Source: Nitrospira sp. (lineage in GTDB: Bacteria; Nitrospirota; Nitrospiria; Nitrospirales; Nitrospiraceae). Taken from it: a DNA stretch of 64,000 bases. The number at the start of each line of letters is the position of its first letter. Positions within the stretch are counted from its first letter, which is position 1. Made by a program: the position numbers and the translations under genes. The stretch spans positions 620,001 through 684,000 of the forward strand of contig CP126122.1 of the NCBI GenBank assembly GCA_030123565.1, read 5' to 3'. Below, piece by piece: positions 1 to 64,000 of this stretch. Under the pieces are notes generated by a model. It did no database searches, was not told the origin of the DNA, and worked only from the letters and a program-made list of their open reading frames with translations.

Positions 1-1
1 T

Positions 2-877
2 CGGACCACCATCACAGCAGGAATGGATTGGACGCCGATCATGGCCTCCCATCCGAACCTGATCGATTTTTCCATCATGGGCTACAATGGGAATCTCTGG
101 CAGCGTCTGCCGCAAATCACCCTCAAACATCAATTCACGGACAATGTGAACGGCTTGCTGACGGTCATGCGGTTCGAACGAGGCCTGTCGGCGATCCAGC
201 CGCAGACTCAGCGGCGCCCGTTTCAAGGCGCCGGCGCGGCGACGGTGGCGCCGGGAAGTTGCGGAGGAAACGGATTCGCCTGTTCCGAAAACGCCTTCAA
301 CGATCCGGTGCAGATGCCCTACGTCGGCACCCGCTTCGCCTACATGGGCACGGGCCAACAGCAGGGCCTGATGGTCGCACTCAACGCGGCTTTCCGGCAT
401 TACCGGTCCGCGCCGACCGCCGGGGGAATTCCTTCCGGCCAGGACATCAACTCGTATCTCGTGGGCGCCGAGTTCGCGGTGCCGCTGACCGCCAGGCTGA
501 AATTCACCGGCGAGATCGCCTATGGACAGGCGTTGGGCGTGGAGTTTTTCCGCTTCGGACAGGAGCGGAACCTGGGCACAGGCAAGGCGATCCGCACCCT
601 GGTCGGATGGGGCGAGTTGGATTATGCCTATGACCGGCGACACACCTTCATCGCCGGCTATGGATTCGACAATCCGCTGAATTCGGATTTACGGGGAACG
701 ACCGCCGGGCCGGATACGCAGTATCTGCTCAACCATCGGACCTATCTGACGGCCGTCCGCCACATTTGGGGAGACCTGTATGCGTCGTTTGAGTGGAATC
801 ACCTCATGACCGAATGGTCCACTGGTGAGCATTTTTCCGGAGACAATTTCATGCTCTCGACCTGGTACAACTTCTAG
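2..877 (+). CDS. Outer-membrane beta-barrel protein, 5' end outside window
   Basis: The reading frame is already open at base 2, so the N-terminus lies upstream and about 291 residues are visible. The sequence alternates short amphipathic strands rich in Tyr, Phe and Trp with glycine and asparagine turns, and it ends in a C-terminal Phe (STWYNF). That is the pattern of an outer-membrane barrel recognised by the Bam machinery. It lies 29 bases upstream of urtA on the same strand, so it may be a porin that passes urea or other small solutes into the periplasm. I cannot assign a porin family. An internal ATG at base 23 could be mistaken for the start, but the coding character continues upstream of it. 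Confidence 0.6.
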   Translation, partial: RTTITAGMDWTPIMASHPNLIDFSIMGYNGNLWQRLPQITLKHQFTDNVNGLLTVMRFERGLSAIQPQTQRRPFQGAGAATVAPGSCGGNGFACSENAFNDPVQMPYVGTRFAYMGTGQQQGLMVALNAAFRHYRSAPTAGGIPSGQDINSYLVGAEFAVPLTARLKFTGEIAYGQALGVEFFRFGQERNLGTGKAIRTLVGWGELDYAYDRRHTFIAGYGFDNPLNSDLRGTTAGPDTQYLLNHRTYLTAVRHIWGDLYASFEWNHLMTEWSTGEHFSGDNFMLSTWYNF

Positions 878-906
878 CCCGGACGGGTGACGAAAGGAGC
901 AGAAGG

Positions 907-2271
907 ATGAACGCGCAGAATCCATCGAGTGCGGATGAGACGATCGCCGATAACAGGCAGACAGGACTGCCGTCACGGCGCGAATTCCTGCTGCAGAGTT
1001 CGCGAACCGCGGCCGGCATCGGGGTGGCGGCCTTGCTGGGCAACCTGGGCCAGTGGGCGCTGTCCTATGGAGCCGACAAGGAGCCGATCAAGATCGGGGT
1101 CTTGCATTCGCTCAGCGGCACGATGGCGATCAGCGAAGTGTCCTTGAAGGATGTCGTGTCGATGGCGGTGGAAGCGATCAATGCGAAGGGCGGCGTGCTG
1201 GGCCGCCAACTGAAACCGGTGATCGTCGATCCTGCTTCCAACTGGGACCTGTTCGCGGAGAAGGCCAAACAATTGCTGGTGCAGGACAAGGTGGCGGTGG
1301 TGTTCGGCTGCTGGACGTCGGTTAGCCGGAAATCCGTATTGCCCGTGTTCGAAAAGAACAATGGCTTGCTCTTCTATCCCGTGCAGTACGAAGGCGAAGA
1401 ATGTTCCCGTAACGTCTTCTATACAGGGGCGGCGGTGAATCAGCAGGCGGTACCGGCCGTGGAATATCTGATGGGCAAGGAAGGAGGCGGGTACAAGAAG
1501 TTCTATCTGCTTGGGACCGACTACGTCTATCCGCGGACCACGAACAAAATCCTGCGGGCTATGTTGCTCGCCAAGAAGGTGTCCGCAGCCAACATCATGG
1601 AGGAGTACACGCCGTTTCACCATCAAGATTATCAGACCATCGTGGGGAAGATTAAGAAGTTCGCCGCCGGCGGCGGCGCCTGCGTGATCAGCACCATCAA
1701 CGGCGACAGCAACGTGCCGTTCTACAAAGAATTCGCGAACCAGGGATTGCGGGCGGACGACGCGCCGATTATGGCGTTCAGCGTCGCGGAGGATGAGTTG
1801 CGGGGCATGGACAAGACGGCGCTGGTCGGCCATCTGGCGGCCTGGAATTATTACCAGAGCGTGGACACGCCGCAGAACAAGCAGTTCGTGGCCGACTTCA
1901 AAGCCTACTGCAAAAAGAACAATCTGCCGGACGGCGACAAGCGCGTCACCGACGATCCGATCGAAGCCGCCTACTTCGGTGTACATGTCTGGAAGCAGGC
2001 GGTGGAGAAGGCCGGCACGACCGACGTGGATGCGGTGCGTAAGGCCGTCTACGGGCAGAAGTTCCTTGCCCCCGGCGGCGAGATCATGATGGACGAGGCC
2101 AACCACCATACGCACAAGCCGGTGTTGATCGGCGAAATCATGAAAGACGGACAGTTCAAGGTGGTCTGGCGATCGAAGGGCCTGGTCAAGCCGGAGCCTT
2201 GGAGCGAATATACGAATCCCGAGAAGGGGTGCGACTGGGTGAAACACCAAGGGACCTACAAGAAGGCCTGA
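907..2271 (+). CDS. urtA: Urea ABC transporter, substrate-binding protein UrtA
   Basis: This 454-residue protein is a periplasmic type-1 ligand-binding protein of the branched-chain amino acid/urea class, and it delivers urea to the UrtBC permease. A twin-arginine signal (SRREFL near residue 28, followed by a hydrophobic stretch) suggests Tat export. The mature part begins with the family's typical IKIGVLHSLSGTMAISE. A Shine-Dalgarno-like GAAAGGAG lies just upstream of the ATG. It is the first gene of a complete urt set in the usual A-B-C-D-E order, which makes urea the likely substrate rather than amino acids. Confidence 0.95.
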   Translation: MNAQNPSSADETIADNRQTGLPSRREFLLQSSRTAAGIGVAALLGNLGQWALSYGADKEPIKIGVLHSLSGTMAISEVSLKDVVSMAVEAINAKGGVLGRQLKPVIVDPASNWDLFAEKAKQLLVQDKVAVVFGCWTSVSRKSVLPVFEKNNGLLFYPVQYEGEECSRNVFYTGAAVNQQAVPAVEYLMGKEGGGYKKFYLLGTDYVYPRTTNKILRAMLLAKKVSAANIMEEYTPFHHQDYQTIVGKIKKFAAGGGACVISTINGDSNVPFYKEFANQGLRADDAPIMAFSVAEDELRGMDKTALVGHLAAWNYYQSVDTPQNKQFVADFKAYCKKNNLPDGDKRVTDDPIEAAYFGVHVWKQAVEKAGTTDVDAVRKAVYGQKFLAPGGEIMMDEANHHTHKPVLIGEIMKDGQFKVVWRSKGLVKPEPWSEYTNPEKGCDWVKHQGTYKKA

Positions 2272-2299
2272 TGTGGACGAGACAGGCAAGGCATCTTGT

Positions 2300-3862
2300 A
2301 TGGATGAGGCGAGGCTGCTGATGAGGAGCAGGGCGGGGACGGCGGTGATCGCATGGTGCCTGGTGTGGGCCCTGCCGGACGGCCTGGCCGCAGAGCCGGA
2401 AAAGAGTGTCGCTCAGCTGTCTGCGTTGGAGCAGGCGCTGGCAGACCTGCCGAGCGAGGATGAGACCAAACGGGAGCGTGCGATCCTCGTCTTGATCGAG
2501 CAGGGTGACGCGAGCTTCCTGCCGCGTTTGGACGACCTGCGGGCGAACGCGGATCGCAGTCTCCGCCTGGCCATCAAACCGGTGGCCGATCTGTGGCGGA
2601 ATCGAGCCAACTTGACCGATCCGGATGCAGATACCAGACGCTCTGCCGCGACCGACCTCGGAGCGAGCGGGAGAATCCTGGCCATTTCCTGGTTGGAGGC
2701 GGCGGCGGCCAAGGAATCCCACCGCTGGGTGCGTTATGCGATGGAGGAGTCGACGCAGTTGCTGAGGCTCGCGTCCGACGATCCGGCCGTCAAGGTCGAG
2801 GCCGCAGCGAAACTGGGCGAGCTGCGCAGTCAAAATGCCGTGCCGGCGTTGAAGGAACTGGTGCAGGCCGCGAACGAGCCGAGCGCGACCGACCGGCAGA
2901 AGACCGTCGCGCGGGCCGCCGCTGCCGCCGTCGAACGGATTGAAACCTGGAACGTCTGGTCCACGGCGATCGAAACCCTGTTTCGCGGCATCAGTCTGAG
3001 TTCCATCCTGCTCATCATGGCCCTCGGGCTCGCGATCGTGTTCGGTTTGATGGGCGTCATCAACATGGCCCACGGCGAATTGATGATGATCGGCGCCTAT
3101 GCCACGTTCGTGATGCAGGAATGTTTCAAGGCCTATTTCCCATCGGCCTGGTTCGATGCCTACTACCTTGCGGCCCTCCCTGCCTCGTTTTGTGCGGCGG
3201 CGCTGTTCGGTTTGATCCTGGAAATGACCGTGATTCGCATCCTCTATGGCCGTCCGTTGGAGACGATGTTGGCGACTTGGGGGGTCAGTCTGGTGTTGAT
3301 TCAAGCGGCGCGCATCTACTTCGGGGATTTGACGGCGGTCGCCGCTCCTGCCTGGCTCAGCGGCGGGGCGCAGGTCATGGTGGGGGTCTTTCTGCCCTTC
3401 AATCGCCTGTTCATCATCGGTCTGTCCATCCTCTGTGTCGCCGGCATCTATGCGCTGCTCTTCCGGTCCGGCATTGGCCTGCGGGTCCGGGCCGTCACGC
3501 AGAACCGCAACATGAGCGCCTGCCTGGGCATCCCCACCAGGAAAGTGGATGCCTACACCTTTGCCTTCGGGTCCGGTCTGGCCGGAATCGCGGGGTGGGC
3601 CTTGACCCTGGTCGGGAATGTCGAACCGGGACTCGGACAGAACTACATCGTGGATTCCTTCATGGTCGTGGTGACCGGCGGCGTCGGAAAACTCGCCGGG
3701 ACCATCATCGCGTCATTGGGGATCGGAGGGTTGAATAAATTGCTGGAACCGAGTCTCGGGGCCGTGTATGGAAAGGTGTTGATCCTGGTGCTGGTGATTC
3801 TCTTCCTGCAGCGGCGACCGTCGGGGTTGTTCGCGATCAAGGGGCGGCATGCCGATGCCTGA
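2300..3862 (+). CDS. urtB: Urea ABC transporter permease UrtB
   Basis: An inner-membrane permease of the LivH type with an N-terminal extension of about 200 residues. The extension starts with a signal-like segment (ALPDGLAAE) and then contains HEAT-like alpha-helical repeats, a feature known for UrtB but not LivH. The membrane domain begins near SSILLIMALGLAIVFGLMG, with the conserved NMAHGELMMIGAY segment. The start is uncertain: a GTG at 2273, just after the urtA stop, has an AAGG at good spacing, whereas ATG 2300 or 2321 would place the signal peptide closer to the N-terminus. The 3' end overlaps urtC by 14 bases, implying translational coupling. Confidence 0.93.
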   Translation: MDEARLLMRSRAGTAVIAWCLVWALPDGLAAEPEKSVAQLSALEQALADLPSEDETKRERAILVLIEQGDASFLPRLDDLRANADRSLRLAIKPVADLWRNRANLTDPDADTRRSAATDLGASGRILAISWLEAAAAKESHRWVRYAMEESTQLLRLASDDPAVKVEAAAKLGELRSQNAVPALKELVQAANEPSATDRQKTVARAAAAAVERIETWNVWSTAIETLFRGISLSSILLIMALGLAIVFGLMGVINMAHGELMMIGAYATFVMQECFKAYFPSAWFDAYYLAALPASFCAAALFGLILEMTVIRILYGRPLETMLATWGVSLVLIQAARIYFGDLTAVAAPAWLSGGAQVMVGVFLPFNRLFIIGLSILCVAGIYALLFRSGIGLRVRAVTQNRNMSACLGIPTRKVDAYTFAFGSGLAGIAGWALTLVGNVEPGLGQNYIVDSFMVVVTGGVGKLAGTIIASLGIGGLNKLLEPSLGAVYGKVLILVLVILFLQRRPSGLFAIKGRHADA

Positions 3863-4997
3863 ACCACACGCGATCACGCGAGAAGGCAAAGAGAGCACCG
3901 CCTTTTGGATCGTCGGTTTCGTCCTTCTCTTCGTCCTTCCGGTCCTCAACGTGCTGCCGCCGGAAGATTCCTGGTGGCACGTCTCCGACTTTGCCCTCAA
4001 TCGATTCGGCAAGTTCCTGGCCTTCGCCATTCTGGCGCTCGGCCTCGATCTGATCTGGGGCTATGCGGGCATTCTCAGTTTAGGACAAGGGGTCTTCTTC
4101 GGGCTGGGCGCCTATTGCATGGGCATGCATCTCATGCTGACGATCGGGAGCGAGAGTGTGTACGGCAGCGCCTTGCCCGACTTCATGGTGTGGAATCAGG
4201 TCAAGGAATTGCCGTTCTTCTGGAAGCCCTTCTACAGTTTTCCCATGGCGTTCCTGGCGGGGTTGCTGGTTCCGGCCCTCTGCGCGCTCCTGTTCGGGTT
4301 CCTGGCCTTTCGGAGCCGCATCCGCGGTGTCTACTTCGCGATCATCACCCAGGCCTTGGCCCTCCTGGCCTGGCTGGTCTTCAATCGCAACGAAACGAAT
4401 CTCGGGGGGACCAACGGTCTGACGGATTTCAAACAGATCCTGGGCTTCCGCCTGTCCGAGCCCGGGACACAGCTCGCGCTCTATGTCCTCACCGTCTTGT
4501 GCCTGGGCGCGGCCTACATGCTCTGCCGCTGGATCATCGCCTCGCGGGCCGGGCGGGTCCTGGTCGCCATCCGCGACAGCGAACAACGGGTGTTGTTTTC
4601 CGGCTACTCGCCGGCCGATTACAAGTTGTTCGTGTTTGTCGTGTCGGCTGCGCTGGCGGGGCTTGCGGGAATGCTCTATGTTCCGCAGGTCGGCATCATC
4701 ACCCCGGCGCAGATCGGGGTTCTGCCCTCGCTTGAAATGGTGATCTGGGTTGCGGTGGGAGGCCGTGCCACGTTGGTGGGGGCGATCGTCGGCGCCGTGG
4801 GGGTGAACCTGGGGCGCAGCATCCTGACCAACCACTTTCCAGAACTGTGGCCCTTCTTCCTGGGCGGACTGTTCGTGGCCGTCGTGCTCCTGTTCCCGGA
4901 CGGCGTGATGGGCTTGACCAACAAGACGCACGAGAAGATCGCGGATTGGGCCATCCGTTGGCGTAAGGCCCAGGTCGTCGAGGAGAAGCAGGCGTGA
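3849..4997 (+). CDS. urtC: Urea ABC transporter permease UrtC
   Basis: A 382-residue LivM-type inner-membrane permease that pairs with UrtB. Hydrophobic segments run through most of the length, and the typical motifs are present: GYAGILSLGQGVFFGLGAY near residues 75-95, TNLGGTNGLTDF mid-protein and VGGRATLVGAIVGA near the end. The start ATG lies inside the end of urtB in another frame, and the 3' end overlaps the urtD start by four bases (GTGA), so the three genes are probably translated from one message. Confidence 0.95.
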   Translation: MPMPEPHAITREGKESTAFWIVGFVLLFVLPVLNVLPPEDSWWHVSDFALNRFGKFLAFAILALGLDLIWGYAGILSLGQGVFFGLGAYCMGMHLMLTIGSESVYGSALPDFMVWNQVKELPFFWKPFYSFPMAFLAGLLVPALCALLFGFLAFRSRIRGVYFAIITQALALLAWLVFNRNETNLGGTNGLTDFKQILGFRLSEPGTQLALYVLTVLCLGAAYMLCRWIIASRAGRVLVAIRDSEQRVLFSGYSPADYKLFVFVVSAALAGLAGMLYVPQVGIITPAQIGVLPSLEMVIWVAVGGRATLVGAIVGAVGVNLGRSILTNHFPELWPFFLGGLFVAVVLLFPDGVMGLTNKTHEKIADWAIRWRKAQVVEEKQA

Positions 4998-5761
4998 CCG
5001 AGCACGGCTCCATCATCTATTTGGAAGGCGTCACCGTCGAATACGACGGGTTCAAGGCTTTGAACAACCTGAACTTCATCGTCAACCATCGTGAACTGCG
5101 GGTCGTGATCGGGCCGAACGGAGCCGGCAAGACGACGTTGCTCGACGTGATTTCAGGGAAGACCACCCCGGCGGCGGGACGCGTGATCTTCGGGAAAGAC
5201 AGGGACCTCGTCGGGATGCGGGAGGATGAGATCACGCAGCTCGGCATCGGAAGGAAATTCCAGGCCCCATCGATCTACGGCAACCTGACCGTCTGGGAAA
5301 ATTTGGACCTGTCGTTGAGCCGCGCCAGCAAGGGCGTACTGGCGACGTTGCTGGGCCGCTCGACGGCGGCGGAACGGGAACAGATCGACCGCACCCTGGA
5401 GACCATCGGCTTGAAGGACCAGGTGCAGCTTCGCGCGGGATCACTGTCGCACGGCCAGAAACAATGGCTTGAGATCGGGATGGTCATTTTGCAGGACCCG
5501 GAGTTGTTGCTGGTCGATGAACCGGTAGCCGGCATGACGGACGAGGAGACCGAACAGACCGGGCGGTTGCTCCAGTCGTTGGCTGAGAAACACGCGATCA
5601 TCGTGATCGAGCACGACATGGAGTTCGTGCGGCAGATCGCCCGCATTGTGACGGTCTTGCACGAAGGGACCGTCATTTGCGAAGGTCCGGTGGAGAAGGT
5701 TCAGGCGGACGACAGGGTGCGCGAGATTTATCTGGGCAGGCAGAAAGTGGCGCACATGTGA
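4994..5761 (+). CDS. urtD: Urea ABC transporter ATP-binding protein UrtD
   Basis: A 255-residue cytoplasmic ABC ATPase of the LivG type. Walker A is GPNGAGKTTLLD near residue 38, the signature loop is LSHGQKQWLEIGM, Walker B is LLLVDEPVAGM, and the switch His lies in VIEHDMEFV. The signature LSHGQ instead of LSGGQ is common in UrtD. Translation starts at a GTG that overlaps the urtC stop. A 145-base repeat-bearing gap follows before urtE, which is unusual within an otherwise overlapping operon. Confidence 0.94.
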   Translation: MTEHGSIIYLEGVTVEYDGFKALNNLNFIVNHRELRVVIGPNGAGKTTLLDVISGKTTPAAGRVIFGKDRDLVGMREDEITQLGIGRKFQAPSIYGNLTVWENLDLSLSRASKGVLATLLGRSTAAEREQIDRTLETIGLKDQVQLRAGSLSHGQKQWLEIGMVILQDPELLLVDEPVAGMTDEETEQTGRLLQSLAEKHAIIVIEHDMEFVRQIARIVTVLHEGTVICEGPVEKVQADDRVREIYLGRQKVAHM

Positions 5762-5764
5762 CGG

Positions 5765-5903
5765 ATATTGAAAAGGGCCTCCAGCGTCGTTCTCGGCTCG
5801 AAAAGATCCTCAACGTACCCCGGAGGGTACGCCTCCGGTCTTTTCTTGCCTGCGGCCTTGCTGGAAGCCATTTTGAACATCCTGCTGGAACCGGCAAAGC
5901 AAA
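5765..5903 (+). repeat. Interspersed palindromic repeat between urtD and urtE
   Basis: This non-coding insert contains CAGCGTCGTTCTCGGCTCGA, part of a 28-base stretch at 5782-5809 that is identical at 52960-52987. The middle is an inverted repeat (GTACCCCGGAGGGTACGCCT region) flanked by AAAAGATC and GGTCTTTTC arms. The right end mirrors the left loosely (CTGCTGGA against TCCAGC). The structure resembles a small non-autonomous or REP-like element. Its position inside the urt operon may weaken coupling of urtE or form a processing site; that is inference. Confidence 0.7.
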
Positions 5904-5906
5904 ACC

Positions 5907-6617
5907 ATGCTGACTCTTGAAAAGGTCAACGTCTACTACGGCGAGAGCCATATCCTGCGCAACGTCTCGTTTCAGATCGAGGCTGGTCAGGTAGCCTGTG
6001 TGATGGGCCGCAACGGCGTCGGGAAATCTACGACGCTCAAAGCCATCATGGGGCTGTTGCCGCTGCGCAGCGGGCAGGTCTTTTTCGACGGAGCGGACCT
6101 CACCAGGGAACCGACCGACCGGCGGGCCAGGCGCGGGCTTGCCTATGTGCCGCAGGGGCGGGAGATCATCCCTCATTTGACGGTCCGCCAAAACCTTCAA
6201 TTGGGCTATTGGGCGCGCGGGAACCGGGCGAACGGCCATTCCGAACAGGCAGCCTTCGACGAGGTCTATCGGCTGTTCCCCAAGCTCACGCAGATTTTGG
6301 AGCGGCCAGGAGGAGTCTTGAGCGGCGGGGAGCAGCAGCAATTAGCGATCGGACGTGCGCTGCTGTCGAATCCCAAAGTGCTGCTGCTGGATGAACCGAC
6401 CGAGGGCATTCAGCCGTCGATCGTCGATCAGATCGAAGACGTCATCATCGGATTCAAAACGGCCCGCCGGTTTGCGATCGTCCTGGTCGAGCAGGGCCTG
6501 CATTTCGCGGCACGGTTGGCGGACAGCTACGTAGTGATGGCCAAAGGGGCGGTGGTGGCGGCGGGGCGTGCAAATGAGTTGACCCATGAGCAGGTCAGGC
6601 AGCATCTTATTGTGTAG
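5907..6617 (+). CDS. urtE: Urea ABC transporter ATP-binding protein UrtE
   Basis: A 236-residue ABC ATPase of the LivF type, the second ATPase of the urea importer. Walker A is GRNGVGKSTTLKAI near residue 36, the signature is LSGGEQQQLAIGRAL, and Walker B is VLLLDEPTEGIQPS. The start ATG lacks a clear Shine-Dalgarno sequence and follows the repeat-bearing gap after urtD. It closes the urt set. Confidence 0.94.
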   Translation: MLTLEKVNVYYGESHILRNVSFQIEAGQVACVMGRNGVGKSTTLKAIMGLLPLRSGQVFFDGADLTREPTDRRARRGLAYVPQGREIIPHLTVRQNLQLGYWARGNRANGHSEQAAFDEVYRLFPKLTQILERPGGVLSGGEQQQLAIGRALLSNPKVLLLDEPTEGIQPSIVDQIEDVIIGFKTARRFAIVLVEQGLHFAARLADSYVVMAKGAVVAAGRANELTHEQVRQHLIV

Positions 6618-6679
6618 GAAGAGGCAGTCGAGGCCAAAGCTGTTCTGTTTCTTGGGAGGAAGAACCATGCGCAGTTGAA

Positions 6680-6976
6680 CCCAGAATTCGCGGTGAATTG
6701 CTCGAGGATGCCGGCGGATTCGTGTCATGCGGAGGGACGACGGATAATCGACCGCGAGCCAACGTCTGCTATGGAGCCACATCGACGACAGCGGCTCCGG
6801 CCGTTGCGCAACCCTTGTGGGAAGTCACCTCGACGATACAATACAAGCCGTTCAAATCGCTCATCACCCGGCTCGAATATCGGTACGACAAGTCCAACCA
6901 CAACGTCTTTCAACTCGGAGGGGGCGCAACCGGCTATCAACCCACGCTGTCGGTGGAAGCGAGCTATCTGTTCTGA
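6680..6976 (+). pseudogene. 3' remnant of a BBP2-type porin gene
   Basis: About 95 codons with no proper start translate to a sequence closely matching the C-terminus of the complete porin at 26359-27690. Shared pieces include RGE-x-x-EDAGGF, CYGAT/CFGAT with TTAA, VAQ-x-LWE, SLITR-x-E-x-RYDKS and the terminal YLF. Homology begins abruptly near base 6683, about 65 bases after the urtE stop, so the upstream three quarters of a porin gene have been deleted. The fragment still ends with a natural stop. It overlaps the convergent urea channel gene by 13 bases. Confidence 0.8.
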
Positions 6977-8043
6977 TCGGTCCGACGCAGACGAAGATGC
7001 TCTTCCGGGGTTGTGGCTTCTGACGCCGGAATGAGGACCAGCGCCTGAAAGCCTTCCACAGCCAACAGCATGAGCCAGGTGACGAATACAAAGGCCGAGG
7101 TGAGCACCGGCATGCCGGTCGGTTCCAGCCAGATTCCTATGGAAGCCCAGACACGCGCCGTAACGACCACGCCCAGAATGATGTAGAGCAATGCGGGCAG
7201 GTTCAGGACGAGAAACATGCCGCCCAACGCCATGGCGGTCAAGGCGGCATTATACCCGAACAAGCCGTCCTGGATCGCCGCGTCGTGTGCGCCGTACAGG
7301 ACCGCGGAGCCGACGGCCAGGGTCGAACCGAGGAACGCCATCAGCGCGCCGATCCGTGTATTGACGGCGATGCCGATGAGGATGATCACGCCGGATACCC
7401 AATTGTCTTGGAAAAAGATTTCCGCGATGCCGTTCGTAATCCCATAGAACCAGGTTTCCCAAGTATAGTCCGGTCTTGGACCGCTGAAATCAGAGGGTGA
7501 GGTCGGTTTGATGGCCGAGGAGACGTCGATAGTCGTGAATTGCAAGAGCGCCGCAAGAAAGAACCATCCGGACAGCACAAAAGGCATGGTCAGGCCGGGC
7601 ACTTTATGGGGACCCAGCAGGGCCCCGAACGCGGGTACGAGGATCGACGTGAACGCTGCGCTGACGACGATGTATAGCCATAAGTACCCGTTCGGCGCAT
7701 TCCCGTGAGCAAAGTTCTGACCGGTGTAAGCGACCAACGCCAATCCGATCAAGGCTCCGTTGAAACCGAATAGACCGTTCTCGACCATGGTCCGATCGGC
7801 CTTCAGCCACAGCGCCGTCAGGGTGCCGGTGAGGGTTCCGATCAAGCACACCGTGCCGTAGATTCCGGAATTGTAGTAGAGGGCGGCGAGGATGATCGCC
7901 CCGGAAATCGGATTGTTTTGGAAGACGACCTGTCCGACTCCTCGCAACACCCAATCGACGATGCCTAGGCGGGGATGGTTCCGGAATCGGTCTCTCCACG
8001 CGATCGCGGCCACCAGTCCTCCCTTGCAGGATTCCTTACGCAC
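6964..8043 (-). CDS. Urea transporter, UT family channel
   Basis: A 359-residue integral membrane protein matching the UT family of urea channels. It has two homologous halves, each carrying the hallmark pattern: FQNNPISGAIILAALYY with GLFGFNGALIGLAL in the first half, and FQDNWVSGVIILIGIAV with GLFGYNAALTAMALG in the second. Such channels move urea passively or with slight coupling, complementing the high-affinity Urt system. It is transcribed divergently from the urease operon and convergently with the porin remnant. The start is a GTG at 8043. Confidence 0.88.
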   Translation of the reverse strand: MRKESCKGGLVAAIAWRDRFRNHPRLGIVDWVLRGVGQVVFQNNPISGAIILAALYYNSGIYGTVCLIGTLTGTLTALWLKADRTMVENGLFGFNGALIGLALVAYTGQNFAHGNAPNGYLWLYIVVSAAFTSILVPAFGALLGPHKVPGLTMPFVLSGWFFLAALLQFTTIDVSSAIKPTSPSDFSGPRPDYTWETWFYGITNGIAEIFFQDNWVSGVIILIGIAVNTRIGALMAFLGSTLAVGSAVLYGAHDAAIQDGLFGYNAALTAMALGGMFLVLNLPALLYIILGVVVTARVWASIGIWLEPTGMPVLTSAFVFVTWLMLLAVEGFQALVLIPASEATTPEEHLRLRRTDQNR

Positions 8044-8062
8044 ATCTACAGAAGAGAGCGCC

Positions 8063-8091
8063 TTGACAGAGGCGGAATCCTAGACTAGCAT
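8063..8091 (+). promoter_or_regulatory. Sigma70-like promoter for the urease operon
   Basis: TTGACA at 8063-8068 and TAGCAT at 8086-8091 are separated by 17 bases, facing ureA. The predicted transcript starts near 8098, within the hairpin that follows. It lies in the 109-base gap between the urea channel and ureA. Confidence 0.5.
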
Positions 8092-8092
8092 T

Positions 8093-8112
8093 CCCCCGCT
8101 TGCAAGAGGGGG
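8093..8112 (+). other. Hairpin in the ureA leader
   Basis: CCCCCGCTTG pairs with CAAGAGGGGG to form a stem of nine pairs with one mismatch. No T-run follows, so it is not an intrinsic terminator. It lies at or just after the predicted transcription start and could be an operator or an mRNA-stabilising stem. Confidence 0.45.
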
Positions 8113-8152
8113 TTGGGAGTTGGAGACGGCGTAACCCAGGAGAGGTGAGCCC

Positions 8153-8455
8153 ATGCATTTGACGCCGAGGGAGCAGGAAAAGCTCCTGATCTATGTCGCG
8201 GCGAATTTGGCCAAGGATCGCAAGGCCCGAGGTCTGAAGTTGAATCACCCCGAAACCATCGCGTACCTCACCGCCGCCATTCTCGAAGGAATCCGTGACG
8301 GACGATCCGTGTCCGATCTCATGACCTATGGAACCAGGCTCCTCTCACGGAAGGATGTCATGCCAGGCGTGCCCGAGATGATCCATGAGTTCCAGGTGGA
8401 AGGGACGTTCCCGGACGGGACCAAACTCGTGACCGTCCACGATCCGATTCGTTGA
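8153..8455 (+). CDS. ureA: Urease subunit gamma
   Basis: A 100-residue small structural subunit of the nickel urease, the standard length for a separate UreA. It begins [17 protein letters not shown] and contains [10 protein letters not shown] and [20 protein letters not shown], all hallmarks of the gamma subunit. AGGAGAGGTGA precedes the ATG. It is the first gene of ureABCFGD, and the downstream ureB follows closely. Confidence 0.97.
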
Positions 8456-8502
8456 CATCGACGCTGTGGGGTTCATCGACGTTCATGCCAGGAGGGGTTG
8501 GG

Positions 8503-8991
8503 ATGGCGAGAAACACCAAACGTGCTCCGGCCAAACGAGCGACGAAACGGACAGCCTCAAAAAGTGAACCGTCGTTGGAGGCCGTCATTCGAGCCGAACT
8601 GGCCAAGCCGGTGATTCCCGGGCAGATCCTGTTGGCGTCCGGTGAGATCGAAGCGTTCAAGGGACGTGAAACCAAGAGCCTGACCGTGGCGAATACGGGC
8701 GACCGCCCGATCCAAGTCGGCTCGCATTGCCATTTCTTCGAAGTGAATCGGGCCCTTCGGTTCGACCGCGAACAAACGTTCGGATTCAAGCTCTGCATTC
8801 CTGCCGGGACCGCGGCACGGTTCGAGCCGGGCGAAGAAAAACAGGTGACCCTCGTGGCGTTTGCCGGCAAACGGGTCGTCCACGGCATCAACGGCCTCAC
8901 CGATGGTTCGCTGGACGATCCCCGCCTCAAAGCCCAAGCGGTGGCTCGCGCACAAGAACGCGGATTCATCCGAAAGGGAGGCGCTCGGTGA
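8503..8991 (+). CDS. ureB: Urease subunit beta
   Basis: A beta subunit of about 162 residues with the core [13 protein letters not shown], followed by a conserved [18 protein letters not shown] segment and [11 protein letters not shown]. An upstream TTG at 8452 would overlap ureA, but ATG 8503 has AGGAGGGG at ideal spacing, so I chose it. The N-terminus carries an extra basic, Lys/Arg-rich stretch (about 25 residues) compared with a minimal UreB. The gene ends overlapping the GTG of ureC. Confidence 0.95.
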
Positions 8992-10715
8992 AGATCTCCA
9001 GAAAACAGTACTCCGATTTGTTCGGTCCCACGGTGGGAGACCGCGTTCGGCTCGCCGATACGGACCTGTTGATCGAAGTAGAGCGGGATTACACCTCGTA
9101 CGGGGATGAGGCCGTCTTCGGGGGCGGCAAGGTCATTCGTGACGGCATGGGCCAATCGCCTGCCGCCACGAATGCAGGCGGAGCCCTCGACACCGTGATC
9201 ACCAACGCGCTGATCCTGGACTACTGGGGGATCGTGAAGGCGGATATCGGGATCAAGGACGGGCGGATTGCGGCGATCGGCAAGGCGGGGAATCCCAACT
9301 TGATGCCTGCTGTGACGCCGGGAATGGAACTCGGCGCCGGCACGGAAGCGATCTCGGCGGAAGGCTGCATCGTGACGGCCGGGGCGATCGAAAGCCATGT
9401 CCACTTTATTTGTCCGCAGCAGGCATGGGAAGCGCTCTCGGCCGGGATTACGACCATGATCGGCGGCGGAACCGGGCCTGCCACCGGTACGAACGCCGTG
9501 ACCTCGACGCCTGGTCCCTGGAACATCCATCGAATGCTTGAAGCGGCTGAAGGCTTCCCGGTCAATCTTGGGTTTACGGGGAAAGGCAACTGTTCCATGC
9601 CGGAGGCGCTCGACGAACAGATCGAAGCCGGCGCCATTGGGGTGAAGGTCCATGAAGACTGGGGCTCTACACCGGCGGCCATCGACACGGCCCTGAGCGT
9701 GGCCGACCGGTATGATGTTCAAGTCGCGCTGCATTCGGATACGTTGAATGAAGCGGGATTCGTCGAAGATACCATCAACGCCTTCAAAGGCCGGACGATC
9801 CATGCCTACCACACCGAAGGCGCCGGGGGAGGCCATGCTCCCGATGTCATCAAGCTGTGCGGCGAACCGAACGTCCTTCCATCCTCCACGAATCCGACGA
9901 TGCCGTTTACGGTGAACACGATGGCGGAGCATCTCGATATGCTGGTGGTCTGCCATCATTTGAACAAGAAGGTGCCGGAAGATGTGGCGTTCGCCGAATC
10001 GCGGATCCGCCGGGAGACCATCGCTGCGGAAGACGTGCTGCACGACCTGGGGGCCATCAGCATGATGTCCTCCGACACCCAGGCCATGGGACGCATCGGC
10101 GAATTGATCATTCGAACCTGGCAGACGGCCCATAAGATGAAAGTCCAGCGGGGGCATCTGTCGCCCACCGGGACCGAGGCGCAGTATACGCAGGCCGACA
10201 ATTTCCGAGCCCGCCGGTACGTCGCGAAGTACACGATCAATCCGGCTCTGGCGCATGGCGTTGCACATGAGATCGGGTCGATCGAGAGGGGAAAGATCGC
10301 CGACCTCGTGATCTGGAAGCCCGCCTTCTTCGGCATCAAGCCGGAGATGGTGTTGAAAGGCGGATTCATCGCCCAGGCAGCGATGGGAGATCCGAATGCG
10401 TCTATTCCCACCCCGCAGCCGGTCCTCAGTCGCCCCATGTTCGGCGCCTTCGGACGCGCCATCGGCAGCACCAGCCTCACCTTCATGTCTCAGGCGGCGG
10501 TGGAGCGGGAGGTGCCGAAGCAACTAGGGTTGCAGCGGCGGGTGGTCGCGGTCAAACATTGCCGCAACGTCACGAAACGTGATTTGAAACTGAACAATGC
10601 GCTGCCGAAAATCGAAGTCGACCCGGAAACCTATGTGGTGACAGCCGACGGGGTGCATCTGACGTGCGATCCCATCGTCGTGCAGCCGATGGCGCAGCGG
10701 TATTTTTTGTTTTAA
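8988..10715 (+). CDS. ureC: Urease subunit alpha, catalytic
   Basis: A 575-residue catalytic subunit that hydrolyses urea to ammonia and carbamate at a dinickel centre. Visible active-site parts are the HVH metal ligands ([11 protein letters not shown]), the carbamylated Lys in [12 protein letters not shown], His ligands in HSDTLNE and [12 protein letters not shown], the flap segment [19 protein letters not shown] and the Asp in SSDTQAMGR. The open frame extends upstream to 8727, but homology and family length fix the start at the GTG overlapping the ureB stop. A long antisense open frame here is a coding shadow. Confidence 0.97.
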
Positions 10716-10800
10716 CGTGAGGGGTGAAGGGTAAGCGTTGGGGAAAGCGTCCCGGTCGCGACTGACGCCTCACCTTGTACGCCTCACGAGAGTTGATACG

Positions 10801-11487
10801 ATGGATGCGCTCAGTCTGTTACAGGGTTTCCGGTTCATCGACAGCTTCTTTCCGTCCGGCGGATATGCGTTCTCCTCGGGGCTGGAAGCTGCGGTCCAAG
10901 GAGGGGCTGTCAGCGACGCCCGGCAATTCCTGCCCTACGTCGAAGATCTTCTGCGGGGCGGACTCGCCAGGCGGGACGCGATGGCCGTCGGTCTGGCATG
11001 GCAGGCGGTGAAGGTCGCACAACTCCCTCTCGCCCTGAAGGTCGATGCCGAGTTGGAAGCGATGAAAATCGGATATGAGTCCCGAATGGCGAGCCGTCAG
11101 ATGGGCCGGCAAGTACTGCGCATGGCCACGGATTGCGCCGAGCCCCATGCCCTCCTGCGCGCGTTTGACGAGGCCGTCACCGAAGCTCGTACGCCGGGCC
11201 ACCTGTCCGTCAGTCTCGGCTTGACGTTGGCGGCCCACGGATGGGGACGCACCGATGCGATCGCGGCGTTTCTGTATCACGTTGGGGTAGGGTTTGTCTC
11301 CGCAGCCATGAAGCTCTTGCCCATCGGGCAACGTGAGGGGCAGCGGTTGTTGGCGCAGTGGACTCCATTATTCGTTGAGCTGAGCCTGCAAACACCGGCT
11401 CGCGGCGAGATGGTGTCGTGGTCACCGGTGCAGGACATTTATGCCGTGCGGCATAGCCGGCTGAAATCGCGGCTCTTCCGGTCGTGA
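10801..11487 (+). CDS. ureF: Urease accessory protein UreF
   Basis: A 228-residue urease maturation factor that bridges UreD and UreG during nickel insertion. The family signature is clear near the N-terminus (FRFIDSFFPSGGYAFSSGLE), and the C-terminal part has VGFVSAAMKLLPIGQREGQ. An open frame begins at a TTG at 10738, but ATG 10801 gives the family's normal N-terminus. It lies 85 bases after ureC, and the operon goes straight to ureG. No ureE is seen between them. Confidence 0.92.
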   Translation: MDALSLLQGFRFIDSFFPSGGYAFSSGLEAAVQGGAVSDARQFLPYVEDLLRGGLARRDAMAVGLAWQAVKVAQLPLALKVDAELEAMKIGYESRMASRQMGRQVLRMATDCAEPHALLRAFDEAVTEARTPGHLSVSLGLTLAAHGWGRTDAIAAFLYHVGVGFVSAAMKLLPIGQREGQRLLAQWTPLFVELSLQTPARGEMVSWSPVQDIYAVRHSRLKSRLFRS

Positions 11488-11561
11488 AGTGTGAAGAAAA
11501 ACTTGTAGAGACGCTTCACATACGATGAGATATGCTGCACGAGAGACGAGGTGCGAAAACG

Positions 11562-12242
11562 ATGCATCGCGACGATGAACATCACTGTGGCAGCGGGCGC
11601 GTGACGGCGGCGCGGGACAAACACATTCCCGTCATCGGCGTCGGCGGGCCGGTCGGGTCCGGCAAGACGGCGCTGGTCGAGGCGCTCTGCTTGAAATTGC
11701 GAGATCGCTACAGCCTGGCGGTGGTGACCAACGATATCTTTACGAAGGAAGACGCGGAGTTTTTGACGAAGCGCGGCGCACTTCCACAGGATCGAATCCT
11801 TGGCGTCGAAACCGGCGGTTGTCCGCACACGGCGATTCGTGAAGATGCGTCACACAATCAGGAGGCGCTGGACGATCTGCTCAGGCGCCATCCCGATGTC
11901 GAACTCATGTTCGTCGAGAGCGGCGGCGACAATCTGGCCGCCACCTTCAGTCCTGAATTGGTGGACAGCGTCATCTATGTGATCGACGTGGCGGCTGGCG
12001 ATAAGATTCCCCGGAAAGGCGGACCGGGAATTACGCGGTCCGATCTGCTGGTGATCAATAAAATCGACCTGGCTCCACACGTGGGGGCGGATCTTGCGGT
12101 GATGGAACGCGACAGCCGACGGATGCGCGGCGCCCTGCCGTTCATCTTCACCAACCTTCTCAAGGGGGAGGGACTCGATCGCATTGTCGAGTGGATTGAG
12201 CCACGCCTCCAAAGCCGAGACCACTCCGCTTGTCGTGCGTGA
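11562..12242 (+). CDS. ureG: Urease accessory GTPase UreG
   Basis: A SIMIBI-class GTPase that powers nickel delivery to urease. It has a P-loop ([15 protein letters not shown]), the CPH nickel/zinc motif in [34 protein letters not shown] and an [12 protein letters not shown] specificity motif. I prefer ATG 11562, preceded by GAGGTG, over ATG 11532. It gives a short His-rich N-terminus (MHRDDEHHC) typical of UreG, which may store metal in the absence of ureE. Confidence 0.95.
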
Positions 12243-12351
12243 CCCTTTGCTCCGCTTGCTCCATCTCGGTTCTCCACCACCGACGATCGACTCCCACCCC
12301 CTCCTGTTCATCGATAGGACCGACGGTGCCAAACAGTGCAGGGATGGAGTC

Positions 12352-13212
12352 ATGCCCAGACACAAGCGATCGGCGGCTGATATCGGACGGGTCGGAGAAT
12401 TCTGTCTGGACTATGCCCGGCAGGATCAAAAGACAATCATGGCTCGAGTCTATTGCACCAGTCCTTGGCACGTCTTTCCACCGATCTACCTCGATGAGAC
12501 CGGATCTGCCTATACCTTACTCTTGAATCCTTCGGGCGGCCTTGTCGGGGGAGATCGCCTCTCCATGGACATGACACTTGGTCCTCAGTCGCGTGTGTTG
12601 ATTTCGACCCCTTCGGCCAACCGTGTGTACCGCTCCCTTTCAAAGCATTCCCCCGCCGTCCAGACGATTCGGATCGAGATCGGTCCGGAAGCGGTCCTGG
12701 AATGGATGCCCGAGCACACCATTCCGTTCGCCGGAGCGCGCTTTCGCCAGGCGATTCATGTTCGATTGGCTCCGGGTGCTACCATCCTGTTGTGGGATGC
12801 CGTTGCCGCCGGCCGCATCGCAAGCGGGGAGCGGTGGAACTTTGCCTCGCTCCGGAACGACATCCGGATTCGGACCACTTCGGGAGCTTCCTTGCAGGAG
12901 AGATTTCAGGTCGAGCCGGACCTGGGAGGGGTGGGGATGGTGATGAGCTACAACTATGTCGCGTCATTCTTCGTGGTGAGCGACGGCATCGATCCCGCCA
13001 AGTGGGCTCCGTTGCGGGACATCTTGGCCGAAATCCTGGACTCGACCGGTGACGAAGTCCTGGGCGGGGTGACGGAGCCGCCTGTTCCAGGGCTGGCCGT
13101 CAAACTGGTCGCCCGATCGGCACAGAGTTTGACGACAGTCCAGCATTCATTGTGGGATGCGATCCGACGTGACCTGCTTCAGCTCCCCGCCCCTCATCTA
13201 CGACGGTATTAG
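12352..13212 (+). CDS. ureD: Urease accessory protein UreD (UreH)
   Basis: A scaffold protein for urease activation, about 286 residues from this start. Family features include LLNPSGGLVGGDRL, RVYRS preceded by STPSAN, EWMPEHTIPFAGARF and LLWDAVAAGRIASGERW. The open frame can be extended to a TTG at 12184 inside ureG, but the added residues do not resemble UreD and the ATG at 12352 gives normal length. It is the last gene of the urease operon. Confidence 0.9.
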   Translation: MPRHKRSAADIGRVGEFCLDYARQDQKTIMARVYCTSPWHVFPPIYLDETGSAYTLLLNPSGGLVGGDRLSMDMTLGPQSRVLISTPSANRVYRSLSKHSPAVQTIRIEIGPEAVLEWMPEHTIPFAGARFRQAIHVRLAPGATILLWDAVAAGRIASGERWNFASLRNDIRIRTTSGASLQERFQVEPDLGGVGMVMSYNYVASFFVVSDGIDPAKWAPLRDILAEILDSTGDEVLGGVTEPPVPGLAVKLVARSAQSLTTVQHSLWDAIRRDLLQLPAPHLRRY

Positions 13213-13261
13213 TGATAAATTAAATTTGCTTTAACAGGGGGCGTCTCAGAAAACGAAGATG

Positions 13262-13298
13262 AAAGCCGCTAAGCCGATTGCAGCACTCGTAGCGGTTT
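13262..13298 (+). terminator. Weak hairpin after the urease operon
   Basis: AAAGCCGCTA and TAGCGGTTT can pair with one bulge about 50 bases after the ureD stop. Only three T residues follow, so intrinsic termination is possible but weak. Confidence 0.3.
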
Positions 13299-13378
13299 GA
13301 ACCTACCGGTACCGATCTTGACGTTGCTGCACCAGAGGTAATCGCCGGTCAAGTGGATGTGTTCCCAGCCTTGCCCCT

Positions 13379-14274
13379 TCAGCGGATCGCCGCGCAGGTA
13401 TCCAGAACGAGGCCGCGCAACCAGCGATGCGCCGGATCGGCATCCAGCCGCGGGTGCCAGAGCAATGAAATCGTGACCTCCGGTGCGGGTACCGGAAGGG
13501 GAAAACTATGCATGCCAGCGCGCAGGTTGCCGGTGTGTCGTTCGGGAACTGTGGCGACCAGGTCGGAGGCCCGAGCCAACGCCAGCGCGGTTGAAAAGCC
13601 GCCGACGATCGTGACGATCTCCCGTTCCAGTCCCAATTGCTTCAAGGCTTCATCGATCGGCCCCTTGTCGAGCCCCCGGCGCGAGACCAAGATGTGTCTG
13701 CCGGACGCATAACGGACGGGGGTCATCTTGCCTTGGCTCAGCGCGTGCCCCATGCGCACGACGCCAATGAAACGATCCCTGAACAACGCTCGAGCACGAA
13801 CCTCCGGACCAGTCGTCTTCCCCACCACGCCGGTCTCCAGATCGACGGTTCCGTCGCGAAGAGACGTGCTCTCTTTGTTTGGTTTCTGCACGAAGCAGAG
13901 CCGCACGCCGGGAGCCTCCTCGCCGACGCGAGCAATGAGATCCGGTCCGAAGTTTTCAACGAAGCCTTCGCGGGTACGAAGCGTGAACGTCCTGACGAGC
14001 TGTTTGAGGTTGAGCTTCTCAGCAGGACGGAGAACCACTTCGGCATCCTGAACGAGCCGACTGACCCGCTCGCGGAGTTCGATCGCTCGGGTGTGGGAAC
14101 GAGACCTCGTCCGGCCCTGACCAAAAGTGGATCGCCTGTCGTCTCTCGCAATCGCGCAAGCGCGCGGCTCATCGCCGACGGGCTCAGCCGCAACCGTTGG
14201 GCTGCGCGCGCAACACTCCCTTCCGCGAGCACCGCATCAAGAGTGATAAGCAAGTTGAAATCCGGGGGCGACAT
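13379..14274 (-). pseudogene. LysR-family regulator with a one-base frameshift
   Basis: The N-terminal half reads as a LysR winged helix ([20 protein letters not shown] and [15 protein letters not shown]), then leaves the family pattern after GLVPTP. The rest, from [15 protein letters not shown] to the end, continues in another frame as a normal substrate-binding domain. Adding one C to the short C-run near 14089-14091 (minus-strand sense) restores [17 protein letters not shown] and a continuous protein of about 298 residues. It lies head to head with the efflux gene that it would probably regulate. Either a recent mutation or a sequencing error is possible. Confidence 0.82.
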
Positions 14275-14417
14275 ACATGGATTGTAGCGCAGTTTGTTCC
14301 GGATGTGGCGTCAAACGCACGGATAAAGTGCAAATGGTGCGTCTTCCGCCATGTCAAGAAAGAGGGTACGATCAGGCTAGTTCCATTTCGAGAGTTGCCC
14401 AAAAAGCGGAGGTTATT

Positions 14418-15896
14418 TTGAAGGCGATCAGTGCAAAACGAGATGAGGTAGTCGCTGGAAGTGCGGAACGGACACCTTCCGTTCAATGGGCGTTGGTCGG
14501 CCTTTCGCTATCCATGCTGCTGTCCTCGCTCGGTACCAGCATCGCCAATGTCGGTTTGCCGACGCTGGCGCAGGCGTTCACCGCCTCCTTCCAGGAAGTC
14601 CAATGGATCGTCCTCGCCTATCTTCTCGCCATCACCACCCTGATCGTCAGCGTCGGACGGCTCGGTGACCTCACCGGCCGCCGACGCCTGCTACTGGCCG
14701 GTATCTTCCTGTTCACGGTGGCCTCAGTCCTGTGCGGCGTCGCCCCCACGCTCTGGCTGTTGATCGCCGCTCGGGCGGCGCAGGGCCTTGGAGCGGCCAT
14801 CATGATGGCCCTCACCATGGCGTTCGTCGGTGAGACGGTACCAAAGGCAAAGACCGGTAGCGCCATGGGGCTGCTCGGCACGATGTCCGCCATCGGCACC
14901 GCGCTCGGTCCTTCGCTCGGCGGCGTACTGATCGCCGGCCTCGGTTGGCCGGCCATCTTCTTGGTCAATGTACCGCTGGGCATTCTGACGCTGCTCCTCG
15001 CGTATCGCTTCCTGCCCGTTGATCGCCGGGGGACGAAGACGGATCGGACCGGATTCGACCCTGTGGGTACGCTGCTGCTTGCCCTGACGCTCGCGGCTTA
15101 TGCCCTCGCCATGACGATTGGGCGCGGCAGTTTCGGCCTGCTCAACATGGCTCTGCTGTCCTCGGCCGTCTTCGGCGTCGGCCTCTTTGCGCTTACCGAG
15201 GCGAAAGCCGCGTCACCGTTGATCCGCCTGGCGATGTTCCGAAATCCGGTACTGAGCGCGGGCTTCGCTATGAGCACCCTCGTCACGACCGTGGTGATGG
15301 CGACGCTGGTGGTGGGCCCGTTCTATCTTTCCGGCGCGCTTGCGCTCGACGCAGCCCTTGTCGGACTCGTCATGTCGTCCGGTCCGATCGTCGCCGCACT
15401 GACGGGCGTGCCGGCCGGCCGCATCGTGGACCGGGTTGGCGCACAACGCATGACCATCGCCGGGCTCATCGGAATGGCGGCCGGCTCTTCCATCCTGCCC
15501 ATGGTGCCGACAAGGTTCGGCGTCGCGGGTTACATTGCCCCGCTCGTCGTCATCACCGCCGGCTATGCGCTGTTCCAGGCGGCCAACAACACTGCCGTCA
15601 TGACGAATATTCGACCGGACCAGCGGGGCGTCATATCCGGCATGCTCAACCTGTCGCGCAATCTCGGGCTCATCACCGGCGCATCCGTTATGGGCACTGT
15701 GTTCGCGCTCGGATCGGCGACGACCAACATTATGACATCGCGTCCTGAGGCTGTTGCGGCCGGCATGCGGATCACGTTCGCCGTCGCCGCGGTTCTCATC
15801 GTCGTCGCCCTCGCCATCGCGTCTGTAAGCCATGCTCTTTCGCGGCGGGCCGTTCCTCCAAACCGTGAACAGGAAAATGTCCGTGGCCTTGAATAA
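14418..15896 (+). CDS. MFS drug-efflux transporter, DHA2-like
   Basis: An inner-membrane major facilitator of about 492 residues, fitting the 14-helix EmrB/QacA class. It begins with a hydrophobic helix, has motif A (GRLGDLTGRRRLLLAG) and a motif C-like GPSLGGVLIAGLGWPAIF. The best start is a TTG at 14418, preceded by CGGAGG; the frame is open back to 14277, but that part lacks membrane character and overlaps the regulator's promoter. The substrate cannot be told from sequence. The divergent LysR gene with this transporter looks like a small transferred module. Confidence 0.82.
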   Translation: MKAISAKRDEVVAGSAERTPSVQWALVGLSLSMLLSSLGTSIANVGLPTLAQAFTASFQEVQWIVLAYLLAITTLIVSVGRLGDLTGRRRLLLAGIFLFTVASVLCGVAPTLWLLIAARAAQGLGAAIMMALTMAFVGETVPKAKTGSAMGLLGTMSAIGTALGPSLGGVLIAGLGWPAIFLVNVPLGILTLLLAYRFLPVDRRGTKTDRTGFDPVGTLLLALTLAAYALAMTIGRGSFGLLNMALLSSAVFGVGLFALTEAKAASPLIRLAMFRNPVLSAGFAMSTLVTTVVMATLVVGPFYLSGALALDAALVGLVMSSGPIVAALTGVPAGRIVDRVGAQRMTIAGLIGMAAGSSILPMVPTRFGVAGYIAPLVVITAGYALFQAANNTAVMTNIRPDQRGVISGMLNLSRNLGLITGASVMGTVFALGSATTNIMTSRPEAVAAGMRITFAVAAVLIVVALAIASVSHALSRRAVPPNREQENVRGLE

Positions 15897-16031
15897 ATTC
15901 TGCGCCATCGGCGCCGGCCGATCCCTATGCGCTCAATACCGCAGGCGGGGGACCGGTTGCGCTTTCACTTCGCGCGGTCGCGCGCAGGCATTGTCGTGCG
16001 CGCAGGAGTTGTTGTGGAAACTGAGCAAGCG

Positions 16032-16946
16032 CTATGGCGAGGTCGCAGGCTTGCGAGGCGCCGCTTTCGGCTTGGTTTTTGGAGACGGCGGTTCCTTCTC
16101 GGCGAGTTGACGCCGCACCGATTCAAGTTCTTCTTTCAGCCTCTGCAACTCTTCCGCCTGTTTGACCACGAGATCCTTCGTCGCTTGCAATTCCTGTTGG
16201 AGACGGCTTGGTTCGAGGGCCGACGCTGCCGCTATCGGTTCAACTGCCACCGGCGACCTGTCGTCGGCAGGCGAGGTGGGTGTTCCTGCAAGTTGATTGA
16301 GGGCCTCGACGGCGATTGCGATACGCGGCTGTTCCGGTTCGATGATCATCCAGGACTGGGGCGTATCCTCCCGTACGACGGCCTGGGCCGGATCGAAGGA
16401 TAGGGTGAGCGACGGTGGTCTGCTGTGCGCCTGTCCCGGTGCGGCTCGGTAGTGGGACAGGTTTAAACGTATTGTCGTCTTGTGCATGAACAGGGTGCCT
16501 TGTGTCATGAGGCCGTCATCCTTCACCACGAACTTGACCCGTTGGCTCGGCTCTGCTCGACCGAACGCCTGCGAGACGAGCGGCGAAAGGAACTGCACGT
16601 CTTCGGGGGAAAAGAGAGGATAGAGACCAGGCTCAGTCGAGGTCCCGTGCCGTTCGACTCCCGACACCTGCAGACCGGTCAGCAGTCTGGCGACCATGGC
16701 AGGTGAAAGGTACAGGGGGTGCGAGGCCTGAAATGCGAGTTGTGGTCCGCTGTGTTGGGCTGTGGTGCCGCGGTTGACCAGGCGTTCGAGGACGACGGAT
16801 CCTAGCGGACCCTCTCCGACGGGAGTCACGGTGGACATGGCGCTACAGGCGCTCAGGAGCAGGCAAGGGAAAAGAACCGGCCCGGCTTGCCGTAGGCGCA
16901 TGGGCCGTGACCACCCAGGTTGAGAGCGTCGCATCAAGGGGGGCAT
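16032..16946 (-). CDS. Lipoprotein with C-terminal coiled coil, nadE-flanking paralogue 1
   Basis: A protein of about 304 residues with a lipobox (LLLSAC-S). The middle contains FQASHPLYLSPAMVARLLTG and LFSPEDVQFLSPLVSQAFG, and a Glu/Lys/Gln-rich coiled coil (KDLVVKQAEELQRLKEELE) precedes a Lys/Pro tail. It is clearly paralogous to the lipoprotein at 19144-20160, and the pair flanks nadE. The open frame extends upstream to 17168, across the nadE leader promoter, so I chose ATG 16946; ATGs at 16934 and 16901 are alternatives. Function unknown. Confidence 0.7.
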   Translation of the reverse strand: MPPLMRRSQPGWSRPMRLRQAGPVLFPCLLLSACSAMSTVTPVGEGPLGSVVLERLVNRGTTAQHSGPQLAFQASHPLYLSPAMVARLLTGLQVSGVERHGTSTEPGLYPLFSPEDVQFLSPLVSQAFGRAEPSQRVKFVVKDDGLMTQGTLFMHKTTIRLNLSHYRAAPGQAHSRPPSLTLSFDPAQAVVREDTPQSWMIIEPEQPRIAIAVEALNQLAGTPTSPADDRSPVAVEPIAAASALEPSRLQQELQATKDLVVKQAEELQRLKEELESVRRQLAEKEPPSPKTKPKAAPRKPATSP

Positions 16947-17114
16947 GGAGCGCGGATTGTACCATAGGCGGACGACCGAACTGCATGGGTTTCGTGAGAG
17001 TGATGTCCTAAAGATGCATTTCATACGTTCAGCGGGACCAGCCTTGCGGATCGATTCAATGAACTTCAAAGACAGGACATTGGTCGGATATTGAGAAAGG
17101 CCTTCTGGACTCGG

Positions 17115-17144
17115 TTGACAGCCGATTCCGGCCGATGCTATACA
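17115..17144 (+). promoter_or_regulatory. Sigma70-like promoter of the nadE leader
   Basis: TTGACA at 17115-17120 and TATACA at 17139-17144 are 18 bases apart. Transcription would start near 17151, ten bases before the first leader hairpin, the same layout as at the other three leader loci in this window. Confidence 0.65.
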
Positions 17145-17160
17145 GTCGCCACGCTTTTCC

Positions 17161-17256
17161 GGGGACAATGGAGTCTCCGATGGTGCTCCGTATAACTATG
17201 GCGCAGGACAACGACGTCCTCTGATCCACTCCTGTGGGTCCGAGGACGTTTTTTTT
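17161..17256 (+). promoter_or_regulatory. ANTAR-type antitermination leader upstream of nadE
   Basis: Hairpin P1 is GGGGAC-[AATGGA]-GTCTCC at 17161-17178. Hairpin P2 is AGGAC-[AACGAC]-GTCCT at 17205-17220. Both loops have six bases with A at 1 and G at 4, the pattern known for RNA bound by ANTAR-domain proteins. The terminator pairs ACGTCCTC (17214-17221) with GAGGACGT (17242-17249), has an inner GATCCAC/GTGGGTC stem and ends in eight T. P2 and the terminator share ACGTCCT, so they exclude each other: stabilising P2 would let transcription reach nadE. Confidence 0.82.
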
Positions 17257-17328
17257 GGGGACAGCATGCTGAAGCCGGTGATGTGAACGAACTGCTGATG
17301 GCTGAAAGCTGAGGGTTGAGGGCATTGT

Positions 17329-19104
17329 ATGCAGTCGTTACGAATTGCCATGGCCCAGATGAATCCGACGGTCGGTGATCTGTCGGGAAACGTCCGGCGG
17401 ATCGCGGCATGGATGCGTGAGGCACGCCGCGCCCGGGCCGATCTGGTGGCCTTTCCGGAATTGGCCGTCACCGGGTATCCGCCGGAGGATCTCCTGTTCA
17501 AACCCCGTTTCATCGATGATACCGATCGCGCGTTGAAGGCGGTGGCGGCGGAAACGCGCGGGCTGGTGGCCGTGGTCGGCTATGTCGGCCGGGGGACGAC
17601 GACCGCGCCTTCGCCCGACACTGCCTCTCTGCCCTCGACCGGGCGCCATGATCTGTACAATGCGGCGGCCCTACTCTCCGATCGTCGGGTGCTGGCCAGC
17701 TACTGTAAACGCCACTTGCCGAATTACGGAGTCTTCGACGAAAGCCGCTATTTTCAGCCCGGGCTCCGCCTGCCTCTGTTGGTGCTGAACGGCACCATGG
17801 TCGGCGTCAACATTTGTGAAGACATTTGGTTTCCCGAAGGGCCCACTCGGGCGCAGGCTGCGGCTGGCGCCGAGGTGATCGTGAATATCAACGCCTCGCC
17901 GTTCCATGTGGGCAAGGGTCGGATGCGGGAACAGATGCTGGCGACCAGGGCGCGCGACAATCGCGTGATCGTCACCTATACCAATCAGGTCGGCGGACAG
18001 GACGAACTGGTCTTCGACGGCAACAGCGTCATCGTCGATCAGGCCGGCGAGATCATGGCGCGGGGCAAGGCGTTCGAAGAGGACCTCATCATTGCGGATC
18101 TGGATGTCGAGACGGTGGGGCGGACACGTCTGGCGCAGGGCCGTAAGAAACCGCTGCCCCCGCGGGTGGCGGCCCTCATCGACCGGCTTGATGTGCGACT
18201 GCCGGAGAAGAAGTCGCGCTCAATCGTCGTGCCGACATTGGAGCCGCAATTGGATCGGCTCGACGAGGCCTATCGGGCGCTGGTCCTCGGGGTGCGGGAT
18301 TACGTCCGCAAAAACGGGTTCAAACGTGTCGTCATCGGATTGAGCGGCGGCGTGGACTCGGCCTTGACCGCGGTGATCGCCGTCGATGCGCTCGGGGCGG
18401 AGAATGTCCTCGGGGTGTTCATGCCTTCGCCGTACACGTCGCGGGCCAGCCGCGAGGACGTGGCCGACCTGGGCCGCCGGCTTCGCATTCAGGTGGATAC
18501 GCTCTCCATCACGGCGACCTTCAACAGCTACCGGCGCGCGCTTGCCCGTCCCTTCCAAGGCCATCGGCCCGATACGACCGAAGAAAATCTCCAGGCCCGC
18601 ATCAGGGGGAATCTCTTGATGGCCTATTCGAACAAGTTCGGCCATCTCGTGCTGACCACCGGGAACAAGAGTGAGATGAGTGTCGGCTATGCGACGCTAT
18701 ACGGCGACATGGCAGGAGGGTTCGCGGTCATCAAGGATGTGCCGAAGACGATGGTCTATGAATTGTCCCACCTGCGGAATCTCGCGGGGGCTGCCCCGGT
18801 GATTCCGAAACGTATCCTCGACCGGCCTCCCACGGCGGAATTGCGTCCCGATCAAAAGGATGAAGACAATTTGCCGCGCTATGCGGTCTTGGACCCCATC
18901 CTGAAGGCCTATGTGGAGGAAGACCGGGCGCTGGAGGACATCGTGGCCATGGGATTCGACCGGGAGACGGTCGCGCGGGTCATCACATTGGTCGATCGCA
19001 GCGAGTACAAGCGGCGGCAATCGCCGCCCGGGATCAAGATTACGCATCGGGCCTTCGGAAAGGATCGACGGATGCCGATCACCAATGGGTATTGCAACTA
19101 TTAG
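17329..19104 (+). CDS. nadE: Glutamine-dependent NAD+ synthetase
   Basis: A 591-residue two-domain enzyme that amidates nicotinic acid adenine dinucleotide to NAD+ using glutamine. Residues 1 to about 270 form a nitrilase-type glutaminase with Glu in FPELAVTGYPPEDLL, Lys in YCKRHLPNYGVFDE and the nucleophile Cys in VNICEDIWFPEG. The C-terminal half is the ATP-pyrophosphatase synthetase domain with the P-loop IGLSGGVDSALTA. It is preceded by an attenuator-type leader and flanked by two paralogous lipoproteins on the other strand. Conditional termination ahead of a normally essential gene is odd. Confidence 0.95.
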   Translation: MQSLRIAMAQMNPTVGDLSGNVRRIAAWMREARRARADLVAFPELAVTGYPPEDLLFKPRFIDDTDRALKAVAAETRGLVAVVGYVGRGTTTAPSPDTASLPSTGRHDLYNAAALLSDRRVLASYCKRHLPNYGVFDESRYFQPGLRLPLLVLNGTMVGVNICEDIWFPEGPTRAQAAAGAEVIVNINASPFHVGKGRMREQMLATRARDNRVIVTYTNQVGGQDELVFDGNSVIVDQAGEIMARGKAFEEDLIIADLDVETVGRTRLAQGRKKPLPPRVAALIDRLDVRLPEKKSRSIVVPTLEPQLDRLDEAYRALVLGVRDYVRKNGFKRVVIGLSGGVDSALTAVIAVDALGAENVLGVFMPSPYTSRASREDVADLGRRLRIQVDTLSITATFNSYRRALARPFQGHRPDTTEENLQARIRGNLLMAYSNKFGHLVLTTGNKSEMSVGYATLYGDMAGGFAVIKDVPKTMVYELSHLRNLAGAAPVIPKRILDRPPTAELRPDQKDEDNLPRYAVLDPILKAYVEEDRALEDIVAMGFDRETVARVITLVDRSEYKRRQSPPGIKITHRAFGKDRRMPITNGYCNY

Positions 19105-19143
19105 CTAGGGTCCCACTCGGCCACGGTTCGGACGGCTGGAGGT

Positions 19144-20160
19144 TTACGGATTTGTTGGCTTCAACCTGGAAGGTGGTTTGTTTTTTCGCTTCTGGTTGTC
19201 CTGCCGCGTGATCTGGTCGTCGAGTTGTCGTCGGATTGATTGCAGTTCCTGTCTGAGTGCGTCCAACTCAAGATCCTTCTTGATGATGAGGTCTTTGAGC
19301 GTATGAACCTCGTGTTCTCGCTGTTCTGGCGTTTGCTGGGCGCTCAATGGATTTTGGGAGGGCAGAACAGCCGGTACCTCCTGTCGAGGCGGTTCAACCG
19401 CATGTTCCGGCCGAGGCCCAGCCTGCACAGACGTTGCTGCTGACGGCGATTCCTGTTGCAGAAGCTGATAATCGATGGCCAGAACCTTGTCGGTCGCGGC
19501 ACCTGATGCCGATCGATGGGCGGTATCGGACCCTTGGGCGAAGCGAGGAGTAAAAAGCAGTAGCTGGTCGGACAGACCCGACGTATCAGGGAGACGCCGG
19601 TGAGCGATGTTTTCCGTGTTGGTCCTGGCCGGCGCGGATCGATACTGAGAGAGCGAAAAGTAAAGCGATCGGCCAGAGGTGTAGAGAGAGCCGGCGGTGG
19701 TCTCGGTGGTGGAGGACTCCAACAGTGAGTGGCCGGGGCGCCGAGCGATGACCGAAAATCCCACTGCTTGATTGTCCGCGGCGGTCGCCAGGGCTTTCGC
19801 AAGCAGTGGAGCCAAAAACTGGATTTCCTCCGCGGAAAAGACTGGAACAGTGGGAGATGGTCCTGCTAGAACTGCCTGAAGGGCTTGCTGGCGTTCCTGG
19901 ATCAGGATGCCATTCAATAGGCGCGTGAGAAGGGACGGTTCCAGGCTGATCGGGTGACTGGCCCGGAAGGACCGATCGGAAATTTGCTGAAGGAACACGG
20001 CTCCGCGCGCATCTTCAAAGAGAGTTGTACCGGTCGGAGGTGTCGTACTACAGGCGGTACTTACGAGGCAGAACAAGACCATGAGCAGTGAGCGACTGTG
20101 TGATATTCCTCCTGCCGAACGATGTTGTGTGAGGGCCATAGATGGGCAGAAGTCTACCAT
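19144..20160 (-). CDS. Lipoprotein with C-terminal coiled coil, nadE-flanking paralogue 2
   Basis: A lipoprotein of about 338 residues with the lipobox VSTAC-S. It shares with the protein at 16032-16946 the segments FRASHPISLEPSLLTRLLNG and VFSAEEIQFLAPLLAKAL, a C-terminal coiled coil (KDLIIKKDLELDALRQELQ followed by IRRQL) and a basic, Pro-rich tail. A TTG at 20184 and an ATG at 20139 are other possible starts; none has a clear Shine-Dalgarno sequence. Function unknown. Its stop lies 39 bases from the nadE stop, so the two are convergent. Confidence 0.68.
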   Translation of the reverse strand: MVDFCPSMALTQHRSAGGISHSRSLLMVLFCLVSTACSTTPPTGTTLFEDARGAVFLQQISDRSFRASHPISLEPSLLTRLLNGILIQERQQALQAVLAGPSPTVPVFSAEEIQFLAPLLAKALATAADNQAVGFSVIARRPGHSLLESSTTETTAGSLYTSGRSLYFSLSQYRSAPARTNTENIAHRRLPDTSGLSDQLLLFTPRFAQGSDTAHRSASGAATDKVLAIDYQLLQQESPSAATSVQAGPRPEHAVEPPRQEVPAVLPSQNPLSAQQTPEQREHEVHTLKDLIIKKDLELDALRQELQSIRRQLDDQITRQDNQKRKNKPPSRLKPTNP

Positions 20161-20184
20161 AGATAAGCGGTCATTATCGGGCAA

Positions 20185-20664
20185 GAGCAGCGTGACATGG
20201 TGAGGCAGTCTTCAACAGTAATCTGGCCCGAATTGGAACTACACGGCTGGAATTCATGCGAGCGATTCCGCACAGCTCGCAGTGTGCGAAGCTCATTGGA
20301 AGTTCTTATCCTAGTCCGACTCTCACTGGAATGGTTCCGATCATCGGGAACCAAGATAGAGGAGTTGCCTGGGACCGAGAAGGCGTTATGGAGAAGATCT
20401 AGACCGTTCTAGCGCCCAGCCAGATCAAGAGATCGATCACGTCCGTTACAACATCACTGAACGCAAACATCAAAGATCTTTAAAGAGCTTGTTTCTTAGC
20501 TCCAATGTGCTCCTGCTCCTGTGCTTTTTCAGGCTCAGTTTTTGCCAGCAGAGTATCTAGAATCGCTTCCGCAGCAGGCGATCTAGATTGATTGGGAGGC
20601 CGGAGTTGTTTTGTGACGATGGAGGCTCTATTGTTTTCGTCGGGCTGGAGAGAGGTGAATCAGA
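20185..20664. other. Gene-free stretch with one inverted repeat
   Basis: No convincing coding frame is seen. The clearest structure is TGGTTCCGAT at 20332-20341 facing ATCGGGAACCA at 20343-20353, an almost perfect palindrome with one bulged base. It could be an operator shared by the divergent genes on either side or a weak terminator; no T-run follows. Confidence 0.4.
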
Positions 20665-21048
20665 ATGACACGGAGCGTGATGGGTTCCGCGATGCAAGTG
20701 CTCAGCGGTGTAGCGACTGTCGTATGGGTCATACTGGCCGGGTGTGCGGGTGATGGTGCGATACCGACTCACCTGGAAAAGCGCTCCGTTGCGAACGGGA
20801 TCGCCGAAGATCATGTTGCGGCGGCACTGTTGTATCAACAGAAAGCCGATCAGTTAAAGAGTGATGCGGCCCGATTGGAACAACAGGCGGAGGGAGTCAC
20901 TCTCCACGAAGATCCCAAAGGGTTTCGGCGAGATGCGCTGCGAACGGCAGCCCAGACGCTACGGCAGGAGGCTTTGGAAATGGAACAGCTCCATGCCGCT
21001 CATGCCGGCATGGTTCAAAGCGTAACCGGGAAGCAACAGCCGCACTAA
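20665..21048 (+). CDS. Small helical lipoprotein, DPKG family member 1
   Basis: A 127-residue protein with a lipobox (VILAGC-A) and an almost wholly helical mature part. It contains DHVAAALLYQQKADQLKSDA, then HEDPKGFRRDALRTAAQTLRQ, and ends GKQQPH. The same plan is seen in the genes at 22677-23084 and 23163-23549: a helix, a DPKG-x-RR turn, and a second helix, suggesting an alpha-helical hairpin. GAGAGGTGA precedes the ATG. Function unknown; a periplasmic or outer-membrane-anchored location is expected. Confidence 0.7.
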   Translation: MTRSVMGSAMQVLSGVATVVWVILAGCAGDGAIPTHLEKRSVANGIAEDHVAAALLYQQKADQLKSDAARLEQQAEGVTLHEDPKGFRRDALRTAAQTLRQEALEMEQLHAAHAGMVQSVTGKQQPH

Positions 21049-21114
21049 GGCGTCGTTCCTGGAATCTACGTGTCAGGGTCGTCGTTTCCCAGAGGCCTCG
21101 GCGATGACAGAGGT

Positions 21115-22035
21115 TTATCCGATTGGGCAGGAGCTCCAATGTAGGTCGCTCTTCTGCACCCACCCTGCTAATCCCTGTTCGGTTCGGATGCGAACATAGA
21201 CGCCATCCAACGGTGTATTTTCCCCAAGCGCCAATTCCGATGTCAATGTTCCAATCACGCGTCCCTCGCCTGGTGTAGCCCGTACAACAACCTCGCTTCG
21301 CTCAAGACCAAGACAGACCAGTGGTGAGATGGCTCCGACCTCCGGTTCGGTTTCATGAGACTGCACAGTTCCAACGGTTGGGTTTTGTCTTGTTGAGTCA
21401 ATCGAATCCTGGGTCGCGGTCCGGACTTCTCGAGGCACCTCTTCAGATTCGAAAGTCGCCGCTCCTTGAAAAGTTGAAGCATCCCTTGCAGGGGGCAGTC
21501 CTTTACTCAGACGGTCGGCAAGCTGCATCAGCACATCTGAAGCCGAGACCGAAGGAGATGGGGTGGGATCATCATGGGTCAGAGTGGCCAGCGTTTCGAC
21601 AAGATACACGCGATATCCGTCACGGTAAGGTTGAAGGCAGGCCGTGTATCGACGGACGGCTTGGAAGTCGCCGTGGATTCCCTCGATCTTCGCCAGAGAG
21701 TGAGGACAGACGACATGCGGGAAGCGCACCGCGCCCAGGTGGTCCAGAGCTAGCACCTTGTACTCGACAAGAAAACCTGAAGGGGTAAGGGGTATCCGGG
21801 TAGGCATGGCCCCCTCGGTGACGGTGGGTGGAGCCTTCAGGACGCGCAAAAAGGAATCCCCGAGGACGTGTGTAATCACATTCGGATCCACGTCGCCGGG
21901 AAGATCATAGGCTTTCGATGTAGCGGGGAGGACGTTCGACTCTACCGGAGATGTCAAGGACGCGCATCCCGTAACGAGGCTGGCGAATCCGAGAAGCAGG
22001 GCAGCATAATTGTTGATCATCCGCCTGGCATGCAT
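21115..22035 (-). CDS. Lipoprotein with C-terminal SH3-like domain
   Basis: A 306-residue lipoprotein (lipobox LVTGC-A) with a strong GAGGAGG before the ATG. The middle part has VICPHSLAKIEG-like and CLQPYRDGYRVYLVETLATL segments of unknown family. The last 65 residues resemble a bacterial SH3 domain (VVVRATPGEGRVIGTLTSE, then GVYVRIRTEQGLAGWVQKSD). It is the only gene directly downstream of two tandem ANTAR-type leaders on the same strand, which suggests a role tied to nitrogen status; that is inference. Confidence 0.72.
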   Translation of the reverse strand: MHARRMINNYAALLLGFASLVTGCASLTSPVESNVLPATSKAYDLPGDVDPNVITHVLGDSFLRVLKAPPTVTEGAMPTRIPLTPSGFLVEYKVLALDHLGAVRFPHVVCPHSLAKIEGIHGDFQAVRRYTACLQPYRDGYRVYLVETLATLTHDDPTPSPSVSASDVLMQLADRLSKGLPPARDASTFQGAATFESEEVPREVRTATQDSIDSTRQNPTVGTVQSHETEPEVGAISPLVCLGLERSEVVVRATPGEGRVIGTLTSELALGENTPLDGVYVRIRTEQGLAGWVQKSDLHWSSCPIG

Positions 22036-22087
22036 GGGGTGCCTCCTCAGGGTTCTTGTTCGTCACTACAGGGGGGCGACTCAAACC

Positions 22088-22174
22088 AAAAAAAACGTCC
22101 TCTGGTCCATAGGACCGGAGGACGTCGTTGTCCGCTTGCCGGGTATCAGCCCGATCGGAGGCGTCATCGCCTCC
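22088..22174 (-). promoter_or_regulatory. ANTAR-type leader, second (gene-proximal) unit
   Basis: Read on the minus strand: P1 is GGAGGC-[GATGAC]-GCCTCC (22174-22157) and P2 is GGAC-[AACGAC]-GTCC (22133-22120). The terminator pairs ACGTCCTC with GAGGACGT around an inner GGTCC/GGACC stem and ends in eight T at 22095-22088. P2 and terminator share the GTCC arm. The P1 loop has G rather than A at position 1 but keeps G4. The unit ends about 50 bases before the lipoprotein start codon. Confidence 0.75.
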
Positions 22175-22190
22175 AAGAATTCATCAGTTC

Positions 22191-22270
22191 AAAAAAAAAA
22201 GGACCTCTGGTCAACTTGACCGGAGGACCTCATCGTCCACTCTCTGCAATGGGGAACGCCGTTGTCTCCC
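22191..22270 (-). promoter_or_regulatory. ANTAR-type leader, first (promoter-proximal) unit
   Basis: Read on the minus strand: P1 is GGGAGAC-[AACGGC]-GTTCCCC (22270-22251), with one mismatch in the stem. P2 is GGAC-[GATGAG]-GTCC (22238-22225). A terminator hairpin built around GGTCAA/TTGACC follows, with ten T at 22200-22191. The second loop lacks A1 but keeps G4. With the next unit this makes two attenuators in series before one lipoprotein gene. Confidence 0.7.
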
Positions 22271-22284
22271 ATCACAATGGCTAA

Positions 22285-22314
22285 CACATACCAAAGAATG
22301 ACACACTCTGTCAA
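22285..22314 (-). promoter_or_regulatory. Sigma70-like promoter of the tandem lipoprotein leader
   Basis: On the minus strand, TTGACA (22314-22309) and TATGTG (22290-22285) are 18 bases apart. Transcription would begin near 22278, eight bases before the first leader hairpin. Confidence 0.55.
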
Positions 22315-22676
22315 TACCCTGTCCATAAACAGTACGTCCGAAACCGTTCGGCGGCCCACCTTCTCCTTTGGTCTGTCCGCTCCAAGGCACGCGGTGACTG
22401 CCTGCAGGACACAGCACCCTGTCGATTGCATGATCGGTCGTGGGGTACAATCACCGGAGATTCCGACCCAGCCAGATTGACAGGTCGTCTTGTCGTTGCG
22501 GGTAACGATGGGTGTGCTCATGCCATATCGTGACGACTATTTCCCTCGTGCTTACCTTGCAGATAGACAAAAAGCACCATTGACATAGCAGAACCATGCG
22601 TCGATAGGTGTCGATCGAGAGTCGGGCCCTGCCCACAATCGCAATTCTACTCAATTGAAAGAGGAGGTGCTATCCC

Positions 22677-23084
22677 ATGCACGTACGCATGCGCACGATC
22701 ATAGGTCTCATAGGGCTGGTCGCCCTTGTCGCGGTCGGCCTACCAGCGCTGTGGAATCATCCGGATCTGTCCGGACTCGGTGGCTCCCACGAAGCGATGG
22801 CGGGCGGGGACGTGATGAAAGAAGCGGCTCAGGAACACGTCGATGCCGCGAAAGAGTATGACCGGGAAGCGGAACACCATGAGGCGGAAGCTCAGCGCTA
22901 CGAACAAAAAGCGTCCGCCATTACTCCCCTCATGGATCCGAAAGGGTATCGGCGTGATGGGATGAACATGGCGGCAGATTCACACCGCACCATGGCGAAC
23001 GAACTTCGTTTTCGTGCGAAAGTCCATCGCATCGAGGCTGAATTGTTGATGGAGAAAGGGAAGCAGACGGCCAAAGAGAAGTGA
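22677..23084 (+). CDS. Small helical exported protein, DPKG family member 2
   Basis: A 135-residue protein with an N-terminal hydrophobic segment (IGLIGLVALVAVGLPALW) that acts as a signal or anchor and lacks a lipobox Cys. The rest is charged and helical, with HVDAAKEYDREAEHHEAEAQ, then LMDPKGYRRDGMNMAADSHR. It aligns with the proteins at 20665 and 23163 over the DPKG-x-RR turn. GAGGAGG lies before the ATG. Function unknown; the His/Glu-rich helix could bind metal, but that is speculation. Confidence 0.7.
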   Translation: MHVRMRTIIGLIGLVALVAVGLPALWNHPDLSGLGGSHEAMAGGDVMKEAAQEHVDAAKEYDREAEHHEAEAQRYEQKASAITPLMDPKGYRRDGMNMAADSHRTMANELRFRAKVHRIEAELLMEKGKQTAKEK

Positions 23085-23162
23085 CGAAGTCCGCTTGAGG
23101 CTGACAAGGGGCAAGATGATCCAGTCGTCCGACTCAGATCCTCTTGGCCCCCTGCAATACTC

Positions 23163-23549
23163 TTACTGCGGTTGCTGCTTGCCCAGCATCGTCTGGGCTT
23201 TCTCGTAATGCGCCGCAAAGAGCTGCTGCAATTGGGCTGCGTCGCTCCGTTTTTCTTGAGCCGCCGTCATCAACCCGCCCCGCCGAATTCCCTTGGGATC
23301 TTCAATCGGCTTAATGGTCGCGGCCATGGCCTGAAACTGTTCGGCTTGAGTCTGAACCTTTTTGGCTTGCTGCAAATACAGCAGCGCCGCGGTCATATGG
23401 TCATCAGCCGTCCCTGCGTCGCTGGTGATGCGGTCGGTAAGGTCTGCCGGCAGATCCCGCTGCACGAAGGCCGAGCAACCAGTCGTTCCGACTCCCAGGC
23501 CGGTCAGCGCCAGCAATGTTGCGAATACAAGAGGCATTGTCCGTCTCAT
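23163..23549 (-). CDS. Small helical lipoprotein, DPKG family member 3
   Basis: A 128-residue lipoprotein (VGTTGC-S) with a good AAGGAGG upstream. It matches member 1 closely: DDHMTAALLYLQQAKKVQTQ, IEDPKGIRRGGLMTAAQEKR and a GKQQPQ end. It is on the opposite strand and convergent with member 2. A cluster of three copies within 3 kb points to local duplication and divergence. Confidence 0.72.
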   Translation of the reverse strand: MRRTMPLVFATLLALTGLGVGTTGCSAFVQRDLPADLTDRITSDAGTADDHMTAALLYLQQAKKVQTQAEQFQAMAATIKPIEDPKGIRRGGLMTAAQEKRSDAAQLQQLFAAHYEKAQTMLGKQQPQ

Positions 23550-23693
23550 GAGAGACCTCCTTGCTTGATGGTCCCATCATGCCAGACAGGTGGTATCGTC
23601 GGTATCAGGTAATCACCTGGGAAACGTATCTGAATCTATCGACAAGGGCGAGAAATTCAACCGGATTGAGCACTTATGAGGATACCTGACGGT

Positions 23694-24347
23694 TCAGGAG
23701 TCTGCGCTGATGAGCCCGATGCGGATCGCGTACCGGACGAGGCCGGCAATATCATGAATATCCAGCCGCTGCATCAGCTCGGTTCGATGGGTATCAACGG
23801 TTTTGGCGCTGAGGTTGAGTTTCTGGGCGATGTCCTTGGTTGAGTGACCCTCGGCGACCAATTGGAGGACTTCACGTTGGCGCGGAGTCAGTTCTTGGAT
23901 GGGGCTGGTTTTCATCTCCCGTGGATGCAAGTAGTTCTGTACCACCTGCTTGGAGACGGCAGGGGTGAGATACGTTTCGCCTCGCATGACCGCCTTGATA
24001 GCCAATTCCAGTTCTGCCGGCTCCGCCCCCTTGAGAAGATAGCCGGCCGCTCCAGCCTGGAGGGCCCGCCTGACATATTCCTCATTGGCGTGCATCGAGA
24101 GGACAATGATTCGAGGCGCCGGAGTGAGTTTCACCATTCTGGCCGTCGCCTCCAGGCCATTGAGTTCCGGCATGCCGATATCCATGATCACAATATCAGG
24201 CTGGTGTTGCTCAGCGAGCTGAATGGCCTCATGACCGTTCCCCGCCTCCGCGACGACCTGGACCAGCTCAAGACTTTTTAATAGAGCACGAAGGCCGGCT
24301 CTCATGAGACGGTGATCATCCGCAAGGAGAACCCGAATCGTATTCAT
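23694..24347 (-). CDS. NarL/FixJ-type response regulator
   Basis: A 217-residue transcription factor. The receiver domain has the acidic pair in LLADDHRLMR and the phospho-accepting Asp in DIVIMDIGMPELNG. The output domain is a LuxR-type helix-turn-helix (LTPRQREVLQLVAEGHSTKD, then LSAKTVDTHRTELMQRL). It starts two bases after the histidine kinase stop, so the two are co-transcribed and likely cognate. It has no ANTAR domain, so it is not the protein that would read the leader RNAs. Confidence 0.92.
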   Translation of the reverse strand: MNTIRVLLADDHRLMRAGLRALLKSLELVQVVAEAGNGHEAIQLAEQHQPDIVIMDIGMPELNGLEATARMVKLTPAPRIIVLSMHANEEYVRRALQAGAAGYLLKGAEPAELELAIKAVMRGETYLTPAVSKQVVQNYLHPREMKTSPIQELTPRQREVLQLVAEGHSTKDIAQKLNLSAKTVDTHRTELMQRLDIHDIAGLVRYAIRIGLISADS

Positions 24348-24349
24348 CG

Positions 24350-25786
24350 TTACGTGGAAACCTCAGCCCGAAAGGGTGATGAAAGGGGGGATACAGGAAC
24401 GCGCACTCGGATTTCGGTCCCCTGCCCGGGGTTCGAGTCGATGGAGAGGGAACCGTTCAAGAACCGAATGCGTTCTTGCATTCCGAGCAAGCCCATACTC
24501 TGTCCTCTGCTCGCTTCGGCCAATGCCTTCTGGACCTCGAATCCTCTCCCATTGTCACGGATGAGCAACAGGAGGTCATCCTCCTGTTGCCGTAAAGACA
24601 CGGTCACGCTGCTTGCGTTCGAGTGGCGGATGATATTCGTGACCGCTTCCTGGATCACGCGAAAGCAGGCGATCGCAACGCTTTGCGGCGGCGACAGGAA
24701 CTCGTCCACCTGTACGTCCACCTTCCAGCCGGCTCGCTCGGCTTGGCGACTCAGATACCAACGCACGGCCGGCACGAGTCCAAGGTCATCCAACAGGGAG
24801 GGGCGCAACTCGAGCGAGAGATCGCGGACATATTGCAGGGTTTGGTCGATGACGGTCGAGCTGTCCTTCAGCAGAACCGGGATATCTGCGGTATCACCGC
24901 AACGTTGTATCGTTTGCAGATTCATTTTCACGACCGTGAGGGCTTGACCGATCTCGTCGTGGAGATCAAGCGCCAGGCTGCGACGCTCGCTTTCCTGAAC
25001 CTCCATCAATTGTTGGGAGAGGGCCTGCATGCGCTCATGCGCTTCGCGTAGCGCCAGTTCCGCGCGCCGGCGATTGAGATAGGAGCACAGGCTATCCGCT
25101 AACGAATTAATGAGGTCGCGCTCCTCCGCAAGAAAAGGACCTTCGGCTTCCGGCGGCCTCGCTTCACGGTAGACCACCTCGATCATTCCTTTGGCGCCGT
25201 CCAGCGTGACCCAGGAGGCGGTCTGTTTCCACGGCGACTCAACGAAGGTCGGTGTGGTGAAGACCATGTCGTCAAAGGTAATGCGGGCAAGGGTGATCTC
25301 CGGATATTGCCAGGCTGGAGGCAGCACTGCGACGGTCTGTTTCAACACCTCTTCGATCGGTGTGGCGCTGTCTTGCAGGAGACGCACTGTCCGGTGGAGC
25401 GCGGTCAATTCCTTTACACGCTCGCCGAAAAGGTGGCGGAGTCGTCGCTGTTCTTCGTGATGAATTGTGTCCGCTGGAACCGATGGAGTGACGTGCCTGC
25501 CTTGGAGCTGTCGGAGGAGGGCGATACTTCCCCACAGCAAAGCAATCGTGAGGGCACGGTTACCCAGTGCCGACCAAGCAGGAGGAGTAGAGCCGGAGCG
25601 GAGTGCTCCGATCGAGATCAGGGCCGTTGCGACCGTTGCAAGGAGGATGGGCGCCATCCGGTTTGAGAGAGAGAACGCCAACAGGACTGGGAAGAGATAC
25701 AGACTCCACCAGGTCAAGGCGGGCGGCGAAAGGAAATCGACGACGAAGATCATGCCGGCCATCCCGACCAGCACCATGAGAGTCAT
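24350..25786 (-). CDS. Membrane sensor histidine kinase, NarX/HisKA_3 type
   Basis: A 478-residue kinase. Residues 1 to about 95 hold about four transmembrane segments, followed by a GAF-like region (AVLPPAWQYPEITLARI). The phospho-acceptor His lies in SLALDLHDEIGQALTVVKM, the N box in EAVTNIIRHSNASS, and the ATP-lid in DNGRGFEV and GLLGMQERI. It pairs with the downstream regulator. It is transcribed divergently from the porin-amt operon, so control of that operon is plausible. The signal is unknown. Confidence 0.9.
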   Translation of the reverse strand: MTLMVLVGMAGMIFVVDFLSPPALTWWSLYLFPVLLAFSLSNRMAPILLATVATALISIGALRSGSTPPAWSALGNRALTIALLWGSIALLRQLQGRHVTPSVPADTIHHEEQRRLRHLFGERVKELTALHRTVRLLQDSATPIEEVLKQTVAVLPPAWQYPEITLARITFDDMVFTTPTFVESPWKQTASWVTLDGAKGMIEVVYREARPPEAEGPFLAEERDLINSLADSLCSYLNRRRAELALREAHERMQALSQQLMEVQESERRSLALDLHDEIGQALTVVKMNLQTIQRCGDTADIPVLLKDSSTVIDQTLQYVRDLSLELRPSLLDDLGLVPAVRWYLSRQAERAGWKVDVQVDEFLSPPQSVAIACFRVIQEAVTNIIRHSNASSVTVSLRQQEDDLLLLIRDNGRGFEVQKALAEASRGQSMGLLGMQERIRFLNGSLSIDSNPGQGTEIRVRVPVSPLSSPFRAEVST

Positions 25787-25838
25787 TCGATCCGTCCTCT
25801 CTCCGCGCAGAGGCAGCGTAGAGCACCTCTTGTTTTTC

Positions 25839-25860
25839 TCAGACGATATAGTGTGTCTGA
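25839..25860. promoter_or_regulatory. Inverted repeat upstream of the kinase gene
   Basis: TCAGAC and GTCTGA are separated by ten bases, 53 bases upstream of the kinase start codon, in the divergent region. The shape suits a dimeric regulator, possibly the cognate NarL-type protein. No binding consensus is known to me. Confidence 0.35.
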
Positions 25861-25961
25861 ATGATCTGCCAAAGGCAACGCCTTCAGTGCCGTTTCCAGG
25901 AGGAGGAGAAAAGGAATGGCTCGATGGTATACGCGATGGTATAGTTGGAGAAGAAAACCAG

Positions 25962-25991
25962 TTGACAGCTTGAATGTCGGGATGCTAAAAG
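25962..25991 (+). promoter_or_regulatory. Sigma70-like promoter of the porin-amt leader
   Basis: TTGACA at 25962-25967 and TAAAAG at 25986-25991 are 18 bases apart. The -10 is poor, so an activator may be needed. Transcription would start near 25998, eleven bases before the first leader hairpin. A GATGGTAT direct repeat lies just upstream at 25923-25942. Confidence 0.5.
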
Positions 25992-26008
25992 CGCCCACGA
26001 AATAGGTA

Positions 26009-26100
26009 GGGAAACAAAGGCGTTTCTCTGCCGGTTTGAAAGCACGACGACGGGGACAATGACGTCCTTGGGCCATGAGGGCCTGGGGGCGTTTTTTTTT
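26009..26100 (+). promoter_or_regulatory. ANTAR-type leader of the porin-amt-amt-glnB-glnD operon
   Basis: P1 is GGGAAAC-[AAAGGC]-GTTTCTC (26009-26028) and P2 is GGAC-[AATGAC]-GTCC (26054-26067). Both six-base loops have A1 and G4. The terminator stem runs 26062-26074 against 26080-26092 with 13 consecutive pairs, several G-U, a five-base loop and nine T. P2 and the terminator share ACGTCC, so the two folds exclude each other. It lies about 260 bases upstream of the porin start. Confidence 0.82.
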
Positions 26101-26358
26101 GCCTTGCACGAACGCTCCGGGTGAGACCCTCACGACCCAGAAACGATGGCATGCCATTCCGGGGAGGTGCTGTGGGTAGGCCGTCTGCGCGGTGCTTGTG
26201 AGGTCTCGCGAGGTGATTGCCTGGAACGGCCACGCTGGGCCGGCGGCCTGGTACAGGGCAAATATGGCGCGCAATGGCTGCGTGACGACGATGATGTCGA
26301 GAAAGAGGGCCGGCGGCAATGCAGCATCATCGAAAGGATGAGAACGGAGGCGATCGTC

Positions 26359-27690
26359 ATGCAGGTGGGCACCATACAGGTCCTGTGTGTGTATCTGTTC
26401 ATTTTGCTGATCGGGCCCCTGTTGTTCGGCGGCGAACAAGCCTTAGGGCAGGGGGCCGCACCGGCTCCTGGGTCGACTGCGACGGTGCAGGAGCGACTGG
26501 ATTCCTTAGAGAAGAAAGTGGATGCCCCATCCATCTGGAAGACGTTGGGGTTCAAGGTTTCAGGTTTTCTGGATGTGGCCTATACGCAGAATTTCAACAA
26601 CCCCAACACGAATCTGAACCAACTGCATATTTTCGACACCAACGCCAATGCCTTCATGCCGCACCTGGCGCAGATCATGTTGGAGCGGCCGGCGGATGCG
26701 GGGGGCAGCGCGTTGGAACGAGCCGGATTCCGCGCCAGGTTGAATTTCGGCCTCGATTCCCGGGTGACTCGCGCGCGTACCAATTTTCAAACCGGGACCA
26801 GCAACGATGAAATCGATTTCCAGGAACTCTATGCGGAATACATCCTTCCCGTCGGCAACGGTTTGAAAGTCCAAGCCGGCAAGATGAACACGCTGATCGG
26901 CTATGAGGTCATCAATAGTTTTGAGAACGCAAACTTTTCCCGGTCCTTCATGTTCGGGTTGGGGCAAGCCTTTACCACGACTGGAATCCGATTCACCTAT
27001 ACATTCACCCCAATGGTCACCGCGTCGTTCGGAGTCGTCAACGGCTGGGACAACGTGGACGACAACAACAAGGGCAAGACGATTGAGTATCTGGTGGCCC
27101 TGACTCCCCATGAAAAATTCGGTGTCAGCTGGTACGGCTCCTATGGGCCGGAACAAGCGAATCGGCAATTCGGCGATCTCGCATCAGGAGGCGTACCAGG
27201 GAACCCGTCTGCGAAGCGGTTTGTCAACGGTCTCATCATTTCGATGAAACCGACGGACAAGGACACGATCATTCTGGAACCCTATTACGCGAACGAAGCC
27301 AGCAACCCGGTAGCGGGGAGTACCGGGAAGCCGAATGCGCGCTGGAACGGCCTGGCCGCCTACCTGATCCACGATTTCGACGACCAGTGGAGCTTCCGCC
27401 TCCGTGGAGAAATTTTCGAGGATGCAGGGGGCTTCCGCACCTGTAGTGGAACGTTGAACAACGCGGGGGGCACGAACACGTGCTTCGGAGCGACCAATAC
27501 CACGGCCGCCACGCCGGTCGCCCAGACATTGTGGGAAATCACGCCGACGCTGCAGTTCAAGCCGGCGCCGTCGCTGATCACACGGGTCGAATTCCGGTAT
27601 GACAAGTCGGACAAGAACGTATTCCTTTACGGCAGTAGAGCGGTGAATAACCAGGAGACTCTCTCGTTCGAGGTCATCTACCTGTTCTGA
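26359..27690 (+). CDS. Outer-membrane porin, BBP2/OmpL-like
   Basis: A protein of about 443 residues with a signal peptide ending near GEQALGQ, a short coiled coil (VQERLDSLEKKVD) and a long beta-barrel domain ending YLF. The strand pattern (SFGVVNGWDNVDDNNKGKT and VSWYGSYGPEQ) matches putative beta-barrel porin-2. ATG 26359 has GGAGG at eight bases; ATG 26338 is an alternative, and the frame is open to 26146 without coding character. As first gene of the amt operon it probably lets ammonium or another small nitrogen compound cross the outer membrane. A truncated relative lies at 6680-6976. Confidence 0.82.
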   Translation: MQVGTIQVLCVYLFILLIGPLLFGGEQALGQGAAPAPGSTATVQERLDSLEKKVDAPSIWKTLGFKVSGFLDVAYTQNFNNPNTNLNQLHIFDTNANAFMPHLAQIMLERPADAGGSALERAGFRARLNFGLDSRVTRARTNFQTGTSNDEIDFQELYAEYILPVGNGLKVQAGKMNTLIGYEVINSFENANFSRSFMFGLGQAFTTTGIRFTYTFTPMVTASFGVVNGWDNVDDNNKGKTIEYLVALTPHEKFGVSWYGSYGPEQANRQFGDLASGGVPGNPSAKRFVNGLIISMKPTDKDTIILEPYYANEASNPVAGSTGKPNARWNGLAAYLIHDFDDQWSFRLRGEIFEDAGGFRTCSGTLNNAGGTNTCFGATNTTAATPVAQTLWEITPTLQFKPAPSLITRVEFRYDKSDKNVFLYGSRAVNNQETLSFEVIYLF

Positions 27691-27713
27691 GAATGAAGAG
27701 AAAGGAATAGATC

Positions 27714-29093
27714 ATGGTACGACGATTGCGCTTCATGATGATGATCCTGCCGGTCCTGACCAGCGTTGCGATGATGCTGGGCGTTGCAGGAGTCTGGGCG
27801 CAAGAGACCGCGCCGCCGCCGGTGCCTACGGTACAGGAAATCATAACGGCGCCTGCCCAAGCCCCGCCCAAGATCGATACGGGGGACACGGCCTGGCTGC
27901 TCATATCGACTGCGTTGGTTCTGGCCATGACAGCGCCGGGGCTGGCGCTGTTTTATGGCGGGATGGTGCGCTCGAAGAACGCCCTGGGGACGATCATGCA
28001 GAGTTTCATTATCCTCTGCCTGATCAGTCTCCAATGGGTGTTGTGGGGATATAGTTTGGCGTTCGGACCGGACAAGGGGCATCTCATCGGAGGTCTCGAA
28101 TGGCTTGGCCTCAACGGCGTGGGCTTGGAGCCGAATGCCGACTACGGAGCGACCGTGCCCCATCAGGCCTTCATGATCTTCCAAATGATGTTTGCCGTGA
28201 TCACGCCGGCGCTCATCACCGGCGCCTTTGCGGAACGAATGAAGTTCAGCAGTTTCCTCGTGTTTACCCTCTTGTGGGCGACGCTGATCTATGATCCGCT
28301 GGCCCACTGGGTGTGGGCGGTGGGAGGATGGGTGCGCAATTTGGGCGCGCTGGATTTTGCCGGCGGGACTGTGGTGCACATCAGTTCCGGTGCATCCGCG
28401 TTGGCCTGCGCGATCGTGTTGCGACCGCGATTGGGCCATGGCAAGGAGCACATGGCTCCCCACAATCTGCCGATGACAGTGTTGGGCGCAAGCCTGCTTT
28501 GGTTTGGGTGGTTTGGGTTCAACGCCGGGAGCGCGGTGGCGTCCGGCGCACTGGCGACCAGCGCCTTTGTCGTGACCAACACGGCCACGGCCTCGGCAGC
28601 GCTGTCCTGGATGGTAGTGGAGTGGATGTACCGAGGAAAACCGACGGTGCTCGGGGCAGCGAGTGGCGCGGTCGCAGGACTGGTGGCGATTACCCCGGCG
28701 TCGGGATTTGTCGGGCCGATGCCCTCGATCGTGATCGGTCTCGGGGCAGGGGTGTTCTGCTATCTGGGCGTGTTGTGGAAGGCGAAATGTGGGTACGATG
28801 ATGCCCTCGATGTGGTCGGGATTCACGGGATTGGAGGGATCTGGGGAGCGCTGGCAACAGGTCTCTTTGCGTCAAAGGTGATCAATCCGGCCGGAGCGGA
28901 CGGGTTATTTTTAGGGAATCCTGCGCAACTGGGGATTCAGGCTCTGGCGGTCTTGGTGTCCGTGGTGTTCGCCTTCGTGGGGACCTTCGTGGTGTTGAAG
29001 CTTCTCGATGGGGTGATGGGTCTGCGGGTCAGGGAGGACGAGGAGCGCATGGGATTGGATCTGAGTCAGCACGACGAACGAGCCTATTCGTAG
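27714..29093 (+). CDS. amt: Ammonium transporter Amt, copy 1
   Basis: A 459-residue AmtB-type protein with an N-terminal signal peptide (GVAGVWAQE) and 11 expected membrane helices. Family hallmarks are DTAWLLISTALVLAMT, GLALFYGGMVRSKN, DFAGGTVVHISSGASAL with the first pore His region, and DDALDVVGIHGIGGIWGALA with the second. It lies 24 bases after the porin and just ahead of a second Amt gene. Transport is expected to be gated by the PII protein encoded downstream. Confidence 0.95.
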   Translation: MVRRLRFMMMILPVLTSVAMMLGVAGVWAQETAPPPVPTVQEIITAPAQAPPKIDTGDTAWLLISTALVLAMTAPGLALFYGGMVRSKNALGTIMQSFIILCLISLQWVLWGYSLAFGPDKGHLIGGLEWLGLNGVGLEPNADYGATVPHQAFMIFQMMFAVITPALITGAFAERMKFSSFLVFTLLWATLIYDPLAHWVWAVGGWVRNLGALDFAGGTVVHISSGASALACAIVLRPRLGHGKEHMAPHNLPMTVLGASLLWFGWFGFNAGSAVASGALATSAFVVTNTATASAALSWMVVEWMYRGKPTVLGAASGAVAGLVAITPASGFVGPMPSIVIGLGAGVFCYLGVLWKAKCGYDDALDVVGIHGIGGIWGALATGLFASKVINPAGADGLFLGNPAQLGIQALAVLVSVVFAFVGTFVVLKLLDGVMGLRVREDEERMGLDLSQHDERAYS

Positions 29094-29122
29094 GCGTGAA
29101 GGGACCGGACAGGAGGAGGAAT

Positions 29123-30511
29123 ATGGTGAGTGCCCCTGGCAGAGATCACAGTCGAAAAAACGCAAACCAACCGTGGTTTGGGGTCATCGGTATTGTGATC
29201 CTGGTGTGTTCGTATGCCTGTATCGGGTCGGTCACGATGGCCCAGGACACATCTGCGTTGCCGGCTCCGGTCGCGCCAAACGTCTCCTTGAAAGTGGATT
29301 CAGGGGATACCGCCTGGGTCCTGATCTCCTCTGCGTTGGTGTTGGCGATGCTGATGCCGGGGCTCGCGTTGTTTTACGGCGGACTTGTGCGTACCAAGAA
29401 CGTGCTCGCGACGATCATGCAAAGCGTCATGATCTTGAGCGTGGTCAGCGTGCTGTGGATTCTGTTCGGATACAGTTTGGCGTTCGGGCCGGATAAAGGC
29501 GGGGTGATCGGTGGATTGGAGTGGGTGGGACTGAGCGGGGTCGGCGCCGAGCCGCACCCGACCTATGGGCCGACGATTCCTCACCAGGCGTTCATGCTGT
29601 TTCAGTTGATGTTTGCTGCGATCGCTCCGGCGTTGATCACGGGGGCCTTTGCCGAACGGAAGCGCTTTACGTCGGTCGTGCTCTTCGGTGCGCTTTGGTC
29701 CCTGGTGGTCTATGTGCCGCTGGCGCATTGGATCTGGGGCGGGGGATGGTTGAGCAAATTGGGCGCGTTGGACTTTGCCGGTGGGGCGGTGATCCACATC
29801 AGTTCCGGGGCGTCGGCCCTGGTCTGTGCCGTCGTGCTGGGTCGACGCAGAGGATATGGCACCGATTACATGGCCCCGCACAATCTTCCGATGACATTGC
29901 TCGGAACCGGATTTCTGTGGTTCGGTTGGTTCGGCTTCAACGGAGGCAGCGCGCTAGGAGCCAACGCCATTGCAGTCTCGGCGATCCTCGCGACCCATGC
30001 GGCGGCGGCGATGGGCGCTATGGCCTGGTGTGGAGTTGAGTGGGCGCATCGAGGCAAACCCACGGTGCTCGGTGTCGCCAGCGGCGCCGTGTCCGGATTG
30101 GCGACGGTGACTCCTGCGGCAGGCTATATCAGCCCGCTGTTCGCCATCGTGATCGGTGCCGTGGCAGGCATGGCCTGTTACGCGGCGATTGTCTGGAAGG
30201 GGCGATTCGGCTATGATGACTCGCTTGACGTCGTGGGCATCCACGGAGTGGGAGGGGCGATCGGCATTCTCGCCACAGGACTCTGTGCCAGCAAGGCTGT
30301 GAACCCTGGAGGCGCCGACGGATTGTTATTCGGCAATCCCGGCCTCTTCGGCGTCCAGGTGCTCGTCGTGGCGGTCACGACGATGTTCTCGATGATCGGG
30401 ACCTTTATCATCCTCAAACTGGTCGATTCCATGACGGGGCTGCGGGTGTCTTCCGAGGAAGAAGCGACCGGTCTTGATTTGAGTCAACACAACGAGCGGG
30501 CCTATTCGTGA
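29123..30511 (+). CDS. amt: Ammonium transporter Amt, copy 2
   Basis: A 462-residue Amt paralogous to the upstream copy, sharing DTAWVLISSALVLAM, DFAGGAVIHISSGASAL, DDSLDVVGIHGVGGAIG and the C-terminal GLDLSQHNERAYS. ATG 29123 follows AGGAGGAG at good spacing; a GTG at 29096 is less likely. The longer N-terminus ends in a signal-like SVTMAQD. Two tandem copies with nearly the same tail suggest a local duplication, perhaps for different affinity or PII control. Confidence 0.94.
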   Translation: MVSAPGRDHSRKNANQPWFGVIGIVILVCSYACIGSVTMAQDTSALPAPVAPNVSLKVDSGDTAWVLISSALVLAMLMPGLALFYGGLVRTKNVLATIMQSVMILSVVSVLWILFGYSLAFGPDKGGVIGGLEWVGLSGVGAEPHPTYGPTIPHQAFMLFQLMFAAIAPALITGAFAERKRFTSVVLFGALWSLVVYVPLAHWIWGGGWLSKLGALDFAGGAVIHISSGASALVCAVVLGRRRGYGTDYMAPHNLPMTLLGTGFLWFGWFGFNGGSALGANAIAVSAILATHAAAAMGAMAWCGVEWAHRGKPTVLGVASGAVSGLATVTPAAGYISPLFAIVIGAVAGMACYAAIVWKGRFGYDDSLDVVGIHGVGGAIGILATGLCASKAVNPGGADGLLFGNPGLFGVQVLVVAVTTMFSMIGTFIILKLVDSMTGLRVSSEEEATGLDLSQHNERAYS

Positions 30512-30594
30512 CGAAGCGCACCGCTGTCAGCGATCAGCCTTCAGCACGATGTTCTGAAGGCATGTTCATGGCTGAGAAATGTGAGTTTTCCTAG

Positions 30595-30942
<348 letters not shown>

Positions 30943-30944
30943 GT

Positions 30945-33629
30945 ATGTCACAGGCGTTGGATGCAGGTTCACATATGTTGCACGAGACCGCTCCCGTGGC
31001 GTTGTCCGATCTTTTGGTCGAACAGCGCCGGGCGATCGAGCAACGGCTGCTGGCCGGCGCGTCGGGCGACGACGTGGTCAATGCCACCACCGATCTGGTC
31101 GATGGATTGATCGTCGGCCGCTACCGGACTGCGGCCCGAACCGGCGGCGAGGCGCTCACCACGGCTGGATTCCACCATTGTTGTCTGGTGGCGCTCGGAG
31201 GCTACGGCCGGCGCGAATTGGCGCCGCACTCGGATATCGACCTCATGTTCCTGTTTCACCCGGATGCCGCCAAGGTGATTCCCGAGCTGGTGAAGCAGGT
31301 GCTCCACCCCCTGTGGGACAGCGGATTTCAAGTGGGCCACAGTGTCCGTACGATTCAAGACTGTGTGGACTTGGGTCTGGCCGACCTGACGGTTCGGACC
31401 TCGATGATGGAAGCGCGGTTTCTCGCCGGCAGCCCCGAGCTGTTTCAGCGCTTCCATGCACGCTATGTTCGGAAAGTCGTGTCGAGCGGGTTCGACGCGT
31501 ATCTAGCGCAAAAGGTAGCGGAGCGGCAGCGCGAATACCACAAGTTCGGTGAGACCGTGTATTTGCTGGAGCCGAACGTCAAGAAAAGCAAGGGTGGGTT
31601 GCGCGATTTGCATCTCCTGCAGTGGATCGGGTCGGCGCGCTACCATGCGCCGACGATCCGTGAATTGTCCGATCGGGGGATATTGTCCCAAGCCGACTAC
31701 CGGGCGATCAAGGAGGCGCGGGAGTTTCTCCTGCGCGTCCGGTCCTTTCTCCATATCCGTGCCGGCATGGCGCAGGAAATTCTGACCTTCGATGATCAAG
31801 TCTGGTTGGCGAAACAACTGGGCTTTACCGACCGGCCGCATCTGCTCGCCGTCGAGCAGTTCATGCAGCAATACTATCGCCATACCATGGGGCTCCACGT
31901 CGCTTCGATGCGATTTGTCGATCGCTGTCGCCGCCGCTCATTGTGGAAGCGGCTCAGGCAATGGTTGCCGGCCTCGCGCATTGATCACTATTTTGTCGTC
32001 GAGGGCGAGGCGCTGACGGTACCGGTCGAACTGCGCTCCCAGGTGTTGGATCGGCCGGATTCGCTCCTGGCGCTCTTCGACCTGGCGCGAGCGCGCCGGT
32101 TGAACATCGATCCCGCTCTGCTCGAAGACATTCACCGCCATGCGGAAACCTTGTCGGCCGAGCGCTTCCACACGCCGGAGACCGGCCGGACCTTTCTCTC
32201 GATCCTGGCTGGGCCCGGGACGGCGCGGACGTTGGAGGCCATGCATCGCGCGCACCTGTTGGAGAAGCTGGTGCCGGCCTTCTCACGCGTGCGTGGACTG
32301 ATGCAATTCAATCAGTACCATAAGTACACGGTCGATGAGCACAGCCTGCTGGCGGTGGCGAAGGCGGAAGCGCTGGCCGAACATCAAGGGGTGTTGGGGG
32401 ATGTCTATCGAGAAATCAAGCGGAAGGATATTCTGCATTTGGCGCTGCTGCTCCACGATCTGGGGAAGGGGCACGAAGAAGACCACAGCGAAGTCGGCAA
32501 GCGGCTGGCCGAAGACACGGCGGTACGTTTGGGGTTCGATGAACGGGACAGCACCACGCTGACGTTTCTCGTTCACCGTCACCTGTTGATGGCCCATACG
32601 GCCTTCCGCCGCGACCCCTATGATGAAAAGGTGTTGCTGCCGTTCGCGCGAGAGGTGGGCACGCCGGAAGTATTGCGGAAGTTGCTGACCTTGACCGCCG
32701 CGGATATCGCCGCCGTCGGCCCGGAGGTGTTGACGAAATGGAAAGAATCCCTGCTGATCGAGCTGTACCTGCGGGCCATGCAGGAGGTGTCGGGAGAGCG
32801 TGAGACGGCCGATGAGCCCCAGCGGCTCGCTCGGATCGCCGCCGAGGTCGCGGCGCAACAGGATGCCGATCGGGATCTTCCGGCAGAACAGGCTTGGATC
32901 CGGTCGGAGCTCGAACAGTTTCCGTTGCGCTATGTCGACGGGACGTCCCCTCGCCGCATCGCCGCGCATCTGGCCGCGATTCGCCGTCTGGAAGCCGGCG
33001 GCGTCGTCGTCGAGACGGAATTTCACGCGCAATTGGGAACCTGCGAATATACGGTGATCGCGCACAACGACCTGATTCCCGGATTGTTTTCGAAAATCGC
33101 CGGGGTGATGGCGGCGGGTGGGTTGCAGATTCTGGATGCGCAGATCGTCACGCGCAAAGACGGGGTGGTCGTGGATACCTTTCAGGTCGCCGATCCGGAC
33201 TATCAAGGCGCGCCTCCCGTGAATCGGCGCGAGTCGATCGGCGACACCATCACGCAGGTGTTGACCGGTCGCCAGACCATTGAGACGGTGATGCGTCGCG
33301 GGGCCCGTCTCAACATGGGACGGCCTCTGCCGGCGCATCGGCAGCCGGCGGAGGTGCGGATCGACAATGAAACGTCCGACCGGTTCACCATTCTGGATAT
33401 CTTTGCGGACGACCGGCAGGGGTTGCTGTACGTCATCACCAATGCGATTTTTCAGTTGGGCCTCTCGGTCCATGCGTCGCGAATTTCCACCCGTCTGGAT
33501 CAGGTGGCGGACGTGTTCTATGTGACCAGTATGGAGGGCAAGAAGGTGGAGGAGGCTGATCGCCTGGAATCGATCCGGGTGGCGATTCTCAGGGAGATCG
33601 AGATGTTTCTCGGTGCGGATGCAGCGTAA
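30945..33629 (+). CDS. glnD: Bifunctional PII uridylyltransferase/uridylyl-removing enzyme
   Basis: An 894-residue sensor of glutamine that uridylylates and deuridylylates PII. The nucleotidyltransferase motif ALGGYGRRELAPHSDIDLMF lies near residues 83-102, and an HD phosphohydrolase motif (LLLHDLGKGHEEDHSE) near residue 500. Two ACT domains follow, beginning near CEYTVIAHNDLIPGLFSKIA and RFTILDIFADDRQGLLYV. It starts three bases after glnB, so PII and its modifying enzyme are probably translated together. Confidence 0.95.
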   Translation: MSQALDAGSHMLHETAPVALSDLLVEQRRAIEQRLLAGASGDDVVNATTDLVDGLIVGRYRTAARTGGEALTTAGFHHCCLVALGGYGRRELAPHSDIDLMFLFHPDAAKVIPELVKQVLHPLWDSGFQVGHSVRTIQDCVDLGLADLTVRTSMMEARFLAGSPELFQRFHARYVRKVVSSGFDAYLAQKVAERQREYHKFGETVYLLEPNVKKSKGGLRDLHLLQWIGSARYHAPTIRELSDRGILSQADYRAIKEAREFLLRVRSFLHIRAGMAQEILTFDDQVWLAKQLGFTDRPHLLAVEQFMQQYYRHTMGLHVASMRFVDRCRRRSLWKRLRQWLPASRIDHYFVVEGEALTVPVELRSQVLDRPDSLLALFDLARARRLNIDPALLEDIHRHAETLSAERFHTPETGRTFLSILAGPGTARTLEAMHRAHLLEKLVPAFSRVRGLMQFNQYHKYTVDEHSLLAVAKAEALAEHQGVLGDVYREIKRKDILHLALLLHDLGKGHEEDHSEVGKRLAEDTAVRLGFDERDSTTLTFLVHRHLLMAHTAFRRDPYDEKVLLPFAREVGTPEVLRKLLTLTAADIAAVGPEVLTKWKESLLIELYLRAMQEVSGERETADEPQRLARIAAEVAAQQDADRDLPAEQAWIRSELEQFPLRYVDGTSPRRIAAHLAAIRRLEAGGVVVETEFHAQLGTCEYTVIAHNDLIPGLFSKIAGVMAAGGLQILDAQIVTRKDGVVVDTFQVADPDYQGAPPVNRRESIGDTITQVLTGRQTIETVMRRGARLNMGRPLPAHRQPAEVRIDNETSDRFTILDIFADDRQGLLYVITNAIFQLGLSVHASRISTRLDQVADVFYVTSMEGKKVEEADRLESIRVAILREIEMFLGADAA

Positions 33630-33680
33630 GACATGGGGCACGGGTAGTCATTTTCATCGGCGGTTGAAAGGAGGAGGGGG

Positions 33681-35090
33681 ATGAACGTTCGTGAGGTGTT
33701 GGATTTCGCAAAGAAAAACAAGGTCCAGGTTGTGGACATGAAGTTCGTGGACCTCATCGGGACCTGGCAGCATTTCACCATTCCGGTCAGCGAACTGACG
33801 GAAGGCCTGTTCAAGGACGGTTCCGGACTCGACGGTTCGTCGATCCGCGGCTGGAAAGCGATCAACAACAGCGACATGCTGCTCGTGCCCGACCCGACGA
33901 CCGCCTGTCTGGATCCGTTTTGTTCCATCCCGACGTTGAGCCTCGTCGGCAACGTCGTCGATCCGATCACGCGTGAAACCTACGACCGTGACCCGCGATT
34001 CATCGCGCAGAAGGCGGAGAAATATCTCCAGAGCACCAAGATCGGCGACACCTCCTACTGGGGGCCGGAAGCCGAATTTTTCATCTTCGACCATGCACGC
34101 TATGACCAGACGAACCACAGCGCCTACTACTACATCGATTCCGACGAAGGCGTCTGGAACATGGGCCAGGAAGGCGTCAACCTGGGCGGCAAGATCCGCC
34201 ACAAGGAAGGGTACTTCCCGGTTCCTCCGACCGATACCCAGCAGGACATCCGCACGGAAATGATCCTCGAAATGGAAAAGGCGGGCATCGCCACCGAGAA
34301 ACACCACCACGAAGTGGCCACGGCAGGTCAGGCGGAAATCGACATCCGCTTCGACAGCCTGGTGAGGACCGCCGATAAAATGATGATGTTCAAGTACATC
34401 GTCAAGAACGTCGCGCGGCGGCACGGCAAGACCGTCACCTTCATGCCGAAACCGATCTTCGGCGACAACGGTTCGGGCATGCATACCCATCAGAGCATCT
34501 GGAAAGAGGGGAAGCCCCTGTTCGCCGGGAAGGAATATGCCGGGGTGTCACAGATGTGCCTGCACTACATCGGCGGGATTCTGAAACATGCGCCGGCCTT
34601 GGCCGCCTTCACCAACCCCTCGACGAACTCTTACAAGCGGTTGACGCCGGGGTTCGAAGCGCCGGTATTGCTGGCCTATTCGAGCCGGAACCGGTCGGCC
34701 GGCATCAGGATTCCCATGTACTCGCCAAGCCCGAAGGCGAAGCGCATCGAGGTGCGGTTCCCGGACCCTGCCGCCAATCCTTATCTGGCCTTTTCCGCCA
34801 TGCTCATGGCCGGTTTGGACGGGATCGAAAACAAGATCAACCCGGGGGAGCCGGCCGAGAAGGACCTGTACGATCTCGAAGCCAAGGAGGCGGCCAAGAT
34901 CCGTACCATGCCGGGTAGTTTGGACGAGGCGCTTAGCCACCTGGAGAAGGACCATCAGTTCCTGCTCAAGGGCGGGGTGTTCAGCGAAGACTTGATCGAG
35001 GCCTGGATCGGATATAAGCGCAGCAAAGAAGTGGATACGATGCGGTTGCGGCCGCATCCCTATGAGTTCTTCCTGTATTACGACGTGTAG
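33681..35090 (+). CDS. glnA: Glutamine synthetase, type I
   Basis: A 469-residue GSI enzyme that makes glutamine from glutamate and ammonium. Typical segments are [39 protein letters not shown] and [19 protein letters not shown]. The adenylylation loop reads [12 protein letters not shown] with Tyr at residue 397, the same number as in E. coli, so control by a GlnE-type enzyme is expected. GAAAGGAGGAGG precedes the ATG, 51 bases after glnD. Confidence 0.97.
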
Positions 35091-35117
35091 CGGATCCATC
35101 CTCCATGCCGCAGACGC

Positions 35118-35146
35118 TTGACGTCTCGGTGGGAGGATGGTATATA
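35118..35146 (+). promoter_or_regulatory. Sigma70-like promoter of the nitrite transporter leader
   Basis: TTGACG at 35118-35123 and TATATA at 35141-35146 are 17 bases apart. Transcription would start near 35153, thirteen bases before the first leader hairpin. A CCATCCTCC/GGAGGATGG inverted repeat (35096-35104 and 35132-35140) overlaps the spacer and could end glnA transcripts or bind a regulator. Confidence 0.65.
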
Positions 35147-35165
35147 TGGCGGCTGTGGACGCAAG

Positions 35166-35260
35166 CAGGCAACGGCGCCTGAGTTGAGCCCACAACACAA
35201 CGTGTAAACGGACAAAGGCGTCCGTCATTCTTGCGAGAGTGGCGGACGCCTTCTTGTTTT
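35166..35260 (+). promoter_or_regulatory. ANTAR-type leader, first unit, before the nitrite transporter
   Basis: P1 is CAGGC-[AACGGC]-GCCTG (35166-35181) and P2 is ACGGAC-[AAAGGC]-GTCCGT (35208-35225). Both loops have A1 and G4. The terminator pairs AGGCGTCCG (35216-35224) with CGGACGCCT (35243-35251) and ends TCTTGTTTT. It shares the P2 loop and 3' arm, so P2 and terminator exclude each other. Confidence 0.82.
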
Positions 35261-35262
35261 CA

Positions 35263-35365
35263 GCCGACGCTGCGGTCGGCCTCCTCGATCGGACGGGGCG
35301 TTGGAAGCCTCGTTGAGCAGGACAACGACGTCCTCTTCCCGGCAGCGGGATGAGGACGTTTTTTT
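35263..35365 (+). promoter_or_regulatory. ANTAR-type leader, second unit, before the nitrite transporter
   Basis: P1 is GCCGAC-[GCTGCG]-GTCGGC (35263-35280) and P2 is AGGAC-[AACGAC]-GTCCT (35319-35334). The terminator pairs ACGTCCTC (35328-35335) with GAGGACGT (35352-35359), with an inner TCCCG/CGGGA stem, and ends in seven T. The P1 loop keeps G4 but has G at position 1. This unit follows the first with two bases between them, giving two attenuators in series. Confidence 0.75.
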
Positions 35366-35399
35366 GAGTCAGGCGCATCGGCCAGAGGAGGGAGAGCCC

Positions 35400-36230
35400 A
35401 TGCATACAGCGGATCACGAACGGATCGCAGCGGTGGCGACTAAGAAGTGGTCGTTCTGTGAGCAATCGCCGGGCGGCTATCTCATCCTGTCCGCCTTGGC
35501 GGGAATCTATCTCGGCTTCGGGATCGCGCTGATCTTCAGTATCGGTGGTCCCTTGGCGGCGGCCGGGTCCCCCTTGGTCAAACTCATCATGGGGGCATCC
35601 TTCGGGATTGCGTTGACCCTGGTGATCTTTGCTGGATCGGAATTGTTCACCGGCAACAACCTGGTCGGCGCCATCGCGGGCCTATCGAAAAGCCTCTCCT
35701 GGACACAGGTTGTTCAGCTGAATGCCTGGTCGTGGCTGGGGAATCTGGCCGGGTCCTTGGGGTTGGCCTGGCTGGTCATTCAATCCGGTGTGTTCGCCAA
35801 GGGGCCGACGACGGAGCTGATCGAGAAGGTGGCGGCGGTCAAGATGTCGCTTCCGGCCTGGGAACTGTTCGTGCGGGGGATTCTCTGTAATTGGCTGATC
35901 TGTTTGGCGGTCTGGATGGCGGGGCGGACGAGCAATGACGCGGCGAAGATCCTCCTGATTTTCTGGTGCCTGTTCGCGTTCATCGGCATCGGCTTCGAGC
36001 ACAGCATCGCGAATCAATCGTTCCTAGGCATGGCGCTTTTCCTGCCGCATGACGCAGCCGTCAACTGGGCGGGTTTTTGGTACAACCAGGCCTTCGTCGT
36101 CCTGGGCAACATCGTCGGCGGCGGGTTGTTTGTCGGCGGGCTCTATTGGCTGGTGAGCCCCTATCGCATGACCGAAACGCAGGTGGCGTCGGCGGTTCAA
36201 TCGGTTGGTCCGGCAGTCGTCAGATCGTAA
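35400..36230 (+). CDS. Formate/nitrite transporter family protein, likely nitrite uptake
   Basis: A 276-residue FNT-family pentameric channel with about six membrane helices. Family parts include GGYLILSALAGIYLGFGIAL, FAGSELFTGNNLVGAIAGL, WLGNLAGSLGLAWL, RGILCNWLICLAVWMAGRT and GFEHSIANQSFLGMALF. ATG 35400 is preceded by GAGGAGGGAG; the open frame reaches back to 35301, through the leader terminator, which is not coding. With cynS and nirA downstream, nitrite is the likely substrate, as in NirC. Confidence 0.9.
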   Translation: MHTADHERIAAVATKKWSFCEQSPGGYLILSALAGIYLGFGIALIFSIGGPLAAAGSPLVKLIMGASFGIALTLVIFAGSELFTGNNLVGAIAGLSKSLSWTQVVQLNAWSWLGNLAGSLGLAWLVIQSGVFAKGPTTELIEKVAAVKMSLPAWELFVRGILCNWLICLAVWMAGRTSNDAAKILLIFWCLFAFIGIGFEHSIANQSFLGMALFLPHDAAVNWAGFWYNQAFVVLGNIVGGGLFVGGLYWLVSPYRMTETQVASAVQSVGPAVVRS

Positions 36231-36282
36231 GGAACAGCGGCGAAGAATGTTTTAATCACCGGTACACCATTCAACGGAGAGC

Positions 36283-36726
36283 ATGATGGAAAAAGAAGCG
36301 GTTCGAAAAGCGATTAAGGCGAAACGGGTGAGTAAGAAGGTCACAATTGCCGAGGTGGCAAAAACAGTCGGCAAGAATCCGACGTTCGTGGCGGCGGCCT
36401 TGAACGGCAATCACCGCCTGTCGCCGGAGGAGGCCTCGAAGGTCGGGAAACTGTTGGACTTGGATAAGGAGCAGATCGGCGCACTCAGTGCGTTTCCCGT
36501 CCGTACGGATTTCCCGAACACGACGGACCCGTTCAAGTACCGGCTGCTGGAAGTCATCGGCGTCTACGGAGATTCTTTGCGGGAGATGGCGAACGAAATG
36601 TTCGGCGACGGGATCATGAGCGCGATCGATTTTACCCTGGACATGGAAAAGGTCACCGGCAGTCAGGGGGAGGCACGCTGCAAGATTACCTTGAACGGCA
36701 AGTGGCTCGAGTACAAGACGTTTTAG
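36283..36726 (+). CDS. cynS: Cyanate hydratase (cyanase)
   Basis: A 147-residue enzyme that converts cyanate and bicarbonate to ammonia and CO2. The catalytic residues are Arg87, Glu90 and Ser113 in YRLLEVIGVYGDSLREM and GDGIMSAIDF. Their spacing (3 and 26 residues) is exactly that of Arg96, Glu99 and Ser122 in E. coli CynS. The N-terminal helical domain and the C-terminal ITLNGKWLEYKTF tail also match. It provides an alternative ammonium source and sits inside the nitrite assimilation operon. Confidence 0.94.
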   Translation: MMEKEAVRKAIKAKRVSKKVTIAEVAKTVGKNPTFVAAALNGNHRLSPEEASKVGKLLDLDKEQIGALSAFPVRTDFPNTTDPFKYRLLEVIGVYGDSLREMANEMFGDGIMSAIDFTLDMEKVTGSQGEARCKITLNGKWLEYKTF

Positions 36727-36777
36727 CATCGTGACGGTGCTGAGGCCATGGCGGCGATCAGAGGAAAGGAGGACACC

Positions 36778-36972
36778 ATGAGGACGAAAGAAGAAACCAA
36801 GTTGCTCTCGATGATGGAGGGCCTGGCGCCACAATCGTTTGAGGAACTGATGGCCCTCTCGGGCCTCAGCGCGTCACAGGTATTGTTGGTCGTGGATCGG
36901 TTGAGTCGGGCGGGAACCGTGGTGTTGAGGAAATCCGGAACGGACTATTCCGTGGCATTGGGAGGGACGTGA
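36778..36972 (+). CDS. Small winged-helix-like protein before nirA
   Basis: A 64-residue cytoplasmic protein. SFEELMALSGLSASQVLLVV followed by DRLSRAGTVVLRKSGTDY has the helix-turn-helix plus wing pattern of minimal DNA-binding domains. AAAGGAGG precedes the ATG at 36778; a start at 36748 is less likely. Its stop overlaps the nirA start by one base (TGATG), implying coupled translation. It could be a local regulator or a small partner of NirA; no family is recognised. Confidence 0.7.
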   Translation: MRTKEETKLLSMMEGLAPQSFEELMALSGLSASQVLLVVDRLSRAGTVVLRKSGTDYSVALGGT

Positions 36973-38579
36973 TGAACAAGATCGAGGCGATCAAGTCGGA
37001 ACGGGATGGATTGGCGGCGCGCGACATGATCGCACAGTATGCGCTGACGGGCTGGGAGTCCATTCCCGAGGACGATATTCAACGATTGAAATGGTGCGGC
37101 CTGTTCCTGCGCAATCCCACGCCGGGCCATTTCATGCTGCGGGTGCGGCTGCCGGGTGGCCACACGACCTCGTCTCAACTCCATGCGCTGGCGGAGATCG
37201 CGCTCTGTTATGGAAACGGCGTGATCGATGTGACCACGAGACAACAAGTTCAACTTCGGCACCTGACGATCGAGAATGTGCCGACAGTGTTCGCCAAGCT
37301 GGAGGAGGCAGGACTGACCTCTCTGCAAACCGGCATGGACACGGTGCGCAACGTCATGACCTGTCCGGTGGCGGGCTTGAATCCCAATGAACTGCTGGAC
37401 GGCACGGACATCGTCATCGCCGTCAATCAGGAGGTGTTGGGCAATCCGGCCTATTCGAATCTGCCGCGCAAGTGCAATATCGCCGTGACCGGCTGTCCGG
37501 ACAATTGCCTCCACATGGAGACGCAGGACATCGCCCTGGTCCCGGCCTATCACGATTTGGGGCACGACAAGTGTTATGGATACAACGTGCTGATCGGAGG
37601 AAAGCTGGGATCCGGCGGCTATCGGATTGCGACTCCGCTGGACCTGTTCGTGAATCCGGCGGAAGCCTTTGAAGTCTGCCGGACCATTCTCCACATCTAC
37701 CGCGACCATGGCCCGCGTGAGAATCGCACGCAAGCGCGTCTCGCGTTTCTCGTGGAATCGTGGGGAGAGGCGCGGCTGCGCCAGGAGGTAGAGGTACGGA
37801 TGGGGCGGACCTTGCCCGTCGCCGGTATCGACGCCAGGGCTGCGGTAGAGCATGACCACATCGGGATTTTCCGCCAAAAGCAACGGGGGATGAACTATAT
37901 CGGACTCAAGGTACTGGTCGGCCGCGTCAAGGCAGCCGACCTGCGGAACATCGCCGCGCTGGCTGATCGGTATGGCACAGGCGAAGTGCGACTCTCGCCG
38001 GCGCAAGCCTTCGTGATCCCGCATGTCAGCGATCGGCTGGTCGGCGCGCTGGCGGAAGAGCCGCTGGTCAAGCAATTCGCCTACAACCCCTCGCCTCTGT
38101 ATAAGGGCCTCGTCAGCTGCGTGGGAAGCGACTATTGCAACCTGGCCGTCATCGAAACCAAACGCCGGGCCGTCGAAACGGCGCATGTGTTGGAGCGCAA
38201 GTTGGGTGAGGGGCTCAAGCCGATCACCGTCCATTGGTCCGGCTGCCCGGCCGGCTGCGGGAACCATCTGGTCGCGGATATCGGGCTGTTGGGGAAGAAG
38301 GCGAAGGTGGGCGGCAAGGTCGTCGATGCCGTGGATATCTTTGTCGGGGGCCGTTCTGGGCCCGACCCCAAGCTCGCCACCAAGATCATGGAAGATGTGC
38401 CCTGCGACAGGCTTCCGGCAGTGCTGGAGACGCTCATGCCCTACCATACGCGCGAGAAAATGCATCGCGTGCGTGGAAAGGCGGTGTCAAAAGACAGGGG
38501 AGCGGTGAAGGCGGCAGCGTCCGGCAACGAGACAGCCGGTCCCATGCCGGCGCTCACACCACAACCGTTTTCAGCGTAA
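36972..38579 (+). CDS. nirA: Assimilatory ferredoxin-type nitrite reductase NirA
   Basis: A 535-residue sirohaem and 4Fe-4S enzyme that reduces nitrite to ammonium with electrons from ferredoxin. The cofactor cysteines are visible as SCVGSDYCNLA (C-x5-C) and WSGCPAGCGNH (C-x3-C). The two-fold repeat of the sulfite/nitrite reductase family is seen, with the ferredoxin-like half FMLRVRLPGGHTTSSQLHAL near residue 55. A sulfite reductase is possible by fold, but the neighbours (nitrite transporter and cyanase) favour nitrite. A GTG three bases upstream is a less likely start. Confidence 0.92.
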   Translation: MNKIEAIKSERDGLAARDMIAQYALTGWESIPEDDIQRLKWCGLFLRNPTPGHFMLRVRLPGGHTTSSQLHALAEIALCYGNGVIDVTTRQQVQLRHLTIENVPTVFAKLEEAGLTSLQTGMDTVRNVMTCPVAGLNPNELLDGTDIVIAVNQEVLGNPAYSNLPRKCNIAVTGCPDNCLHMETQDIALVPAYHDLGHDKCYGYNVLIGGKLGSGGYRIATPLDLFVNPAEAFEVCRTILHIYRDHGPRENRTQARLAFLVESWGEARLRQEVEVRMGRTLPVAGIDARAAVEHDHIGIFRQKQRGMNYIGLKVLVGRVKAADLRNIAALADRYGTGEVRLSPAQAFVIPHVSDRLVGALAEEPLVKQFAYNPSPLYKGLVSCVGSDYCNLAVIETKRRAVETAHVLERKLGEGLKPITVHWSGCPAGCGNHLVADIGLLGKKAKVGGKVVDAVDIFVGGRSGPDPKLATKIMEDVPCDRLPAVLETLMPYHTREKMHRVRGKAVSKDRGAVKAAASGNETAGPMPALTPQPFSA

Positions 38580-38639
38580 CGAGCAGGCTTGAGCCGTTCC
38601 GGAACTTCCGCTATTCTCTTGGCTCACCAAGGAGGCAGC

Positions 38640-39416
38640 ATGGCTAAGAGAGTAAGATCGAATGATGAGCCCGCAGAGGTGCTCAACCGGCATATCGAAC
38701 GGATTCGCGAGACGTTGTCGGCCTTTCAACCGTTTTTATCCCGACGGAAGGCGACGGCGTCATTGGAAGGATTCGACGAGGGGGCGGAAGAAGTTTTGAG
38801 TGAAACGTTCGGCGGAGCGTCCGAGGAACTCGAAGCCTATCACTATGCCAAGCTCGGCGAGACCGCGCTTCTTCCGGAGGAGGCGCAAGAGGCGGGAATG
38901 CACAGCAGGGATCGGGAAAGCCTCCACCAACGCAAGCAGGTGCTGGAGAGTTGTTTGGCACAACTGGAGTTGAAAAGGGCCGCCAGAGCGGGCCGTGATT
39001 GGCGAAAGACCATCGGAGAACGGATCGATGGCCGGAGGGTGGGGGAGTTCATGTCCTCGGAGGTCCGGAGCGTACATAAAGGCGCCTCGATCAAAGAGGC
39101 CGGGCGGTTGCTGCAGAAGTGGCGCGTCGGTTCCTTACTCGTGGACGATGGGTCGCGGTATATCGGCATCATCACCGACACCGATCTCAGCAGAAAAGCC
39201 GTGGCCAAGGGGTTAGACCCGAACAATACGACGGTCATGTCTTGCATGAGCAAGGCGGTGGTCACCATCGAAGACAGCGAGCCGCTCATGGAGGCCCTGC
39301 GGGTGATGAAGAAGGAGGGCATCCGCCACCTGCCGGTGACCGAGGACGGCACGATCATCGGAGTGCTGTCGGTGGGAGATCTCCTGAGGGCGTACGAAAA
39401 GATTCTGGAGCTGTAG
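38640..39416 (+). CDS. CBS-domain pair protein with helical N-terminus
   Basis: A 258-residue cytoplasmic protein. Residues 1 to about 130 are charged and helical, and the C-terminal half is a CBS pair (MSSEVRSVHKGASIKEAGRL, then MSKAVVTIEDSEPLMEALRV and GIRHLPVTEDGTIIGVLSVG). CBS pairs usually bind adenine nucleotides. The N-terminal half has a GFDEGAEEVLSETFG segment of no known family. AAGGAGG precedes ATG 38640. It follows nirA by 60 bases and may belong to that transcript. Confidence 0.78.
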   Translation: MAKRVRSNDEPAEVLNRHIERIRETLSAFQPFLSRRKATASLEGFDEGAEEVLSETFGGASEELEAYHYAKLGETALLPEEAQEAGMHSRDRESLHQRKQVLESCLAQLELKRAARAGRDWRKTIGERIDGRRVGEFMSSEVRSVHKGASIKEAGRLLQKWRVGSLLVDDGSRYIGIITDTDLSRKAVAKGLDPNNTTVMSCMSKAVVTIEDSEPLMEALRVMKKEGIRHLPVTEDGTIIGVLSVGDLLRAYEKILEL

Positions 39417-39921
39417 GCCGCGGGCGTCGGCAGATTGCCACGGTGTGAGCGGCTGAGGGTAGGACCGATGGACCTGTTCGTGTGGCGGATGAGATTTCAG
39501 GTCGACCTGTGATCATCGCAAGGGGGAGCTGCCGCCGGATTCCCTCGACGCCCGCATCTGCTCGTTTGAACGCAGGTTCTGTGCGGCTTGTGTGGCGAAG
39601 GTCGTTGCTGATGTCTGTCCAAACTGGGAGGTGGGTTGGCTCCGAGGCCAATCCCACCTCTGAAGAAGTGAAAGGATGATAATTTCCTCGACAGCTATCC
39701 GGTAAGCACAAAGGTGAAGTACAGGCGATCGATTCGAAGGTCGCGCATAGTTTGAGGCAGGACTCAAAGCCATCCCGGCAGGGAAACGAGAGCTTGCCAT
39801 CCACGAGAAACCGAACGCTCGTCATTTCTTCGGGCTGCCGCGCCGCACAAAACCCGACCCACCACGTCGCAAAAGCGAATCCGCTGTAAGGAAAGAAGCC
39901 CTTAATGTGTGATTGCAAGAC
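39417..39921. other. Gene-free stretch after the CBS gene
   Basis: I see no convincing gene. A strong hairpin lies at about 39630-39661 (AGGTGGGTTGGC facing GCCAATCCCACCT, one bulge), without a following T-run. The region leads into the IS scar and may itself be debris. Confidence 0.4.
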
Positions 39922-39959
39922 CTGACCCTCAATCTTCCGACTGACCCTAAATCTTCCGA
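39922..39959. repeat. Tandem 19-base repeat at the IS scar
   Basis: CTGACCCTCAATCTTCCGA is followed directly by CTGACCCTAAATCTTCCGA, with one mismatch. A related CTGACCCTAAAT occurs again at 40131-40142 in the same orientation. The three copies bracket the transposase remnant, so they may be IS-end or target-site debris. Confidence 0.55.
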
Positions 39960-39968
39960 CGGCAGTGT

Positions 39969-40097
39969 CAGAATCAAACCGAGGCCCAGGTCGCGATCGC
40001 GGAGTATATCGAACGATTCTATCACCGTGAGCAGTTACATCAAGCACTGGGCTATCGAAGCCCGGAGGAGTTCGAGCAGCAGGAGAGTGGTGCCTAA
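39969..40097 (+). pseudogene. C-terminal remnant of an IS3-family transposase
   Basis: About 42 codons with no start encode AEYIERFYHREQLHQALGYR followed by SPEEFEQQ and a stop. This is the typical end of the IS3-family OrfB integrase domain (EYIE-x-FYN-x-x-R-x-H-x-x-LGY-x-SP-x-EFE). The rest of the element is absent, so it marks an old insertion or recombination point. Confidence 0.75.
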
Positions 40098-40187
40098 TTC
40101 ACGTGTCTGTTATTCCAGGGCCACCTCAACCTGACCCTAAATTTTGTGCAGCTTCGAACATGACTATTGAGGGTGAAGTGGATACCT

Positions 40188-40835
40188 TCATCCTTCCGCT
40201 GCCTTCAGAAACATTCGCAGGTGCTGATCGAACACCCATGGATAATTAAGGACCTGTAACCGAGGTGAGTCTTCGTTGTACGACAAGATGTAACTTGAAA
40301 TAAATGTGTGCATTGTCTTTTTCCAGCTCACTAAGTTGGGTTCATCCTCTCTGGATAATTCCTTGACTGTTTCAATACAGAGTTCACTGAGGTCTAGAAT
40401 CACTCTGTTCCATTCGTCTTCCGACAAAGCAAGAAACAGTGTACGCAACGCGAGGGCATTTATTTGTGGTGAATTAATAGTAACGCCTTCCTCCGTGAGG
40501 CGGGAGAGCAGACAGAACTGCACAAATGTATTGAAGGCAATGATCGCCCGAACTTTTGGTTGTTTGATAACGACTCCTCGGGTCAACAGCAACATAAGCC
40601 CATTGGCCTTCATAGCAGTCATTGTAACGTGCGTATTCACCGTAATAGCCGAGTTGAGAATTGCGTGGTCCAGATCCTTCCACCGACACTCTTCCTCAGA
40701 TCCGGTGACCTCTATTTGAGCCAAGGCGCTTAATAGCAACCCCTTCGTAAAGGGTTTCTTCTCTAACCCATACTCTTCGATCTGTTGCCTGTGCGCTTTT
40801 CTCTGCGGAGAACCGCTCCGATTCCAAAATGCCAT
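40188..40835 (-). CDS. Hypothetical protein of unlike base composition
   Basis: A 215-residue protein with no family I recognise. It looks soluble and helical, with a basic N-terminus (NRSGSPQRKAHRQQIEEYG) and a Leu-rich centre. The gene is clearly richer in A and T than its neighbours and lies between an IS3 remnant and a palindromic repeat, which suggests horizontal acquisition. No partner gene is next to it. Confidence 0.6.
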   Translation of the reverse strand: MAFWNRSGSPQRKAHRQQIEEYGLEKKPFTKGLLLSALAQIEVTGSEEECRWKDLDHAILNSAITVNTHVTMTAMKANGLMLLLTRGVVIKQPKVRAIIAFNTFVQFCLLSRLTEEGVTINSPQINALALRTLFLALSEDEWNRVILDLSELCIETVKELSREDEPNLVSWKKTMHTFISSYILSYNEDSPRLQVLNYPWVFDQHLRMFLKAAEG

Positions 40836-41059
40836 TTTAAGCTCCTGGGTAGAATGACAAAAAACAAGCTCTTATTATCACACATCAAGTCCTATGAAAT
40901 CCTTGGCCTATCGCGCTATTGATGCTCAATGCCGCTGGCGTATGAGCCAACAGTCAAAGTTCGTTCGCTTTTTTTAGGGGAGGAGACCTGTTTGCTCTCT
41001 AACTGCGCGCGTCCAACGAGGCCTTCCGTCTTTTTCTCTGTACCAGTGATCTTCTCGCC

Positions 41060-41190
41060 AAGGGAGTCATCGGACTATCCTCCACTGCGCGCATCGGACG
41101 AGCACAGCTTCATCGAGCGCGTTCTGCGAGCAAGAAGGATAGTCTGGTGGCTCCCTCTCCCACCCTTCTGAGGCCGCGCGTTGCGCGAGG
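41060..41190 (-). repeat. Palindromic repeat, copy A
   Basis: On the minus strand it contains TTGCTCGCAGAACGCGCTCG, GTGCTCGTCCGATGCGCGCA and, before them, TCGCGCAACGCGCGGCCTCA. The same modules in the same order occur at 57098-57237, and the core alone at 57835-57932. Arms GACTATCC (41073-41080) and GGATAGTC (41137-41144), extended by AGGGAG/CTCCCT, close the core. The rest of the 40836-41282 gap shows no gene. Confidence 0.75.
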
Positions 41191-41282
41191 TCCACGGCGC
41201 GAAGAATAATGAGCGCCACGTTTGTGGACGCCGGCGAAATGGTGAGCCGGCAGTGTCTTCAGGAAAACAATAGGCAACCTTC

Positions 41283-43556
41283 CTATAATTTTCCAAACGT
41301 CCTCTCAAAAAACTTCTTCGTCCTTCCCATATGCTCTTCAATATCCGTCTGCAGATGTCTCGCCCCCGCTTGCCAATCTTCCGTCTGGTAGCCGACGCGG
41401 CGGGCGAGGAAGATGAATTCGTCTGAGTCCGGCGGAGGCAGCACCAAGTCCTTGGCATTGCCGCGCACCATGCGCAGCCCGTCGATCAGCATGCGAATGA
41501 ACAGATAGGCCTTCCGCAAGAGCTCGCCGTCCTGCCTGGTGACAATCCCACGCTCCAGCAACCCCGCTAGCGCCTGCATCGTGTTCGGTGTTCGCAAGGA
41601 TGGATGCTTGTGGCCATGCATCACTTGAAGGTATTGCACGGCATATTCGATATCGACGAGTCCGCCGGCGCTGTGTTTGACGTTGACGGTGCCGGGCTTG
41701 ACGAGTTGTTTCAATTGTTGCCGTCGCAGGTCCAAGGCAATCGCGAGGTCCCAGGGCTCGCCGCTGTAGACATATTGATTCCGATGGGCTTCGACCTGCT
41801 TGCCGAGCGCCGCGTCGCCCGCCACGGCGCGGAGCTTGATCATGGCCTGCCGTTCGAAGGGAGCGGCCAAACCGGTGGGGCTGTAGTAGCTGATGATCTC
41901 TTCGAGCGGATTGGTGAGGGAGCCCTTGCCGCCGTGGGGACGGAGGCGAACATCGAGGTGGAAGATGCCTTCCTGCTTGGCCTCGATCCATTGGAGCAGT
42001 TCCTGCGCCAGCCGTTCGAAGTATTCGCTGTTTTCGATGCCCTGTTTCCCGCCGGTGCGTCCGGCTCCGCCATAGACGAACAGGACTTCGATATCGGAGG
42101 CATAGCCCAGTTCACGCCCGCCGAACTTTCCCATGCCGAGGATGGAAAAGGGGCAGGGGTTGTTGTTGGCCAGGCGGGGTATGCCGTATTGTTTGTCCAA
42201 CTTGGCCTGACAGTCTTTCAGACTCCGGGCCACGATCACTTCCGCCAGTTCAGTCAGGGCCTCTGAAAAATCGGCGAGGCTCGATGCATCGACCATGTGT
42301 TTCATGTCGATGCGGAAGAGTTCCTGGTCCTTGAACCGGTTCAGCGTTTCCCTGCGCGCCTTCTCTGTTGTAGCCTTGGCCATGAAACGATCCAGTTCCC
42401 TGCGGAGCGAGGCCTGTGGCTTGATGAGCGGGGCATCGCGGTAGCCCTGCAGGAGCGGCAGCAAATTGCCGTGCTGGCGGCGGAGAAAGTCTTCCCACAG
42501 GAAGTCGCTGGTGCCGAGCAGACGGGCCAGAAGCGGGAAGGTCTTCTTGTCGCTGAGAAAGGCGAGTGCCTGTTTCTGCGCCTTGCCCTTGGTTTCTTGC
42601 ACGGTCAAGTCCAGGAATTGGTCAAAGGCTTCGAGGGCCTTGGCCGGATCAGGCGCCCAAGTCAGCGCGTGGGTAAACTGCTTGATGAGCACCGCGGTCA
42701 GGCGCAGGTGCTGTTGGTCCGCCTGGTCGGTGAGCTTCTGGCCGTGGCGATTGCGGACGTAGAACCGATCGTGCAGCTTGCCGCCCTCGATCGAGAACTG
42801 CGCCTTCGCAATGTAGATGTTGCGCATCGCCAGGGCGTTGGCGAAGGCATAGAGAAAGGCAGGGGTATCGTCCGACTGGATATCCATCACGGTATCGGTG
42901 GGGGACTGGCTGTTGTCGAACGTAATTTGGACGGTGTGGAGGAGGCCGCTGAACGAGCCGCGACGTTGGCCCAGATACTCGACGAGCTGCAGATTCACGG
43001 CCTGGCGCGCCTCATCGAACCGATCCGCATCCAGCAGGGCAATCATCTGGGTGAGTTCGGCGACGAGCCGGCGGCGATCCTCCGGTCCGAATGAGGCACC
43101 GCGCACGGGCTGCACGCGGAACACATCCACGATCTTCTTTCGGCTCAGCCCCGGTCGGCCTTTGGGCCGGACGCGCGGACCGTCGGCCCAGGCGCTGCGG
43201 GCGGGAGTCGGGGCAGCGGCTTCTGCGAACGTATAGATCTGGCCTTCCTCGATATTGAGTCCGAAGGCCGAGAGCAGGCCGCAGATCGTGGCGAACTCGG
43301 AAAAGTAGTCGTAGGCCACCACGGTGACCGTGCAACGGCCGCCCGGCGCATCGACGATGGAGACTTCGCAGGGCCGGTCCGGCGTGAGGGAGGCGGCCTG
43401 TTTGATGTGCGTCGCGAGGATGTTCGGGGGAAAGGCGGCGAAATAATCGAGGTCCATCCGCATGACGAAGTCCTGCAGGATGTCCACCTCCACATCCTGA
43501 CAGAGCGGCGTGAGGACGGCGAGGATCCGCTCGCGATCGATGTTCGCGGACAGCAT
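41283..43556 (-). CDS. GlnE-family adenylyltransferase with N-terminal ACT domains
   Basis: A protein of about 757 residues. Two ACT-like stretches lie near residues 60-130 (CTVTVVAYDYFSEFATICGL) and 205-260 (AFLYAFANALAMRNIYIAKA). A GlnE nucleotidyltransferase domain is centred near residue 490 (GMGKFGGRELGYASDIEVLF), followed by the helical domain with DIEYAVQYLQVMHG and LIDGLRMVRGNAKDL. The second metal-binding position is Glu (SDIE) rather than the usual Asp. The frame extends to 43847 but crosses the divergent gene, so I chose ATG 43556. It probably forms one half of a split GlnE. Confidence 0.82.
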   Translation of the reverse strand: MLSANIDRERILAVLTPLCQDVEVDILQDFVMRMDLDYFAAFPPNILATHIKQAASLTPDRPCEVSIVDAPGGRCTVTVVAYDYFSEFATICGLLSAFGLNIEEGQIYTFAEAAAPTPARSAWADGPRVRPKGRPGLSRKKIVDVFRVQPVRGASFGPEDRRRLVAELTQMIALLDADRFDEARQAVNLQLVEYLGQRRGSFSGLLHTVQITFDNSQSPTDTVMDIQSDDTPAFLYAFANALAMRNIYIAKAQFSIEGGKLHDRFYVRNRHGQKLTDQADQQHLRLTAVLIKQFTHALTWAPDPAKALEAFDQFLDLTVQETKGKAQKQALAFLSDKKTFPLLARLLGTSDFLWEDFLRRQHGNLLPLLQGYRDAPLIKPQASLRRELDRFMAKATTEKARRETLNRFKDQELFRIDMKHMVDASSLADFSEALTELAEVIVARSLKDCQAKLDKQYGIPRLANNNPCPFSILGMGKFGGRELGYASDIEVLFVYGGAGRTGGKQGIENSEYFERLAQELLQWIEAKQEGIFHLDVRLRPHGGKGSLTNPLEEIISYYSPTGLAAPFERQAMIKLRAVAGDAALGKQVEAHRNQYVYSGEPWDLAIALDLRRQQLKQLVKPGTVNVKHSAGGLVDIEYAVQYLQVMHGHKHPSLRTPNTMQALAGLLERGIVTRQDGELLRKAYLFIRMLIDGLRMVRGNAKDLVLPPPDSDEFIFLARRVGYQTEDWQAGARHLQTDIEEHMGRTKKFFERTFGKL

Positions 43557-43564
43557 GGGCTGCG

Positions 43565-43615
43565 AGTATACCCGAAGCCGCTTTCGTTGTACCGGAAGAA
43601 TTGCGCCAGTATAAT
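43565..43615. promoter_or_regulatory. Back-to-back promoters between the two GlnE-family genes
   Basis: For the plus-strand gene, TTGTAC (43587-43592) and TATAAT (43610-43615) are 17 bases apart; the start would be about 43622, two bases from the ATG at 43624. For the minus-strand gene, TATACT (43570-43565) predicts a start at about 43558-43556, the ATG being at 43556. Both mRNAs may therefore be leaderless, and the promoters overlap. Confidence 0.5.
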
Positions 43616-43623
43616 GCGGCCCC

Positions 43624-47117
<3,494 letters not shown>

Positions 47118-47127
47118 TCAGGTGAGT

Positions 47128-47430
47128 TCAGTGGGTAAAGATACCCAGCACGTCTTCTTCCTTGAGGATGAGGCATTCTTCGTCTTCGATCCGCAGCTTG
47201 CTGCCGGAATACTTGTCGAAGAGCACCTGGTCGCCGACCTTGATGTTCTCGACCTTCTTTCCGATGGCCTGCACGATACCCCGCTGCGGCTTTTCCTTGG
47301 CGGAGTCGGGCACGTAGATTCCGCCGGAGGTCCGTTCCATCTCCTCGGTGTAGGTGACGAACAGGCGATCACCAAGCGGTTGGAAATTCTTCGCAGCCGA
47401 CGACTTCTTCTCCTTCGCTTCCGTAGCCAT
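47128..47430 (-). CDS. groES: 10-kDa co-chaperonin GroES
   Basis: A 100-residue co-chaperonin with a 15-residue Lys-rich N-terminal extension before the usual NFQPLGDRLFV. The mobile loop is TYTEEMERTSGGIYVPDSAK, and KVGDQVLFDKYSGSKL and CLILKEEDVLGIF follow. ATG 47430 has AGGAGG at seven bases; a TTG two codons upstream is not needed. First gene of groESL. Confidence 0.96.
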   Translation of the reverse strand: MATEAKEKKSSAAKNFQPLGDRLFVTYTEEMERTSGGIYVPDSAKEKPQRGIVQAIGKKVENIKVGDQVLFDKYSGSKLRIEDEECLILKEEDVLGIFTH

Positions 47431-47543
47431 ACCCAATCCTCCTTCTGGTAGTGAGCGTCTCGCCCTGATGTACAGTTGTGTGAAAGCTGGAAATTCAGCT
47501 CTGACGTGTTACTGCAAGGTCGACCTGCAGAAAACTCGACACA

Positions 47544-47571
47544 TAGATAGCGCTGGACCGAGGCAAGTCAA
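47544..47571 (-). promoter_or_regulatory. Sigma70-like promoter of groESL
   Basis: On the minus strand, TTGACT (47571-47566) and TATCTA (47549-47544) are 16 bases apart, with an AT-rich UP-like stretch upstream (47575-47600). No CIRCE element (TTAGCACTC-N9-GAGTGCTAA) and no clear sigma32 promoter are seen before groES. Confidence 0.45.
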
Positions 47572-47638
47572 TGGATGAACTATAAAATTATTCTGCGTCC
47601 ATATGCAATGGGATAATGGTTCATAAATTATTGATTCT

Positions 47639-47659
47639 CTGTAAAATATTTACAGTTTT
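47639..47659. terminator. Short AT-rich hairpin with T-run
   Basis: CTGTAAA-ATA-TTTACAG followed by TTTT on the plus strand. No plus-strand gene ends here, so it may instead serve the minus-strand gene ending at 47742 as a stem without a T-run. The 47431-47741 gap otherwise holds only the groES promoter. Confidence 0.35.
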
Positions 47660-47741
47660 CTCTCCGTGAATCAGAAAAATGCCTGTCCGCAGTCGCCAAT
47701 GTGACCGGCTTGCGACCGAGAGGATGCAGAACGGGCTTGGT

Positions 47742-49244
47742 TTATGGAGCAGCAGGCGGAGCCGTTCGAGCAAGAAACTCCAATACGTTGCGGGTGATCT
47801 GCCGGACAGCCTGGCTGGATCGGTCGGTCCGCAGCTGCGGAACGTTGTAATCGTCGAGTCCCCAGCTCCATTGGATAGTTCCCGCAGCGAACACCCGGGC
47901 ACCGCTTGGTACTTCGTACAGGGTCATATCACCGTGGACGACCTGTCCGTCCTTTGAATAGGGGGAGTGGGCGAGGATGGTCAAGCCGGCCGGTCCGTTC
48001 GGGAAGGCGTGGTCGATTTCGTAACCCAGCAGGCCGGGGAGGCGATGGTCGGTGGGCAACGCTACTCCGGCAAACAACGGGTGTGAGGGCGATGTGATCA
48101 GGATATCTCCATCCACCGGCACCGCCCCGTACATGACGCCGAGCAGGTCCTGCTCCGGCCGATTCACCGGCTGGTCGCGCCATTGGACGGTGATCAGGTG
48201 GTCGTTCGACGGATCTCCATCCAGCGCCAAGGGATCCTCCTGCAGGGCCGCTTCCTTATAGGCGACCAGGGTTCGGTTCGGCTCGCCCGTGATCCGGCTG
48301 GACTCGAACCTGATCTGCCAATAGCAGGTATTGGCGGAGAAGAAACCGAGGCCGATTCCGTGGTTTCGAGCCTCCTCCACATGGCGCCGCATCTCCCATG
48401 ACCAATATTCATCGTGGCCGACCGAGAGCCAGGCCCTGTGTCCCTTCCAAAAATCTGCCCTGCTGTGCGTGTCGATGTCGGTGCTGTAAGTGACATCGTA
48501 GCCTTCGCGTTCCAGCCAGCGGACCATGTTGTATTCCCAGCCGGCGGTCGAGAGGGACCTGGTAGGGTGGATCGACAGGGCTGTCAGGAACTCTCCTGCG
48601 CCGGTGCCACTACCGCCGCGGGGATGTTGGCTTGCGGCATAGGGTCGATTGAACGAGACCTTTCTGGCCCATCGCTCCTCAAGGCTGTTCGAGGGATAGG
48701 TCGATTTCCCGCCCCAGTTGTTGTAGGCCTGGAAGGTTGTGACGCTGGACTGAAACAGGAAATCGGAAGGGCGGTCGTCTTCCCGGACAACGAAGATGAT
48801 GTAGCTCTGTTTGCCGCTGGGCCTGCCGGTCAACTTGGCGAGATAGACGCCGCTCAGCCACTCACGCGGATCATTCGCTCGCGTGGCCAGGGTATAGGAC
48901 ACCTGCCAGTCACACTCGATGAGGCCGGTCACAGGGTCGGGAGTCGGCATGGGCTGTTGGATTCCCGGCAGGGTGATGCCGCCTTGGACCAACCTTGCAC
49001 CGGTGCCTCCGTACCACCCCATGCGGTAGACGTCGACCGTTACGCTCGGGTCGATGCTGTTGATATAGAGGCGCAGTGGCTCACCGCGCTGGATGCCGGT
49101 GGCAGAGGCATAGCCTTCGACCTCATGGTCGGCGGGATCGGTCAGCACCCAGTCGGACGTGCCCGGCCGAGCATTCTCCAGGGCGATCGGGGAGGCGGCG
49201 TACGAGCGGGCGGGGATGAAAAACGCCACGGCCGCCAGAACCAT
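47742..49244 (-). CDS. Exported protein with N,N-dimethylformamidase-like large-subunit domain
   Basis: A protein of about 500 residues with a signal peptide (AAVAFFIPARSYA). The body matches the N,N-dimethylformamidase beta-subunit-like domain: RMGWYGGTGARLV, VTTFQAYNNWGGKSTYPSNS, RPYAASQHPRGG, WEYNMVRWLEREGYDVTYST, SVGHDEYWSWEMR and GLGFFSANTCYWQIRFE. The iron ligands of true dimethylformamidase cannot be confirmed here, and no small subunit is adjacent. A TTG at 49277 that overlaps the rpoH end is an alternative start. It may release ammonium or an amine from an amide, but substrate assignment is open. Confidence 0.72.
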   Translation of the reverse strand: MVLAAVAFFIPARSYAASPIALENARPGTSDWVLTDPADHEVEGYASATGIQRGEPLRLYINSIDPSVTVDVYRMGWYGGTGARLVQGGITLPGIQQPMPTPDPVTGLIECDWQVSYTLATRANDPREWLSGVYLAKLTGRPSGKQSYIIFVVREDDRPSDFLFQSSVTTFQAYNNWGGKSTYPSNSLEERWARKVSFNRPYAASQHPRGGSGTGAGEFLTALSIHPTRSLSTAGWEYNMVRWLEREGYDVTYSTDIDTHSRADFWKGHRAWLSVGHDEYWSWEMRRHVEEARNHGIGLGFFSANTCYWQIRFESSRITGEPNRTLVAYKEAALQEDPLALDGDPSNDHLITVQWRDQPVNRPEQDLLGVMYGAVPVDGDILITSPSHPLFAGVALPTDHRLPGLLGYEIDHAFPNGPAGLTILAHSPYSKDGQVVHGDMTLYEVPSGARVFAAGTIQWSWGLDDYNVPQLRTDRSSQAVRQITRNVLEFLARTAPPAAP

Positions 49245-49257
49245 GGCGGTGGCAGCC

Positions 49258-50268
49258 TTACATACGAAGGTGGTCAAAGTCCTTGACGTCTTTTTTGATG
49301 TAGTCGCGGAGGCGCTTGATGATCCGCGCCTCCAACTGTCTGGTGCGTTCCTTGGTAATGTCGTATTTGGCTCCCATGTCTTCGAGCGTCAGCGGGGTTT
49401 CGGATAGGATGCGGTTGCGCAGGATGTCTTCTTCGCGCTCGTCGAGGGTCGTGATGAATTCGGCCAGTTTCCGTCGGAACAGCGACTTGAGTTGTGTGTC
49501 GGCCAGTTGCTCGTCCGCCGGCTGGTCATGCGCCGGCAGGATATCCATCAAGGTGCCGTCTTGTTCCGGGCCGAGGGGTTGATCCAGCGACAGTTCCCAG
49601 CTGCCCAGCCGCTGGTCCATTTCGATGACATCGCGTTCACGGACATTGAGGCGATCCGCCAACAGTTTGCTGTCCGGCGCGAACCCTTCGCGTTCGAGCT
49701 TGGCCTTTTCCTTCTTCAGGTTGTAAAAGAGCTTGCGCTGGTCCTGCGTCGTGCCGACCTTGATCAGGCGGTAGGTGTTCAGCAGGTACCGGAGAATGTA
49801 GGCCCGCGCCCACCAGGCCGCATAGGCATAAAACCGGACGTTTTTCGTCGGGTCGAATTTCTTGATGGCCTGCATCAGTCCGACATTGCCTTCCTGGATC
49901 AAATCCATATGGTCGGCGCCGGTGTGCAGGTATTCGGACGCAATGGAGACGGAGACCCGCAGGTTGGCCAGGATGAGCTTCACCGCCGCCTCGCGGCTCC
50001 CGTGTTGCTGGTATTCCTCGAAGAGGCGAAGCTCTTCTTCCTTGGTGAGGTAGGGGTACCGCCTGACTTCCGTCAGGTATTGCTGGAGGGTGGTGACCGG
50101 AACCACCGAGGTGGACAGAGGCGCTTCTTCCGGCTCTTTCGATTCCTGCCGGACTGCCGCGTCATGTTCCTCCGTGACCTCTTTGTCCGTCGGTTCGAGA
50201 GGTTCAGGTTCGATCTGGTCTTCGGCCAGGCCTTCGTCGGAGTCCTGCATTTGCTTACGTGGTGCCAT
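49258..50268 (-). CDS. rpoH: RNA polymerase sigma factor RpoH (sigma32-type)
   Basis: A 336-residue group 3 sigma factor. It has region 2 (RVSVSIASEYLHTGADHMDL, GNVGLMQAIKKFDPTKNVRF, YAAWWARAYILRYLL), the RpoH box (QRKLFYNLKKEK) and region 4 (TLDEREEDILRNRILSETPL, then ITKERTRQLEARIIKRLR). About 60 acidic residues precede the conserved part, longer than E. coli RpoH (284 residues). Placed 1.8 kb from groESL, it probably directs heat-shock transcription. Confidence 0.88.
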   Translation of the reverse strand: MAPRKQMQDSDEGLAEDQIEPEPLEPTDKEVTEEHDAAVRQESKEPEEAPLSTSVVPVTTLQQYLTEVRRYPYLTKEEELRLFEEYQQHGSREAAVKLILANLRVSVSIASEYLHTGADHMDLIQEGNVGLMQAIKKFDPTKNVRFYAYAAWWARAYILRYLLNTYRLIKVGTTQDQRKLFYNLKKEKAKLEREGFAPDSKLLADRLNVRERDVIEMDQRLGSWELSLDQPLGPEQDGTLMDILPAHDQPADEQLADTQLKSLFRRKLAEFITTLDEREEDILRNRILSETPLTLEDMGAKYDITKERTRQLEARIIKRLRDYIKKDVKDFDHLRM

Positions 50269-50400
50269 GCTGGTCGAAACCGTTCATTGCAAGCTGTGAC
50301 TATACCAGATGTCGGGTCTCGGGCAACAATGAGTTCACCGGGCCGGCGTGGCTGGTCCCTTGCGTCTCTGAAATTGCGCCTCGTATAGTGCCTCCACGAT

Positions 50401-51600
50401 ATGAACATCAGAACCTTAGGCTCCGCCCTGCGCTCGGGACATTGGCCGACGTTGCTCGGCGCCTGGTCGCACCTTACCGTGAGCTTCATGGTGTGGCTGC
50501 TCTTCGGGGCGCTGGCCGTGGCGATCAGTGAGGAGCTTCGGCTGACGGCGACCCAACTGAGTGTGCTGGTGGCGCTGCCGCTCCTGAGCGGGGCGCTGCT
50601 GCGTGTTGCGGCGGGCTGGTCCTGTGATTGGTATGGCGCGAAGCGGACCGGTCTGCTGGTGTTGGGGCTTCAGCTGGCGGCGGTCTTGTGGGCCGTCCTT
50701 GGTGGAACGAGCTACGGCGAACTGCTGGGCATCGGTCTTCTACTGGGCGCCGGGGGGGCGAGTTTTGCCGTCGCCATGCCGGTTGCCAGCCGGGTCTATC
50801 CCATGGCCCATCAAGGTTTGATATTGGGGCTGGTCGCGTCCGGCAATATCGGAACGGTGCTGGTCCTCTTGCTGGCTCCACGATGGGAGTCGGCGGTGGG
50901 GTGGCATGGGGCCTGCGGCGTCATGGCCGTTCCCGTTCTGATGGCCCTCGGCCTCTATGCGAGGGTGGTGCGGGAAGCGCCTCTCGCAGGTTCCGCGGCA
51001 GGTGAAACCTGGTGGCGGGCGGCTTGGGGCCTAGTTCGTGTGCCGTCCGTCTATTGGCTCTGTCTGGTGTACGGCATCACCTTCGGCGGATTTGTCGGGT
51101 TGACGAGTTTTCTGCCCGTGCTGTTGCATGAGCAGTACGGCAGTGGTCCGATCGCCGCCGGCTCGATTGCCGCTCTTTGTGGATTGATTGGGAGCCTCAT
51201 TCGGCCGGTCGGCGGCTATGTAGCGGACCGATGGGGCGGGGTGCCGGTGTTGGTGGGGGTGTTGGTGGCGCTCGCCCTGATGGCTGCGCTGGCGGGATCT
51301 CTTCCCCCGCTGGTCTGGGCCGTCGGGTTGTTCGTGGCCGTGATTGCGGTGATGGGGTTTGGCAACGGGGTGGTCTTTCAGATCGTCTCGGAGTGGTTTC
51401 CCAAGGATATTGGTCTGGCGTCGGGATTGGTGGGGGCGGCAGGCGGAATCGGCGGGTTTTTCGTGCCCATCTGGTTCGGGCTGCTGCGGGAAAGTATGGG
51501 AACCTTCGTGCCGGGATTTGTCGGGTTGGCCGTCGTCAGTGTGCTTGCGGCTGTGACGGTGAGTGCTGCCCTGCGTTGGCGTTCTCGAGCAGTGGCGTAG
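50401..51600 (+). CDS. NarK/NasA-type nitrate/nitrite transporter
   Basis: A 399-residue major facilitator with 12 expected helices. The NNP-family signatures are present: GAGGASFAVAMPVASRVYPM in helix 5 and GFGNGVVFQIVSEWFPKDIG with GLVGAAGGIGGFFVP in helices 10-11. It probably moves nitrate or nitrite across the inner membrane; direction cannot be told. It lies alone between rpoH and ribBA, and no ANTAR-type hairpin is seen in its short upstream region. Confidence 0.85.
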   Translation: MNIRTLGSALRSGHWPTLLGAWSHLTVSFMVWLLFGALAVAISEELRLTATQLSVLVALPLLSGALLRVAAGWSCDWYGAKRTGLLVLGLQLAAVLWAVLGGTSYGELLGIGLLLGAGGASFAVAMPVASRVYPMAHQGLILGLVASGNIGTVLVLLLAPRWESAVGWHGACGVMAVPVLMALGLYARVVREAPLAGSAAGETWWRAAWGLVRVPSVYWLCLVYGITFGGFVGLTSFLPVLLHEQYGSGPIAAGSIAALCGLIGSLIRPVGGYVADRWGGVPVLVGVLVALALMAALAGSLPPLVWAVGLFVAVIAVMGFGNGVVFQIVSEWFPKDIGLASGLVGAAGGIGGFFVPIWFGLLRESMGTFVPGFVGLAVVSVLAAVTVSAALRWRSRAVA

Positions 51601-51733
51601 ACCGGGAACACCGGCGGGTTTTTCCATTGACAGGTGTGCTATGAAAAGAGTTAGCTGGGCCACCGACAGAGCGGGACCGGCGTGACGTGCGAAGACCGAC
51701 CGTCGGTCAGCAGGCGCGCACAACCGAGGGACC

Positions 51734-52939
51734 ATGGCGACACCGTTTAACTCGATTGAAGAGGCGATCAAGGACATCAAGAAGGGGAAGTTCGTCATCC
51801 TGGTCGATGACGAAGATCGCGAAAATGAGGGCGACCTCGTCATGGCGGCCGGCAAGGTGACCCCACAGGCCATCAACTTCATGGCGAGGCATGCGCGCGG
51901 CTTGATCTGCCTGGCGCTCACACCGGAACGGGTGGAGGAGTTGCAGTTGCCGCCGCAGGCAGTGGAGAACACGGCCACGTTCGGCACGGCCTTCACGGTT
52001 TCAATCGATGCCCGCAAGGGGATTACGACCGGGATTTCCGCCGCTGATCGCGCCACCACCATCCATGTCGCGATCGATCCCCATTCCAAACCGGTGGATC
52101 TGGCGCGCCCCGGTCATATTTTTCCGCTCAAGTCGCAAGTCGGCGGTGTGCTCAGGCGTGCGGGGCAGACCGAAGGGTCGGTGGACCTTGCGCGATTGGC
52201 CGGGCTCTATCCCGCGGGTGTCATCTGCGAAATCATGAACGAGGACGGCACGATGGCCCGCGTGCCGGAATTGACCAAATTCGCCAAGCAACACAAGTTG
52301 AAGCTGGTGACGATCAAGGCCTTGATCGAGTACCGCATGCATCGTGAAACGTTTGTGCGCCGGGCGGCCAGCGCCTTACTGCCCACCTCGTTCGGCGACT
52401 TCGAAGCGATCGCCTTCGAAAGTGAAATCGACGGGGCGACGCACATTGCGCTGGTGAAGGGGCGGGTGGATGAGGGACCGACGCTCGTGCGGGTCCATTC
52501 CGGCTGCCTGACGGCCGATGCGCTGGGATCGTTGCGTTGCGATTGCCGCGAGCAACTCCACCGTGCGATGGAGATCATCCAGAAGGACGGCCGCGGCGTC
52601 CTGCTCTATCTCAATCAGGAGGGGCGCGGGATCGGTCTGCTGAACAAGATCAAAGCCTATGGCCTGCAGGATCAGGGCAGCGATACCGTCGAAGCGAACC
52701 TCCAGCTCGGCTTCAAGGCCGATCTGCGGGACTATGGTGTCGGCGCCCAGATTCTGGTGCAGCTCGGGTTGCACCGCATCCGCCTGATCACCAACAATCC
52801 GCGCAAGATCGTCGGCATCGAAGGCTACGGACTGAAGGTCGTCGAACGGGTACCGATCGAGATCCCTCCGCGCACCCACAACGAAAAATATCTCCGCACG
52901 AAGAAGTCCAAGCTTGGCCACATCCTGAAAAAAGTATAA
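51734..52939 (+). CDS. ribBA: Bifunctional DHBP synthase/GTP cyclohydrolase II
   Basis: A 401-residue enzyme giving both riboflavin precursors. Residues 1 to about 205 form 3,4-dihydroxy-2-butanone-4-phosphate synthase ([19 protein letters not shown]). The C-terminal half is GTP cyclohydrolase II with the zinc cysteines C-x10-C-x-C in [20 protein letters not shown] and [20 protein letters not shown]. It heads a rib-nus-pur series. I saw no FMN riboswitch upstream. Confidence 0.96.
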
Positions 52940-52940
52940 C

Positions 52941-52990
52941 GGCTGCTGAAAATGGCCATCAGCGTCGTTCTCGGCTCGAAAAGATCCGAG
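52941..52990 (+). repeat. Partial copy of the urtD-urtE repeat
   Basis: GGCTGCTGAAAATGGCCAT followed by 28 bases identical to 5782-5809, right after the ribBA stop. The right half of the element is missing. The rest of the gap to ribH holds nothing clear. Confidence 0.65.
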
Positions 52991-53121
52991 ACATATCCCG
53001 CCCTCATTCCAGACATCGCGCCCAAAACGTATAGCCATTTGAGACCGATTCCAGGTATGATCGCGCCTCTTTCACCATCGCATCGAAGGTCCATGAGACG
53101 GCCGAGCCGTCGCGCAATCCG

Positions 53122-53664
53122 ATGAAACTCCGCAAAGGATCCCATGAGGCGACGGGTCTGACCTTCGGCATCGTCGCAAGCAAATTCAATAAGTTCGTGA
53201 CCAGCCGGCTCCTGGCGGAATGTGTGAGGGCCTTGACCAAGGCGGGCGCGGCAGACGAGGCGATCGAGGTGGTGCGGGTGCCGGGCGCCTTCGAAATTCC
53301 TCTGGTGGCCCGCCGGCTCGCCCGTTCCGGTCGATTCGATGCGATCATCTGTCTCGGCGCCGTCATCCGCGGCGATACGCCCCATTTCGAATACATCAGC
53401 ACCGAAGTCAGTCGTGGCATCCTGCAGGCTTCCATGGAGACGAATGTGCCGATGGTGTTCGGCGTCTTGACGACCGATACGGTGGCGCAGGCGATCGAGC
53501 GCGCGGACCCGGCGAAGATGAATCGCGGCGCCGATGCGGCGAAAACGGCAATCGAAATGGCGAACGTGATGCGCATGCTTGGCAAGGAAGAAAGCGGGGA
53601 GGTGTCGCCGCCGCTCACCGCTCCAGGACGTACCGGGCGGGGCGCTGTGAGGCAGAAGCGCTGA
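53122..53664 (+). CDS. ribH: 6,7-dimethyl-8-ribityllumazine synthase
   Basis: A 180-residue penultimate enzyme of riboflavin synthesis. The hallmarks [54 protein letters not shown] and [12 protein letters not shown] are all present. A tail of about 25 residues past the usual end is Pro/Arg-rich. It lies 182 bases after ribBA and just before nusB. Confidence 0.95.
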
Positions 53665-53677
53665 TCGGCATTGTCCT

Positions 53678-54151
53678 ATGGCCTCTCGACATCAAGCCCG
53701 TGAACGGGCGGTACAGATTCTCTTTCAATACGACATCCACGGCCAAGCCGGGCCGTGGCTGGATGATTTTTGGGTCCAGTATCCCCTGACGGAAGAACTG
53801 CGTACGTTCGCGGAACGGCTGGTCGCCGGCGTCCAGACCGGCAAGAAGGAGCTGGATGCGCTGATCGGCACCTATGCGACCAATTGGAAAATCAGCCGCA
53901 TGCCGATCATCGATCGCAATATTCTGCGTATGGCCTGCTTTGAATTGTTGCACGTCCCTGAGGTGCCGGCCAAGGTCACGTTGAACGAGGCGATCGAACT
54001 GGCCAAGAGTTTCGGCGACGACGAAGCGTCGAAATTCGTGAACGGGATCCTCGATAAGGTGCTCAGTTCCGATGCCCGCCTGGAGCGGAAACGCGCCTTT
54101 CCAGAACTGCCGGTGGTGGGCAATGGGGGCAACGTGAACCGTGAAGCGTGA
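53678..54151 (+). CDS. nusB: Transcription antitermination protein NusB
   Basis: A 157-residue all-helical RNA-binding protein for rRNA antitermination. It begins [20 protein letters not shown] and has [20 protein letters not shown] and [20 protein letters not shown], with FVNGILDKV following. It sits 13 bases after ribH; a ribH-nusB pairing is widespread in bacteria. Confidence 0.95.
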
Positions 54152-54225
54152 AGGAAGAACTCTTTCCCACTTGACTCGCACGAGAGACGTTTCACGCGAT
54201 ACGAGATACTCACGACGAGACCAAC

Positions 54226-55560
54226 ATGATTGACCGTTACACCCGTCCCAGGATGAGCGCCGTCTGGGACCTCAAACACAAGTACGAGATCTGGCTCGAG
54301 GTCGAATTGCAAGCCTGCGCCGCGTTCGAGCGTGACGGGCAGGTGCCGCGGGGAACCAGCGCCCGCATCCGCGAGAAGGCCAAGATCGACGTGGCGCGCA
54401 TCGCCGAAATCGAGAAGGTGACGAAACATGATGTGATCGCCTTTCTCGAATCGCTCGTCGATTCCGTGGGGCCGGAACATCGGTTCCTCCACATGGGTCT
54501 GACCTCCTCGGACATCGTCGACACGTCGCTGGCGGTGCAGATGACCGAAGCGCTCGACCTGATCCTCGAAGATCTCGACGAGTTGATCGCCGTGCTGAAG
54601 AAGCGGGCGTTCGAACATCGCCGGACGGTGATGGTGGGTCGGTCGCACGGTATCCACGGCGAGCCGGTGTCGTTCGGATTCAAATTGGCGATCTGGTATG
54701 AAGAAGCCTGCCGGCACCGGACCAGGCTCCAAGCGGCCAGAAAAGACATTGCCGTCGGCAAACTGTCGGGGGCCATGGGGACGTTCGCGCATCAAGGTCC
54801 GGATATCGAAGAATATGTCTGCGCCAAGCTGGGGCTCACGTCGGACCCGGTCTCGAATCAAGTGGTGCAACGTGACCGGCATGCGGCCTATGTCTCGGCG
54901 CTGGCGCTGGTGGCGGCCAGCGTCGAAAAAATCGCGACGGAGATACGCCACCTCCAGCGGACGGAGGTGTTGGAGGCGGAGGAATATTTCTCCGAGGGGC
55001 AGAAGGGCTCGTCGGCCATGCCGCACAAACGCAACCCGATCGCGTCGGAAAATCTCTGCGGCCTGGCCCGCCTGGTGCGCGGCAACAGTGTGGCAGCCCT
55101 TGAAAACGTGGCCCTGTGGCACGAGCGCGACATCAGCCATTCCTCCGTCGAACGGGTGATCATGCCGGACAGCACGATCCTGGTCGATTACATGTTGGCC
55201 CGCGTGACCGACGTGGTGAAAAACCTGATCGTCTATCCTGAGCGCATGAAGCGAAACCTGGAATTGACCGGAGGGTTGGTCTATTCACAGCGATTGCTGC
55301 TGGCGCTCATCGAGAAGGGCGCGCAGCGCAAGGAATCCTACGAAGCGGTCCAGCGCAATGCCATGACCGCCTGGAAGGGCGGGGTCGGGTTCAAGGAACT
55401 CGTGGGGAAGGACCCATTCATCACCGCACATTTGACGGCCGGCGAGATTGCGGCCTGTTTCGATCCCACCTATTACCTGCGGCATCTCGACCAGGTCTTT
55501 CGCCGCGTGTTCGGGAGCGACGCAGGGACATCGACTCGACGGCGGAGGAGGCAGGCATGA
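54226..55560 (+). CDS. purB: Adenylosuccinate lyase
   Basis: A 444-residue enzyme that acts twice in purine synthesis, cleaving SAICAR and adenylosuccinate. The fumarase/aspartase superfamily signature is SEGQKGSSAMPHKRNPIASE, and FLHMGLTSSDIVDTSLAVQ and GRSHGIHGEPVSFGFKLA hold further catalytic parts. The stop overlaps the start of the chlorite dismutase gene by four bases (ATGA). Confidence 0.96.
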   Translation: MIDRYTRPRMSAVWDLKHKYEIWLEVELQACAAFERDGQVPRGTSARIREKAKIDVARIAEIEKVTKHDVIAFLESLVDSVGPEHRFLHMGLTSSDIVDTSLAVQMTEALDLILEDLDELIAVLKKRAFEHRRTVMVGRSHGIHGEPVSFGFKLAIWYEEACRHRTRLQAARKDIAVGKLSGAMGTFAHQGPDIEEYVCAKLGLTSDPVSNQVVQRDRHAAYVSALALVAASVEKIATEIRHLQRTEVLEAEEYFSEGQKGSSAMPHKRNPIASENLCGLARLVRGNSVAALENVALWHERDISHSSVERVIMPDSTILVDYMLARVTDVVKNLIVYPERMKRNLELTGGLVYSQRLLLALIEKGAQRKESYEAVQRNAMTAWKGGVGFKELVGKDPFITAHLTAGEIAACFDPTYYLRHLDQVFRRVFGSDAGTSTRRRRRQA

Positions 55561-56351
55561 ACCCTTGGTCGGTCGTGAGGATGGCGCTGGTGATCGGTCT
55601 GCTGGTGACGGCGACGGCTTGGCCGGCGCGCGCGAATGAGCGGGACAAATTACTCACGGAGCCCGGTGTCTACGGCACGTTCGCCGCATTCCAAATGGAT
55701 CACGACTGGTGGGACCTCACCGGGGAGGCGCGTGTGATCGCGGTGTCGGAGGCCAAGGGGTTGATTGAGCAGTTCTCGAATAAGATCGTGATCGAGTCGT
55801 ATCTGCTCCGCGGGCTGTCCGACCATGCCGATTTCATGTTCAGGTTGCATGCCCGCGCCCTGTCCGACAGCCAGCAGTTTCTGGCCTCGCTGTTGGGAAC
55901 TCGGTTCGGGCGGCATCTCGTTGCAACCAGCTATTTCCATGGCCTGACGAAAAAGGCCGCCTATGTGCCGGAGTTCCCCGAACAGATGAAGAAGGACCTG
56001 CAGGCGCCGAGCGAGGCCGGGACAAAATCCTATGCGATCGTGATTCCGATCAGAAAAGATGCCGAATGGTGGACCCTCGATCAGGACACGCGCATGGCAA
56101 TGATGCAGGAGCATACCGGGGCGGCGCTTCCCTACATGCCCGTCGTAAAACGGAAGCTATACCATTCCAGCGGCCTGGACGACTTCGACTTCATCACCTA
56201 CTTCGAAACGGAGAAGCTGGAGGAGTTTCAGAGCCTGATCCGCGCGCTCGAACAGGTGAAGGAGTTTCGCCACAATCGGCGATTCGGGCATCCGACATTG
56301 TTGGGCACGGTCAGACCGCTCGACGATATTCTCGAAATGTTCGCACGGTAG
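55557..56351 (+). CDS. cld: Chlorite dismutase, periplasmic
   Basis: A 264-residue haem b protein that splits chlorite to chloride and O2. A signal peptide ends at AWPARA, cleaved after residue 26. In the mature numbering the proximal His (QEHTGAALPY) is 160 and the distal Arg (VVKRKLYHSSG) is 173, exactly the positions known for the Nitrospira defluvii enzyme. The length fits the long, pentameric form. It overlaps purB and lies 12 bases from purC, so it is embedded in a purine operon. Its role in nitrite oxidisers is not settled. Confidence 0.95.
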   Translation: MNPWSVVRMALVIGLLVTATAWPARANERDKLLTEPGVYGTFAAFQMDHDWWDLTGEARVIAVSEAKGLIEQFSNKIVIESYLLRGLSDHADFMFRLHARALSDSQQFLASLLGTRFGRHLVATSYFHGLTKKAAYVPEFPEQMKKDLQAPSEAGTKSYAIVIPIRKDAEWWTLDQDTRMAMMQEHTGAALPYMPVVKRKLYHSSGLDDFDFITYFETEKLEEFQSLIRALEQVKEFRHNRRFGHPTLLGTVRPLDDILEMFAR

Positions 56352-56363
56352 CGGAGGAGAGTG

Positions 56364-57077
56364 ATGACTGGCGAACCCACAGGCACGATGATCTATGAGG
56401 GCAAGGCCAAGAAAATTTTCACGACCGATCGGCCCGACCAGGTGTTGCAGTATTTTAAGGATGACGCGACGGCGTTCAATGCGCAGAAGCGCGGAACCAT
56501 TGTCGAGAAGGGTGTGGTCAACAACAAGGTGTCGGAGCGGCTGTTCCGGCTCTTGGAGCAACAGGGGATTCCGACGCACTTCATCGACCGCGTGAGCGAC
56601 CGCGAGATGCTTACCAAGAAGGTGACGATCGTGCCGGTCGAGGTGGTGGTGCGGAACGTCGTCGCGGGGAGTCTTGCCAAGCGGCTCGGACTCAAGGAAG
56701 GGGTTGCCATCGAGCCCGAGATCATCGAGTTTTATTACAAGGACGATGCGCTCGGCGATCCGTTGGTGAACGACGATCACCTCCGCCTGTTGAACGTGGC
56801 GACGCCGGCCGTGCTGCGGGAGATGCGTGAACTGGGCAGGAAGATCAACGCGGTGTTGCTGCCGTTCTTCAAGGAACGTCGCATGATCCTGGTCGATTTC
56901 AAGCTGGAGTTCGGCGTCTTTCACAATCGGCTTATCCTGGCCGACGAAATTTCTCCCGACACCTGCCGATTTTGGGATCAGACTACGAAGGAGTCGATGG
57001 ATAAGGATCGGTTCAGGAAGGATTTGGGGAAGATCGAGGAGGCGTATCAGGAGGTGTTGAAGCGGGTGTGCGGATAG
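56364..57077 (+). CDS. purC: SAICAR synthase
   Basis: A 237-residue ligase that joins aspartate to CAIR in purine synthesis. It has MIYEGKAKKIFTTDRPDQVL near the N-terminus, EVVVRNVVAGSLAKRLGLKE, and VDFKLEFGVF and ILADEISPDTCRFWD as the two family signatures. ATG 56364 is preceded by GGAGGAGAG; a GTG three bases upstream is also possible. Confidence 0.95.
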   Translation: MTGEPTGTMIYEGKAKKIFTTDRPDQVLQYFKDDATAFNAQKRGTIVEKGVVNNKVSERLFRLLEQQGIPTHFIDRVSDREMLTKKVTIVPVEVVVRNVVAGSLAKRLGLKEGVAIEPEIIEFYYKDDALGDPLVNDDHLRLLNVATPAVLREMRELGRKINAVLLPFFKERRMILVDFKLEFGVFHNRLILADEISPDTCRFWDQTTKESMDKDRFRKDLGKIEEAYQEVLKRVCG

Positions 57078-57097
57078 GGGACAGTAGGGCTGCCTTC

Positions 57098-57237
57098 TTT
57101 GCTCGCGCAACGCGCGGCCTCAGAAGGGTACGAGAGAGTTGCCAGACCGTCCTTCTTGCTCGCAGAACGCGCACGAGAAACCGGTGCTCGTTCGATGCGC
57201 GCAGTGAAGAATAGTCTGGCAACTCCCTCAGCAAGAA
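57098..57237 (+). repeat. Palindromic repeat, copy B
   Basis: Contains CTCGCGCAACGCGCGGCCTC, then the core TTGCTCGCAGAACGCGCACG with GTGCTCGTTCGATGCGCGCA. The core is closed by the perfect arms GTTGCCAGAC (57138-57147) and GTCTGGCAAC (57214-57223). Same order as copy A on the other strand. The remaining gap to 57364 shows no gene. Confidence 0.78.
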
Positions 57238-57364
57238 GGTGTACAGTCGGAAACGGTCAAAAGTGGCCCTCGTTGGACGAGCGCAGGAGAAGGCAACCCT
57301 ACCATCCCCTTTTCGCCTCCTCCTGGTTGTTTGGGACAGGGGAGTAAAAGAGAAGAGAGGGAGC

Positions 57365-57592
57365 GTGAACCGGTTTCTGCAGTTGTTTTTGAACTATGGC
57401 CTGGTGGCGGCGATTGTGGTGTGGGCCGCCACGGTGGCCTTGATGGCCTACCACCTCAAGGAGTCGCCCTGGCGTTGGGCCTTTGTCCTGTTGTCGCTGG
57501 CAGGGTTGGGGACGGTCTGGGCAATCTTTCAGATTCGCAAATACGTGAAGAGGGTAACCAAGGAGCAGCAGGAAGTGGGGAAGGCACAATGA
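57365..57592 (+). CDS. Small membrane protein before purS
   Basis: A 75-residue protein with two likely membrane helices (YGLVAAIVVWAATVALMAY and WAFVLLSLAGLGTVWAIFQI) and a basic C-terminal tail (RKYVKRVTKEQQEVGK). The start is a GTG at 57365, and the stop overlaps the purS start (ATGA). Function unknown; overlap with purS suggests only coupled translation. Confidence 0.65.
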   Translation: MNRFLQLFLNYGLVAAIVVWAATVALMAYHLKESPWRWAFVLLSLAGLGTVWAIFQIRKYVKRVTKEQQEVGKAQ

Positions 57593-57828
57593 AGGCCAAG
57601 ATTCATGTGACGCTGAAGCAGGGGATTCTCGATCCGCAGGGCAAGGCGATCGAGCATGCGCTGGACTCGCTCGGGTTCAAGAACGCGGCGAATGTGCGGG
57701 TGGGCAAATATATGGAAGTGGATGTGAATGAAACGGACAGGGCCAAGGCCGAGTCGCAAGTGAAGGCCATGTGCGAGAAGTTGCTGGCGAATACGGTGAT
57801 TGAGGAATATCGGTACGAGTTGCAATAG
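57589..57828 (+). CDS. purS: FGAM synthase subunit PurS
   Basis: A 79-residue small subunit of the three-part formylglycinamidine synthase found with a short PurL. It has the full family pattern: KIHVTLKQGILDPQGKAIEH, LGFKNAANVRVGKYMEV and CEKLLANTVIEEYRYEL. A longer open frame running in from 57331 is not the protein; the ATG at 57589 gives the normal length. Confidence 0.95.
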   Translation: MKAKIHVTLKQGILDPQGKAIEHALDSLGFKNAANVRVGKYMEVDVNETDRAKAESQVKAMCEKLLANTVIEEYRYELQ

Positions 57829-57834
57829 GTTCAG

Positions 57835-57932
57835 GACGGGGCGGCGGGGCTTGGCTCCTTGCTCGCAGAACGCGCACGATAAATCAGTGCTCGTTCCATG
57901 CGCGCAGTAGAGCCAAGCCCCGCCACCCCGTC
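57835..57932 (+). repeat. Palindromic repeat, copy C, between purS and purQ
   Basis: The core (TTGCTCGCAGAACGCGCACG, GTGCTCGTTCCATGCGCGCA) matches copies A and B, but the arms differ. GGCGGGGCTTGGCTC (57843-57857) pairs perfectly with GAGCCAAGCCCCGCC (57910-57924), and GACGGGG/CCCCGTC extends the stem to 22 pairs with one mismatch. It directly follows the purS stop. Confidence 0.8.
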
Positions 57933-57977
57933 AATGTGCATTGCAGCTCAGGATGAGTGGGGGATGGAAAAGCAAAG

Positions 57978-58694
57978 ATGAAAATCGGCGTGGTGGTGTT
58001 TCCCGGCAGCAATTGCGATCACGACTGCCAGTACATCTTCAAGGAAGTGTTGGGCCAGTATGTGGAGATGATCTGGCACAAGGAGACTCTGCTGGCAGGG
58101 CTCGACGCGATCCTGTTGCCGGGCGGGTTTTCCTACGGGGACTATTTGCGGACCGGCGCCATCGCGCGCTTCTCCCCGGTCATGGGCGCGGTGAAGGAGT
58201 TTGCCCACAAAGGCGGACTGGTGATCGGCATCTGCAACGGTTTTCAAATTCTCTTGGAAGCCGGCCTGCTGCCAGGCGTGATGCTGCGGAATACCTCGCT
58301 GAATTTTATCTGCAAAGATGTCTATGTGAAGGTGGAAAATGCCGCGACCAGTTTCACGAATCGTTGTGAGTCCGGCCAGGTGCTGAAGATTCCCATTGCC
58401 CATGCCGACGGCAACTACTATACCGATCCGGTCACGCTCGCCGGCATCAAGGCCAATGCGCAGGTGATTTTCCGCTACTGCACGGTCGAGGGCAAGGTGA
58501 CGCCGGAGACCAATCCGAACGGCTCGCTGGACAACATCGCCGGGATCATGAATGCCGCCGGCAACGTGTTGGGCCTGATGCCGCATCCGGAGCGCAGTGC
58601 GGAGACATTACTGGGCAACGAAGACGGCCGGCTGATTTTTCTGTCGATGCTGGAAACTCTGAAGAAAGCCAAGTTGCAGCCGGTTACCGGATAA
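57978..58694 (+). CDS. purQ: FGAM synthase glutaminase subunit PurQ
   Basis: A 238-residue class I glutamine amidotransferase that feeds ammonia to PurL. It begins [20 protein letters not shown], has the nucleophile Cys in [20 protein letters not shown] and the His/Glu pair in [18 protein letters not shown] 57978 is chosen over a GTG at 57957. Confidence 0.95.
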
Positions 58695-58710
58695 CCAAAA
58701 GGAGGGTTCG

Positions 58711-58938
58711 ATGAGTACGCCCAAGGAAGAAGTCCGAAAACTTCTTGAGAGGCTGCCTGACGAAGCCTCCTATGAGGACATTCAGTACCACATCTATGTC
58801 CGGGAGAAGATTGAGCGAGGGCTTCGGGATATCAAAGAGGGGAGAGTGCTCACTCAGAAAGAAGTTGAGCGACGGGCTTCGAAGTGGCTCAGAAAGGTCA
58901 AGCGGGCAAGGACAGAAATAGTGGGAATAAAAACGTGA
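58711..58938 (+). CDS. Orphan antitoxin-like protein
   Basis: A 75-residue soluble protein: RKLLERLPDEASYEDIQYHI, then EKIERGLRDIKEGRVLTQKE and ERRASKWLRKV. This plan (short DNA-binding-like helix, RGL-x-D-x-x-x-GR-V, then a C-terminal helix) is typical of antitoxins of RelE/ParE-type pairs. No toxin gene follows within 300 bases, so it is either orphaned or works with a distant partner. AAGGAGGG lies before the ATG. Confidence 0.65.
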   Translation: MSTPKEEVRKLLERLPDEASYEDIQYHIYVREKIERGLRDIKEGRVLTQKEVERRASKWLRKVKRARTEIVGIKT

Positions 58939-59262
58939 TGGCCAGGGCCTGCCCTGCTCAACACTCCGGCTCGGTCGCACTCAACCTCACTGCTCGGCTG
59001 CGCAACTCGTTCCGTTCCAAGCAACGCTCGAACGGAACTTCGAACAGTGCTCGCCGTCCGCCAGGCGGATCGCAGCCGTTCGGCAAGTGCATTATGCCGA
59101 GCCTCCGTGTGATTCGCGATGCAGACCTTGGCCGTCACCGTGGGTTTGTTTAAGAGCAAAGAAAAATGAAGATGGGACTCGTTTCTGCTGCCAATTCTGC
59201 TCACGGTAACATGACTCCATCAAGTATGAAGCAGTCGGAAAAAACAGATTGCGCATAGGTGA
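58939..59262. other. Gene-free stretch after the antitoxin-like gene
   Basis: No toxin or other gene is recognised. Several short inverted sequences (GTTCCGTTC, CGAACGGAAC, GAACGGAACTTCGAAC) occur at about 59008-59048 and may be repeat debris. Base composition shifts to A and T toward the next gene. Confidence 0.4.
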
Positions 59263-59277
59263 TTGACTGTGTCCCCT

Positions 59278-59994
59278 ATGTTAAGGCCATCAATCACCTT
59301 GGGAATTCCTGGAGATCCATACACACTATTTTATGACTACGATCAGATTGAAGGAAAAAAGCTTGGGTCACTCACTTCGGATCAGAAAGTGATTTGGTTC
59401 CGTGAGCGGTTAAATATGACGCATATGGAACCATTGAGACGAATTTGGAAAGATTCCGAGGTTTTTGAAAAATTGCTTCACTCGAAGCTAGATCCCAACG
59501 CCCGTTGTTCCTTCTCCATAGCGGCCATGGCATTAATGTTAGGTGTCGTGGAGGCGTTGGGAACGTTCAGGAATCCTGTAATCTCAAGGTCAAATAGCAA
59601 GAGCAAGAATAAGAAGGCGTTCCTTGAATTCCTGACTAACCATATGGGGCAGTGGAATGTTGTTGCGCCAAACACAACAGCATCTGTAGCGGATATTCTT
59701 TGGAAGTCCTTCAGAAATGGCATCACCCACGACTTACGCGTCGATCAGGTAAGTGGAGCTGACCAACTTTGGGGAAGCTTGGAGTTTCAAGAGAATTTCT
59801 CTGACCCGGCTAATACTAGGTTTGAAAAATATGGCAACCTGCTTCGGATATGTCCTCTTGCATTCTTTAAGGACCTTGACGGAGCAGTAAAAGAGTACTT
59901 TGGACAACTTTCGTCCAATACCAATTTGCTGAAAAGTTTTCAGAGTAGGTTTGACGAGGTGTATCCGTCCCAGTCAGCCCACTTGTCCGGTTAA
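59278..59994 (+). CDS. Hypothetical protein with HEPN-like motif
   Basis: A protein of about 238 residues, clearly AT-richer than its purine neighbours. No family is recognised, but FRNGITHDL at residues 145-153 carries R-N-x3-H (Arg146, His151), the active-site motif of HEPN RNases and related proteins. It follows a helical region (AAMALMLGVVEALGTF), as in that fold. A TTG at 59263 is an alternative start; neither has a Shine-Dalgarno sequence. It splits purQ from purL and looks transferred. Confidence 0.58.
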   Translation: MLRPSITLGIPGDPYTLFYDYDQIEGKKLGSLTSDQKVIWFRERLNMTHMEPLRRIWKDSEVFEKLLHSKLDPNARCSFSIAAMALMLGVVEALGTFRNPVISRSNSKSKNKKAFLEFLTNHMGQWNVVAPNTTASVADILWKSFRNGITHDLRVDQVSGADQLWGSLEFQENFSDPANTRFEKYGNLLRICPLAFFKDLDGAVKEYFGQLSSNTNLLKSFQSRFDEVYPSQSAHLSG

Positions 59995-60030
59995 AATCGT
60001 AAATTGCACACGAGCAGGAATATTTCCTTT

Positions 60031-62277
60031 ATGAACGCACCAGTCATCACCAAAGCCATCCTCGACCAGCATAAGCTGAGCGAGGAGGAATATAAGAAAA
60101 TTCTGGAGATTCTTGGACGCGAGCCGAACTGGACCGAGCTGGGCATGTTCTCCGCCATGTGGAGCGAACATTGCTCCTACAAAAGCTCGCGCATTCATTT
60201 GAAGAAGCTGCCGACGACGGGGCCGCGCGTGGTGCAGGGGCCGGGGGAGAATGCCGGGGCGGTGGATATCGGAGACGGCCTTTGCGCGGTCTTCAAGATG
60301 GAGTCGCACAACCATCCCTCCTTCATCGAGCCCTATCAAGGCGCGGCGACCGGGGTCGGCGGGATTCTACGCGATATCTTCACGATGGGCGCGAGGCCGA
60401 TCGCGCTGTTGAACTCGCTGCGCTTCGGCGGATTGGACAATGCAAACACCCGCCATCTGCTCAAAGGCGTCGTGTCGGGCATCGCCGGTTATGGCAATTG
60501 CATGGGTGTGCCGACGGTGGGCGGCGAAATCGTCTTCAACGACATCTATGCGCTGAATCCCTTGGTCAATGTGTTCTGCCTGGGGATTGCGCGGAAGGAC
60601 AAGATTTTTCTCGGCAAGGCGGCGGGGGTCGGCAATCCGGTGATCTATGTCGGCTCGAAGACCGGGCGGGACGGGATTCACGGCGCGACGATGGCCTCGG
60701 ATTCGTTCGATGAAGAAGCGGTGCAGAAACGGCCCACGGTGCAGGTCGGCGATCCCTTCACTGAAAAGCTCCTGCTGGAAGCCTGCTTGGAACTGATGTC
60801 CGGTGACTTACTGGTCGGCATTCAAGACATGGGCGCCGCGGGGCTGACGAGTTCGGCCTGTGAGATGGCGTCGCGCGAAGGGACCGGTGTGGAACTGGAG
60901 TTGGCCCATGTGCCGCGCCGTGAGCCGGGCATGACGCCTTACGAGATCATGCTCTCCGAGTCGCAGGAGCGCATGTTGATGGTGGCCAAGGCAGGCAGGG
61001 AAGACGAGGTCATCAAGATTTGCAAGAAGTGGGATCTGGATGTGGCGGTGATCGGGCGGGTGACCGATACGGGCAAGGTCCTCCTCAAAGACAACGGCCA
61101 AGTGGTGGCCGAGGTTCCCGCCAAGGCACTCGCCGACGAGGGCCCACGTTATGACAGGCCCAGTTCGCCGCCTGCCTATCAGGAGATGCTGCAGGCGTTG
61201 AATTATGACGCGCTGCCCGACGTGAAGGATGCGAATGCGGCGCTGCTCGCGCTCTTGGACTCACCGACCATCGCCAGCAAGCGGTGGGTTTACGAACAGT
61301 ACGACCACATGGTGCGCACGAATACGATGGTGCGGCCCGGGTCGGATGCGGCGGTGTTGCGGGTGAAGGGAACGAATAAGGCCCTGGCGCTGTCGGTCGA
61401 TTGCAACGGGCGCTATTGCCTGCTGAATCCCTATGAAGGCGCCAAGATCGCCATTGCGGAATGTGCGCGCAACCTCGCCTGCTCGGGGGCGGAGCCGATC
61501 GGAGTAACCGACTGTCTGAACTTCGGTAATCCGCAGCGCCCTGAGGTCATGTGGCAGTTCGTGCTTGCCATCGAAGGACTGAAGGACGCCTGTGAGGCCC
61601 TGAACGTGCCCATCGTGAGCGGCAACGTGAGTCTGTACAATGAAACGAACGACCTGTCGATTTATCCCACACCGATGGTCGGGATGGTCGGCTTGATCGA
61701 GCCGGCCGACCGTGCGGTCACGCAGTGGTTCAAGCAGAGCGGTGATGCGATCATCCTCCTGGGCAAGACGCGTGAAGATCTTGGGGGGACGGAATATCTC
61801 AAAGTATTGCACCATCGCGAACAGGGCTCGCCGCCCTTGCTGAACCTTGAGGTTGAGAAGGCGGTGCAGGCCTGTACGGTCCGACTCATTCGAGAGGGAT
61901 TGGTGCAGTCGGCCCATGACTGTTCCGATGGAGGATTGGCCGTCGCCTTGACGGAATGTTGTATCTCCGGTCCGGACGAACGACTGGGCGCTGTGGTAAA
62001 ATTATCGGTCGACGGCCTTCGGCGAGATGCGTTGCTCTTTGGGGAAAGCCAGTCACGAATCCTGCTCTCGGTGCGACCCGAAGAGGCTGAACGAGTGCTC
62101 AACCTGGCCTGGGATGCCGCTGTGCATGCCGCACGGATCGGGACCGTCGGAGGTGATCGATTGGTGATGCAGGTGGAAGGTGATCAACGTACGGCAGGCT
62201 GCACCGTCGATCTCGAATTGACGACATTGTATGATCGATGGGCGATGGCGATTCCCCGGGCGCTGGGTCAGGACTAG
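60031..62277 (+). CDS. purL: FGAM synthase large subunit PurL
   Basis: A 748-residue short-form PurL, the ATP-dependent subunit that works with PurS and PurQ. Signatures are [68 protein letters not shown] and [19 protein letters not shown] 60031 gives the normal N-terminus; the frame opens at a TTG at 60004. It would normally follow purQ directly, but here the islet separates them. Confidence 0.95.
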
Positions 62278-62289
62278 GACAGACACGTC

Positions 62290-63720
62290 ATGGCCAAAGA
62301 ATTGCCGCTGATTTCTCCCGACAAATTTCACGACGAGTGTGCCGTCTTCGGTATCTATGGCCATAAGGAAGCGGCCAACCTCGCCTACCTGGGTCTCTAC
62401 GCGCTCCAACATCGCGGACAGGAAGCCTCAGGAATCGTCTCGAACGACGGCGAACACTTTCACATCGAAAAAGGGCAAGGCCTCGTCGCCGACATTTTCT
62501 CCCAACAGGCCTTGGCGCGGCTCCCTGGAACGATGGCGATCGGCCACAACCGCTACTCGACGGCGGGCGGCGCGGGGCTCAAGAATGTGCAACCCTTGAG
62601 CGTCAACTTCGCCTTCGGCAACCTCGCCGTGGCGCACAACGGCAACCTCATCAATGCCACGATGCTCCGCAGCGAGCTGGAAGCCTACGGCGCCATTTTT
62701 CAATCGACTTCCGATACGGAAGTCATCATCCATCTCATCGCCCATTCGCGGGCCGATACATTGCTCGACCGCGTGATCGATTCCCTGAGCCAGGTCCGCG
62801 GCGCGTTTTCGGTGGTGCTGATGACCGATCAAGGCATTGTGGCGGCGCGCGACCCCCATGGATTCCGCCCGCTTTGTTTGGGACGTTTCCGTGATGCCTG
62901 GATCGTGGCGTCCGAAAGTTGCGCGTTCGATTTGTTGGACGCCGAATACGTGCGGGAGATCGAACCCGGTGAGTTGGTCGTGCTGGATCACGAGGGCGTC
63001 AAGAGCTATAAGCCGTTCGTACCGACCAAACCTGCCATGTGTGTCTTCGAGTACGTCTATTTCGCCCGTCCGGACAGTCGCATTTTCGGAGGCAGCGCCG
63101 TGTATGCCATCCGGAAAGCGTTCGGACGTCAATTGGCCCAAGAATCCTGGGTACCGGCGGATATCGTCATCCCGGTGCCGGATTCCGGAGTGCCGGCGGC
63201 CTTGGGTTACGCAGAAGGATCAGGGGTTCCCTTCGAAACCGGACTCATTCGGAACCACTACGTCGGGCGTACGTTCATCGAACCGGAACAATCGATTCGC
63301 CATTTCGGTGTGAAGGTGAAGCTCAACGCCGTTCCCGAAGTCCTCAAGGGCAAACGCGTCGTCGTCGTGGACGATTCGCTGGTTCGCGGGACGACGAGTC
63401 GAAAGATCGTCAAGATGTTGCGCCATGCCGGAGCCAAGGAAGTGCACATGCGGATCAGTTCTCCGCCGATTCAGTCGCCTTGCTTTTACGGGATCGATAC
63501 GCCGACCAAGAAAGAGCTGATCGCCTCCAGCCATACCACGGAAGAAATCCGCAAATACATCACCGCCGACAGTCTGGCTTACTTGAGCCTGGAAGGGATG
63601 TTGAAAGCTTCTCCCGGCAGCCCGGGGCAGTATTGCAATGCCTGTTTCACCGAGCAGTACCCCATCTCCTTTACCCGCGCGGAAGAACTCCAATTGGGAC
63701 TTTTCGAATCCTCGCGCTGA
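62290..63720 (+). CDS. purF: Amidophosphoribosyltransferase
   Basis: A 476-residue first enzyme of purine synthesis. A short propeptide precedes the nucleophile Cys17 ([12 protein letters not shown]), so autocleavage is expected. The glutaminase domain has [11 protein letters not shown] and [10 protein letters not shown]; the PRPP-binding motif is [17 protein letters not shown]. Cys pairs in [10 protein letters not shown] and [11 protein letters not shown] fit the iron-sulfur B. subtilis-like class. It follows purL by 12 bases. Confidence 0.95.
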
Positions 63721-63963
63721 ATCTTCCCTGCCGGTTCTTTTGTCTGTAGGAAGGTCGGATCGTCAGGACTTCTCGATGCGCCTTGCTACACTGGCCGACG
63801 TGGCCCAGGTCGGGAAATATCGGTTGATCATCCGCACCAGAGGAGTAGTGCAGTCGATCCGTCTTGCGTTGCACCATGGTAAGCCTTCCTCGGTTGTTGA
63901 ACTGGTTGACCGGTAAACCGGTCGCGAGGAGCTTGGCTCAAGGGAAACTGTTTTTTGCGTGAC

Positions 63964-63993
63964 TTGACACTCTATCGGTTTGCCCGCTGATAT
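63964..63993 (+). promoter_or_regulatory. Sigma70-like promoter at the window end
   Basis: TTGACA at 63964-63969 and TGATAT at 63988-63993 are 18 bases apart, pointing out of the window. A GACCGGTAAACCGGTC palindrome lies upstream at about 63909-63924. The rest of 63721-64000 shows no gene. Confidence 0.45.
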
Positions 63994-64000
63994 GGCCTCC

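Follow-up and report, generated by a model that had tools for sequence, protein, structure and literature searches.

Leader RNAs of the ANTAR type and a single GAF-GAF-ANTAR protein as a probable nitrogen-acquisition switch in Nitrospira

How are the genes for ammonium uptake controlled in Nitrospira, a main nitrite oxidiser? The question is raised by the region ahead of the porin-amt-amt-glnB-glnD operon of Nitrospira sp. (GenBank assembly GCA_030123565.1), for which an initial annotation had proposed control by an RNA antiterminator of the ANTAR type. The operon lies in the window, by which we mean the whole 64,000-nt stretch of DNA that was analysed (contig CP126122.1, positions 620,001 to 684,000). 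Positions below are those of the window, except where marked as contig positions (C1). The leader ahead of the operon contains the following elements:

25962-25991, + strand: sigma70-like promoter with TTGACA (25962-25967), an 18-nt spacer and TAAAAG (25986-25991).
26005-26032, + strand: P1 hairpin, hexaloop AAAGGC (26016-26021) on a C:G closing pair; from the fold, covariation and covariance models.
26033-26052, + strand: long P1-P2 linker, 20-21 nt outside the full stems.
26053-26068, + strand: P2 hairpin, hexaloop AATGAC (26058-26063), with a 3' arm common to the terminator.
26061-26100, + strand: intrinsic terminator, 14-pair stem (26061-26093) and T9 (26092-26100); from the fold and a terminator scan.

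The promoter, with a TG one base ahead of its imperfect -10 box, and P2 were identified by reading the sequence. Such direct reading also found P1, P2, the terminator and its nine T where the initial annotation had located them; only the stem of the terminator differs, with 14 pairs in the scan and not 13. The P1 core, GGGAAAC-AAAGGC-GTTTCTC (26009-26028), belongs to a stem of 11 pairs spanning 26005-26032, and the P2 core is GGAC-AATGAC-GTCC (26054-26067). The sharing of ACGTCC between P2 and the terminator was borne out at 26062-26067, the 3' arm of P2 being the 5' arm of the terminator. Taken alone, the amt leader folds with a z-score of -3.6 against shuffles, and its preferred fold combines P1 with the terminator. 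P2 alone is worth -6.3 kcal/mol and the terminator -22.8 kcal/mol, suggesting that the unaided RNA should terminate.

The leader thus combines two hexaloop hairpins with A1/G4 loops and a C:G closing pair, an overlap of P2 with the terminator, and an ANTAR protein encoded by a single gene in the same island, in agreement with the ANTAR-type reading; the 20-21 nt between P1 and P2 exceed the 5-12 nt linker of eut-like RNAs. Judged from sequence, all features that can be tested in this way identify it as an ANTAR attenuator, save the eut linker length, a limit demonstrated for EutV and not known to define the family. Rfam gave no ANTAR match for the window at the gathering threshold, and a related-locus search with Amt1 mostly returned distant Amt loci, uninformative for the leader. 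Rfam did match RF02514 (5' ureB sRNA) at 9134-9432 on the - strand, antisense to ureC, which probably stems from conservation of the coding sequence and not from a genuine antisense RNA.

We propose that the amt leader is an ANTAR attenuator and that a GAF-GAF-ANTAR protein opens this and all sister leaders according to nitrogen status, as the cell's nitrogen-acquisition switch, a reading that we hold to be very probable. Transcription from the sigma70 promoter would begin a few bases ahead of P1 and, unless prevented, stop at the terminator (26061-26100). An active ANTAR dimer would bind the P1 and P2 hexaloops, each with its G4, on the nascent RNA and keep P2 folded, thereby withholding ACGTCC from the terminator, and the polymerase would then continue into porin-amt-amt-glnB-glnD (and perhaps glnA). 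The same protein would open the leaders ahead of porin-urt, nadE, a lipoprotein gene and nirC-cynS-nirA, and read-through would be expected under ammonium limitation.

Nineteen leaders, collected by similarity and a hexaloop descriptor, were aligned by hand, and RNAalifold recovered P1 and the terminator from this alignment, with both sides changed in 15 of 21 pairs. P2 and terminator columns overlap, so covariation was counted on the terminator form. In this structure (P1 and terminator), 96% of cells pair, no shuffle out of 500 reached the observed covariation score, and pairing falls to about 53% when partners are shifted by one column. G4 and the P1 closing C:G pair are invariant (19/19). 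A covariance model (R1), run over the whole 4.62 Mb genome, gave seven matches at E<=3e-5, all in one 37-kb island, with noise starting at E 0.04. The R1 seed included sequences from this genome, and we therefore seeded an independent model (R2) with 11 leaders taken from other genomes, with no amt leader and no sequence of this genome. On the window, R2 scores the amt leader at 58.1 bits (E 2.3e-11) and also finds five other leader units.

The genome encodes exactly one ANTAR gene (PF03861, E 4e-19), at C1:616974-618230, which places it 1.8 kb before the window and some 1.1 kb ahead of the first leader. Seven ANTAR leaders lie between C1:619349 and C1:655367, all at most 37 kb from this gene. 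The sisters of the amt leader, at C1:619349 (just before the window), 17156, 22087/22192 (- strand) and 35160/35278, were absent from the initial annotation. Together the leaders precede porin-urt, nadE, an SH3-like lipoprotein gene (in tandem), porin-amt-amt-glnB-glnD and nirC-cynS-nirA (in tandem):

C1:619349-619450, just outside the window: ANTAR leader ahead of porin-urt (R1).
23-877, + strand: porin gene following that leader, 3' part (Pfam), then urtABC and a urea ABC ATPase.
17156-17257, + strand: ANTAR leader ahead of nadE (R1; R2, E 2e-13).
17329-19104, + strand: NadE, glutamine-dependent NAD synthetase (Pfam/NCBIfam).
22192-22274, - strand: first tandem leader of the lipoprotein gene, P2 loop GATGAG (R1; R2, E 5e-14).
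22087-22179, - strand: second tandem leader of the lipoprotein gene (R1; R2, E 3e-16).
21115-22035, - strand: ORF behind the tandem leader, putative SH3-like lipoprotein (named from its sequence).
26362-27690, + strand: porin (BBP2), first gene after the amt leader (Pfam).
27714-29093, + strand: Amt1 ammonium transporter (Pfam).
29096-30511, + strand: Amt2 ammonium transporter (Pfam).
30604-30942, + strand: GlnB (PII) (Pfam, NCBIfam).
30945-33629, + strand: GlnD (Pfam).
33681-35090, + strand: GlnA (Pfam), 51 nt after glnD and possibly in the same operon.
35160-35257, + strand: first tandem leader of nirC-cynS-nirA (R1, R2), with a promoter TTGACG-17-TATATA upstream.
35278-35367, + strand: second tandem leader of nirC-cynS-nirA, a weaker match (R1 and R2, E 3e-5 and 3e-6).
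35394-36230, + strand: NirC-like formate/nitrite transporter (Pfam/NCBIfam).
36283-36726, + strand: cyanase CynS, named by close similarity to a scanned cyanase.
36969-38579, + strand: assimilatory nitrite reductase NirA (Pfam/NCBIfam).

The lipoprotein ORF (21115-22035) had no Pfam or NCBIfam match. Three small related ORFs with a DPKGxRR motif and alanine-rich helices lie near it (20665-21048, +; 22677-23084, +; 23163-23549, -). The G in place of A at hexaloop position 1 (GATGAG, GATGAC) recurs in lipoprotein leaders, namely 22192-22274 (-) here and those of loci L018 and L019.

A single protein faces seven leaders here, two tandem pairs among them, and terminated leader RNAs might also titrate the ANTAR protein as decoys, in the manner of EutX or Rli55, so that the leaders would buffer each other; single hexaloops can indeed bind EutV (PMC8934654). 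We consider this quite unlikely, as a target gene follows each leader immediately, a free-standing leader is found only as a relic in one genome (G185, below), and the terminator uses up P2 in terminated transcripts.

The regulon extends well beyond this genome. Each of the 29 genomes of its genus carries a single ANTAR gene and 1-7 leaders. Across 295 genomes of the phylum, R1 finds leaders in 69 and 117 carry an ANTAR gene, with both present in 68 of the 69 (Fisher p 2e-33, a value that ignores the relatedness of the genomes); the ANTAR genomes lacking an R1 match are mostly distant ones, where R1 may be blind. Against this background, the idea of an ordinary terminator or ligand-free attenuator, with P1 and P2 hexaloops that no ANTAR protein recognises, appears extremely unlikely: it would account for the strong terminator of the amt leader, but not for a P1 with a fixed loop that covaries upstream of it, nor for leaders whose occurrence in 295 genomes follows that of the ANTAR gene and which lie clustered close to it. 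The sole leader-bearing genome without an intact ANTAR gene (G185) has an ANTAR pseudogene and an orphan leader.

In 60 fetched regions, R1 gave 132 matches, 126 of which were taken as 99 leaders, and the genes downstream are nearly all nitrogen genes: 25 leaders precede nadE (often nadE-amt-glnB-glnD), 17 porin-urt, 11 porin-amt-glnB and 16 nirC. Other leaders stand ahead of genes for cyanase, the lipoprotein or a binding protein resembling NMT1/NrtA; in a different family of the order, the target is a sigma54 activator. In these last cases (loci L282, L288 and L291, order f2) the activator has no receiver domain and two of the leaders are upstream of nirC; a cascade from antitermination to sigma54 is possible there. 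Tandem leaders are found at 12 of 16 nirC leaders and at none of the 53 nadE, urt and amt leaders, and a double gate ahead of nitrite assimilation would fit a cell that burns nitrite. Tandem attenuators also occur at NrtA-like, cynS and lipoprotein targets and nowhere else, except for one pair before an Amt gene (genome G004).

Most of the 99 leaders are immediately preceded by sigma70-like boxes spaced 17 or 18 nt apart, and a -24/-12 consensus search of the amt-leader region found no match, so that the absence of a sigma54 promoter, as first annotated, holds; rpoN is nonetheless encoded in the genome. The initial annotation had further suggested a second layer of control by the divergent two-component system. 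That this NarL-type system (23694-25786), which adjoins the amt promoter with its imperfect -10 box, is the real amt regulator and the leader secondary is very unlikely in our view: only the closely related G021 and G017 have close kinase and regulator homologues beside their amt leader, whereas leaders and ANTAR gene are found genus-wide. This limited distribution speaks against a second control layer, and we also rejected the system as a fixed partner of the amt leader.

Both hairpins were recovered by script in 113 of 125 leaders. G4 is present in all P1 and all P2 loops (113/113 each) and A1 in 95 of 113 P1 and 103 of 113 P2 loops (84-91%, the rest having G), counts that are conditional since the script required G4, A or G at P1 position 1, and C:G in P2. 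A C:G pair closes P1 in 110 of 113 leaders, P2 is GGAC/GTCC in 116 of 125, and the GTCC arm can pair with both its P2 and its terminator partners in 118 of 125. The loops agree with the A1/G4 rule, and the P1 closing pair agrees with the C:G that selection with NasR yielded (PMC7496416). Only in one tested feature do the leaders depart from studied ANTAR RNAs, namely the linker, whose median length is 24 nt (113 leaders) and which has 20-25 nt in the amt leader. In eut RNAs a 14-nt linker breaks induction, and lengthening the linker by 20 nt abolishes antitermination in vitro (PMC8934654 for the latter); measured against these limits, the Nitrospira linkers count against the proposed antitermination. 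We rejected linker structure as an explanation for the long spacing, as linkers fold hardly better than shuffled sequences (mean z -0.38).

What could the regulator sense? Pfam and PDB sequence matches give the domain order GAF-GAF-ANTAR, with neither a REC nor a NIT domain found besides the two GAFs; it therefore does not belong with the EutV-type two-component ANTAR regulators (REC plus kinase). Its ANTAR domain aligns with those of Rv1626, EutV and NasR. The EutV RNA contacts R142, K143, K147, Y164, M172, N173 and R175 correspond to R, K, R/K, F/Y, M, D/N and R in 49 Nitrospirota proteins (R360, K361, R365, F/Y382, M390, D/N391 and R393); EutV R168 and R177 are replaced by Q and S, and Rv1626 has Q and T. 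PtsP (EI-Ntr) GAFs are among the best PDB structure matches of the first GAF, and the EI-Ntr GAF is reported to bind glutamine in several bacteria (PMC4848567). On this resemblance, the GAF pair most likely responds to nitrogen status, by way of glutamine or 2-oxoglutarate.

Alternatively, the GAF pair might open all leaders in response to nitrite or nitrate, as substrate induction of the NasR kind. This would suit the nirC-cynS-nirA target and has a precedent in NasR, a nitrate-sensing ANTAR protein (PMC7496416). We nevertheless find it unlikely: nitrite induction would not explain the ammonium and urea uptake, PII, GlnD and nadE targets, the protein has GAF domains only and no NIT domain, and to a nitrite oxidiser, always exposed to nitrite, such a signal would carry little information.

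How new is control by nitrogen status through such leaders? The placement of ammonium uptake, PII and GlnD behind an antiterminator had been annotated as unusual. Yet Ramesh et al. 2012 (PMC3369931) had already described ANTAR RNAs in front of genes for P-II, nitrite reductase and glutamine synthase and for transporters of ammonium, urea and nitrite. The two-hairpin RNAs of that study (eutP/eutG/eutS/eutA, nasF, amiE) share with the Nitrospira leaders the two A1/G4 hexaloops, the C:G closing pair and the mutual exclusion of P2 and terminator, together with a genomic ANTAR gene and nitrogen targets including P-II and ammonium transporters. The Nitrospira system differs in its linkers (median 24 nt vs 5-12), in P1 stems of up to 11-12 pairs, in an occasional G at loop position 1, and in two GAFs instead of a REC, NIT or AmiR-type pseudo-receiver domain. 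Desulfotomaculum acetoxidans, of another phylum, likewise has at least 13 ANTAR attenuators at six nitrogen units, several per unit (Ramesh et al. 2012, Fig. 9); here, in contrast, one regulator and seven leaders share a 37-kb island, and nadE, the lipoprotein gene and cynS are included. Klebsiella NasR/nasF (PMC7496416) is also a one-component ANTAR antitermination system of nitrogen assimilation, with similar ANTAR helices, but NasR senses nitrate or nitrite through a NIT domain and controls nasF, whereas the Nitrospira protein has GAF sensors and covers ammonium, urea, nitrite and cyanate routes.

The genes themselves (AmtB, GlnB, GlnD, GlnA, NadE, NirC, CynS, NirA, urt and urease) make up a published Nitrospira island, reduced in comammox, which the section around Fig. 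3 of PMC6311188 describes by its genes and not by their control. Our literature search turned up no study of ANTAR or antitermination for Nitrospira, and Ramesh et al. 2012 had no characterised example of the GAF-ANTAR class (PMC3369931). As far as the literature searched shows, the compact one-protein regulon, the GAF-GAF sensor with long-linker leaders, and the decay of the system in ammonia oxidisers (below) are new. For Nitrospira, this provides a concrete, testable nitrogen-acquisition switch that would join ammonium, urea, nitrite and cyanate routes with PII and NAD synthesis; the GAF-ANTAR class gains more than 100 candidate RNA targets with strong covariation, and the 24-nt linkers offer a test for the successive-binding model of EutV.

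The decay is seen in the 31 genomes of the family that carry the AMO family (amoA). In genus g2, all 25 amoA genomes lack the ANTAR gene, as do two further genomes with amoB (27/27 amo-positive) and three more in which neither amoA nor amoB was found, and amoA was found in none of the nine ANTAR-positive genomes. In genus g4, six amo-positive genomes keep the ANTAR gene with 0-1 leader, the retained one, where examined, being that of porin-amt-glnB-glnD; four amo-negative genomes have 3-6. Few evolutionary events lie behind this pattern, so that p values overstate the case. The review PMC6311188 reports Rh transporters in clade A comammox, Amt transporters in clade B, and an absence of nitrite assimilation; on these grounds, amo-positive g2 genomes are probably clade A and amo-positive g4 genomes clade B. 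The prediction from the loss pattern is that, with ammonia as energy source, there is no more need to ration its uptake. Tentatively, and with somewhat more doubt than belief, we extend the proposal to the genus at large: the GAF-GAF-ANTAR protein would gate all canonical Nitrospira nitrogen acquisition via long-linker leaders, their spacing at odds with the EutV rule, with another dimer-RNA geometry, and the system would have been dismantled in ammonia-burning lineages, lost in amo-positive g2 with a pseudogene intermediate and reduced in amo-positive g4 to the porin-amt-glnB leader or none.

The amo-positive g2 genomes examined have nadE-glnB-glnA with no leader and no Amt or GlnD between, with the exception of G185. 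There, the ANTAR gene is reduced to a stub that contains an in-frame stop, Amt2 is broken, and the single leader has no gene behind it (ANTAR and Amt2 pseudogenes, L336 ~4285-4470 and 6388-7816; orphan leader, L294 7077-7175, - strand). G185, the one leader-bearing genome of the 295 without an intact ANTAR gene, is an intermediate in the loss of the regulon.

Follow-up and report, generated by a model that had tools for sequence, protein, structure and literature searches.

The window analysed here is the whole 64,000-nucleotide stretch of the Nitrospira sp. genome, and positions refer to it unless they are called genome positions. An intergenic leader lies 3' of the gene which we take to be glnA (end 35090) and 5' of an operon encoding an FNT transporter, cyanase (CynS) and nitrite reductase (NirA). 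The features of the leader and the operon are as follows.

35118..35146, + strand: predicted sigma70-like promoter TTGACG-N17-TATATA, read from the sequence (-35 at 35118-35123, TATATA at 35141-35146)
35155-35161 with 35187-35193, + strand: lower stem of P1a, imperfect in this genome (3 pairs with two-sided change, 83.8% paired, 23 leaders)
35166-35181, + strand: P1a (unit 1), CAGGC-AACGGC-GCCTG, hexaloop with A1/G4 (98.3% paired, 2 compensatory pairs among relatives)
35208-35225, + strand: P2a (unit 1), ACGGAC-AAAGGC-GTCCGT, hexaloop with A1/G4 (stem invariant across 23 leaders)
35217..35260, + strand: intrinsic terminator 1 (stem 35217-35250; 100% paired in 23 leaders; consensus scan) with an interrupted T-tract, TTCTTGTTTT, at 35251-35260
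35263-35280, + strand: P1b (unit 2), GCCGAC-GCTGCG-GTCGGC, hexaloop with G1/G4 (99.3% paired, one compensatory pair)
35292..35314, + strand: hairpin within the P1b-P2b linker (6 pairs with two-sided change, 23 leaders)
35319-35334, + strand: P2b (unit 2), AGGAC-AACGAC-GTCCT, hexaloop with A1/G4 (98.3% paired, near-invariant)
35328..35365, + strand: intrinsic terminator 2 (stem 35328-35359; 100% paired in 23 leaders, one compensatory pair) with T7 at 35359-35365
35400..36230, + strand: FNT (formate/nitrite transporter) gene (PF01226, 4.7e-67)
36283..36726, + strand: cynS, cyanase (PF02560, 1.7e-30)
36969..38579, + strand: nirA, ferredoxin-type nitrite reductase (PF01077, 1.5e-55)

The original prediction had described a promoter followed by two complete units in series, each comprising hairpins P1 and P2 and a terminator that reuses the 3' arm of P2. 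The two units were confirmed to the exact coordinates, and the reuse of the P2 arm held for both. The promoter was confirmed base for base and recurred as TTGACG-N17-TATA[A/C/T][A/G] in 23/23 leader-bearing relatives. The four predicted loops, AACGGC, AAAGGC, GCTGCG and AACGAC, were also found as described, with A1 in three and G4 in all four of them. The conserved hairpin at 35292-35314 and the interruption of the first T-tract are small amendments to that description. Terminator 1 is built on loop bases 4-6 and the 3' arm of P2a and thus excludes folding of P2a, and terminator 2 excludes P2b through shared bases in the same manner. The predicted energies of the two terminators (-26.6 and -23.7 kcal/mol) were far stronger than those of P2a (-8.1 kcal/mol) and P2b (-5.6 kcal/mol) alone, which matches the expectation for a default-off switch.

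Comparison across the genus revealed the same tandem leader directly 5' of 23 of 24 orthologous FNT genes. The leader was located 3' of glnA in 27 of 29 genus genomes, even where a differing operon followed; the remaining two are assemblies of 84-89% completeness. The genome with the 24th FNT orthologue (G017) and three others in which a close FNT orthologue was not found (G002, G004 and G013) carried the tandem leader after glnA with other cargo, namely nrtABD, cynS or cynS/nirA. The leader was also present in the genome of Candidatus Nitrospira defluvii (FP929003.1). FNT homologues of Nitrospina, Chloroflexi and Gallionella showed no convincing leader. Covariation of the stems in related strains, on which the original prediction had staked itself, was present: the 23 aligned leaders contained 12 pairs with two-sided change and were 92.8% paired (0/500 shuffles). 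Across 87 distinct units, pairing was 95.4% with 198 compensatory cells (0/500 shuffles) and slid controls gave far lower values, relatedness being removed partly by the slid controls and not by the shuffles. Since the P2 stems are invariant in the 23 orthologues, they contribute no covariation signal of their own.

Two strong terminators directly after glnA could also be an ordinary intrinsic terminator pair that ends or insulates glnA transcription and is not regulated. This reading is highly improbable, as a conserved promoter separates the hairpins from glnA, the P1/P2 hexaloops are conserved despite being dispensable for termination, P1 covaries, and the leaders co-occur with an ANTAR gene, as given below.

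Over all units, G4 was present in 81 of 84 six-base P1 loops and in 99/99 P2 loops, and A1 in 75/84 and 94/99, respectively. P1b carries G1 in place of A1 in 21/23 relatives and is followed by a long linker. It could therefore be asked whether only one unit works, P1b being degenerate and terminator 2 unregulated or weakly regulated, or the linker hairpin, in place of P1b, serving as the recruiter in unit 2. The linker hairpin indeed bears an A1/G4 hexaloop in G002 (AGCGCA) and in L004 (ACTGTA). In G002 this hairpin adjoins P2b and the hairpin upstream of it is without a hexaloop, so that the linker hairpin may sometimes assume the role of P1. We nevertheless consider a single working unit unlikely. 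P1b still had a hexaloop bearing G4 in 22/23 relatives, and a near-perfect stem with compensation; P2b and terminator 2 were as strictly conserved as unit 1, and G1 loops were seen again in the second tandem leader of this genome. Moreover, in the EutV-RNA structure it is the loop G4 that contacts the protein and A1 makes no contact (PMC8934654), hence G1 in P1b may be tolerated.

The P1-P2 linkers, counted on the sequence, are 26 nt in unit 1 and 38 nt in unit 2, and exceed the working range of EutV, for which linkers of 5-12 nt work, those of 14 nt or more fail, and an addition of 20 nt abolishes antitermination. This spacing rule has been measured in EutV only, and the long linkers are thus a difference from EutV rather than a failure of a family-defining feature. 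If the lower stem of P1a and the linker hairpin fold, about 14 and 15 nt of linker, respectively, would be left unpaired. These two elements may act as spacers that restore the proximity of the hexaloops.

The combination of a P2 hexaloop, an overlapping terminator and a T-run occurred five times in the window, whereas first-order Markov sequence gave 0.1 per 64 kb on average. Seven units, six from this genome and one from a relative, served to train a covariance model (R1). Unit 2 of the 35118-35365 leader was kept out of training, as its long linker caused it to be misplaced when aligned. A search of the 4.6-Mb genome with R1 returned seven units at E<0.01, the next-best matches being antisense echoes or noise. 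Unit 2 was recovered with E=5.8e-6 against the whole genome and, being absent from the training set, provides an independent test of the model. The E-values are rough owing to short calibration and six of the seven own-genome matches are training sequences; unit 2 and the relatives are therefore the independent support. Together the seven units make up five leaders, which all lie at genome 619.35-655.37 kb and no more than about 37 kb from the ANTAR gene. Besides the leader described above, they are:

Genome 619352-619451, outside the window: unit before a urea porin gene, then urt/ure genes
17159..17256, + strand: single unit before nadE (NAD synthetase, 17329-19104, Pfam; R1 73.7 bits, training set)
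22088..22271, - strand: tandem leader before an SH3-type lipoprotein gene (21115-22035, - strand), with unit 1 at 22191-22271 and unit 2 at 22088-22176 (R1 69.8 and 83.2 bits, training set)
26008..26101, + strand: single unit before porin-amtB-amtB-glnK-glnD-glnA (R1 76.8 bits, training set)

The names urt, ure, amtB, glnK, glnD and glnA are our assignments, presumed from familiarity with the translations. All the leaders precede nitrogen or nitrogen-linked genes, except that of the SH3 protein. The latter is a conserved, uncharacterised lipoprotein whose C-terminus is SH3-like and which matched nothing in Pfam; its placement behind a tandem switch was unexpected. Tandem matches were also found in G017, G021, G025 and G028, before the orthologous lipoprotein gene where read.

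A scan of the leader against Rfam gave no family at threshold. The sole resemblance, far below threshold, was between Pseudomonas P11 (RF00625) and 35173-35250, where the P11 consensus and the leader share an identical GGACAAAGGCGUCC module of hairpin and overlapping terminator. P11, catalogued as an sRNA of Pseudomonas, may itself be an ANTAR/NasT leader, perhaps NalA.

The reader of the leader might be something else altogether: a riboswitch, for glutamine for instance, another RNA-binding protein or a leader peptide. We found no positive support for such a reader and regard it as most improbable, given the Rfam result and given that the loop sequence, the co-occurrence among genomes and the presence of an ANTAR gene whose RNA-contact residues are conserved all favour ANTAR.

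The original prediction depended on an ANTAR protein being encoded in the genome. Exactly one was found (71 bits, cut-off 27.3), its gene located as follows.

Genome 616971-618230: ANTAR gene (PF03861, 7.1e-19), just outside the window and 37 kb upstream of the leader

Each of the 29 genus genomes likewise encodes exactly one ANTAR protein. In the genome of the window, Pfam revealed a GAF-GAF-ANTAR layout, with neither a NIT nor a REC domain detected. NasR is a NIT-ANTAR protein, and NasT is a REC-like partner of NasS. Since the sensor here consists of two GAF domains, these two proteins, which the original prediction had named as examples, are akin to the Nitrospira regulator in the ANTAR output domain and no further. 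The RNA-contact residues of EutV, R142, K143, K147, Y164 and M172 (PMC8934654), aligned with R, K, R, F and M in the Nitrospira protein, and these residues were invariant in the 29 genomes. The query for this alignment was the C-terminal part of the ANTAR protein with a few inter-GAF residues in front. For the first GAF domain, the nearest solved structures were an uncharacterised GAF domain (3e0y) and the GAF domains of PtsP/EI-Ntr (3ci6, 3trc), with a weaker likeness to a NifA-like regulator (4g3k). Nearness to EI-Ntr/PtsP and NifA-like GAF domains makes a nitrogen-status ligand a reasonable guess at most, and a metabolite that reports nitrogen status is a plausible signal for the protein.

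Among 156 genomes of the family, 90 had both the leader and an ANTAR gene, 57 had neither, eight had the leader only and one had the ANTAR gene only (Fisher p ~1e-32, uncorrected for phylogeny). The eight leader-only genomes were mostly 80-89% complete; G068, at 99% complete, was the exception. Outside the family, ANTAR was present in 11/11 leader-bearing genomes tested and in 5/19 genomes without the leader among the matches listed. At least one tandem pair occurred in 21/38 sampled genomes of the family (ten further genera), with unit starts 89-146 nt apart.

Genomes carrying amo genes, recognised by ammonia monooxygenase PF02461, were confined to two genera, g15 and g17. In g15, none of the 45 amoA-bearing genomes had an ANTAR gene, and 12 of the 28 amo-negative genomes had one. 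In g17, on the other hand, the ANTAR gene was kept in all ten amoA-bearing genomes. The split between g15 and g17 resembles that of comammox clades A and B, the clade names being our reading of it. The regulon seems to have been lost in one comammox lineage, and its absence tracks that lineage; the missing ANTAR gene in 45 g15 genomes may represent one loss event. As a separate observation, a well-formed ANTAR unit is present at G068:C17:157075-157171 (L151), in the amoA-bearing, 99% complete genome in which no ANTAR gene was detected. This unit is possibly a relic.

Taken together, we interpret the leader as two ANTAR-type attenuators in series, opened by the sole ANTAR protein of the genome in response to a nitrogen signal, and place the probability of this reading at about 0.88. 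Transcription would start near 35153. In the default state, the terminator would fold in each unit and most RNA polymerases would halt near 35260 or 35365. A nitrogen signal would activate the GAF-GAF-ANTAR protein, a dimer of which would bind the P1/P2 hexaloops of each unit, stabilise P2 and block the overlapping terminator. The polymerase would thus need release twice before reaching the FNT transporter, cynS and nirA genes. We infer binding, termination, antitermination and the direction of control. The same GAF-GAF-ANTAR protein most likely controls the other four leaders too.

The original prediction had expected a steeper response from two switches than from one. This part was weak, as arithmetic for two independent, non-cooperative switches gives a Hill slope of only 1.1-1.2. 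By the same arithmetic the leak is squared, from 10% to 1%, and at 10% leak induction rises from 10-fold to 100-fold. The series arrangement would thus chiefly lower the leak and multiply the dynamic range, and tightness, with little steepness unless binding is cooperative, is the more likely main gain of the tandem layout.

A transcriptomic hint is available from another strain. In N. moscoviensis, which is without NirA, the nitrogen cluster was, urea genes apart, for the most part strongly transcribed with nitrite as sole nitrogen source, and cyanase was within the top 100 genes (PMC6606698). This pattern is consistent with readthrough in the absence of ammonium and serves as a hint and not as a test. 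A wider reading, for and against which we see about equal weight, is that Nitrospira-type nitrite oxidisers control nitrogen acquisition, across the family, by an ANTAR regulon under one GAF-GAF-ANTAR protein, with the main operon gated in series and the linker hairpin of the second unit bridging the hexaloops, and that this regulon was lost when clade-A-like comammox Nitrospira turned to ammonia for growth.

Attenuators of the ANTAR kind, and nitrogen regulons built on them, are already known (Ramesh 2012, PMC3369931). The present case varies in that one leader holds two units, one loop has G1, and the long second linker contains a covarying hairpin. EutV (REC-ANTAR) of the Enterococcus faecalis eut genes uses the same A1/G4 dual-hexaloop P1/P2 arrangement, with P2 overlapping an intrinsic terminator, and, like the Nitrospira protein, serves several leaders (PMC3369931). 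The two systems differ in the sensor (REC versus GAF-GAF), in linker length (short versus long) and in the process controlled (ethanolamine use versus nitrogen assimilation), and E. faecalis has separate leaders across the eut cluster whereas Nitrospira has two units in one leader. Many attenuators likewise precede nitrogen genes in Desulfotomaculum acetoxidans, of another phylum, the nitrogen regulon of which has at least 13 attenuators in six transcription units, a mean of more than one per unit (Ramesh 2012, PMC3369931); whether any two of them share a leader is not stated in the accessible text of the survey. Two control elements per leader are also described for Salmonella mgtCBR (PMC3641672) and for tandem attenuators and riboswitches in general (review PMC9481103), but the sensors there differ from ANTAR, mgtCBR using leader peptides. 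Nitrite/nitrate assimilation genes are under ANTAR antitermination in two further cases, the NasR-nasF leader of Klebsiella and the leaders served by NasT, Pseudomonas NalA among them; one leader per operon is described for these, as against the tandem units of the Nitrospira operon.

The original prediction knew of no account of tandem ANTAR attenuators in Nitrospirota, and we found no mention of them in the literature, the supplementary tables of the 2012 survey aside. No paper linking ANTAR to Nitrospira was found either, with the proviso that the supplement of PMC3369931 may list N. defluvii. Neither ANTAR nor attenuation is mentioned in a comparative genomics study of the order from 2025. 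Control of nitrogen assimilation in nitrite-oxidising Nitrospira is apparently little studied. A single regulator, a defined RNA code and, for one genome, a closed list of targets now bring the question within direct experimental reach. The leader offers a natural series-switch design, and its long linker, maybe bridged by a hairpin, makes a case for probing the spacing rule of EutV.

Two minor observations concern the surroundings of the leaders. An Rfam match to 5_ureB_sRNA (65 bits) lies at 9134-9432 on the - strand, antisense to ureC, and probably stems from the conserved coding sequence of urease, not from a gene for an sRNA. Three similar lipoproteins are encoded in this nitrogen island, between the transcription units under predicted ANTAR control, at 16032-17168 (- strand) and 19144-20184 (- strand) of the window and at L001 1711-2676 (- strand), and share a motif like GAVYLERIPTRxFQAxHPIxL.
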